The position numbers and the translations under genes are program-made. This document shows, piece by piece, positions 1 through 38,552 of a stretch of DNA of 38,552 bases. The stretch spans positions 1 through 38,552 of the forward strand of contig CALUPB010000024.1 in assembly GCA_944322585.1 (NCBI GenBank), given 5' to 3'. The notes under the pieces are model-generated. The model had not been told where the DNA came from and made no database searches. It saw only the letters and a program-made list of their open reading frames with translations. Every line of letters begins with the position of its first letter. Positions within the stretch are counted from its first letter, which is position 1. The stretch is from an uncultured Bacteroidales bacterium. Lineage in GTDB: Bacteria; Bacteroidota; Bacteroidia; Bacteroidales; UBA932.

Positions 1-328
1 ATCCCGCAATCTTAAACCTCTGACTGTACGACAGTTAAAATACTGACTGAATCTCCAGAGTTTTCCCCTCAAAAAAACTGATGACTCGTGAATATCTCAC
101 GATGGCTATCTGTCATACTGCGTGAACAGTGACACACCTGGAAATGGATTCGTTGCACAATTTTCTGAATTAGAGTAAATTATGTTCCATTCTGAATTCC
201 AGGTGTGCACCGAACAGATTTTCCGTCTCTTGGTCCGAAGTCATGACTCAGATGCCCGTCATAGACCGGTATCCGTTCCGGATATGCATAAAATTATATT
301 CCTATCCGCATTATTACCCCTAAAAGGG
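1..328. other. Non-coding left flank, no gene seen
   Basis: No reading frame here looks like a protein: the longest one (182-472) runs into the palindromic element and has no recognisable family or composition. I see only a small inverted repeat (actgt-acg-acagt) near position 24. No tRNA, known riboswitch or insertion-sequence end is recognisable. The region separates whatever lies to the left of the window from the plus-strand gene array. Confidence 0.5.
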
Positions 329-439
329 AACCGGACCGAGAAGTTCGGACGGCGTGGCCGCCCGTGGCCTCGTGAACGGGAGGGACCCGCGACGGAGTCG
401 TGGGAGGGATTTACCGGACCGAACTTTTACGGTCTGGTT
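329..439. repeat. Structured palindromic intergenic element, copy 1
   Basis: The left arm 329-348 is complementary to the right arm 419-439 over about 20 bp, with one bulge and a mismatch. Between them lie two smaller hairpins: one at about 361-380 (cccgt...acggg) and one at about 386-404 (cccgcgac-gga-gtcgtggg). The core, read on the minus strand, contains TCCCTCCCAC...GGGTCCCTCCC. The same core arrangement recurs in inverse orientation at 11400-11491, but the outer arms there have a different sequence. The layout (long outer stem, two inner hairpins) suggests a folded RNA or a REP/MITE-like dispersed element. Its function is unknown. Confidence 0.7.
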
Positions 440-482
440 ATCCAAGGGGTATTCTTGCGGATAATCATTTAAAATTATTATG

Positions 483-554
483 TTTGGCTGACGCCATATA
501 TACTGTTCACGCCTCGGCAAAACAAATAAATTTGTTCTGCTCTCGGCTTCTGCG
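483..554. repeat. 72-bp tandem repeat, copy 1
   Basis: This is the first of two nearly identical 72-bp units (the other is 558-629), with a 75-bp period and one difference (tactg versus tacgg). The unit contains an inner inverted repeat, aacaaat-aa-atttgtt, and two related GC-rich stretches (cctcggc and ctctcggc). The unit ends in a TTTG followed 19 nt later by GATATTTG, which is one base short of the Bacteroidetes -7 box. Confidence 0.9.
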
Positions 555-557
555 ATA

Positions 558-629
558 TTTGGCTGACGCCATATATACGGTTCACGCCTCGGCAAAACAA
601 ATAAATTTGTTCTGCTCTCGGCTTCTGCG
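558..629. repeat. 72-bp tandem repeat, copy 2
   Basis: This is the second unit of the tandem pair. A single extra T after its last base turns the junction into a full TATATTTG box (630-637), so this copy together with its right border forms a consensus promoter for the plus-strand gene array that begins at 685. Confidence 0.9.
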
Positions 630-637
630 TATATTTG
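606..637 (+). promoter_or_regulatory. Bacteroidetes-type promoter formed by repeat copy 2
   Basis: TTTG at 606-609 and TATATTTG at 630-637 are separated by 20 nt. This fits the established Bacteroidetes housekeeping sigma consensus, -33 TTTG and -7 TAnnTTTG with a spacing of about 19-21 nt. Transcription would start near 643, about 40 nt before the ATG at 685. The -33 box lies inside the repeat unit. Confidence 0.65.
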
Positions 638-684
638 TAATTTGGATCGGTTATACCTTATTTATAGGATTGATACGGAAAACT

Positions 685-3600
685 ATGGTCAGGAAATTGA
701 TTATCTGTCTATGCACGACAATAATGTGCGCATATACATATGCCGCAGAGGATTCCCCGCTGTGGCTCAGGAAAAACAGCATCTCTCCCGACGGAAAGAA
801 AATCGCGTTCAGCTATCAGGGAGACATATTCACGGTAGCGGCGGAAGGGGGAAGAGCCATCCAGATAACGTCCAATCCTGCATACGAAAGCGACCCTATA
901 TGGACACCGGACGGGAAGCACATAGTGTTCAGTTCCACCAGGGAAAAGAGCAAAGACATATTCATCACCTCTGCTGAAGGCGGCATTCCTGAACGTGTCA
1001 CAGACTATCCGGGAGACGAGACGCCATTGGCCGTAACGCCGGACGGCAGCATACTGTTTTCAGCCGACATACAGCCTGACCCGGAATACAGCGGTTTCCC
1101 GGGCTCTGCCCAGATATATTCCATATCCGCGGAAGGAGGACGGCCACGGCTCGTGACTTCACTTCCGATCGCGTCTCTAAGTATCGGCAATGACGGCACA
1201 GTCCTGTACGAAGACATCAAGGGGTATGAAGACCCGTTCAGGAAGCACCATACCTCTTCCGTCACAAGAGACATCTGGCTATATACTCCCGCCGGTGCTG
1301 ATATAAAAGGCAGCCGTGATGCAACAACCGGAGGCGAAGAAAATGATGATGACATCGGCAACGGAGGTGGAATGGGCACCGGAAGTAAGGGCAACCACGG
1401 TAAACGGGACACGAAAGACACCGGCAACACCGGCAATAACGGCAACGGTAAATGGGCTGTCAAAGGCAGCGGGAACACAAAAGGCAGCGGAGCAAGGTTG
1501 TCGATAGACGGGACTGGGACATTCACAAAGCTGTCCTCATTCAAGGGAGAGGATCGGAATCCGGTCTTCGCGGCTGACGGCGACACCTATTATTATATAA
1601 GCGAAAAGGACGGGTCATTCAATATATATAAGGCAGACATCAGCGCACCCGGACAGGAGACTCAGATTACATTCCTGAAAAAGCACCCTGTCAGATACAT
1701 CTCCGTATCGAAAGACGGCACTGTGGCATTCTCCTATAACGGAGAACTGTATACAGTACGGGAAGGGAGCGAACCAGTGAAAGTCGGAGTGGAGATAATC
1801 AAGGACAGCAACGAAAGGGACAAGGCCAGGAAAACCATCAGTTCCGGCATCACAGCCATTGCGGTATCGCCCAACGGGAAAGAAATAGCCGTTGTGGCAA
1901 GGGGGGACGTATTCGTGACATCCGTAGACTACAGCACGTCCAAAAGGATAACGGATACGCCGGAACAGGAAAGGGACGTATGTTTCTCCCCTGACGGCAG
2001 AACCCTGTACTATTCAGCGGAGAGGGACGGTCATTGGGGAATATACGCCACATCCCTCACCGGCAAGGATGACAAATATTTCACCTATTCCGTGAATATG
2101 GAGGAAAAGGCCGTCACCGGCAACGGACAGACATGCTTCCAGCCGGCAGTATCGCCGGACGGGAAATGGATAGGCTTCCTCAGGGACAGGACGGAGATAG
2201 TGGTGAAAAACCTGAAAACCGGCAAAGAGAAATCCCTGCTGAAAGGGGTCAACTATTCATATTCGGACGGAGACCAGTATTTTGAATGGAGTCCCGACAG
2301 CAGATATATCCTCTGCAATTACCAGGCTGACGGGGGATGGAACAATGAGGATGTAGCCCTGATAGATGTCGAAAACGGGACCGTGCGTAACCTGACTGAA
2401 AGCGGATACACCGACAGCAACTTCAGATGGGCCATGAAAGGCAAGGCAATGACATGGCAGTCCGACAAGGCCGGATACCGCAGCCACGGAAGCTGGGGAG
2501 CGGAAGAAGACATATATATAATGTTCTTCGACGGGAAGGCGTACACAGACTTCACCCGCGACAAGGAAGCAGAGGATATGGAAGACATGCTTGCTGAAGA
2601 AGCCGGAGACAAGAAAGAGGCGAAGGACTCCGTGAAAACCGGGGAAAAGGTGGAAAAACTGATACTTGACATAGACAATATCGAAGACAGGACAGTCAGG
2701 CTGACAAGATTTTCCGGTTCGATGGGCGACTATTACCTCACTGACGACGGGAGCAAACTGTATTATGTAATAAGGACAGAACAGTCATACGACCTGTGCG
2801 TACTGGACATAAAGGAATCGGAAATCAAGGTAGTGGCACGCAATACCGCAGGGCCGATATACCCGAGCCCCGACGGGAAATACATATACATCATGTCATC
2901 AGGCATCTCAAGGATAGATGTCGCGACCGGGGAAAGGAAGCAGGTGTCATTCAGCGGAGAATACGACTACCGCCCGGCACAGGAAAGGGAATATATTTTC
3001 AGTCACATATGGAAGCAGGTAAAGGAAAAATTCTATGACCCCGACATCCATGGCGTTGACTGGGAAGGATACAGGGAGGCTTACAGCCGTTTCCTGCCTT
3101 ACATTGACAACAATTATGATTTCCAGGAAATGCTCTCCGAGATGCTCGGCGAGCTGAACGGCTCCCATACTGGTGCAAGGTACTATGCTCCGTCAGGCGA
3201 AAGGATGGGGACACTCGGAGTGCTGTACGATGAAGACTACGAAGGGGACGGACTCAAAATCAAGGAAGTGCTCAAAGGAGGGGTGCTTGCGGCGGCGGAT
3301 CCTGAAATCAGCGCAGGGGACATTATCACTGCCATTGACGGGGAAAGGATAGAGGCCGGGAAAAGCTGGTATGATCTGCTGGTTTCGAAAACCGGCAAAA
3401 AAGTGCTGCTCACCATAAAGAAAGGAGGCAAAAAGGAGTCGGAACTGTATGTGGAGCCATCCTATTCGGACTATGGTCTGCTATACAAAAGATGGGTACG
3501 CCACAATGAAGAGCTTGTCAGGACACTTTCCGGAGGAAGGGTGGGATATGTCCATGTGGAAGGGATGGATTCACCAAGTTTCCGGGAAGTCTATTCCAGG

Positions 3601-4098
3601 CTGCTGGGAAAATACCGGGGCTGCGAGGCGGTAGTGGTCGACACAAGGCACAATGGAGGCGGCTGGCTGCACGATGACCTCGCAACTCTGCTTTCCGGGA
3701 AGGCTTACATAAGATTCGAACCGAGAGGACAATATATCGGATCCGACCCTTACAACAAATGGAACAAGCCGTCCTGCGTCCTGATAGGCGAGGACAACTA
3801 TTCCGATGCATGCGGATTTCCATATGTATACAGGACACTCGGTATAGGCAAGCTTATCGGTGCCCCGGTACCTGGTACCATGACGGCGGTATGGTGGGAA
3901 AGACAGATCGACCCTACACTCGTTTTCGGTATCCCGCAGGTAGGGGCAATCGGTGTCAGGGAAGGAAGATACATAGAGAACATGCAGATCGAACCTGACA
4001 TCCCTGTCTACAATGACCCTGCATCCGTCCTGAACGGTGAGGACAGACAGCTGGAGGCGGCAGTGGAAGAGATGATGAAGACAATAGGTGCTAAATAA
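685..4098 (+). CDS. Tricorn-type S41 family peptidase
   Basis: This is a 1137-residue exported serine peptidase of the tricorn type. A signal peptide covers residues 1-20 (MVRKLIICLCTTIM then AYTYAA). The first two thirds contain TolB/WD-like propeller repeats with many SPDGK-type motifs. After an acidic linker (about 615-660) comes the tricorn C1 domain with S827-H828 in ELNGSH, a PDZ domain (about 840-920) and an S41 domain with the nucleophile Ser1040 in NYSDACGFPY and a late IEPDIP motif. The family degrades peptides; a cell-envelope site is inferred from the signal peptide. Residues about 205-275 are an odd Gly/Asn/Lys-rich insertion in the propeller. The frame stays open upstream to 400, but that part is the tandem repeat, so the ATG at 685, next to the signal peptide, is preferred. 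It is the first gene of the plus-strand array. Confidence 0.88.
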   Translation: MVRKLIICLCTTIMCAYTYAAEDSPLWLRKNSISPDGKKIAFSYQGDIFTVAAEGGRAIQITSNPAYESDPIWTPDGKHIVFSSTREKSKDIFITSAEGGIPERVTDYPGDETPLAVTPDGSILFSADIQPDPEYSGFPGSAQIYSISAEGGRPRLVTSLPIASLSIGNDGTVLYEDIKGYEDPFRKHHTSSVTRDIWLYTPAGADIKGSRDATTGGEENDDDIGNGGGMGTGSKGNHGKRDTKDTGNTGNNGNGKWAVKGSGNTKGSGARLSIDGTGTFTKLSSFKGEDRNPVFAADGDTYYYISEKDGSFNIYKADISAPGQETQITFLKKHPVRYISVSKDGTVAFSYNGELYTVREGSEPVKVGVEIIKDSNERDKARKTISSGITAIAVSPNGKEIAVVARGDVFVTSVDYSTSKRITDTPEQERDVCFSPDGRTLYYSAERDGHWGIYATSLTGKDDKYFTYSVNMEEKAVTGNGQTCFQPAVSPDGKWIGFLRDRTEIVVKNLKTGKEKSLLKGVNYSYSDGDQYFEWSPDSRYILCNYQADGGWNNEDVALIDVENGTVRNLTESGYTDSNFRWAMKGKAMTWQSDKAGYRSHGSWGAEEDIYIMFFDGKAYTDFTRDKEAEDMEDMLAEEAGDKKEAKDSVKTGEKVEKLILDIDNIEDRTVRLTRFSGSMGDYYLTDDGSKLYYVIRTEQSYDLCVLDIKESEIKVVARNTAGPIYPSPDGKYIYIMSSGISRIDVATGERKQVSFSGEYDYRPAQEREYIFSHIWKQVKEKFYDPDIHGVDWEGYREAYSRFLPYIDNNYDFQEMLSEMLGELNGSHTGARYYAPSGERMGTLGVLYDEDYEGDGLKIKEVLKGGVLAAADPEISAGDIITAIDGERIEAGKSWYDLLVSKTGKKVLLTIKKGGKKESELYVEPSYSDYGLLYKRWVRHNEELVRTLSGGRVGYVHVEGMDSPSFREVYSRLLGKYRGCEAVVVDTRHNGGGWLHDDLATLLSGKAYIRFEPRGQYIGSDPYNKWNKPSCVLIGEDNYSDACGFPYVYRTLGIGKLIGAPVPGTMTAVWWERQIDPTLVFGIPQVGAIGVREGRYIENMQIEPDIPVYNDPASVLNGEDRQLEAAVEEMMKTIGAK

Positions 4099-4105
4099 TG
4101 CGTAT

Positions 4106-4864
4106 ATGGACAGCAAGGCAGTCATTATACCTACGTATAATGAAAAGGAAAATATAGAAAAAATCATAAGAGCCGTATTCGGACTTGAAGGGGAATACCA
4201 TATAGTCGTCATAGACGACGGTTCACCCGACGGTACAGCCGCCATAGTGAAAAGACTCCAGAAAGAATTTCCCGCAAGGTTGTTTCTTATAGAACGAAGC
4301 GGGAAAAACGGGTTGGGGACAGCCTATATCACCGGTTTCAAATGGGCTGTCGGCAAAGGATACGACTACATTTTCGAAATGGATGCCGATTTCTCCCATA
4401 ATCCGGATGACCTTCCGAGACTGTATGAAGCATGCAGCAAGGGTGGGGCGGATCTTGCCATTGGCTCAAGATATTGCGCCGGAGTAAGCGTAATCAACTG
4501 GCCCATAGGACGTGTCGTGATGTCCTATTTCGCATCCGTATATGTAAGGAAAATCCTCGGAATGAAGATATACGACACCACGGCAGGATTCAAATGCTAC
4601 AGAAGACGTGTCCTTGAGACAATAGATCTGGACAAGGTGAAGATGAAGGGGTATGGCTTCCAGATAGAGATGAAATACACCACTTACCGGCTCGGATTCA
4701 GGCTGTGTGAAGTACCTATCATATTCGTGGACAGGAAAGAAGGGACGTCAAAGATGAGCAGCGGCATATTCGGTGAAGCCTTCTGGGGAGTCATCGGCAT
4801 GAAATTCCGGAAAATCCGGCCCGTATCCTCCCCGAAGACAACGGCTGCGACAATACAAGACTGA
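4106..4864 (+). CDS. GT2 polyprenol-phosphate mannosyltransferase (dolichol-P-mannose synthase type)
   Basis: This 252-residue family 2 glycosyltransferase resembles polyprenol monophosphomannose synthases, which transfer mannose from GDP-mannose to a polyprenyl phosphate at the inner membrane face. The nucleotide-sugar motif DDGSPDGT sits at residues 37-44, the metal-binding DADFSHNP motif starts at 93, and GSRY follows. There are no clear multiple C-terminal membrane helices, so this is the short soluble or peripheral form. A GTG at 4088 would overlap the end of the peptidase gene. The ATG at 4106, 7 nt after that stop, gives the usual N-terminus (MDSKAVIIPTYNE) and is preferred. The exact donor sugar is inferred from family resemblance only. 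Confidence 0.85.
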   Translation: MDSKAVIIPTYNEKENIEKIIRAVFGLEGEYHIVVIDDGSPDGTAAIVKRLQKEFPARLFLIERSGKNGLGTAYITGFKWAVGKGYDYIFEMDADFSHNPDDLPRLYEACSKGGADLAIGSRYCAGVSVINWPIGRVVMSYFASVYVRKILGMKIYDTTAGFKCYRRRVLETIDLDKVKMKGYGFQIEMKYTTYRLGFRLCEVPIIFVDRKEGTSKMSSGIFGEAFWGVIGMKFRKIRPVSSPKTTAATIQD

Positions 4865-4869
4865 CTTGA

Positions 4870-4924
4870 CTTCCGCAAGTCCCACAATTCAACGAATATC
4901 AATGACAATGATAGACTTGCGAAG
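4870..4924 (+). promoter_or_regulatory. Possible leader hairpin upstream of dihydroorotase
   Basis: In the 105-nt gap between the glycosyltransferase and dihydroorotase, cttccgcaagtc (4870-4881) can pair with gacttgcgaag (4914-4924) with one bulge. The left arm can alternatively fold on itself (gactt-ccgc-aagtc). Two exclusive foldings before a pyrimidine gene resemble an attenuation layout, but there is no U-tract and no leader peptide that I can support. Confidence 0.25.
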
Positions 4925-4969
4925 CTTGCAATGACTGAGAAACTGTTTTGGATAACGGCAACAACGGAA

Positions 4970-6505
4970 ATGAAGACCACACTTCTTTACAACGGGAAAA
5001 TACTGACCGGACAAAGATACAGTCCGGGAGCTGTTCTCATAGAAGGGGACAGGATTGCAGGAGTATATTTTACTTCCGCAGAAGAAAACGGCTGCATCAG
5101 GACAGACGGCGCCATCAGGGAAGAGGGATGCATACGGGATGACACGGAAGAAAGTCCAGGATCAGAAGCAGGGAAGACGCCTGACGGAACAGTTACGGAG
5201 GAGGACAGATTGCGGAAAGACATCGAGGCCGTCAGGATGTGGCTTGACAGGGCAGATGTAAAGACGGATGTCAAAGGCAAAACGATAATGGCCGGAGGTA
5301 TCGACGCCCATGTGCATTTCCGGGAACCGGGGATGTGCAGCAAGGCAGACATGGAAAGCGAATCGAAGGCGGCCCTCCTCGGCGGAATCACGTCCTTTAT
5401 GGATATGCCCAACACCAAGCCTGCTGCCGTTACGATGGAGCTTATCGAAGAGAAAGCCGCGCTCGCAGCAGGACGTGTCTACGCCAATTACGGATTCAAC
5501 ATAGGAGCCTCCAATGACAATCTCGAAGAATTAGCCAGAGCGACAGAGCAGTACGCCGACAGGTTCGGGGGCATCAAAGTCTTCATGGGATCTTCCACCG
5601 GCAATATGCTGGTGGATTCCGACAAGACTTTGGAAGGGATTTTCGCCATCAAAGGCAAACCTGTACTGGTCCATTGCGAAGATGAGAGCATAATAAGGGA
5701 AAACACCGTGAAAGCCATGGAAGAATACGGGGATGACATACCTTTTGCCCTGCACCCGGAAATAAGGAGCCGCAAGGCATGTATAAAATCATCGGCCAAG
5801 GCCCTGGAGCTTGCCATCAGATACGGGACAGCCCTGCATCTTCTGCATGTATCCACAGCCGAGGAACTCGCAATGGCCACAGCCGCCAAGCTTCACAATC
5901 CGCATGTAACCGTGGAAACATCCGCAAATTACCTGTGGTTCTGCGACAGGGACTACAGCACACTCGGGAGCCGGATTAAATGCAATCCGGCAATCAAGTC
6001 CGCCGATGACAGGGATGCGTTGAGAGCCGGACTGAAAGCAGGTACCGTCGACACCGTCGGTTCCGATCATGCCCCTCATCTTGCAACGGAAAAGGACAGG
6101 GACTATATTCACGCGCCGTCAGGAATACCTTCCATCCAGCATTCTCTTCAGGTATTGCTTACCGTAGCAGCGCAGGAGGACATTCCTCTGACTCGGATTG
6201 CCGCAGCGTTTTCGGAAAAGACAGCGGAAATATTCCATATACAGGACAGAGGATACCTTAAGGAGGGGAACTTCGCGGATATCGTGATCGTGGATACGGA
6301 TGCAGAGATCACTGCAACGGGAGAAGGGCTGCTGTACCGATGCGGATGGTCACCTTATGAAGGATACAGGCTGAAAGGTCCGGTCGATACGGTATTCGTC
6401 AACGGAGAAACCGTTGTCTCTGACGGCATGATAACCGGCAATCCGGCAGGACAGCGGCTCGTTTTCAAAAGGTTGAATTCCAAAAGGACAGCAGACAATA
6501 TTTAA
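4970..6505 (+). CDS. pyrC: Dihydroorotase
   Basis: It catalyses the reversible cyclisation of carbamoyl-aspartate to dihydroorotate in pyrimidine synthesis (amidohydrolase superfamily). Metal and substrate motifs are all present: HVHFREPG at 114-121, GIKVFMGSSTG with the candidate carbamylated lysine, VHCED at 234-238, HVST from His293, and GSDHAPH at 364-370. The chain is 511 residues, longer than the usual 430-450. The excess is a hydrophilic insertion at about residues 30-85, between the first beta strands and the HVHF motif, which includes two related GCIR segments. The ATG at 4970 gives the family-typical start MKTTLLYNGKIL; an in-frame ATG at 4931 would add 13 poorly conserved residues. 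Confidence 0.92.
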   Translation: MKTTLLYNGKILTGQRYSPGAVLIEGDRIAGVYFTSAEENGCIRTDGAIREEGCIRDDTEESPGSEAGKTPDGTVTEEDRLRKDIEAVRMWLDRADVKTDVKGKTIMAGGIDAHVHFREPGMCSKADMESESKAALLGGITSFMDMPNTKPAAVTMELIEEKAALAAGRVYANYGFNIGASNDNLEELARATEQYADRFGGIKVFMGSSTGNMLVDSDKTLEGIFAIKGKPVLVHCEDESIIRENTVKAMEEYGDDIPFALHPEIRSRKACIKSSAKALELAIRYGTALHLLHVSTAEELAMATAAKLHNPHVTVETSANYLWFCDRDYSTLGSRIKCNPAIKSADDRDALRAGLKAGTVDTVGSDHAPHLATEKDRDYIHAPSGIPSIQHSLQVLLTVAAQEDIPLTRIAAAFSEKTAEIFHIQDRGYLKEGNFADIVIVDTDAEITATGEGLLYRCGWSPYEGYRLKGPVDTVFVNGETVVSDGMITGNPAGQRLVFKRLNSKRTADNI

Positions 6506-6526
6506 CTGTGGTGACATTACGCATAT

Positions 6527-7453
6527 ATGGATAAATACGGATTCAGATTCAAGACATACCTGTATATAGTATCAGTGCTGGCAATAACACTGTGGGGCAT
6601 TTCATACATATGGACGGACAAGCTGATCGGTCTTGGCATCCCTGTATTCTATTTTGTATTTGTCAGGATATTCCTTGCCGGCATCTGTCTGCTGCTGCTC
6701 AACCTGTTGACAGGCCAGATGAAAAGGATACACAGAAAAGACCTGCCCAAATTTCTCCTTCTGGCACTGTTCGAACCGTTCATCTATTTTCTTGCGGAAT
6801 CCTACGGCATCAAGGAGACCGGTTCGCCTACCCTGAGTTCGATGATAATCGCCACCATCCCGATATTTTCGGTCGCTGCCGGATATGTCTTCTTCAGGGA
6901 AAGGATAAACTGGATCAATGCCATAGGCATTGTACTGGCCATAGGAGGCATATGTCTTGTGGTGATGAGCCGGGGAGAACTCGGACCGCACTTCGTCTGG
7001 GGCATCATCCTTCTGCTGGTAGCTGTAATAAGCGAAGTGGGGCATGCTTCCGTGACCAAGAGCCTGTCCGGGAACTATCCGAGCCAGGTGATAGTCATGT
7101 ACCAGTTCCTGATCGGCTCTGTATATCTTCTTCCGCTCTTCATATTCAAGGGACTGGACGATTTCAATCCCGGCTATCTTTCCGCGGAGGTATGGGGACC
7201 GATAATATGTCTCGCCCTGTTATGTTCAAGTCTTGCATTCTCCCTGTGGGTCAATTCCATAAAGCATCTCGGCGTAGCAAGATCCAGCATATTTTCAGCC
7301 CTTATACCGGTTGCGTCCGCAGTTGCCTCATGGAGCATAGGTTATGAATTCCTCACAATGCGCCAATGGCTCGGAGTCCTGATTTCAGCCATAGGCGTAA
7401 TACTGTCCCAGTACTGCATAAAAAACAAAAGGCATCACGCACACAGAAAATGA
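6527..7453 (+). CDS. DMT superfamily (EamA) permease
   Basis: This 308-residue inner-membrane protein has about ten predicted hydrophobic helices arranged as two EamA halves. Typical features are SYIWTDKLIGLGIP in the first helix region, GSPTLSSMIIATIPIFS in the first half, and GVARSSIFSALIPVASAV followed by GVLISAIGVIL in the second. Members export or import small metabolites; the substrate cannot be told from sequence. Its stop overlaps the start of the ClC gene (ATGA at 7450-7453), which indicates translational coupling. Confidence 0.88.
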   Translation: MDKYGFRFKTYLYIVSVLAITLWGISYIWTDKLIGLGIPVFYFVFVRIFLAGICLLLLNLLTGQMKRIHRKDLPKFLLLALFEPFIYFLAESYGIKETGSPTLSSMIIATIPIFSVAAGYVFFRERINWINAIGIVLAIGGICLVVMSRGELGPHFVWGIILLLVAVISEVGHASVTKSLSGNYPSQVIVMYQFLIGSVYLLPLFIFKGLDDFNPGYLSAEVWGPIICLALLCSSLAFSLWVNSIKHLGVARSSIFSALIPVASAVASWSIGYEFLTMRQWLGVLISAIGVILSQYCIKNKRHHAHRK

Positions 7454-9243
7454 AGTCTCCCGTAGTGAAATACATATTGTGGCCTATGCGGGCCGCTCTC
7501 CAGAAACTGCCGGAAAGGGACATGCTTCTGGTGCTTTCCCTCTTTGTGGGAATAGCCTGCGGACTGGCTTCAGCGCTTCTGAAAGTGACCATAGAATGGA
7601 TCCACCACGGGCTGACATCATGGTTCGGCCCTGACTCGGCATTCAATTATCTGTACCTCATATATCCAGGAGTGGGAATGCTTATAGCGATGCTCTTCGT
7701 GAGATATGTGATAAAGGACAATATCGGACACGGTGTCACGAAAGTCCTTTTAGCAGTATCAAAGAACGAATCCAAGATACGTCCGCACAACATGTGGTCT
7801 TCGCTCCTCACCAGTTCCGTAACCATAGGATTCGGAGGCTCTGTGGGAGCGGAAGCGCCGATTGTGTATACAGGTGCTGCAATAGGATCCAATATGGCAA
7901 GATACATGGGCATGTCATACAAGAACATGACCATCCTCCTCGGATGCGGGGCGGCCGGAGCGGTCGCAGGCATATTCAAGGCTCCCCTTGCGGGAGTACT
8001 GTTCACATTGGAAATCCTGCTCTTCAACATTTCGATGTCATCCATCCTGCCTCTGCTGCTGTCCACGGTATCAGCCACAGTGGTGTCGTATCTTCTTCTC
8101 GGGGATTCGCTCCCGTTCGAATGCACATTGGCTCCGTTCGAAATGCACAATATTCCGTTCTATGTAATCCTCGGACTGTGCTGCGCCGGATTTTCCGTAT
8201 ATTTCACCAGGACGACTCTCTGGCTTGAAGACAGGATAAAGAGCGTAAGGAACCCTTACACAAGATGGGTCATGTCAGCCATCTGTCTCGGACTTCTGAT
8301 ATTCCTCTTCCCCCCTCTGTACGGCGAAGGATACGAGTATGTGAATATCCTCCTGAACGGGGGTAACATCGACCTGGACGGAAGGACCGTACTGTCTTTC
8401 TTCATGGACAGCCGCTGGGCAATCCCGATGTTCTTCCTGCTGATACTGGTTCTGAAAGTGTTCTCGATGTCTTTCACCAATGCCGGAGGAGGAGTCGGAG
8501 GGACATTCGGTCCCACACTGTTTGTCGGGGCCATGGCCGGATTCGTGGTAGCCAGACTTATCAACCTCTCTTTCGGGGGGACCGGGCTGTCTGTCCCTGA
8601 ACAGAATTTCGTCCTTGTGGGAATGGCAGGACTTATGGCAGGAGTGATGCAGGCCCCGATGACGGCAATCTTCCTAATAGCGGAAATTTCCGGAGGATAT
8701 GAACTGCTCATCCCATTGATTCTCACTGCTACCATATCTTTCGGCGCGACAAGGATGGTGGAGCAGTATTCGATATACACCAAACGTATAGCCAACCGGG
8801 GAGAACTGCTGACTCATGACAGTGACCAGGCTGTCCTGACCCTGCTGAAAACCAGCGATCTGATAGAATCGGATTTCACTACCGTAAAGATCGACGCAAC
8901 CTTGGGGGAACTGGTTGATGCAGTGTCGCAGTCTTCGAGGAATATTTTCCCGGTAGTCGATTCGAAGAAACATTTCCAGGGATATGTGAGTCTGGAAGAT
9001 ATCAGACGCGACATGTTCAAGAAGGATCTCTACGACACCATGCATGTATACAATTTCATGAGATCGGCACCCGAATACGTCTACATAGACGAGAAAATGG
9101 ATACAGTGATGTCGAAATTCGAGAAGACCGGAGCCTGGAACCTCCCGGTAGTGGAAAAGGACAGGACCTATCTCGGATTCGTATCGAAATCGAAGATATT
9201 CTCGGCATACAGGGATCAGCTGAAGCAGGTGTCGCATGACTGA
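7450..9243 (+). CDS. ClC-type chloride channel/transporter with CBS domains
   Basis: This 597-residue membrane protein has the ClC fold (about 25-440) followed by two CBS domains (about 465-597) that commonly sense nucleotides. The gating-glutamate motif is GAEAP at 133-137, with Glu135 in place of Glu148 of the E. coli transporter. The GxFGP ion-site motif is present in GGVGGTFGP. The first ion-site motif, GSGIP in the classical proteins, is GHGVT at 93-97. The spacing from His94 to Glu135 (41 residues) equals the Ser107-Glu148 spacing, so the anion-binding serine is replaced by histidine. The start at 7450 overlaps the upstream stop; the longer frame from 7366 lies inside the permease gene and is rejected. 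Confidence 0.88.
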   Translation: MKSPVVKYILWPMRAALQKLPERDMLLVLSLFVGIACGLASALLKVTIEWIHHGLTSWFGPDSAFNYLYLIYPGVGMLIAMLFVRYVIKDNIGHGVTKVLLAVSKNESKIRPHNMWSSLLTSSVTIGFGGSVGAEAPIVYTGAAIGSNMARYMGMSYKNMTILLGCGAAGAVAGIFKAPLAGVLFTLEILLFNISMSSILPLLLSTVSATVVSYLLLGDSLPFECTLAPFEMHNIPFYVILGLCCAGFSVYFTRTTLWLEDRIKSVRNPYTRWVMSAICLGLLIFLFPPLYGEGYEYVNILLNGGNIDLDGRTVLSFFMDSRWAIPMFFLLILVLKVFSMSFTNAGGGVGGTFGPTLFVGAMAGFVVARLINLSFGGTGLSVPEQNFVLVGMAGLMAGVMQAPMTAIFLIAEISGGYELLIPLILTATISFGATRMVEQYSIYTKRIANRGELLTHDSDQAVLTLLKTSDLIESDFTTVKIDATLGELVDAVSQSSRNIFPVVDSKKHFQGYVSLEDIRRDMFKKDLYDTMHVYNFMRSAPEYVYIDEKMDTVMSKFEKTGAWNLPVVEKDRTYLGFVSKSKIFSAYRDQLKQVSHD

Positions 9244-9263
9244 AAACCGATAATCCACATAAT

Positions 9264-11399
9264 ATGAAAGACATATACATAAACGAAATAGCCGGCCGGC
9301 TGGAAGTGAAACCATGGCAGGTCGAAAACTGCGAAAGGCTTTTCGAAGAAGGGGCGACCATCCCTTTCATAAGCCGGTACAGGAAAGAGAGGACAGGAGG
9401 ACTTGATGATGTCGCCGTAGCCGAGATAAGACACTGGAGCGATGTATTCGCGGAAATGGAGAAAAGGAAAGAGACAATTCTCGGAACAATCGGACAGGCC
9501 GGTACCCTCACTGACGAACTCCGGGCAAAAATCGAGAACTGCGTCGACGGACGCGAGCTCGAAGACCTTTATCTGCCGTTCAGGCCTAAACGGAGAACCC
9601 GTGCCACCGTAGCCAGGGAAGCGGGACTGGAACCGCTTGCAGACAGAATGTACACCGTATCGGTGTCCGATCCGGTGGCAGAAGCCGTGAAATATGTCGG
9701 AGACAAGGTTCCGACAGTAGAGGATGCCCTTGCCGGAGCGAGAGACATAATCGCGGAGCGGATCAGCGAGACGGCTTCTACAAGAGAAACTATGCGGAAT
9801 ATCTTCGGGACACGACGGATTGTATCCAAGGCCACGAAAAAGGCATCGTCACCGGAAGCCATGAAATACAAAGGATATCTCGACTGCTCGGAACCGTTGT
9901 CGAGGATAGCTCCGCACAGGCTTTTGGCCATGCTCAGGGCTGAAAACGAGGGATATGTCACTGTCAGGATTGATGCCGATCCGGAAAAATGCGGCAACAA
10001 GATATACTACGATTTCTGTCAGGAAAGGCGCTACCCTTCCGGGGCACTTGCCGGACAGATAAGGGAAGCGATAGATGACGCCTACAAAAGACTTCTCGAA
10101 CCGTCCATATCCAACGAGGTGATACATCAGGCCAAGGAGAAGGCTGACATGGAATCCATCAGGGTTTTCGGAGAAAATCTGCGGCAGCTGCTACTGGCTC
10201 CGCCTGTGGGGCAGAAGAACATATTGGCAATAGATCCCGGTTTCAGGACGGGATGCAAGGTGGTATGCCTTGACCGCCAGGGCAATCTGCTACATAACGA
10301 GACCATATTCCCCCATCCTCCGGCAAACGAGAAGATACAGTCTATCCGGGCAATCTCTTCAATGGTAGAGAAATACGGAACGGAAGTCATCGCCATCGGA
10401 AGCGGGACAGCCGGAAGGGAGACGGAAGAATTCATAAAGAGGGTACCGCTCCCGCAGGGAGTAAAGGTCTACATGGTAAGCGAGGACGGGGCATCCATCT
10501 ACTCTGCATCCGAAATCGGTCGGGAAGAGTTTCCTGACTATGACGTAACTGTCCGCGGGGCGGTATCCATAGGAAGAAGGCTGATGGATCCGCTGGCGGA
10601 ACTCGTAAAGATAGATCCGAAATCATTGGGAATAGGACAGTATCAGCACGATGTGGACCAGACCCTGCTGAAAGAGAAGCTGGACAACACTGTTGAAAGC
10701 TGTGTCAACAGCGTAGGAGTAAACCTCAACACGGCAAGCCCTTATCTGCTCAGCTATGTATCCGGCATCGGCCCGGTACTTGCCGCAAACATCGTGGAAT
10801 ACAGGACAGAGCACGGTCCATACAGGTCCCGCAAGGAGCTGCTTAATGTCAAGAGATTGGGGGACAAGGCATTCGAACAATGCGCCGGCTTCCTGAGGAT
10901 ACCCGGTTCGGACAATCCGTTGGACAATTCCGCAGTCCATCCGGAATGTTACCACATCGTCGAGAAAATGGCCGGTGACCTTGGAGTCAGCACTGAAGAA
11001 CTCGTAGGGAATGAGAAACTGTGCGCCGGAATACGTGCCGAGGACTATGTGGAGGGGGATTTCGGGCTGCCGACTATCAATGATATCATAAACGAGCTGA
11101 AAAAGCCGGGACGTGACCCGAGGGAAAGTGCCAGGGAATTCGCCTTTGCCGAGGGCATACATACCATAGAAGACCTCGTGACGGGGATGGAACTGCCCGG
11201 GATCGTAACGAATATTACCGCTTTCGGGGCATTCGTGGACATCGGCATCAAGCAGAACGGGCTGATCCATATATCGAAAATGGGCGTCAGGGGGCTTTCC
11301 GACCCGACAAAGGTCCTTAAACTCCACCAGCATGTCAAGGTGCAGGTGCTCGGTATCGACCTCGACCGCCAGCGTATCTCGCTGCAGCTCATCAGATAA
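9264..11399 (+). CDS. tex: Tex family RNA-binding transcription accessory protein
   Basis: This 711-residue protein shows the full Tex architecture: an N-terminal helical part (ERLFEEGATIPFISRYRKE), a YqgF-like RNase H fold starting with AIDPGFRTG at 322-330, a helix-hairpin-helix part (NTASPYLLSYVSGIGP), and a C-terminal S1 domain (about 640-711) with GAFVDIG and LIHISKM. Tex proteins bind nucleic acid and influence transcription and translation; the eukaryotic relative is Spt6. It is the last gene of the plus-strand array, 20 nt after the ClC gene. Confidence 0.95.
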   Translation: MKDIYINEIAGRLEVKPWQVENCERLFEEGATIPFISRYRKERTGGLDDVAVAEIRHWSDVFAEMEKRKETILGTIGQAGTLTDELRAKIENCVDGRELEDLYLPFRPKRRTRATVAREAGLEPLADRMYTVSVSDPVAEAVKYVGDKVPTVEDALAGARDIIAERISETASTRETMRNIFGTRRIVSKATKKASSPEAMKYKGYLDCSEPLSRIAPHRLLAMLRAENEGYVTVRIDADPEKCGNKIYYDFCQERRYPSGALAGQIREAIDDAYKRLLEPSISNEVIHQAKEKADMESIRVFGENLRQLLLAPPVGQKNILAIDPGFRTGCKVVCLDRQGNLLHNETIFPHPPANEKIQSIRAISSMVEKYGTEVIAIGSGTAGRETEEFIKRVPLPQGVKVYMVSEDGASIYSASEIGREEFPDYDVTVRGAVSIGRRLMDPLAELVKIDPKSLGIGQYQHDVDQTLLKEKLDNTVESCVNSVGVNLNTASPYLLSYVSGIGPVLAANIVEYRTEHGPYRSRKELLNVKRLGDKAFEQCAGFLRIPGSDNPLDNSAVHPECYHIVEKMAGDLGVSTEELVGNEKLCAGIRAEDYVEGDFGLPTINDIINELKKPGRDPRESAREFAFAEGIHTIEDLVTGMELPGIVTNITAFGAFVDIGIKQNGLIHISKMGVRGLSDPTKVLKLHQHVKVQVLGIDLDRQRISLQLIR

Positions 11400-11491
11400 C
11401 AGTCAAGAATACTGTTCTTTCCGGTCCTCCCCACTTCGTGGGTCCCCTCCCTTTTCGGGAGCCAATGCCGGAAGAACAGTATCCTTGACTG
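11400..11491. repeat. Structured palindromic intergenic element, copy 2
   Basis: The arms 11400-11424 and 11468-11491 pair over about 24 bp with one bulge and one G-T pair. Inside are two hairpins, cccac-ttc-gtggg (11430-11442) and ctccc-ttttc-gggag (11447-11461). The core matches the reverse complement of the element at 329-439 (CTCCC-AC...GGGTCCC-CTCCC), while the outer arms differ completely in sequence. The left arm begins right after the tex stop codon, so the element forms the first 3' structure on the tex messenger. Confidence 0.75.
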
Positions 11492-11592
11492 CCCATGTAA
11501 GTACGATTAAACGACAAAAGGCTTGACATTCTTTTGAGAATCGAATATTTGAAAGGGGAGCTGGAGTTGACTTCGTTGAAAAACAAAGCAAA

Positions 11593-11624
11593 AGGGGATG
11601 ACTTTTATTTTCGAGTCACCCCCT
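11593..11624. terminator. Bidirectional terminator between tex and the small acidic gene
   Basis: The arms aggggatgact (11593-11603) and agtcaccccct (11614-11624) form an 11-bp stem with one G-T pair. A T-rich run follows on the plus strand (atgttttt), and on the minus strand the stem is followed by ccttttgctttgttttt. The position between two convergent genes fits a bidirectional rho-independent terminator. Confidence 0.65.
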
Positions 11625-11632
11625 ATGTTTTT

Positions 11633-11660
11633 CCGCAGTCGCCGCTGCGGTTTATTTTTC
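11633..11660 (+). terminator. Rho-independent terminator, plus strand
   Basis: The stem ccgcag/ctgcgg (11633-11638 with 11645-11650) is followed directly by tttatttttc. It probably backs up the preceding hairpin in ending the tex transcript. Confidence 0.6.
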
Positions 11661-11705
11661 TGTCAATTTACAGAGATGTCCTGTTGTCCCAACACCTCAC
11701 AGCAA

Positions 11706-12062
11706 TCAGTCCCCTTCGGAAGAATCGTCGTCACCTGTGGAGTACTGTGCTATATCGCTGTCAGGGAGGTCATCGCTGTCTCCTCCTGAAGATACTCCGG
11801 AATCATCGTCATCATCACCGTCAAGCCATCTTTCTATATCCTCGGCATCATCCGTCTTGACCTTTATCTTCACAAGATAAATCGCATCAGGAATCTCCAG
11901 TGTAACGGCATAGAAACTTGTCCCGTCCGGCTTGTCGTACTTCACGAGATCCGGGAAATAATCATTGAACCCTTTAGGGTACTTCTCCGCAAATGCAGCA
12001 GCCAGTTCCTGCGACATGTTCTCATAGCTGACCACCGCTCTTTTCTTCTGTTTGCTATCCAT
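11706..12062 (-). CDS. Small conserved Bacteroidales protein with acidic tail
   Basis: This is a 118-residue cytoplasmic protein with no signal peptide or membrane helix. Residues 1-80 form a compact-looking domain (VVSYENMSQELAAAF, then PDGTSFYAVTLEIPDAIYLVKI). Residues about 85-118 are almost entirely Asp, Ser and Gly and are probably disordered. I recognise the N-terminal pattern as one that recurs in uncharacterised Bacteroidales proteins, without a known function. It stands alone, convergent with tex and downstream of the PUL but probably separately transcribed. The DNA coding for the tail is a run of GAT/TCC-type codons. Confidence 0.75.
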   Translation of the reverse strand: MDSKQKKRAVVSYENMSQELAAAFAEKYPKGFNDYFPDLVKYDKPDGTSFYAVTLEIPDAIYLVKIKVKTDDAEDIERWLDGDDDDDSGVSSGGDSDDLPDSDIAQYSTGDDDSSEGD

Positions 12063-12085
12063 ATAGAATACAAATTACTACCTCA

Positions 12086-12119
12086 AGTTTCGCAAGTTCA
12101 TAATTGCGAAAGTCAAAAT
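12086..12119 (-). promoter_or_regulatory. Putative promoter and leader palindrome of the small acidic gene
   Basis: On the minus strand, TAATTTTG (12112-12119) fits the TAnnTTTG -7 box, 50 nt before the start codon. Just downstream of it lies a perfect 8-bp inverted repeat, tttcgcaa (12086-12093) and ttgcgaaa (12102-12109). It could be an operator or a 5' leader hairpin. No TTTG lies at the expected -33 distance, so the promoter call is tentative. Confidence 0.35.
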
Positions 12120-12202
12120 TACTACTTTCAGTTTTTCCGGGTGCAATTATAGGGATATTTTTCTGAATGACGATAATATAAATTCACTTTTTTCATTTTT
12201 AG

Positions 12203-12227
12203 AAGCTGTTTTGCAAAACAGCTTTTT
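12203..12227. terminator. Perfect 22-bp palindrome, possible terminator
   Basis: AAGCTGTTTTGCAAAACAGCTT is a perfect palindrome (12203-12224) followed by TTT on the plus strand. It lies about 50 nt downstream of the PL8-GH88 stop codon, where a transcript end on the minus strand is expected. On the minus strand the following bases (ctaaaaatg) lack a proper U-tract, so function as a terminator there is uncertain. Confidence 0.4.
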
Positions 12228-12275
12228 ATTGCCACCCCGGGACATAAATCACGGGATAACCGGCACTGACGACAG

Positions 12276-15200
12276 TCAATGCAACTTCCTGTACCGTTCG
12301 AGGGCTTCGAGAAAATAGTAATCTGCATAAGTCAGAGGCACATCCACTTCCGAATCTCCCGGTTTGTTGCCTACGCTGTGTTTCAGCAGGAAACCGCGAA
12401 GCTCCCCTTCCTCTGCAAGATAGCTGTCATCCGCCAGAGTCCTGAGCATCTTCTCCGCCACAGCCAGATAACGCTGCTGCCGCTCTCCCCCGGAGTATAC
12501 AGCCAGCTCTATCAGTCCGCTTGCCATGACAGCCGCAGCAGAGGCATCCCTGTAGTCGTCAGGAATCATGTCAGAATCGAAATCCCAGTATGGAATCCCG
12601 TCATCTGGGAGTCTCGGAACAATATATTCGGCCACGGCAACGGCATGTTCAAGGAACTTCTGGTCACGGGTGAAACGGTAAACCATCGTGTAGGCATACA
12701 GTGCCCACGCCTGTCCTCTGGCCCAGGCAGAGCTGTCAGCAAAGCCCTGTACAGTCTGGCGTCCTGCGACCTTGCCCGTCTGCGGGTCATAGTCCACAAG
12801 GTGGAAACAGCTGTTGTCAGGACGGAAATGGTTCTTCATGGTAGTTTCCGCATGCGCAATGGCGACATCCCTGTATTCCTCCTTCCCGGTCAGTTCATAT
12901 GCCTTGAGCAGAAGCTCCATATTCATCATATTGTCTATGATGACGGGAAAAGACCATTTGCCGAAACTCCATGAGCGCGTACATCCTACAACCGGATTGA
13001 ATCTCGTACACAATGATGCGGCCGCCGTATCCATCACTTCAGCACAATGGCTGTCTCCCGTAAACGCGTATTCATTCCCGAAACTGCACATTATCTGGAA
13101 GCCTATGTCATGGTCATCCTTACGGTATTTCAGAGGTTCGAGGGCGGCGGTATATTTCTCCGCAAGGGCCTTCATATGCGGATCGGCAGTATAATTCCAG
13201 GTGTACCAGAGAGAACCGGGGTAGAAACCGGAACACCACCATCTTATCGGACTGGTCACAAGTTCCCCCACCGGAGTCAGACTGCGCGGAAAAAGTACCG
13301 TATCCCGGCCTGTACCTTCAGCGGCCTTGACGGCATCCGCTGCTGCCACAAGATTGCCGTCAAGCAGGGCGAACTGCTTCCGTGCCCTTTCGAAGACCCT
13401 GCCGGTCAGATGCTTCATGGTTTCAGGGAGTTCAGAGACAGACAACCTGCCGTTCCCTGAACGGATGATTACCGACGGTGTATCCACCTCGAAGAAGACT
13501 CCGTCGAGATCATACTGCCCCGGTCTGTGCAGGACTGCGCACACTACGTCGCCCCGACGGACAGCCTGACAGTCCGCATCGTTACGCAGCACAGATACGG
13601 GAGCCTTACGGCCTCCCTTTGCATACTTCTTTGCGAATGAAGCGGTCTCACCTGCCGTAGCGCACGGCACCAAGGCATAGGCATACGATCCCTCATGGCC
13701 GTCCGCAAGCTCTCCGACCGGATGGTCGAACCAGCATTTGAATACCCGTCCTTCATCCCACCTGTCATGGAAAGCAGGATCTATGGCATCCCATTTCCCT
13801 CTCTGCAGGCTGTCGCTTACATGGATTTCAGAGCCGTCCAGGCTCACATATCCCCTGCCGTCATGGTGCACCCATCCGGGACCGCGTTCTATTTCCCCCG
13901 CAAGGTGTATCTGATCAACCGCCGTGGTGACTTCCCGTATGTCCTCTCTGGAGATACTGATATCCGAGCCGAGATTCACCACACAGTCCGAAAAAAAGAA
14001 AACACTCTTGAAAGCATGGAGTCCGTCCCTGTCGAGTTCCATGGTGGCGGCCATCACATCTCCTTCAGCCACTCCGCCCACATGGGAAGACCAGTTCCTC
14101 TTGGCGATTACGGAATCATCGCATTTTATCGGACGTCCGTCATCATATGCTGTCACCCCAGGCACTTTCCGCCAGTCCCAGTACGCGAAAATGTTCTCGA
14201 ACTCCTTCCCGTCCTGCATGAGGATGAGCGCACCGTCTGCAGAGAAATTGGCAAGGGTATTCTCCCTGTTGGTGAATTCGAATCCTACCGTACGTTCAGA
14301 GTGCATCCTTATCGAGGCATACCAGTCCGGCCTGCGATAGATACCGCAGTCGGAGCGGCTGTAATACCGTGAACCTGTCAGGGTATTGTCATATTTTTCG
14401 GGCATGAGATTCTCCATGGCAATCCTGGTATACAGTTCCCTGTCCCCATCCACTGCCGCCGCCATATTCTGCGCCGCCACGGCAAGGGCAAAGGCCTTGC
14501 CCGTACCTCCGTCAATGAAGTTCTGACGTCCGCAGAAACTCGGATCCATCACACCCTTATACACACTCCAGCAGATGCCTTCCTTCATCATGTTCGAGAC
14601 TATATCCTCCTGTTCCTTGTCAAAGGCGTATGGGGAATCCTTCAACACCCTGAGCCAGAACGATATTCCGTCCGCATATGCAAGTCCGTAGTTGCCGAAC
14701 TGTATCTGCGGGCCGTGCTGGTGGAAAGACCAGTCTCTCTGGATACCCTCGGAATCAGTCACGTATATTTCCTCTGCAATCTGTTCCTTTGCCTTGATGA
14801 CCAAAGCCTCATCGTCAATCAGCAGACCTTTCATCAGGTTATTGCCTGCAAGCCAGGCCTTGTTCTGGCCCGTCATGCCGAACTTCGAACGTTCCAGGAC
14901 CTTCAGACCTCCGGCAATTTCTTCCGGGGAGAGTTCATCCCGCAACATGAGGAGGACTGCAGTCATTTTCTTCGGCACTCCGATGTCATTATGCCACCAG
15001 TTCGGACAGACAGGCATGTTGCGGAACCACCATGCCATGGCCGAATGCAGCAGGTCATGCAGCCTGTCCGAACCTTCCCATTTCTGTCCGGGATATTTAT
15101 AGAGCTTGGCAAGGGCATACATGCGTGTGACATGAAGGGTCGCCGGCCACCTTCCCCTGTCCTGGGCCGTATAGTCTATGTCCGTCCAGCAGCCGTTCTC

Positions 15201-15482
15201 CCAATCATATGCGTCCAGGAGTCTTTGAACCTCACTGTCAGGGAGATGCACTGCCATATAAAGCTGCAGCAACAGAACATCGTTGGCCCTGCCGTAGTCC
15301 GAGTATTCAATGAATTTCCATGTCACATCTTCATCCGGAGCATAAGACACGACTGATGCTTCCACAAAGGCTTTTCTTACCTCTTCAAGGGGAGCCTCCG
15401 AATCCCCCGTAGCTCTGGCAGAAATTTCCGTGAACGGTAACGGAAATACAAGTGCTAAAAACAGCGGCAAAAACTTTTTCAT
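12276..15482 (-). CDS. Fused PL8 polysaccharide lyase and GH88 unsaturated glucuronyl hydrolase
   Basis: This 1068-residue exported enzyme has a signal peptide (about 1-24) without a lipobox, so a periplasmic site is likely. Residues about 30-720 are a complete PL8 lyase: the alpha/alpha toroid has the aromatic patch NWW (161-163), and N207 (TGQN), H256 (HQHG), Y265 (GNYG) and R319 (CGR) match the spacing of N175, H225, Y234 and R288 of chondroitinase AC. The beta domain has NREN with E407 and a WDWRKVPGVT motif. The second arginine of the active site (R292) aligns with I323. Residues about 735-1068 are a complete GH88 domain: HD at 791-792 and D850 match D88 and D149 of Bacillus UGL, and WARGQAW is at 920-926. 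PL8 cuts uronic-acid polymers by elimination to delta-4,5-unsaturated disaccharides; GH88 removes the unsaturated uronate. It is the last PUL gene. Confidence 0.9.
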   Translation of the reverse strand: MKKFLPLFLALVFPLPFTEISARATGDSEAPLEEVRKAFVEASVVSYAPDEDVTWKFIEYSDYGRANDVLLLQLYMAVHLPDSEVQRLLDAYDWENGCWTDIDYTAQDRGRWPATLHVTRMYALAKLYKYPGQKWEGSDRLHDLLHSAMAWWFRNMPVCPNWWHNDIGVPKKMTAVLLMLRDELSPEEIAGGLKVLERSKFGMTGQNKAWLAGNNLMKGLLIDDEALVIKAKEQIAEEIYVTDSEGIQRDWSFHQHGPQIQFGNYGLAYADGISFWLRVLKDSPYAFDKEQEDIVSNMMKEGICWSVYKGVMDPSFCGRQNFIDGGTGKAFALAVAAQNMAAAVDGDRELYTRIAMENLMPEKYDNTLTGSRYYSRSDCGIYRRPDWYASIRMHSERTVGFEFTNRENTLANFSADGALILMQDGKEFENIFAYWDWRKVPGVTAYDDGRPIKCDDSVIAKRNWSSHVGGVAEGDVMAATMELDRDGLHAFKSVFFFSDCVVNLGSDISISREDIREVTTAVDQIHLAGEIERGPGWVHHDGRGYVSLDGSEIHVSDSLQRGKWDAIDPAFHDRWDEGRVFKCWFDHPVGELADGHEGSYAYALVPCATAGETASFAKKYAKGGRKAPVSVLRNDADCQAVRRGDVVCAVLHRPGQYDLDGVFFEVDTPSVIIRSGNGRLSVSELPETMKHLTGRVFERARKQFALLDGNLVAAADAVKAAEGTGRDTVLFPRSLTPVGELVTSPIRWWCSGFYPGSLWYTWNYTADPHMKALAEKYTAALEPLKYRKDDHDIGFQIMCSFGNEYAFTGDSHCAEVMDTAAASLCTRFNPVVGCTRSWSFGKWSFPVIIDNMMNMELLLKAYELTGKEEYRDVAIAHAETTMKNHFRPDNSCFHLVDYDPQTGKVAGRQTVQGFADSSAWARGQAWALYAYTMVYRFTRDQKFLEHAVAVAEYIVPRLPDDGIPYWDFDSDMIPDDYRDASAAAVMASGLIELAVYSGGERQQRYLAVAEKMLRTLADDSYLAEEGELRGFLLKHSVGNKPGDSEVDVPLTYADYYFLEALERYRKLH

Positions 15483-15507
15483 GAATATTGAATTGCGGTT
15501 AAAAGTT

Positions 15508-15515
15508 CAAAGATA
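15508..15515 (-). promoter_or_regulatory. Putative own promoter (-7 box) of the PL8-GH88 gene
   Basis: TATCTTTG on the minus strand fits TAnnTTTG exactly and lies 26 nt upstream of the ATG at 15482. A TTTG occurs 24 nt further upstream, longer than the usual 19-21 nt, so the -33 box is weak. A direct repeat (aaacatctg twice, 15542-15561) lies just upstream and might bind a regulator. Confidence 0.4.
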
Positions 15516-15596
15516 ATAAGAAGTTGTTTAAATTTCTGACAAAACATCTGAAAAACATCTGTGCCAGTGCGGAACATAAAGATATGACACAATAAA

Positions 15597-15627
15597 GTCC
15601 GGGTCGGGAACGAAGCCTGACCCGGAC
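15597..15627 (-). terminator. Terminator hairpin after the FISUMP lipoprotein gene
   Basis: gtccgggtc (15597-15605) pairs with gacccggac (15619-15627), extendable to 12 bp with one mismatch. On the minus strand the stem is followed by tttattgtg. It lies 24 nt after the stop codon of the lipoprotein gene and inside the 169-nt gap before PL8-GH88, so it would uncouple that gene, at least partly, from the upstream PUL genes. Confidence 0.6.
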
Positions 15628-15651
15628 AAAATCTATATTGGAATCGGGATA

Positions 15652-17748
15652 CTATCTGTTTTCCGTGTCTTTCATACAGCGGACAGGATACCCGTGCGCC
15701 CTGTTTGCCTGCTGAACTTGAGTCCAAGGTTCCGACTTATACCGATAACAGAACATATAAGCTCGTGCTCCATCCTGTTCATAGCTTGTAACAGTGGAAT
15801 TAGACCAACAACCGCAGATATCATGTGAATTATCATCTGGATTTCCGCCTGTATCCCCCCATTTGCAACCGCTGAACGGCCATACTGCCTGAGAACCATC
15901 AGGAAGTTTATAATACATGAAGTTCGGTTCCGAGAACAAGTTTGCGTCAATAAATTCAGTCGTACCTGGCTGATAATATTTAGTCCCGTTATTTACAATA
16001 TCATCATATTTAAGAGTCATATTCTTATACAATTCTGCAAGGAGTTTCGGAGACGGCACCATATAGCCCTTCGGACACGGGTCATAGATCGATTTGGTAC
16101 CGACAGTCTGAACAATTTCCTCTCCTGTCAGATTTTGATTTCCCCAAAGATCATCCAGACGATCCGTTCTCGCTCCTGTATGTGCGCCAAGATACCAGTC
16201 TCCAGAAGATGAAGGATCAACGCCTTGAGTCCGGTAAAATACATCCGGATGTTCAGCTGACACTGCCAAATCAGTCACGACGGAAACTTCTCCTGCAAAA
16301 AGGCCTCCTGAAGCTGACCAGCCTGTCTGGAACGGACGGCCCCACTGATAATACGAACCTCCCTGATATCCATATCCCTTGTCATCAGAACCGATGTTCC
16401 TGTCAAGCATCACACCATTGACATATGTCTGCTCCGTAAGCTGTTCTTTGTTACCCCATACATTGAATGCCCAGATGCACACTCCGTCTTCATCATAAAG
16501 ACAGATCTTGGAACTGTAACCGGTATATGATCCGGCCGCATCAGCCTTGACTGTAACTTCATAATTGTCGTTGAGTGGAATAGTCACATACTGGGCTCCG
16601 TCCCATCCGTTCGTGCCATTGATAGTAAGATTGGTCTTGTTGTTGACATTCTGCTCGCAGGCATTGCGGACACGTATTGACACCGGCTTCCGGCAACGTA
16701 TGAAGTTTCCGCGTGCCTTGACATCGAACGTAACGGCATCACCGTCATAGTATGCGACGAAGCAGTTGGCCGGGCCGTAGCTCCAGCCGTCCCCGAAAGC
16801 CGCAACATATCTTGTCTCCACAGGCTCATACCAGTCGAACTCATTCGTTTCAGCACTGATATTGCTTACGGTAATCACTGACAGACAGCTCGCCCTCAGT
16901 TCTCCGCCTTCCACCTTCGCAGGAATCTCGACTGTCTTTGTCTTCGCAGCATCCTGCATGGTAACTATGACATACACTTCTTCCGCCCCCGTAAGGTCGC
17001 ATGGAAGAGCCGTAAAATAGAATTCCTGGGCTTCTGAAAATGCAGCAGGATTGGCGACAGTCACACCTGCATAATCCTTCGTGTCGGAATACACAGGTTC
17101 ACCGGACGCAAGATCGTATGAAATCTTACCTGAAAGCTGTGCGCCCGGAGAGTACAGCTTCGCACTGACTACATTGAGATCCGAATATTCGGATGTGGAC
17201 AGGACGAGCTTTACATATGCCGTTTTCTGCTCCAGGGCGAAATTGACATCTTCTGTCTGGCCTGCCTTGAGTGCGATTTCATCATACGCAAACGAGTAGT
17301 TACCCACATGGATACTTGAGTTCGGAGCAAGCTGGGTCTGTTTCTCCGGCACCGTCCCTGTTACAGTACCTTCTGAATAAAGGACAGAATTACCAGGATA
17401 TGTAATCACGACATCCATATCAGCAGCCGGACTCAAAGGATTGTATGTCTGGAACAGGCCTGATGTCTCCCCGGCTGTTTCAGAGAAAAGTTCAGCCTGT
17501 TCATTGACAAATGCCCCTGACACAGAAGCATCCTTGGAATTGATGGAAATTATGTCCCCCGCGCTCCAGAGAAGAGGATAGACCTCACCGTCTTTCTCCC
17601 CTATGGAAACCTTGGTGCCTATTGTCACCGTTCCCGACAATGTCATACGGTTGCCTTCCGCTGCCGGCTGTTCCAGTTTGTTTTCTTCTATAGAGCAGGA
17701 TACGGCTGCCAGTGCAGCTGTTCCTATGACTAAAATCATATTTTTCAT
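15652..17748 (-). CDS. Fimbrillin-like/FISUMP-domain lipoprotein, candidate surface glycan-binding protein
   Basis: This 698-residue lipoprotein has a signal peptide and a lipobox cysteine at 18 (LAAVSC). The N-terminal part (about 35-300) resembles fimbrillin/Mfa-like beta domains, with LLWSAGDIISI. The C-terminal part (about 420-698) is a FISUMP-type (Fibrobacter succinogenes major paralogous) domain, with GGSYYQWGRP, SIYDPCPKGYMVPS and the closing HGYPVRCM. Its place downstream of SusD is where Bacteroidetes PULs keep surface glycan-binding proteins. Glycan binding is inferred from position, not from a known binding module. Confidence 0.75.
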   Translation of the reverse strand: MKNMILVIGTAALAAVSCSIEENKLEQPAAEGNRMTLSGTVTIGTKVSIGEKDGEVYPLLWSAGDIISINSKDASVSGAFVNEQAELFSETAGETSGLFQTYNPLSPAADMDVVITYPGNSVLYSEGTVTGTVPEKQTQLAPNSSIHVGNYSFAYDEIALKAGQTEDVNFALEQKTAYVKLVLSTSEYSDLNVVSAKLYSPGAQLSGKISYDLASGEPVYSDTKDYAGVTVANPAAFSEAQEFYFTALPCDLTGAEEVYVIVTMQDAAKTKTVEIPAKVEGGELRASCLSVITVSNISAETNEFDWYEPVETRYVAAFGDGWSYGPANCFVAYYDGDAVTFDVKARGNFIRCRKPVSIRVRNACEQNVNNKTNLTINGTNGWDGAQYVTIPLNDNYEVTVKADAAGSYTGYSSKICLYDEDGVCIWAFNVWGNKEQLTEQTYVNGVMLDRNIGSDDKGYGYQGGSYYQWGRPFQTGWSASGGLFAGEVSVVTDLAVSAEHPDVFYRTQGVDPSSSGDWYLGAHTGARTDRLDDLWGNQNLTGEEIVQTVGTKSIYDPCPKGYMVPSPKLLAELYKNMTLKYDDIVNNGTKYYQPGTTEFIDANLFSEPNFMYYKLPDGSQAVWPFSGCKWGDTGGNPDDNSHDICGCWSNSTVTSYEQDGARAYMFCYRYKSEPWTQVQQANRAHGYPVRCMKDTENR

Positions 17749-17767
17749 ATCGCTTACGTTTTAATGG

Positions 17768-18232
17768 TTACCACTCGATTTCTTCAAGTTCTCCCGGATT
17801 GTTGTCTGTACTCCAGCCGTCAGGAAGGCCGACCGGATCCCATGTCACGTACTGCACATCCACTGCACGGCCTGTACTGTCATAAACGATTATTGCAGTG
17901 AGTTTCTTCTGTCCGAGTCTGATGTCAGTCAGAGTATTCGAATAAGGCAGTTCTATGTCAACACCATTCTCGATGACATAGTTCGTGAGCTGGATCTCGC
18001 TTTCAAGATCTATCGTGACATCCTGAAGATCGACCATCTCCACGATTCTGGCTCCATGGAAAGTACCGGCAGTCAGTTCCGCGTTGATGGTAGCGCAGTT
18101 GTCGGCAATCCCCGTCACTTCGAGGGAGACCTCGATGGTCTCCTGCTGGTTCTGCTGCCCGTTTTCAGGCTTGTTGCACCCGACAACCATAAATGTCATG
18201 GCAGCAGCGGTCAATAATAGAATTCTTTTCAT
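17768..18232 (-). CDS. Small lipoprotein of unknown function in the PUL
   Basis: This 154-residue protein has a clear lipoprotein signal (cysteine at 19, in MVVGC). The mature part begins with a Gln/Glu-rich spacer and is followed by beta-rich sequence (IEVSLEVTGIADNCATINAEL) that looks like one immunoglobulin-like or fibronectin-like sandwich. It ends in a Trp- and Glu-containing tail (DGWSTDNNPGELEEIEW). I do not recognise the family. It lies 19 nt upstream of the FISUMP lipoprotein gene and 42 nt after the lyase gene, so it is very probably co-transcribed and may belong to the surface complex. Confidence 0.75.
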   Translation of the reverse strand: MKRILLLTAAAMTFMVVGCNKPENGQQNQQETIEVSLEVTGIADNCATINAELTAGTFHGARIVEMVDLQDVTIDLESEIQLTNYVIENGVDIELPYSNTLTDIRLGQKKLTAIIVYDSTGRAVDVQYVTWDPVGLPDGWSTDNNPGELEEIEW

Positions 18233-18274
18233 GTTTTTTGATTTTGGTTATATAAAAGTGTTACTGTATGTCGC

Positions 18275-20221
18275 CTACAAGGCAGGATCGACCGGAGAAA
18301 GTTTTACTTTTACTGTCGCAGCATCCCCGGCTGAGACAGTAAGTTCATATCCGCATTCATAGTATCCGCTGTTGGATGCATCCCAGGAATTGGAACTTAC
18401 AGTGCTCCACGTCTTATATGCGACCCTGTCCCCTGTCGGGGAAGTTGCAGACAGATAGAGATTCTTTCCTGTCGCACTTGCGAGCTGGATACGGTTGAAA
18501 CTGATTGTCGGATTGGCCCTCGTAACCATTGTCCATCTCACCACGGCATCCTTGTCCGCCCTGGCGGCAATCCTGTCCTCGACTATCAGATCATCTCCTT
18601 CCATATAAATGGTCCTGACAGCAGACTTGACTTCATTGCTCAGCGGAGCAGTTATATCGACTGTCGCCCCTTTCTGCCCTCCGGAATTGATGACACCGGT
18701 TATCTCTCCTTCTCCTGCAACCCTGTGATATGTGTCATTTATAGTAAGAGTACTGTGATTGAAGTTATTGTATCGGAATGCAGTCCACCTCTGCGAACCG
18801 TCGTTCATGTCCCAGAGATTAATATACGGCTCAAGGGTCCCATAGCTCTGAAGTCCGAGATCGGCCGACCAGCGCACACCGAAAGCATCATAGACAAAAC
18901 TCCCTGCATCCATGTGGGCATGACTTGTATTGGCCTTTCCGCCTTTGATACCGAGGAATTTGTCAGTCTCATCCATTGCCCAGTTTTCATGTATGAGCAC
19001 GACCGGAGTAGTACCTTCTCCCCTGAAAATCGGCTCTGAAGGAGCAGATATCGCACTCAACGTGACATTTGCGGCATAATAGGCGACAAGAGGGAGAAGC
19101 CTTGCTTCAGCACAGCCTGCATAGCTTCCTATACGGTCCTGTTCAAGATACAGGAGGGACAGGTCGTTGAACTTCCATGCGAAATACCATTGCGCAAGGC
19201 ACGGAACGCTGCTCGGAGCACAGTCGGAATAATTGAAACATGCCCTTGTAGTCCCCTCCATGTAGAGCATGTATTTGCCGGTCTGCGAAAAGCCCGACAC
19301 ATTCGAAAGTCCTGCATCCGTGCCTGCCGCCGTTTCAAGGGCCGTCAGCATCAGAGCTTCATAAAGGGTTCCGTAACACCAGTATGAATATCCTTCCGGA
19401 TAATTCCCGTCCGGGGAATACATCGCTTCCATTGCCGGAAGATTGGTTTCAATCGCTTTTTCTATTATACCCTGCGCGACAGACGAATTATTCTCATAGA
19501 CGGCAAGTGCCGCACATACCAGCCCGCCGTTGCAGACCTGGTTCCAGTTGCTCTCCGCTTCATAGAAATTCAGATTCCAGATCCCTTCATTGGCAGGCGT
19601 GAATGCGAAATCATTCAATGCCTTCCTTGCAAGTGTCTTTGTATCTTCAGACAATTCATTATACAGCCAGTCATATCCGAGCCCGACACCGGCAGCCATC
19701 TCCCCCACATCAAGGAAGTGCTGGCGGGCATTCCAGTCGGAGAAATTACAAACAGTCTGAATATCATGCTCCGCCTGCTGAAGGTATTTTTCGTCTCCGG
19801 TAGTCTTGTAGGCATAGGCACAGAACAGTATCCTCTGCTCCGCTGTCCGGCTGACGGACAGCAGGCGCTTGCCTGACAGTTCATATTTGATATCCGCCGC
19901 TCCGACATAACCGTTGGCAGAAGATATTATCCTGCTGTGTATCGAATTGAACGCATCGTCTGCTCCGGAAGAGACTTTTTCCCTGATTGCAGCAAAATCC
20001 TCATCGGTAAAGATTATCCTCGGATGATTGTCCGCTGTCAGTCTGGAATAATCAGGATCCGTGAAAGATACCGGAGGCTCCGGAGTATCAGTTCCGCTGT
20101 CTTCCGTCAGGTTCTTGTCGCTGTCCCCCGGATAGAACATCGGGTAGCCCTTCTCCGCACAGCCTCCAAGCAGAAGGACAGCAGCGAGTGCAAACATTGT
20201 AAATTTATTTCTGTTCATCAT
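18275..20221 (-). CDS. Heparinase II/III-fold polysaccharide lyase lipoprotein
   Basis: This 648-residue lipoprotein (cysteine at 21 in LLLGGC) has an Asp/Pro/Glu-rich spacer to about 55. An alpha/alpha toroid follows (about 60-390) with NHPRIIFT, SNWNQVCNGG and the tyrosine-rich NYPEGYSYWCYG (about 273-284). The C-terminal heparinase II/III beta-sandwich (about 395-645) has SHAHMDAGSF (433-442) and WSADLG. The His and Tyr residues in these motifs match the catalytic positions of PL12/PL21-type lyases. The exact CAZy family (PL12, PL21, PL33 or other) cannot be fixed by eye. The lipid anchor puts it in the outer membrane, where it could cut the polymer before SusC import. The neighbouring PL8-GH88 gene suggests a glycosaminoglycan substrate. 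Confidence 0.85.
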   Translation of the reverse strand: MMNRNKFTMFALAAVLLLGGCAEKGYPMFYPGDSDKNLTEDSGTDTPEPPVSFTDPDYSRLTADNHPRIIFTDEDFAAIREKVSSGADDAFNSIHSRIISSANGYVGAADIKYELSGKRLLSVSRTAEQRILFCAYAYKTTGDEKYLQQAEHDIQTVCNFSDWNARQHFLDVGEMAAGVGLGYDWLYNELSEDTKTLARKALNDFAFTPANEGIWNLNFYEAESNWNQVCNGGLVCAALAVYENNSSVAQGIIEKAIETNLPAMEAMYSPDGNYPEGYSYWCYGTLYEALMLTALETAAGTDAGLSNVSGFSQTGKYMLYMEGTTRACFNYSDCAPSSVPCLAQWYFAWKFNDLSLLYLEQDRIGSYAGCAEARLLPLVAYYAANVTLSAISAPSEPIFRGEGTTPVVLIHENWAMDETDKFLGIKGGKANTSHAHMDAGSFVYDAFGVRWSADLGLQSYGTLEPYINLWDMNDGSQRWTAFRYNNFNHSTLTINDTYHRVAGEGEITGVINSGGQKGATVDITAPLSNEVKSAVRTIYMEGDDLIVEDRIAARADKDAVVRWTMVTRANPTISFNRIQLASATGKNLYLSATSPTGDRVAYKTWSTVSSNSWDASNSGYYECGYELTVSAGDAATVKVKLSPVDPAL

Positions 20222-20267
20222 CTTTGACTTTTATCATTCTTACTCAAGATTCTTGAAAATGGCAGGA

Positions 20268-22187
20268 CTAATATGCCCAGCCCGGTTTCTGCTTGAGGTT
20301 AGGGTTACGCTGACATTCTCCAGCAGGTGCTCCCCATGGATACATGTCATCCGTATAATACCAGTTATAGTTGTAGCCTTCCCATTCTCCCCACCAGTTC
20401 TGTCCGCCATACGTATCCTGTCCCTGGAATTTCATTTCCTTATAGGTTCCCCATCTCCATTCATCGAAAAAGTCGTGTCCTTCAAGACAGAGTTCCACAC
20501 GGCGCTCGTAACGTATAGCTTCCATCACCTGCTCGTCCGTTCCGGTGGAAACAGGCGGCATTCCTGCCCTTGATCGGATCTGGTTGACTATATCGACAGC
20601 ATCACCTGCCCGTCCGACGTGAACATATGCCTCCGCGAGCTGGAGAGCCACATCCGTATAGCGGATCAGCGGCCAGTCGGTAGGACAGCGAAGGCGGTCT
20701 ATCAGATCTTCAGGCTTGTTGTATGAATATTTCTTGTATACATACATTGTCTGATAATCCCCTATGTAATAGTCACCGTAATTATCTCCCTCATTCAGGA
20801 AAGGCCATCTCAGTTCCTTGCCTATCTGGATCTGTCCGCCATTGTCCGTCGCATCCTTGAATGTGTCATACGGTTCATATGGAGTAAGGACTATGTCTTT
20901 CAGACGCGGATCGCGCTTCTCGTAGGCAGCCCTTACGCGATCTTCGTTCCCTTCCGGCTTATAATATTCCTTGAATATATCCACACCGATACGCTGTATT
21001 CTTTCGCGGATTATCCCGGCCTCGTCATCCGACCAGTACCTTGTTCCGTCCTGTTCCGTTATAACATTGTCATTCCCGTCCAGATATATTCCATCCCTTA
21101 TAAAGAATACCTCCCTCTTGGTCAGATCATTCTGGAATACTGCATCATTCCATTCCGGGATGACGTCTTCCCAATGGAATTCAGAACCGTCCTCATTCTG
21201 GAAATAATCCACAAAATCAGATGCAGGGCGGACATTAGACCAGCTGTTCCAGGTATCGCGGCCTCCGATCATCAACTGGAGATTGTCGCAATAGCCGGCA
21301 TCTGAAGTGAACTGGAGAGGGAAAATCATCTCGTGATCTTTCTCATTGGTATAGTTGAAGAAATCTATGAATTTTCCTGCCCAAAGTCCATACCCGCAAT
21401 CATCGACCTTCTCGAAATCATTGACCGCCATCTGATAATACTGGTCTGCGCTGTATTCAGTCGGTGTTTCACCTCTCTCTGCTTCATATGCAAGCCACAT
21501 GTAGGCCATCCCCCGCAGCGAATAGGCAGCACCTTTGGACGGACGTCCGTAATTATCCGTCAGGGTATTGTCCGGGCAGTAAGGACTGTCTATACAATAC
21601 GTAAGGTCTGTGACGACTGCATTCCACACCTCCACGGCAGTGGACTGACCCTTTGTACACTGATCCTCCGATATCACCTCAAGATAAAGAGGCACACCCC
21701 CATATATCTTGTTAAGTCTGGAATAGAACCATGCCCTCAGGAAACGGGCCTCGCAGATATAACGTTCATACTTTTCAGTCGAAAGGCCGGCACGGTGCAG
21801 ATTGGCAAGGGCATCATTTATCTGATGGACAGACGTATATGCCCATTTCCATTCATACCATACCACGAACTCCGTCGCATCCTTCGTAGCATCCGAAAGG
21901 GCGCGGAGATGATAGTTGTCCGAAACGAAATCCGTCTGGAACTCCATACCCATCCAGCCCTGACGGTTGATTCCCGTCATGTCATTGTGTCTCAACTGTA
22001 TTCTGGACAGGTCATCCCTGTAGAAATTGTCGTAAAGCCCGGCCATACCTTTGTCCGCCAGACTTTCCGTAGTCCACATGTTGGCACTTGCTATCTGGTT
22101 TGCCGGAGCGATATCGAGCATGTCCGTACAGGAAACGGCCGGCAGCACCGCAAGGGCGAAAGCGAAAAATCCGTAATGTTTCATCAT
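20268..22187 (-). CDS. susD: SusD/RagB-family outer-membrane glycan-binding lipoprotein
   Basis: This 639-residue protein covers the SusC pore and binds the oligosaccharide before import. It has a signal peptide with lipobox cysteine 20 (LPAVSC) and the start TDMLDIAPANQI, typical of SusD. TPR-like helices follow (YICEARFLRAWFYSRL), and the C-terminal RagB segment includes YERRVELCLEGHDFFDEWRWG. The ATG at 22187 is preceded by a good GGAGGA ribosome site; a longer frame to 22202 would use a weak codon abutting the SusC stop. The gap to susC is only 15 nt. Confidence 0.95.
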   Translation of the reverse strand: MMKHYGFFAFALAVLPAVSCTDMLDIAPANQIASANMWTTESLADKGMAGLYDNFYRDDLSRIQLRHNDMTGINRQGWMGMEFQTDFVSDNYHLRALSDATKDATEFVVWYEWKWAYTSVHQINDALANLHRAGLSTEKYERYICEARFLRAWFYSRLNKIYGGVPLYLEVISEDQCTKGQSTAVEVWNAVVTDLTYCIDSPYCPDNTLTDNYGRPSKGAAYSLRGMAYMWLAYEAERGETPTEYSADQYYQMAVNDFEKVDDCGYGLWAGKFIDFFNYTNEKDHEMIFPLQFTSDAGYCDNLQLMIGGRDTWNSWSNVRPASDFVDYFQNEDGSEFHWEDVIPEWNDAVFQNDLTKREVFFIRDGIYLDGNDNVITEQDGTRYWSDDEAGIIRERIQRIGVDIFKEYYKPEGNEDRVRAAYEKRDPRLKDIVLTPYEPYDTFKDATDNGGQIQIGKELRWPFLNEGDNYGDYYIGDYQTMYVYKKYSYNKPEDLIDRLRCPTDWPLIRYTDVALQLAEAYVHVGRAGDAVDIVNQIRSRAGMPPVSTGTDEQVMEAIRYERRVELCLEGHDFFDEWRWGTYKEMKFQGQDTYGGQNWWGEWEGYNYNWYYTDDMYPWGAPAGECQRNPNLKQKPGWAY

Positions 22188-22202
22188 CTGTTCCTCCGTC
22201 AA

Positions 22203-25200
22203 TTAAAATGTTACCTGTGCCCCGACCGATACCTGTCTCATCAGCGGATAACCGATCGTCCCGCCGAGTTCCGGATCCATTCCCGGGAATGAAGTGATCG
22301 TCAGCAGGTTTTCACCGGACACATAGAACCTGAGCTGTTTCACGAAAAATTTCCTTGTGATATTTTCCGGAAGGGTATATCCTATCTGGACATTTTTCAG
22401 CTTCATATAGTCTCCCTTGTATTCATAGAAATCGCTCTGTTCACGGTTACGGTCATCCCCCGCATAAAGCCGGGGATATGTTCCCCATATGTTCGTTCTC
22501 GGATCGGAAGGATTTTCAGGGTCATAGAAATAATGGTCATCCGCCACTTTCTGGCTCAAGGCATATCCCCATGTCACATTGGTAGCATTGTAATAGTTTG
22601 AATTCCAGAATATATAATAGTCAAAAGCCCCTGTCCATAGCATACTGAAATCTATCCCTTTCCAGGAAAAGCCCAGATTTATTCCGAGATTATATGCAGG
22701 AGTGGAACTCTTGCCGTTGAAATCCATATCGTAGGAATTGCCGTAATTTCCATCCCCGTTTGTATCGGCATAGATGAAGTCTCCATACCAGAGCTGGTCT
22801 TTGCTGACTGTAGTCACTCCGTTGAAACTGTATCCGGACTCTATCATTGCCCGTACCCACTGCATATCGGTCTCAGTACGGATGATACCGTCCACAGGAC
22901 CTGCATTGACATCCACCTGCCCTCCAGTATAGCCGACGCCGGTTCCCCTGTATCTCTGATATATATAATGCTCCCCTATTTCATGCCCTTCAATCAGTTT
23001 TCCCGGAGAAGACCAGTTCTCGGATACATCCGACAGGTTGGTGTAATAGTTGCCCTGACCGTCGTATCCTCTTGAAAGCTGTCCCTTGAAGGCCGTCACC
23101 CTGTTCCTGTTGAATGAGAAATTGACTCCAGCATAATAGTAGAAGTCGTCCCCGATGGTATCTTTCCAGTTCAGGGCGATCTCTATACCCTGGTTCCACA
23201 TGCTTCCGAGATTGGATGGCACCTGGGTGAAATTACCCATCGTGAGGTATGTACTCGGAGTAAAGAGAATATCAGTAGTATTCTTATGATAATAGTCCAC
23301 CTCTGCCGAAAGCCTGTCATTGAAGAAACCGGCGTCGATACCTATATCAGTAGTCGTGGTTGTCTCCCATTTGAGGTTGATATTGCTCATGGTCTTGATA
23401 AACAGTGATGTTGCATTGACACCGTCCACGACAACCTGCCCAGTGTTATAGGTCGCCTGCCATGCGAAATTGCCTATACCGAGGTTGTTGCCCGTCTGTC
23501 CCCAGGAAGCCCTGAGCTTGAGATGCGACAGCCACGTCCTTGTATCTGCCATAAACGGCTCCTCGTGTATCTTCCAACCGGCCGAAAATGACGGGAAGAA
23601 ACCGTAACGGGTATTGGAGCCGAAACGGGACGAACCGTCCGCCCTGAAATTGGCCTCGAAAAGATAACGGTCCTTGTAGGCATAGTTGACACGGGCGAAA
23701 TACGAGCGGAGCCCCCAGCCTGTCCTTGAAGTATAGGAAGAATCATATAGAGTGGAATATGTGCCGCCCTCATTGAGAGTCCAGTCCGTTGCACCCTGTT
23801 TGCGCACCTGATATGCCCATGTTCTGTACGATATGGCCGAATATCCGAGAATTGCCCCGACTGTATGATCTCCGAAAGTCCCGTCATACCTTGCAAGCAG
23901 TTCCGTAGACATCCTGTAATCCCTGTATGTACGGTCTGTCACCATAGCCTTCGACAGATCGGAAGATGAATATCTCGTGTCAGTTATATAATCCCAGTAA
24001 CCGTTCTCCCTGCTGTATGTATGGTTAAGGCCGAAAGTAGGGGCATAATTGAAGGTTCCTTCAATACTGACGCCTTTATAAGGTCTTATCTTGGCATAAA
24101 GAGTCCCGTTTATTCTCCAGGTATGCTTGGTTCCGTCGCTCCCCGCCATCTGTCCGAAAATATTGTTCGCATTCGGACTCTCTTCATTGTTGGCAGGCCT
24201 TCCCCAGGCGTTTTCACTGCCTGGATAAATACCAGGAGTAGTCTGATACAGATAGCCGAACCCGTTTTTGATATTGGCCGTACCGTCCGACTGGAACTGA
24301 CCGTATATCTTGGTCCCGATTGTAAACCATTTGAGGACATCCGCCTCGAGATTGGCCCTGAAATTCGCTTTCTTCGAAGATGAATCGAGATTGAAACGGT
24401 TCATGACTCCCTCATTGTCAAGATAACCGGCCGAAATAAGATAACGCACGGTCTTGCTTCCTCCCGAAATGCTCAGGTTATGTTCCTGCGAGTAGCCGTT
24501 CTGGAAAATCTCATCGAACCAGTTGGTGTTGGGATAGGCGACATAGTTCGGCACCCCATATTCGTTAAGTCCGTACGGATCTGCGGCAGCTGCCTTCCAG
24601 GTGTCTATATTCGTCTGTGAAAAACGCCTGGATGTCCCTGCATTGTCGCATCCCTCATTGAAAAGTTCCATATAAGTGGCGTAGTCCTGAACCCAGTCAA
24701 GGTCATTATAAGGCATCTGGAATATTCCTTTATAAGAATAGCTTACCCTCGGCCTCTCCTCTGAACCGGACTTGGTCGTAACAAGGATGACACCGTTTGC
24801 GGCACGTGTTCCGTAAATTGCAGTTGAGGCGGCGTCCTTCAGGATGGAAATGGACTCTATGTCATTCGGATTGACATCATCCATATCCCATTCTATACCA
24901 TCGACAAGGACGAGAGGTGCACTTGCATCAGTATTATCATTGACTGTAAATGATCCGACGCCACGAATGCGTATGCTCGTCTTCTCCTCTCCAGGCTGTC
25001 CCGTAGTCTGCATCACGCTCATACCCGGTGCCAGACCGGCAAGGGCAGCGGAGGTATTCACTATAGGACGTCCCTCCGCGATGGTTCCGAACTCGATGGA
25101 AGTCACGGAACCGGTGATATTGGCCTTTCTCTGGGTACCATAACCTACAACAACGACTTCCTCAAGAAGTTCGGCATCTTCCCGCATGGTCAGATCAATG

Positions 25201-25784
25201 ACATCGCTGATACCAACAGGCATCGTTACAGTCTGATAGCCAAGACATGAGAAGACGAGTGTGGAATTTTCCGCATCTCTGACCTCAAGTCTCCAATTGC
25301 CGTCAAGGTCTGTCTGGGTACCGTTCAAAGTCCCTTCAACCATTACAGTCACCCCGATAAGAGGCTCCCCGCCGACATCGGATATATGTCCTGACAGAAT
25401 CCTCGGACCTTGTCCCGGTACTGCGTTCCGCTCTTCCTGGTCCCTTGCCGGAGCAGACAGGGCCACTACCTGGTCCAGGATTTTCCATGTTATCCCTGTA
25501 CCGGAAAGGACCTGTTCCAACAATGTATCCAGAGACGCTTTCTCCGCATTGACATTGACTTTCCCGATGACAATACTCTCCATCGATGTCTCGTAAGAGA
25601 ATGTGACACCCGTCTGGTTTGTGAATTCATCAAGCACCTGGCCGAGAGGCGCATCCGTGAAATACATCTTCAGGCTGTACTCCTGCTGTGCTATCGGCAT
25701 TGCCAACACCGGCAGCAGGCACGCTGCAGACACGGCGACGGACAGGAAGACCGCTTTCAGAAAAAATAGATTGTCTGTCTTCAT
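22203..25784 (-). CDS. susC: SusC-type TonB-dependent transporter with N-terminal STN signalling domain
   Basis: This 1193-residue outer-membrane importer pairs with the SusD protein. After the signal peptide come an STN (secretin/TonB N-terminal) domain (about 35-110), a carboxypeptidase-D regulatory-like domain (about 128-200), the TonB-box region EEVVVVGYGTQ (208-218), a plug domain, and a 22-strand barrel ending in the usual aromatic residue (GAQVTF). The STN domain is found in transporters that signal to a FecR-type anti-sigma factor, and such a pair lies directly upstream. It imports oligosaccharides with energy from TonB/ExbBD. The substrate is inferred as uronic-acid oligosaccharides from the lyase genes of the operon. 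Confidence 0.96.
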   Translation of the reverse strand: MKTDNLFFLKAVFLSVAVSAACLLPVLAMPIAQQEYSLKMYFTDAPLGQVLDEFTNQTGVTFSYETSMESIVIGKVNVNAEKASLDTLLEQVLSGTGITWKILDQVVALSAPARDQEERNAVPGQGPRILSGHISDVGGEPLIGVTVMVEGTLNGTQTDLDGNWRLEVRDAENSTLVFSCLGYQTVTMPVGISDVIDLTMREDAELLEEVVVVGYGTQRKANITGSVTSIEFGTIAEGRPIVNTSAALAGLAPGMSVMQTTGQPGEEKTSIRIRGVGSFTVNDNTDASAPLVLVDGIEWDMDDVNPNDIESISILKDAASTAIYGTRAANGVILVTTKSGSEERPRVSYSYKGIFQMPYNDLDWVQDYATYMELFNEGCDNAGTSRRFSQTNIDTWKAAAADPYGLNEYGVPNYVAYPNTNWFDEIFQNGYSQEHNLSISGGSKTVRYLISAGYLDNEGVMNRFNLDSSSKKANFRANLEADVLKWFTIGTKIYGQFQSDGTANIKNGFGYLYQTTPGIYPGSENAWGRPANNEESPNANNIFGQMAGSDGTKHTWRINGTLYAKIRPYKGVSIEGTFNYAPTFGLNHTYSRENGYWDYITDTRYSSSDLSKAMVTDRTYRDYRMSTELLARYDGTFGDHTVGAILGYSAISYRTWAYQVRKQGATDWTLNEGGTYSTLYDSSYTSRTGWGLRSYFARVNYAYKDRYLFEANFRADGSSRFGSNTRYGFFPSFSAGWKIHEEPFMADTRTWLSHLKLRASWGQTGNNLGIGNFAWQATYNTGQVVVDGVNATSLFIKTMSNINLKWETTTTTDIGIDAGFFNDRLSAEVDYYHKNTTDILFTPSTYLTMGNFTQVPSNLGSMWNQGIEIALNWKDTIGDDFYYYAGVNFSFNRNRVTAFKGQLSRGYDGQGNYYTNLSDVSENWSSPGKLIEGHEIGEHYIYQRYRGTGVGYTGGQVDVNAGPVDGIIRTETDMQWVRAMIESGYSFNGVTTVSKDQLWYGDFIYADTNGDGNYGNSYDMDFNGKSSTPAYNLGINLGFSWKGIDFSMLWTGAFDYYIFWNSNYYNATNVTWGYALSQKVADDHYFYDPENPSDPRTNIWGTYPRLYAGDDRNREQSDFYEYKGDYMKLKNVQIGYTLPENITRKFFVKQLRFYVSGENLLTITSFPGMDPELGGTIGYPLMRQVSVGAQVTF

Positions 25785-25844
25785 ATTGGTTATATAAGTT
25801 CAACAATTAGTGTATCTAATCTGCAGTGCATGATTCCTGCTGGA

Positions 25845-26717
25845 TTATTCAAGGCTGAATGTCATTCCTTTGCAGACAAATTCGAGCATGTCGAGGATAT
25901 CCCCTATGTCGCTGTCCTTCTGGAAACTGAAATTGTATGTGGTTCCCTCGTCCTCCCCCGATATGCTTATCTTCACTCCGTATATTCCGGAAATTTCCGA
26001 GACGATCTCCCTGACCGTAGCCCCTTTCAGGGAAACGGCCCCGTAATGCCTCATCAGCATGTCACCGACATATATATCATTGATTTCAAGGGACTCTACC
26101 ATCGTATCATAGACTGCCTGCTGTCCGGGACGCAGTCGTACGAGATTGACTCCGTCGAGATTCTGCATGGCCACCGAACCCTGGGCAAGGGAAACTTCCG
26201 GTCTTGCGTCACCGGGAAAATTCCTGACATTGAAAACCGTTCCGAGCACCTTGATACGGAAGCTCTCCGTGGTGACGATGAACGGACAGTCCGGATTGTG
26301 CGCCACATCGAAATAGGCCTCTCCAGAAAGGGAGACATTCCTGTCATCGGTATTGAACGAACGGCCGAATGTCAGTTCCGTACCTGGATTGAGCCATGCC
26401 TGCGTCCCGTCCGGCAGACCGACCATGACGGCGGTCTCTCCATTGTTGGCATAACGCTGAAGACTGTCGTCATATGTAACGGAAACGGTCACCGCCACTG
26501 TGGAAATTACAATGGCGAGAGCTGCAGCCACCGGATACGCCCACTGTTTCAGGAATGACTTGCGCGAATTGCGCTGCATCGTATCAATCCTGGCATTGAG
26601 GAGCTTCAGAGACTCCTCCGTGTCTTTGTCCGGGCTGTCCGAAAACAGGGCACGCATGGCCCGGTCCAGCAATTTCAGGTCATCCGTTTCTTTAAATCCG
26701 TGTAATGTATCTTTCAT
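25845..26717 (-). CDS. FecR-family anti-sigma factor
   Basis: This 290-residue inner-membrane regulator has an N-terminal cytoplasmic anti-sigma part (1-57), one membrane helix (about 58-82), a periplasmic FecR domain (about 90-190, with LPDGTQAWLNPGTEL and SGEAYFDVAHNP), and a C-terminal DUF4974-like domain (about 220-290, with GATVREIVSEISGIYGVKI). It would hold the neighbouring ECF sigma factor inactive until the SusC STN domain reports ligand. It lies between the sigma gene and susC. Confidence 0.93.
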   Translation of the reverse strand: MKDTLHGFKETDDLKLLDRAMRALFSDSPDKDTEESLKLLNARIDTMQRNSRKSFLKQWAYPVAAALAIVISTVAVTVSVTYDDSLQRYANNGETAVMVGLPDGTQAWLNPGTELTFGRSFNTDDRNVSLSGEAYFDVAHNPDCPFIVTTESFRIKVLGTVFNVRNFPGDARPEVSLAQGSVAMQNLDGVNLVRLRPGQQAVYDTMVESLEINDIYVGDMLMRHYGAVSLKGATVREIVSEISGIYGVKISISGEDEGTTYNFSFQKDSDIGDILDMLEFVCKGMTFSLE

Positions 26718-26929
26718 TTTCGGTCGCGTTACAGACTATATACGCAACCACCCCGAAAAACACCTAAGAGAAATCCGACTTTTTTCAAAAAACGGAAAAA
26801 TGTATATCATCCTGTCCGGTCCATGCACTGCCATTACAGGTGATTTTGGCATAGTTATAATCAATGCGATTTTTGACTGTCAAAGTCAGGAATTTTACGT
26901 CGTTTCTACATAAACCGTTACATTTACGC

Positions 26930-26947
26930 AACGGCTCGGGAGCCGTT
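26930..26947 (-). terminator. Hairpin directly after the ECF sigma gene
   Basis: aacggct-cggg-agccgtt (26930-26947) abuts the stop codon of the sigma gene on the minus strand. On that strand the following bases (gcgtaaatg) are not T-rich, so this may be an attenuator or processing site rather than a full terminator between sigma and fecR. The rest of the 230-nt gap shows no promoter I can support. Confidence 0.4.
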
Positions 26948-27523
26948 TTAATCATGAAGGGATGAGAGGGCTGAACGGAGACGGACAAGGGCACTGTGGA
27001 TATGATTCTCGACTGTTGACACACTGAGGCCGAGACGGACACTTATTTCCTTGTCGGACAGATTTTCCACATAGCTGAGCAGGAAAACCTCCCTGCATCT
27101 TGGCGGCAGTTTCGATATGGCATTGTCGAGAATCGAACGGATATCGCGGCTGTACAGTGTCCGGAGAATCTCGCTCCTGTCCACATCATATCTGGCATAA
27201 TACTCCTTGACTTCCCTGACTATACTGTCATTATGACTGAGCGCGGAAAGATTATGCCTTATAGTGCTTATGGCCGCATTGTAGGTACTCCGGAGGAGAA
27301 AACTTCTGATGTTACCCCCCCCTGACGACTCGGGAAGAAGACCTTTCCTTCCGAGCCAGAGCTTGAAGAAGACATCCTGTACGATATCCCTGGCGACCTC
27401 CCGGCTGACCATCAGTCCGGCATAATTCACCAAAAGAGGACAGAGCCGTCTGTACAGTTCATCGAAAGCCTCCCTGTCGGAACGGCTTATGCGCATCACT
27501 ATGTCATCGAATTCCCTGTCCAC
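26948..27523 (-). CDS. ECF-type RNA polymerase sigma factor of the PUL
   Basis: This 191-residue sigma-70 family protein has region 2 (about 12-85, with ARDIVQDVFFKLW) and region 4 (about 130-186, with KLPPRCREVFLLSYVENLS and the helix-turn-helix LSVSTVENHIHSALVRLR). It is the Bacteroidetes sigma-70/ECF type that pairs with FecR proteins. The start used is GTG at 27523; an ATG at 27496 (MRISRSDREAF) would also keep all of region 2. It should direct transcription of susC and the downstream PUL genes. Confidence 0.92.
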   Translation of the reverse strand: MDREFDDIVMRISRSDREAFDELYRRLCPLLVNYAGLMVSREVARDIVQDVFFKLWLGRKGLLPESSGGGNIRSFLLRSTYNAAISTIRHNLSALSHNDSIVREVKEYYARYDVDRSEILRTLYSRDIRSILDNAISKLPPRCREVFLLSYVENLSDKEISVRLGLSVSTVENHIHSALVRLRSALSSLHD

Positions 27524-27580
27524 CCGTATCGCTTTTCTGAATTAAGACCGTAAAAATACTGCTTTTATGATTATCCGCAA

Positions 27581-27596
27581 TCCTCCTGCAGGAGGA
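27581..27596. repeat. Perfect 16-bp palindrome downstream of the YgiQ-type gene
   Basis: tcctcctgcaggagga is a perfect palindrome in the 79-nt gap between the YgiQ-type stop and the ECF sigma start. No T-tract follows on either strand. It could be a binding site for a dimeric regulator of the sigma gene, or part of a weak terminator. Confidence 0.35.
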
Positions 27597-27602
27597 AGAC
27601 GG

Positions 27603-29474
27603 TCAGCGGCCTTTGAAGAAAAAGGATTTCTGCTGCCGCTTGCGCTCTATGTCGCGCTCGACGAAGACTTTGCGCATGGTCTTAGGATCGAGTCCCGTGT
27701 AGAACATAACCGAGGAAGTGGTCATGGGAGTAGGGGTAAAATCCTGCACCTGATCCATATAGAGGCCTTTAAGCGCCGGATTGCGGGACAGTCTTTCCAT
27801 TTCCTTCATGCCGCAGCCCGGATGACCGGAAATGAAATACGGGACAAGTCCGCAATGCTGTCCGGAAGCGGAAACTATCCTGTCGAACTCATGCCTTAGA
27901 CGTTCGAAGAGCCTGAATGAAGGCTTGGCCATCAGTTCCAGTACATTGTCTTCTGTATGCTCCGGAGCTACCTTCAGCCTTCCGGAAGTATGCTCGAGTA
28001 TCAGTTCCTTCAGATAAGGATAAGAGGTGCCGTCCACATAACCGTTCGCGTCAAGGAAAAGGTCATAACGGATGCCGCTTCCTATATAGGCATGACGTAT
28101 ACCCTTGATTTCAGCCACTTTATGATACAGCTCCAACAGCCGGCCGTGCGAACGGTCAAGGTTACGGCACGGAGACGGGAAAAGACATGACTTGCGACGG
28201 CATTTCGCGCACAGTGTACCGTCCCGACCCGCCATACCGTACATGTTCGCTGTCGGGGCCCCGAGATCGGAAATGTTTCCTGCAAAATCCGGCAGTTTCC
28301 GCAGGGCCTTCACCTCGTCGAGGATGGATTTCTCGGACCGGGACTGTATGAATTTCCCCTGATGTGCCGCTATCGTACAGAAATTGCAGCCACCGAAACA
28401 GCCTCTGTGCGTGTTTACCGAAAACTTTATCATGTCATACGCAGGGATCCGTTTCCCTTTGTAACGGGGATGCGGCAACTTGGTGAACGGCAGATCCCAG
28501 AAAGAATCCATCTCCTGCTCCGTGGCGGGCGGATAGGGAGGATTGACCTGCACATAACCGTCACCTACAGGCTCCGCAATCACGGGAGCATGCAGCATAT
28601 TGGCATAAGTCTCGACAAGATGGAAATTCTCCGCAAATGCAGCCTTGTTCCGGCGGCATTCTTCATATGAATGGAGAGTGACGGCATCCCTGATTTTACA
28701 ACTGCCGCTCATCAGGAAGGCGATCTGCGGTATCTTTCTGATATCGGACAGATTGCGTCCGGCTTCTATTGCCCGTGTCAGTTCGAGCATCGGCCTCTCC
28801 CCCATCCCGTAACACAGCCAGTCCGCCCCACTGGACACAAGCACGGACGGCATAAGATCATCCTTCCAGTAGTCGTAATGTGTAAGACGCCGCAGCGAAG
28901 CCTCTATGCCTCCTATGACCACGGGGACATCGGGATACAGGTCCTTGAGTATTCCGGCATAAACCGTAACGGCATAGTCGGGCCGCTGGCCTGCACGGCC
29001 GCCAGGAGTATATGCATCATTGCTGCGGAGACGTTTGGAAGCAGTGTAATGATTTACCATGGAATCCATAGCTCCAGCATTTACTCCGAAATACAGGCGC
29101 GGACGTCCCAGTTTTCTGAAATCCCGAAGATCATCCCGCCAATTGGGCTGCGGGACAACCGCCACCCTGTATCCATGTTTCTGGAGCCATCTGGCTATCA
29201 CGGCCGTACCGAAAGAAGGATGGTCGACAAAGGCATCGCCGCTGAAAATGATGATATCAATATAGTCCCAACCGAGGGCATTCACTTCCTTGACTGATGT
29301 CGGGATCATCTCCGCACCGGAAGCATCGACATCCGCTGCCGGTACAGTACCGCCACGGGAAGACATCCCCGCACTCTCACCATAGGCAACCGCAGACCGG
29401 GAAACACCGTCCCTGAACCGGGACACCACGGACGGGACTTTCCGTTCCTGATATCTGTCGCTGTTTCCGGCCAT
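27603..29474 (-). CDS. YgiQ family radical SAM protein
   Basis: This 623-residue protein has the N-terminal YgiQ domain (MIPTSVKEVNALGWDYID and DAFVDHPSFG), a radical SAM core with the Cx3Cx2C cluster motif (RGCFGGCNFC), and the family C-terminal part (CGLVPYFISGHPGC). The family's reaction is not established. Residues 1-55 (Ser/Gly/Ala/Val-rich) precede the usual family start, so translation may really begin at the ATG at 29309 (Met56). If the longer form is made, it has an unusual extension. The gene follows argS without a gap. Confidence 0.88.
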   Translation of the reverse strand: MAGNSDRYQERKVPSVVSRFRDGVSRSAVAYGESAGMSSRGGTVPAADVDASGAEMIPTSVKEVNALGWDYIDIIIFSGDAFVDHPSFGTAVIARWLQKHGYRVAVVPQPNWRDDLRDFRKLGRPRLYFGVNAGAMDSMVNHYTASKRLRSNDAYTPGGRAGQRPDYAVTVYAGILKDLYPDVPVVIGGIEASLRRLTHYDYWKDDLMPSVLVSSGADWLCYGMGERPMLELTRAIEAGRNLSDIRKIPQIAFLMSGSCKIRDAVTLHSYEECRRNKAAFAENFHLVETYANMLHAPVIAEPVGDGYVQVNPPYPPATEQEMDSFWDLPFTKLPHPRYKGKRIPAYDMIKFSVNTHRGCFGGCNFCTIAAHQGKFIQSRSEKSILDEVKALRKLPDFAGNISDLGAPTANMYGMAGRDGTLCAKCRRKSCLFPSPCRNLDRSHGRLLELYHKVAEIKGIRHAYIGSGIRYDLFLDANGYVDGTSYPYLKELILEHTSGRLKVAPEHTEDNVLELMAKPSFRLFERLRHEFDRIVSASGQHCGLVPYFISGHPGCGMKEMERLSRNPALKGLYMDQVQDFTPTPMTTSSVMFYTGLDPKTMRKVFVERDIERKRQQKSFFFKGR

Positions 29475-31265
29475 CTACATCCTGTCGGGAAGGGTGATGC
29501 CGAGTATGTCCATTGCCTTGCGGAGAACCCTGGAAATCGTATCTATAAGGACAAGCCTGTACTTCAGCAGAGCCATATCCTCCTCTTTCAGTACAGGAGT
29601 ATCGTGATAATACTGGTTGAACTCCTTGGCAAGTTCATAGGCATAATTGGCTATGAGAGCAGGAGAATGGGCATCCCCGGCTTCCGCAATCTTGACAGGG
29701 AAGATATCGAGCAGTTTTATCATGCGCACTTCCTTGGATGACAGGGCAGTATCTTTCCTGACATCATCTGTCCCGAATGCTATGCCGCGTTCTCCGGCCT
29801 TGCGGAGAATGGACTGTATACGGGCATGGGTATACTGGATGAACGGCCCTGTGTTTCCGTTGAAGTCGATGGATTCCTTCGGATCGAAAAGCATCGTCTT
29901 TTTCGGGTCCACCTTGATTATGAAGTATTTCAGGGCGCCCATACTGATCATACGGAAAAGACGGTCCTGCTCCTCCGGAGTCATGTTGTCGATCTTGCCC
30001 AACTCCAATGAGGTCTCCTTTGCCGTATTGTACATCTTCTCTATAAGGTCATCGGCATCCACTACGGTACCCTCACGCGATTTCATCTTTCCTTCAGGAA
30101 GTTCGACCATGCCATAGGAAAGGTGATAGATGGCATCGGCCCATTTGAATCCGAGCTTTGCCAGTATCAGCTTGAGCACCTGGAAATGATAGTTCTGCTC
30201 GTTTCCCACGACATATATCATCTCGTCCAGGCTGTATTCCTCGAACCTCTGCTCCGCCGTACCGAGATCCTGGGTGATATAGACGGATGTCCCGTCCCCG
30301 CGCAACAGGAGCTTGCGGTCAAGGCCGTCTGCGGTAAGGTCGCACCACACGGAACCGTCTGCCTCCCTCTCGAATATCCCCATATCGAGCCCTTTCTGTA
30401 CCAGCGCCTTACCGAGAAGATAGGTCTGCGACTCATAATATGTCCTGTCAAACGTTATTCCGAGATCTGCATAAGTTTTGTCGAATCCGGTATAGACCCA
30501 GCCATTCATCCTCGCCCACAGAGACCTCACTTCCTTGTCGCCCTGCTCCCATTTCAGAAGCATTTCCTGAGCCTCTTTCAGGCTCGGGGCATTCTTCTTC
30601 GCCTCCTCTTCGGACATTCCCCCGCTCACGAGCTCTTCGACTTCTTTCTTGTATATGTCATTGAAAGCCACGTAACAGTCCCCGACCAGATGGTCTCCCT
30701 TCTGTCCGGAGGATTCCGGAGTCCTGCCGCCCCAGAGCTTCTTCCATGCCAGCATGGATTTGCAGATGTGGATACCTCTGTCATTGACAAGATTGACCTT
30801 CATCACCCTGTGTCCGTTGGCCTCAAGCAGCCGCGACACAGACCACCCCAGAAGGATGTTCCTGATATGCCCGAGATGCAGGGGCTTGTTGGTGTTCGGG
30901 GAAGAGAATTCAACCATTATGGTCTTCCCTGTCGGCGGAAGCTGGCCATAGTCACTGTCAGAAGCCATCTCCATGAAAAGCCCGTTCCAGTAGGAAGCCG
31001 AGAAAGATATGTTAAGAAAACCCTTGACGGTGTTGCAGGCCTCGACTTCCGGTACATTGGCCTTCAGCCATTCCCCTATCTCGTTCCCTGTGACTTCGGG
31101 CGATTTCCTGGACAGTCTGACAAGAGGGAATACGACAAGGGTATAATCCCCTTCGAACTCCTTCCTTGTGACCTGGACCTGAAGCATGGATGCATCCGTT
31201 TCGGCCCCATAGATATTCTTTACGGCCTCGATTGCCTTAGAGGTAATGAACTGTTCCGGTGTCAT
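29475..31265 (-). CDS. argS: Arginyl-tRNA synthetase
   Basis: This 596-residue class I synthetase charges tRNA-Arg. It has the Arg-specific N-terminal domain (about 1-90), the HIGH-type motif HLGH (130-133) after SSPNTNKP, a KMSKS-like GKMKSREGT, and the DALR anticodon-binding domain at the C-terminus (IANYAYELAKEFNQYYHDTPV). The start MTPEQFIT at 31265 matches the family. The upstream extension to 31304 runs into the rpoD terminator hairpin and is rejected. Confidence 0.95.
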   Translation of the reverse strand: MTPEQFITSKAIEAVKNIYGAETDASMLQVQVTRKEFEGDYTLVVFPLVRLSRKSPEVTGNEIGEWLKANVPEVEACNTVKGFLNISFSASYWNGLFMEMASDSDYGQLPPTGKTIMVEFSSPNTNKPLHLGHIRNILLGWSVSRLLEANGHRVMKVNLVNDRGIHICKSMLAWKKLWGGRTPESSGQKGDHLVGDCYVAFNDIYKKEVEELVSGGMSEEEAKKNAPSLKEAQEMLLKWEQGDKEVRSLWARMNGWVYTGFDKTYADLGITFDRTYYESQTYLLGKALVQKGLDMGIFEREADGSVWCDLTADGLDRKLLLRGDGTSVYITQDLGTAEQRFEEYSLDEMIYVVGNEQNYHFQVLKLILAKLGFKWADAIYHLSYGMVELPEGKMKSREGTVVDADDLIEKMYNTAKETSLELGKIDNMTPEEQDRLFRMISMGALKYFIIKVDPKKTMLFDPKESIDFNGNTGPFIQYTHARIQSILRKAGERGIAFGTDDVRKDTALSSKEVRMIKLLDIFPVKIAEAGDAHSPALIANYAYELAKEFNQYYHDTPVLKEEDMALLKYRLVLIDTISRVLRKAMDILGITLPDRM

Positions 31266-31296
31266 ATCTGATTTATTTCTGTTACCATACAAATAC

Positions 31297-31331
31297 GGAT
31301 GCACCTGAAATATTCATTTTCAGATGCATCC
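31297..31331 (-). terminator. Terminator hairpin between rpoD and argS
   Basis: ggatgcacctgaaa (31297-31310) pairs with ttttcagatgcatcc (31317-31331) with one mismatch. On the minus strand the stem is followed by gtatttgtatgg. It lies 9 nt after the rpoD stop codon and about 30 nt before the argS start. Confidence 0.55.
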
Positions 31332-31340
31332 ATATAAAAT

Positions 31341-32201
31341 TTATCCGAGATAGCTCTTCAGAAGCCTGCTCCTGGAATTGTTCTTCAGTTTGCGGATAGC
31401 CTTCTCCTTGATCTGGCGGACACGCTCCCTCGTAAGGCCGAATCTCTCGCCTATTTCTTCCAGAGTCATCTCCTGGCACCCTATACCGAAGAAAGACTTG
31501 ATGATCTCCCTCTCCCTCGGTGCCAGAGTCGAAAGCGCACGCTCTATCTCCTTGTTGAGAGACTCGTTTACCAGCCCCCTGTCCGCACTCGGAGAATCGT
31601 TGTTCACAAGCACATCCAGCAGACTGTTGTCCTCTCCCTCAACAAAAGGGGCATCCACACTCACATGACGTCCGGACACTCTCAATGTGTCGGCTATCTT
31701 GTCTTTCGGGACATCTATCATTTCTGAAAGCTCCTCCGACGACGGCATCCTTTCATGCTCCTGCTCGAATTTCTGCAGAGCCTTGTTTATCTTGTTGAGC
31801 GAACCCACCTGGTTGAGAGGAAGCCTCACTATCCTCGACTGCTCCGCAAGAGCCTGGAGAATGGACTGGCGAATCCACCATACCGCATACGATATGAACT
31901 TGAATCCCCTCGTCTCGTCGAATTTCTCCGCAGCCTTGATAAGTCCGAGATTGCCTTCGTTGATAAGATCGGGCAAACTGAGGCCCTGGTTCTGATACTG
32001 CTTGGCAACAGAAACCACAAACCTCAGATTTGCTCTTGTAAGTTTTTCCAATGCCGCCTGGTCTCCCTTGCGGATCCTCTGCGCGAGCTCCACCTCGTCC
32101 TCCACTGTTATAAGCTCCTCCCTGCCGATTTCCTGCAGATATTTGTCCAAGGAAGCACTCTCACGGTTAGTGATGGACTTGGTGATCTTCAGCTGTCTCA
32201 T
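31341..32201 (-). CDS. rpoD: Primary RNA polymerase sigma factor (RpoD/SigA)
   Basis: This 286-residue sigma factor lacks the acidic region 1.1 and starts near region 1.2 ([18 protein letters not shown]), as is usual in Bacteroidetes. Region 2 ([21 protein letters not shown] and [14 protein letters not shown]), region 3 and region 4 ([17 protein letters not shown]) are complete. It should recognise the TTTG / TAnnTTTG promoters seen in this window. The gap to the upstream protease gene is 15 nt, so the two are probably co-transcribed. Confidence 0.96.
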
Positions 32202-32216
32202 GTCTAATATCTCTCC

Positions 32217-33653
32217 TTAAATTCCGAAGCCGAAATAGGAGACCTTGCCATAGGAGGTAAGCCCTTCGATGAACACAGCCCTCTTCGACTTCTTGATTAT
32301 GTTGATTACGTCTTGAGGCTTGCTCACAGGCTGGTCATTGACATAAAGGATTACAAAACCTTCCGACACTCCGGCATCCATTATCTTGCCCGGTCCGACA
32401 GAGACAATCTCCACACCTGACTTGATGCCCAGACGTTCTTTGGTCTCCTTGGACACTTCCCTGATAGTGGCACCGTAGAATGCTACCGAGCCGTCTTCCG
32501 TCACTGTACCGTTCTCCTCCGTAGTTCCCTTGAATGTCACTTCAAGCTCTTTCTCCCTGCCGTCCCTGATGACAGTCAGGACAGCCTTGTCTCCCGGATA
32601 GAACCTGTTGACCATTTCCTGGACTGAGGATGCATTGGTAACTTTCATGGAATCAATCATGACGAGCACGTCCTTTTCCTTGACTCCGGCCTTGTCCGCC
32701 GCACTTCCCGGCAAAACCTCAACAATATATACGCCGTTCAGAGAAGAAAGTTTCAACTCATCCGCAATTTTCTGGTCGATCGGCCTCATGGTCACTCCCA
32801 GAAGAGCCCTTCTGACACTGCCGTAGTCGATCAGGTCAGAGACGATTTTCTTGACTATATTTACAGGCACGGCAAATGAATATCCTGCATAAGCCCCTGT
32901 CTGGGAAACGATTGCGGTATTGATACCGACAAGGTTCCCCGCCTTGTCCACGAGGGCTCCGCCGCTGTTCCCCGGATTCACCGCAGCATCGGTCTGTATG
33001 AACGACTCTATTTTAAACTCACCGTCATAGTTAGGCATGGATCTGCCCTTTGCGCTCACGATACCGGCAGTAATGGTGGATCTCAGGTTATACGGACTGC
33101 CTATCGCAAGCACCCATTCCCCGAGACGGAGTCTGTCCGAATCCCCGAACGGGATTACAGGAAGCCCCTGGGCATCCACCTTTATCAGAGCGATATCGGT
33201 GGCCGGGTCGGTTCCGATCAGTTCGGCCTTGAAAGTCTTGTTGTTTGTAAGCGTCACCTCGATTTCTGTAGCCCCTTCGATGACATGATTGTTGGTAACG
33301 ATATATCCGTCCTGACGGATAATGACTCCGGAACCGCTTCCCACACGCTCTCTCTCCTGAGGCGCACCTTCATATCCGAAGAAAAAGTCAAGTATGCTCG
33401 GAGCCTGCCGTGTCGTCTCGCGTGAGACCACCTTTACATACACGACTGCATCCACTGCGGATTCTGCCGCAAATGTAAAATCCGGATAGTCATCAAGTGA
33501 CAGATTGACAGTACGGAACTGGCTCCCGTCAGGAGCGACGGTCACCCGCTCCACCGTTTCCGGTGTGGCAGCCTTAGTGACTATCCATGCGGCCAGACCG
33601 CCTGAAACAGCTGCCAGAAGTGCGATTAGAATACCTCTTTTCATATCCTGCAT
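32217..33653 (-). CDS. degP: DegP/HtrA-type periplasmic serine protease
   Basis: This 478-residue envelope quality-control protease has an N-terminal hydrophobic signal or anchor (GILIALLAAVSGGLAAWIV), a trypsin-like domain with the triad His123 (VTNNHVIEG), Asp153 (ATDIALIKVD) and Ser230 (NPGNSGGAL), and two PDZ domains (about 270-365 and 385-470). The start is either the ATG at 33653 or at 33644. The frame upstream to 33689 reads through AT-rich promoter-like DNA and is less likely. It is followed by rpoD. Confidence 0.93.
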   Translation of the reverse strand: MQDMKRGILIALLAAVSGGLAAWIVTKAATPETVERVTVAPDGSQFRTVNLSLDDYPDFTFAAESAVDAVVYVKVVSRETTRQAPSILDFFFGYEGAPQERERVGSGSGVIIRQDGYIVTNNHVIEGATEIEVTLTNNKTFKAELIGTDPATDIALIKVDAQGLPVIPFGDSDRLRLGEWVLAIGSPYNLRSTITAGIVSAKGRSMPNYDGEFKIESFIQTDAAVNPGNSGGALVDKAGNLVGINTAIVSQTGAYAGYSFAVPVNIVKKIVSDLIDYGSVRRALLGVTMRPIDQKIADELKLSSLNGVYIVEVLPGSAADKAGVKEKDVLVMIDSMKVTNASSVQEMVNRFYPGDKAVLTVIRDGREKELEVTFKGTTEENGTVTEDGSVAFYGATIREVSKETKERLGIKSGVEIVSVGPGKIMDAGVSEGFVILYVNDQPVSKPQDVINIIKKSKRAVFIEGLTSYGKVSYFGFGI

Positions 33654-33742
33654 ATTTTGATTATTTCCATTTATTTTATAGTACGGCATAAGCCGGAGGC
33701 GAAAAAATCAAATTATATGCCAAAAGAAATTCAAATTATTCC

Positions 33743-33750
33743 TATATTTG
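33743..33750 (+). promoter_or_regulatory. Putative dnaN promoter (-7 box)
   Basis: TATATTTG matches TAnnTTTG exactly, 52 nt upstream of the dnaN start. No TTTG is found at the expected -33 distance, so only the -7 element is supported. The surrounding AT-rich stretch is the only divergent intergenic space between degP and dnaN. Confidence 0.5.
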
Positions 33751-33802
33751 TTGGTTGAACCCTGCATGCGGGTATAGTACCGGACATTAAAAATTACAAC
33801 AT

Positions 33803-34924
33803 ATGAAATTCGTAATATCAAGCTCAGAGCTGCTTCGCGGAATACTCGCCGTATCGAAGGCCATACCTGCGAAGTCGGCACTGCCGATACTGGAGAACTT
33901 CCTGTTTGTGCTCAAAGACAACACATTGGAAATCACGGCATCAGACACTGAACTTACATTAAGGACAGAAGTGGAGGTGGAAAGCACGGCTGAAGAGGGA
34001 CAGATTGCCGTTCCTGCCAACCATCTCACAAACCTGCTCAAGGAGCTTCCTGACCAGCCATTGACTATCAAGACATTGAACGATACGTCATTCGAGTGCA
34101 GCTGGGCAACGGGAACATCCACCCTGCCCTATTTTCCGGCTGCCGACTATCCGTCTATAATGACAACCGACAGCACTGCCGTGACACTGGAATTCCCGGC
34201 AGCGAGCCTTGTGGAAGGCATATCAGGAACAATCTACGCTACGGCGGACGATGAAATACGTCCTGCGATGAACGGCATCCTGTTCGACATAGACCCCGAC
34301 TACACGACATTGGTGGCATCGGACTCACATAAGCTCATATGTTACACGACAAAGGATGTGAAGACATCGGAGAAGGCCTCGTTCATCCTCCACAAGAAAC
34401 CTGCGGGAGTACTGCGTTCTACAATAGGGAAAAATACGGAGACCGTACAGGTGACATTCGACTCCAAGACAGTCGTGTTCAAGTTCGACACTACAACGAT
34501 GATATGCCTGCTTGTGGTCGGGAAATACCCAAAATACCGTGACGTCATACCTCAGAACAACTCGAACATTCTCAGGATAGACAGGGCCCAGCTTCTGAAC
34601 ACCGTACGCCGCGTGTCCGTGTGCGCCAACAAGGCATCGAACCACATCAAGTTCGATCTGAAGGAAGGCTCCCTTGAAGTATCCGCCCAGGATCTCGGGT
34701 TCTCGATTGCGGCATATGAGAAAATCGACTGCCAGTACGACGGGGAAGAGCTCACCATCGGGTTCAAGTCCTCTTTCCTGATAGAAATCCTCAGCAACAT
34801 GAACTGCAGCAGTTTAGTGATAAAGTTTGCCGACAGCAGGCATGCAGCCCTGATAGTGCCGGCAGAGGATGAGGCTGAAAGCGAAAAGATATGCGGCATC
34901 CTGATGCCTATAATGATAGCATAA
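33803..34924 (+). CDS. dnaN: DNA polymerase III beta subunit (sliding clamp)
   Basis: This 373-residue clamp has three similar domains. The start MKFVISSSELLRGILAVSKAIP, the middle DEIRPAMNGILFDI and the late EKICGILMPIMIA are typical. As a dimer it encircles DNA and tethers the polymerase. The exonuclease gene begins 4 nt after its stop, which suggests an operon. Confidence 0.97.
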   Translation: MKFVISSSELLRGILAVSKAIPAKSALPILENFLFVLKDNTLEITASDTELTLRTEVEVESTAEEGQIAVPANHLTNLLKELPDQPLTIKTLNDTSFECSWATGTSTLPYFPAADYPSIMTTDSTAVTLEFPAASLVEGISGTIYATADDEIRPAMNGILFDIDPDYTTLVASDSHKLICYTTKDVKTSEKASFILHKKPAGVLRSTIGKNTETVQVTFDSKTVVFKFDTTTMICLLVVGKYPKYRDVIPQNNSNILRIDRAQLLNTVRRVSVCANKASNHIKFDLKEGSLEVSAQDLGFSIAAYEKIDCQYDGEELTIGFKSSFLIEILSNMNCSSLVIKFADSRHAALIVPAEDEAESEKICGILMPIMIA

Positions 34925-34928
34925 GAAT

Positions 34929-35852
34929 ATGAATTTGAATCTACAGAGGCCCCTGCTCTTTTTCGACATAGAGAGTACGGGGCTTAATATTGCCTCGGAC
35001 TGTATCATAGAACTCAGTTTCGTTAAGATCATGCCCGACGGGGAAGAGAGGGTGAAGACATGGAGGGTACGTCCATGGGATTATGTGAACAACTGTCAGA
35101 AGGCGATCAACCCGAGCGCGATGGCTGTCCACGGGATACGGGACGAGGATCTGACCGGATATCCGCGTTTCTATGACATTATAGACACCGTCGTAAGATG
35201 GATAGAGGACAGCGACCTCTCCGGCTTCAACTCTACAAAGTTCGATCTGCCGATGCTGGCCGAAGAAATCGAACGTGTCAGGAAATATACGGACAGGAAA
35301 CCGTCCATCAATCTGCACGACAAGAGAATGGTGGATGTCCAGAACATCTATCATGTGATGGAGCCCCGCAACCTCAAAGCCGCCTACAGGTTCTACTGCG
35401 GGGCAGAACTGGAGAATGCGCATGCAGCCGAAGCCGACACACTGGCCACATACGAGGTGTTGAAGGCACAGCTGGACCGGTATCCTGAAACCCTGAAAAA
35501 CGATGTGGAGTTTCTTGCCAATTTCTCCGAAAGGCAGAGAAGCGTGGACTATGCAGGCAGGCTTGCCCTCAACGACAAGAAAGAAGTGATAATCACTTTC
35601 GGAAAGCACAAGGGAAAGACAGCCAGGGAAGTGTATTTCTCGGAGCCTTCCTATTTCGCGTGGATAGAGAACGGGGAATTCACATTGGACACCAAGCGGC
35701 AGTTTGCCCTGCTTAAGATGCAGTTCGAGAAGGAGAAGCGGAAAGCGGCCGCGGAATCAAACGAGCCTCTTAATGAGGCGCAGCTCAGGGGAGCCACCAA
35801 CAGGCTGGCGAATCATTTCGGGTCTTCGGAAAAGTCAGGTTCTTTGTTCTGA
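34929..35852 (+). CDS. DEDDh 3'-5' exonuclease with ExoX-like C-terminal domain
   Basis: This 307-residue protein of the DnaQ fold has the acidic pair Asp13-Glu15 (FDIESTG), the second site in SGFNSTKFDLPML, and the HAAEAD motif of the DEDDh class. The C-terminal region (about 225-280, with ITFGKHKGKTAREVYFSEPSYFAWI) matches the ExoX-type C-terminal module. It probably acts in proofreading or repair. The gene is coupled to dnaN (4 nt gap), a neighbourhood seen in Bacteroidetes. Confidence 0.92.
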   Translation: MNLNLQRPLLFFDIESTGLNIASDCIIELSFVKIMPDGEERVKTWRVRPWDYVNNCQKAINPSAMAVHGIRDEDLTGYPRFYDIIDTVVRWIEDSDLSGFNSTKFDLPMLAEEIERVRKYTDRKPSINLHDKRMVDVQNIYHVMEPRNLKAAYRFYCGAELENAHAAEADTLATYEVLKAQLDRYPETLKNDVEFLANFSERQRSVDYAGRLALNDKKEVIITFGKHKGKTAREVYFSEPSYFAWIENGEFTLDTKRQFALLKMQFEKEKRKAAAESNEPLNEAQLRGATNRLANHFGSSEKSGSLF

Positions 35853-35866
35853 CGAACAAAGAACCT
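35837..35866 (+). terminator. Perfect hairpin spanning the exonuclease stop codon
   Basis: aggttctttgttc (35837-35849) and gaacaaagaacct (35854-35866) are perfectly complementary over 13 bp with a 4-nt loop that contains the TGA stop. No T-tract follows (ccgttaag). The next gene starts 11 nt later, so this may reduce read-through or stabilise the upstream messenger rather than terminate fully. Confidence 0.45.
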
Positions 35867-35877
35867 CCGTTAAGATT

Positions 35878-36597
35878 ATGAATATTGTTGTACAAAGGTA
35901 TGACGGCAGAGTGGAATGCCGTCCGGACACGAGTTGGGAACGGGAGGACAAGGATCTGTATGCCCCTGATTTCGTATCGGGTTATCTGTATTCTCCAGTA
36001 CTGTTCGCCCGGATATCGAAGGCCGGCAAATGCATTGGAAGCAAATTTGCGGCCCGGTATTATGACGCCGTAAACTACGGCGTGCTTCTTTATGCCAGCA
36101 TATGCGATCCGTTTCCTGAAAACGCTGTCTGCAAAGATGGCATGACGGATACCTTGCCCCGGGAACTGTCACCGGCAAATGAAAACGACGTTCCGGGTGG
36201 CGATACGGGAGAGTCTACAGGACTGTCTTCGGTGATGGACCACACTTCAGTCCTGCCGTTCCCGATGTACGACAAGATAACACTCGGAAGCGGAAAGAAT
36301 GAATTCCGCATCTGCCTTGACGCCGGACCTGTTTCCGGGAAGGAAGAAAACGCCGCCGGAGACAGGATAGTCTTCAATACGTCCTGCGGTTCTACGGAAC
36401 TTATAGAGAAGGCATTATGTCACATTTCGGAATTCGTGTCGCTAAGAATCGGGGATATCATTGCCGTAGAACTTGCCAGCCAGGACATCCTGGTATCGAG
36501 AAAAGACTGCCGGAAAACCGACGGTAACGTCACCACTACCAGACTCTACGGTTCGTTCTGCGGGAATACGTCATTCGACTTCAATATAATAATGTAA
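35878..36597 (+). CDS. Degenerate fumarylacetoacetate hydrolase-fold protein (putative pseudoenzyme)
   Basis: This 239-residue protein retains the skeleton of the small Bacteroidetes FAH-family proteins. ARISKAGKCIGSKFAARYYDAVNYG corresponds to the conserved R-I-x-x-x-G-K...FA.RYYDAVTVG region, and SEFVSLRIGDII and the end FDFNI correspond to SRFFTLK.GDLIF and LDFN. The metal-binding acids of the family (Glu-x-Glu before this segment and Asp in GIDF) appear as Ser-x-Val and Leu, and the GTPxGVG loop is lost. About 50 Pro/Glu/Asn/Thr-rich residues replace the central part. Catalysis of FAH type is therefore unlikely. The start is the ATG at 35878; the frame upstream lies in the exonuclease gene. 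Its end overlaps the convergent binding-protein gene by 27 nt. Confidence 0.6.
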   Translation: MNIVVQRYDGRVECRPDTSWEREDKDLYAPDFVSGYLYSPVLFARISKAGKCIGSKFAARYYDAVNYGVLLYASICDPFPENAVCKDGMTDTLPRELSPANENDVPGGDTGESTGLSSVMDHTSVLPFPMYDKITLGSGKNEFRICLDAGPVSGKEENAAGDRIVFNTSCGSTELIEKALCHISEFVSLRIGDIIAVELASQDILVSRKDCRKTDGNVTTTRLYGSFCGNTSFDFNIIM

Positions 36598-37914
36598 CTC
36601 CGATCCGGAATCCCGGATGATATCGTCCGGTCTTGCCGGTCGGATCGTACCATTATTATATATACTGTCCGCCACGAAACCGGCATATGCAGGATTGTCC
36701 TCCTGACAGGGATTAGCCGGACCGGTCCCGAAAATCGCCACCAGATCTGAAAGGATAATGTCAGGACGGACCGCACCGCTTTCCCAGAAATCATTGCCTC
36801 CGGCAGCATTTATCCGTGCGATATTGTTGTAAATCGAGTGCTTACGCTCCATCGGTCCGAACCTGCAAAAGAGAGGATGCTGTCTGCATATTTCATCCCT
36901 GCTCCTGCAATTTCCGGTATTCAGCCAGAAATCCGCCTCCCTGGACAGTCGGTAGGCCTTCTCCAGGGACATTGATGACGACACGCTCCCTTCCCGGGCT
37001 CCGAGCACGGTTCCTCCTGCATCGGATATGAGTCTGGCCATATAGCTGTCCGCTCCGGGAACATACCAGACCTCGGCATAAGGGAGATTCAGCAGGACTT
37101 TTACTTCAGTCCCCTGCCTGCCTGCACTGCGGTTTTCATTGCCTTCCATGGCAGCCTGTCCCGCACCTCCTGGGAGACAGGAAACGTTCACTGCTTCTGA
37201 AACCACATCCGGCACCCCTCTGACAGCTGCCGCTATCGAAGTGTATCTCCTTGCCACTTCACTGAATACACTGTCCGCGTATTCTTTCCTGCCCGTAATA
37301 GCCCCCGCAAGGCGAATATATTCAGCCCGGGCCAGAGGATGCTGCTCAAGATGGTCGTACAGAACAAGGACACGTATGCCCAGATCCTCCAGCCGGGAGA
37401 TATACGCAGGCTCCACCGAAGAGACCGTATATGCAAGGACCACATCAGGCTTCAGTGCCATCACGGACTCGTAGTCAAACGCGGACTCGTAGCCGACCTC
37501 TACGGCATTGCCGGCAATCTTCCTGTCTGTCACAAATCTCTTTCCGGAAACGCCCGTCACAACCTCAGATGCTCCGGCTTCCGACAGAAAAGCCATGTGT
37601 GACGAAGACATGCAGACGATATTATCCATCGGTGCATCGATGAAGAGCGTATCTCCCGTTCCTGTAAACGGAGACACCGACACGACTGCATCCGGAAGGA
37701 GTTCGAAATAGGCCGCATACATATTGCCGGAAGCGGCAGGAACCGTCACCGGACCGGTCTCTGTCCTGCATGAGACACAGGCGGAGCCTATCACCGCTGC
37801 CAGCAAAATCCGGCAAAAGTTGATATGGCAGAAGCCTACTGCCACAAAACAGGCGGTTACTCCGGACAGAATGCCTTGACAAACAGTATTCCGACACAAT
37901 TCTTCAGTCTCCAT
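36571..37914 (-). CDS. BtuF/FecB-type ABC transporter substrate-binding lipoprotein
   Basis: This 447-residue periplasmic binding protein is of the helical-backbone class II (iron-siderophore, haem or cobalamin). Signs are DALVV-like segments such as SVMALKPDVVLAY, YISRLEDLGIRVLVLYDHLEQHPLARAEYIRLAGAITG, and FGPMERKHSIYNNIARINAAGGNDFWESG. A hydrophobic N-terminus leads to candidate lipid-attachment cysteines at 46 or 49 (GSACVSC). A poorly conserved insertion (about 248-275, Gly/Asn/Glu-rich) sits between the lobes. No permease or ATPase genes are adjacent and no cobalamin riboswitch is visible upstream, so the ligand is unknown. Confidence 0.82.
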   Translation of the reverse strand: METEELCRNTVCQGILSGVTACFVAVGFCHINFCRILLAAVIGSACVSCRTETGPVTVPAASGNMYAAYFELLPDAVVSVSPFTGTGDTLFIDAPMDNIVCMSSSHMAFLSEAGASEVVTGVSGKRFVTDRKIAGNAVEVGYESAFDYESVMALKPDVVLAYTVSSVEPAYISRLEDLGIRVLVLYDHLEQHPLARAEYIRLAGAITGRKEYADSVFSEVARRYTSIAAAVRGVPDVVSEAVNVSCLPGGAGQAAMEGNENRSAGRQGTEVKVLLNLPYAEVWYVPGADSYMARLISDAGGTVLGAREGSVSSSMSLEKAYRLSREADFWLNTGNCRSRDEICRQHPLFCRFGPMERKHSIYNNIARINAAGGNDFWESGAVRPDIILSDLVAIFGTGPANPCQEDNPAYAGFVADSIYNNGTIRPARPDDIIRDSGSELHYYIEVE

Positions 37915-38000
37915 ACAATATCATTGAAATCAGAAATACCTCTCCACCAAGCACCTCCTAACCAACCGGCAGGCACAATCGCGGGTAGAAACAAAACAGA

Positions 38001-38036
38001 AAAGGAGCTGACAAAAATAAAAGCCAGCCCCCTTTA
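38001..38036. terminator. Possible bidirectional terminator between tRNA-Thr and the binding-protein gene
   Basis: aaaggagctgac (38001-38012) can pair imperfectly with gccagccccctttat (38023-38036). T-rich sequence follows on the plus strand (attcgtttt) and on the minus strand (ttttctgttttg). The stem has internal mismatches, so the call is moderate. The rest of 37915-38122 shows no gene. Confidence 0.35.
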
Positions 38037-38122
38037 TTCGTTTTCCTCTCTCAGAAATCATCCCGGACATCCTACTCACTGAAAGTCCTTCGGGTTTCCG
38101 GTCAGACCGGGAAAAATCATCG

Positions 38123-38195
38123 AGCCAGCTATGGGATTCGAACCCACGACCTTCGCGTTACGAATGCGATGCTCTACCAACTAAGCTAAACTGGC
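38123..38195 (-). tRNA. tRNA-Thr (anticodon CGT)
   Basis: The 73-nt cloverleaf reads on the minus strand from 38195. It has acceptor stem GCCAGTT/AGCTGGC with one G-T pair, D-arm GCTT...GAGC, anticodon loop TTCGTAA giving anticodon CGT (threonine, codon ACG), variable loop AGGTC, T-arm with TTCGAAT, and discriminator T. CCA is not encoded. The last pair of the anticodon stem is A31 with C39, a mismatch. Confidence 0.95.
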
Positions 38196-38250
38196 AGCCT
38201 TTAACTCCGTTTTCATCCCCGTCTCTGCGACACAGGATCAAAAGGGACTG

Positions 38251-38258
38251 CAAATATA
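38251..38258 (-). promoter_or_regulatory. Putative tRNA-Thr promoter (-7 box)
   Basis: TATATTTG on the minus strand matches TAnnTTTG exactly and lies 55 nt upstream of the tRNA 5' end. No clear TTTG is seen 19-21 nt further upstream. Confidence 0.5.
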
Positions 38259-38285
38259 GTCATTTTTTCTTTGTATTAAGAAACT

Positions 38286-38324
38286 GCCCGGATTTTTATC
38301 ATCATAAATTTTAATTGACCGGGC
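38286..38324 (-). terminator. Weak hairpin after the nuclease gene
   Basis: gcccgg (38286-38291) and ccgggc (38319-38324) can form a 6-bp stem around an AT-rich loop. It lies 4 nt after the stop of the partial nuclease gene on the minus strand and is followed by agtttctt. It is a plausible but weak terminator. Confidence 0.3.
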
Positions 38325-38328
38325 TCTT

Positions 38329-38552
38329 TCAGGATTTCCTGATCTCCTCCTCGGGAAGTCCGGTCAATTCCGATATCAGTGCCATTCCGAGACCTTTCGC
38401 CTTCATGGCGCGGGCTACTTCCATTTTCCCTTTGACTTCGCCTTCCGTAAGGCCTTCTGCCCTGCCTTTAGCTTCACCGTCCGAGAACCCTTTAGCTTCG
38501 CCTTCCGCCAAAGCCTCGGCCCGGTAGGTGTTAAGGATATTCGTATAGTCAC
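38329..38552 (-). CDS. Rpn-type PD-(D/E)XK nuclease/transposase-like protein, C-terminal part (cut by window edge)
   Basis: The frame is open to the right edge of the window; about 74 codons are visible. The visible part has repeated charged, glycine-containing segments (AEGEAKG, DGEAKG, AEGLTEGEVKG) and ends in ARAMKAKGLGMALISELTGL followed by PEEEIRKS. This is the typical tail of Rpn/YhgA-like recombination-promoting nucleases found in multiple copies in Bacteroidetes. The catalytic domain lies outside the window. An internal TTG start at 38511 is not needed, since codons continue upstream. Confidence 0.7.
   Translation of the reverse strand, partial: DYTNILNTYRAEALAEGEAKGFSDGEAKGRAEGLTEGEVKGKMEVARAMKAKGLGMALISELTGLPEEEIRKS

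Follow-up and report, generated by a model that had tools for sequence, protein, structure and literature searches.

A predicted two-step PL8-GH88 fusion enzyme from an uncultured Bacteroidales bacterium and its relatives

Described systems and the fused gene

In the CS/DS/HA locus of Bacteroides thetaiotaomicron, the PL8 lyases BT3324 and BT3350 and the GH88 enzyme BT3348 carry out the same two periplasmic steps that we propose below, but as separate proteins, together with sulfatases and an HTCS sensor (passages of PMC6994673 and PMC9067506). The preliminary description of our sequence was therefore right about this locus in stating that the two enzymes are separate in studied systems. The locus described here instead has a fusion, an ECF/FecR regulator and no sulfatase. 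In PUL25 of Bacteroides caccae, which contains a PL35 lyase, a GH88 and a glucuronate dehydratase, PL35 and GH88 are paired on unsulfated chondroitin; these are also separate proteins, and 'PL8' is absent from the main text of that report (PMC12269599). One protein with consecutive steps on a uronate polysaccharide is known in P36 of Formosa agariphila, a GH78 joined to an S1_25 sulfatase; however, its enzyme families and its substrate, ulvan, differ from those of PL8-GH88 (excerpts of PMC8511951). A PL8-GH88 fusion was not reported in any paper found by our literature searches, CAZy lying outside their scope.

The window, i.e., the whole analysed stretch of 38,552 nucleotides, contains such a fusion on the minus strand (12276..15482), identified by ORF reading and Pfam. 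The frame has 1068 codons from ATG to stop with no internal stop, which confirms the single uninterrupted frame first described, while the plus strand of the region has several stops in the one frame read. All parts named here lie on the minus strand. A signal peptide covers about residues 1-24 (15411..15482), appears by eye to be of Sec type and has no lipobox by pattern. It is followed by the PL8 part, residues 28-686 (13425..15401; Pfam and alignment with chondroitinase AC), the joint, residues 685-695 (13398..13430; structure model and alignment), and the GH88 part, residues 687-1068 (12279..13424; alignments). The three PL8 Pfam domains are present in order, Lyase_8_N at 93-319, Lyase_8 at 372-608 and Lyase_8_C at 630-683, followed by Glyco_hydro_88 at 749-1054 (48.1 bits, cut-off 26.6); all four are above cut-off. 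The NCBIfam chondroitinase-AC equivalog gives 255.1 bits, below its cut-off of 1000.

For both halves, phmmer finds relatives of known structure with E-values far below what chance would give (4e-107 for 3wiw, 9e-62 for 1cb8). The PL8 half is 23-25% identical to the chondroitinase AC types 1cb8 and 1hm2 and has the same fold and active-site residues; the fusion differs by the added C-terminal GH88 enzyme. In the alignment with 1hm2, N207, H256, Y265 and R319 correspond to N175, H225, Y234 and R288, and these four members of the catalytic set first proposed are retained. The fifth, E407, aligns with Glu376 and has to be replaced by E402, which aligns with Glu371, while N405 aligns with Asn374. 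We take Glu371 to be the catalytic glutamate of 1hm2, and hence E402 to be the likely catalytic residue; Arg288 and Asn374 presumably have roles in chondroitinase AC as well. For the PL8 enzyme 1RWA, a His, a Tyr and an Asn are tabulated as catalytic in the accessible part of PMC12088678. The six residues N207, H256, Y265, R319, E402 and N405 are intact in 10/10 PL8 rows of our alignment A1.

The GH88 half shares its fold over the whole domain with 3wiw, the closest solved GH88 (47% identical over 363 aligned residues), which is a stand-alone chain of 402 residues titled heparin-specific, whereas in the fusion GH88 directly follows PL8. D792 and D850, rightly picked out as catalytic from the start, align with the aspartates mutated in solved unsaturated glucuronyl hydrolases, D88N in Bacillus and D115N and D175N in Streptococcus. 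W749, H791, W838, H894, Q912, W920, R922 and W926 are also kept. Both aspartates are present in all 25 GH88 rows of A1, which includes 21 stand-alone GH88s and omits the GH88 loci L014, L022, L024, L027 and L031. Judged by these residues, the fusion is a complete PL8 lyase and a complete GH88 unsaturated glucuronyl hydrolase with both activities predicted.

In the predicted structure the domain arrangement is uncertain (pTM 0.58), and the PL8 active-site loops 246-264, 308-327 and 393-415 have pLDDT below 50. The last PL8 strand ends at 684 and the first GH88 helix begins at 689, i.e., there is no spare linker.

Spread of the fusion, its origin and the loss of GH88

The same joint is present in three other records of the genus group (L001, L002 and L003), to which the window's fusion is 76-77% identical. 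These are the 3/32 loci of a contig scan that have PL8 and GH88 in one frame. In L006 (= L108) the two are in adjacent frames, and in L007 they are separate divergent genes. L004, L005, L008 and L009 contain PL8 without GH88, and L010-L032 contain GH88 without PL8, with L031 cut at the contig end, where a fused partner is possible. Whole-genome samples give lower bounds of 3 genomes with the fusion among 300 for the genus (E cut 1e-150), 2 among 299 for the family (1e-100), 1 among 393 for the order (1e-100) and 1 among 395 for the phylum (1e-90); the samples overlap, the window's own genome is in every count and at most two candidates were scored per genome. Two further candidates were discarded. 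G888, an open frame of 1135 aa, is uncounted, as stops are read between PL8 and GH88 in L099, and G159 (63-1067, one TAA) is two adjacent genes (L104).

Between L001 and L003, dN/dS is 0.086 for PL8, 0.075 for GH88 and 0.108 for residues 680-730, the last from few changes; in the remaining fused pairs synonymous sites are near or past saturation. The low values show that both halves are maintained as protein by purifying selection. Residues 700-740, where the preliminary description had considered a stop or frameshift, align with the N-termini of stand-alone GH88s and with the three other fusions. An assembly or binning artefact could be imagined for a draft genome of 33 contigs, but the joint recurs in three other records with a homologous linker and is under purifying selection, so the chance of this is negligible and we reject it. 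The PL8-GH88 fusion is real and conserved in a small clade.

The form of the likely ancestor can be seen in L006, where the end of the PL8 gene is followed by one base and then by the start of a GH88 gene with its own signal peptide and lipobox. By a simple pattern, a lipobox is found in 19 of the 21 stand-alone GH88 rows and in 0/10 PL8 or fusion rows, and the GH88 half of the fusion has neither a signal peptide nor a lipobox of its own. The joint resembles the mature N-terminus, after the lipobox, of stand-alone GH88 lipoproteins of the Cryptobacteroides type. In the GH88 tree the four fused GH88s group together (100/98); their sister pair is the L006 GH88 and L052, and the clade of all six rows has 100/95. 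No PL8 was found in the 15 kb examined around L052. An origin of the fusion from neighbouring genes is well supported by trees and gene order. We suggest that a PL8 gene became joined to the GH88 lipoprotein gene lying next to it downstream, with the mature N-terminus of GH88 as the point of fusion. The intergenic base, the stop and the signal would thereby have disappeared, so that the PL8 C-terminus ran directly into mature GH88, and the GH88 half would have lost the signal peptide and lipid anchor of its stand-alone lipoprotein ancestor.

The fusion seems also to have been undone at least once. GH88 is missing from L004, L005 and L009, which share the other genes of the locus (SusD, PL35-like, two lipoproteins and PL8), and the DNA 3' of their PL8 stops resembles that 3' of the fused genes (L002 and the window). 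A tblastn search for GH88 remnants in eight unfused-PL8 stretches (L004, L005, L008, L009, L106, L113, L114 and L117) yielded no piece better than chance (best E 0.28). In a PL8 tree of 21 rows, L009 is sister to the fused L002 (100/100). A single clade of all fused PL8s is rejected (p-AU 3.6e-5, 12 of the 21 rows); the clade tested is defined by the fusion itself, though the first PL8 tree was already known, and in the 12-row tree the window, L106 and four pairs are unresolved. The simplest reading of these two results is at least one GH88 loss after the fusion. We regard one loss from the same locus, in L009, as firm from tree and p-AU, and a second, in L004/L005, as likely but less well supported; one fusion with two losses rests on the 21-row tree, with forks at 84/86 and 92/99.

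These observations bear on whether the fusion brings any advantage. It may be near-neutral, the stop and signal peptide having been lost between adjacent genes so that both activities survived with no kinetic gain. The single spare base in L006 and the loss of GH88 in L009 beside L002 fit such an origin, but the joint is kept in four records, the window's copy being 76-77% identical to the others, and GH88 is repeatedly found fused to lyases of other kinds or to relatives of dehydratases (see below). We therefore consider a near-neutral fusion possible but somewhat doubtful. Fused, split and secondarily unfused forms exist in close relatives, which makes the value of tethering directly testable.

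The locus and the proposed function

The fusion closes a run of minus-strand genes. It begins with an ECF-type sigma factor (26948..27523, Sigma70_r2 and r4 only) and a FecR-type anti-sigma factor (25845..26717), followed by a SusC-like TonB-dependent transporter (22203..25784), whose N-terminal STN match is weak and below cut-off, and a SusD-like protein (20268..22202). Next are a PL35-like lyase with a Heparinase II/III C-terminal domain (18275..20221; best PDB matches the PL35 GAGases 8khv and 8khw), a 154-aa lipoprotein that is conserved in the locus and has no Pfam or NCBIfam match (17768..18232), a 698-aa lipoprotein (15652..17748) and PL8-GH88. The 698-aa lipoprotein has no match in Pfam (E 1e-4), NCBIfam (0.001) or PDB (E 1) and is likely a surface glycan-binding protein. 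With a SusC/SusD pair, co-directed enzymes and a regulator, the run is a polysaccharide utilisation locus. An Rfam scan of window positions 9264-27603 gave no match.

There is no sulfatase in the locus or on the window's contig. The absence from the locus suggests a substrate of low sulfation, i.e., hyaluronan, unsulfated chondroitin or a heparosan-like glycan. The genome as a whole has four sulfatase matches, two of them above cut-off, and one of these two, on contig C16, adjoins a GH88 and two lyases with Lyase_N/Lyase_catalyt/Lyase_8 domains, a layout that we take to be that of chondroitin-ABC. Other GH88 genes are present in the window's genome, which we counted against the two-step reading given next.

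In our preferred reading, which we hold to be probable, the protein is a soluble periplasmic two-step enzyme closing a glycosaminoglycan-type locus, with its sites cooperating by tethering. The PL8 half would cleave imported oligosaccharides by beta-elimination, giving a delta-4,5-unsaturated uronyl end, and the GH88 half would remove this end as 5-keto-4-deoxyuronate plus the amino sugar. In the fusion, two steps known otherwise from work on separate enzymes would occur naturally in a single protein. That one protein performs both steps, as proposed from the outset, is consistent with two complete-looking enzymes in one chain behind a Sec-type signal without lipobox; lyase and GH88 are successive steps in known pathways (parts of PMC9067506 and PMC12269599). 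Several observations count against it, among them the low pLDDT of the PL8 active-site loops. First, the heparin-specific title of 3wiw does not fit a hyaluronan or chondroitin product, the glycosaminoglycan-active PL8 enzymes being ones that act on hyaluronan or chondroitin, as the bond between uronate and amino sugar is 1,3 in hyaluronan and chondroitin and 1,4 in heparin (a section of PMC5430744). Second, PL8 also includes xanthan lyases and an alginate lyase, which speaks against a fixed substrate. Third, the tether appears dispensable, since GH88 was lost from the same locus in at least one relative.

The title of 3wiw could also mean that the GH88 half mainly serves products of the PL35-like lyase (1,4-linked, heparosan or heparan), the fusion only securing secretion and equal dosage. 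This lyase is in the same gene run, and PL35 GAGases degrade substrates of the hyaluronan, chondroitin and heparan types (portions of PMC12088678). However, specificity is not fixed by 47% identity, the B. caccae GH88 takes PL35 chondroitin products and hardly the heparin disaccharide (available text of PMC12269599), and in L006 too the GH88 gene directly follows a PL8 gene. We find this alternative unlikely.

As to how the two sites would work together, the preliminary description had the disaccharide handed over from the lyase site to the hydrolase site. Such channelling, with GH88 held so that the product passes directly, would agree with the lack of a spare linker in the model, but it appears quite improbable given the uncertain domain arrangement, the position of GH88 at either end in other fusions and the heparin-specific title of the closest solved GH88. 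In addition, the C-terminal domain of PL8 structures lies far from the catalytic cleft. Under the tethered two-step reading the sites would most likely cooperate through the tether and fixed 1:1 amounts, with the product diffusing and no channel.

GH88 joined to other enzymes, and the regulators

To regard the fusion as a single isolated case, as was first done, is too narrow, as related GH88 domains are joined to other first-step enzymes too. Apart from PL8 fusions, 16 of the GH88 matches listed for the family, order and phylum samples lie in frames of at least 600 aa. One (G888) was set aside and 15 were rechecked; none of the 15 has an internal stop, and the GH88 of each shares, over most of its length, 47-55% identity with that of the window. 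The partner is of a kind that makes a delta-4,5-unsaturated end in 12 of the 15. The selection took the window's GH88 as its starting point and considered long frames alone, so that the number is not an unbiased rate, and some of the 12 are closely related to each other.

GH88 is joined to a PL35-like lyase in L091 and to a heparinase of the 8r6z type in L090. The partner is of the Alginate_lyase family in L096, L100, L101, L102 and L129, with GH88 first in L102 and L129 and the lyase first in L096, L100 and L101; L096 adds a GH2. L101, the sole case of this family compared with structures, is PL38-like, 8bdq being a PL38 (part of PMC12088678). In L092, L093, L094, L095 and L098, GH88 is followed by DUF2264. 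For L092, the DUF2264 fusion that was compared with structures, this domain matches the glucuronate dehydratases 9o4u and 9nwf as well as 8oi4, named a beta-galactosidase (1e-101 to 1e-103). The link came from PDB sequences; our literature search for DUF2264 and GH154 together gave no hits. Of the other three frames, L097 has an esterase-like alpha/beta-hydrolase as partner, L103 a weak match to a deacetylase that stays below cut-off, and L128 a fucosidase.

From sequence, joining the second-step GH88 to first-step enzymes, in either order, seems to be a recurrent design in Bacteroidota. This recurrence on lyases and dehydratase relatives suggests a rule for guessing the function of domains fused to GH88. 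It can be speculated further that GH88 is a reusable finishing module, repeatedly joined to makers of unsaturated uronyl ends so as to keep free disaccharide low, and that fusion tracks regulator type, though we would not expect this wider idea to hold. The hybrid two-component sensor of B. thetaiotaomicron binds the unsaturated disaccharide, for which GH88 competes (accessible part of PMC9067506). Low periplasmic disaccharide would be tolerable under induction through an ECF sigma factor and FecR and not through an HTCS that needs to bind the disaccharide. If regulator type did follow fusion, enzyme architecture would be linked to how loci sense their substrate.

The association between fusion and regulator is at the level of a suggestion. 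ECF sigma and FecR are found in the window, in the fused L001 and L003 (= L133 and L134) and in the unfused L004 and L005 (= L135 and L136), so regulator and fusion do not part within the clade. A GH88-family/beta-helix fusion in the window's genome (L140, 3060-5525) adjoins a hybrid two-component sensor, which speaks against the regulator part of the finishing-module idea. No regulator was identified in the G339 stretches (L116 and L138), and in L139 (G022) FecR is the only one found. Upstream in the split L006 locus lies a hybrid two-component sensor (L137, 12829-16785), though the SusC of this locus shares only about 25-31% identity with that of the window.

GH88 joined to other partners

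Fusions of GH88 to partners other than PL8 are found in long-frame genes of other Bacteroidota loci. The DUF2264 domain is joined to GH88 in five of these (L092, L093, L094, L095 and L098). In L092, the one compared, the DUF2264 part matches solved glucuronate dehydratases in a structure-sequence comparison, and from this match it is likely that a GH88-fused DUF2264 supplies the substrate of GH88. A further locus encodes a three-enzyme chain of Alginate_lyase, GH88 and GH2 (L096:3320-8062, 1581 aa), where the top-scoring models for the GH2 part are beta-glucuronidase/beta-galactosidase, with scores under their cut-offs.

In the window's own genome, an 822-aa GH88-family protein carries a beta-helix domain (L140:3060-5525, contig C9), and a hybrid two-component sensor adjoins it.

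Other domains joined to PL8

A PL8 paralogue in the own genome ends in a C-terminal cupin domain (L118:8714-11446, contig C5), for which the NCBIfam comparison gave no matches. If this cupin is of the KdgF-like type, it would be a further next-step enzyme joined to PL8. A second SusC/SusD/PL35-like locus adjoins this paralogue.

In L116 (the same locus as L007), PL8 and a Heparinase II/III-type domain share a single 1285-aa frame (4213-8067). Here, GH88 is a gene of its own, divergent from the fusion.

For genome G888, the genome-sample search listed the GH88 match in a 1135-aa open frame. However, in the fetched DNA (L099) stops lie between PL8 and GH88.

Neighbours of the PL8-GH88 gene

Neither lipoprotein of the window locus, the larger (15652-17748) or the smaller (17768-18232), has a Pfam or NCBIfam match. 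Across the same-type loci L001-L005 and L009, SusC, SusD, the PL35-like lyase and the smaller lipoprotein share about 65-90% identity, while the larger lipoprotein spreads more widely, from 39 to 81%.

Between the fusion and tex, a 118-aa protein with an acidic tail is encoded on the minus strand (window 11706-12062). It had no matches in the NCBIfam comparison; its start is also present 3' of PL8 in L002, L004, L005 and L009.
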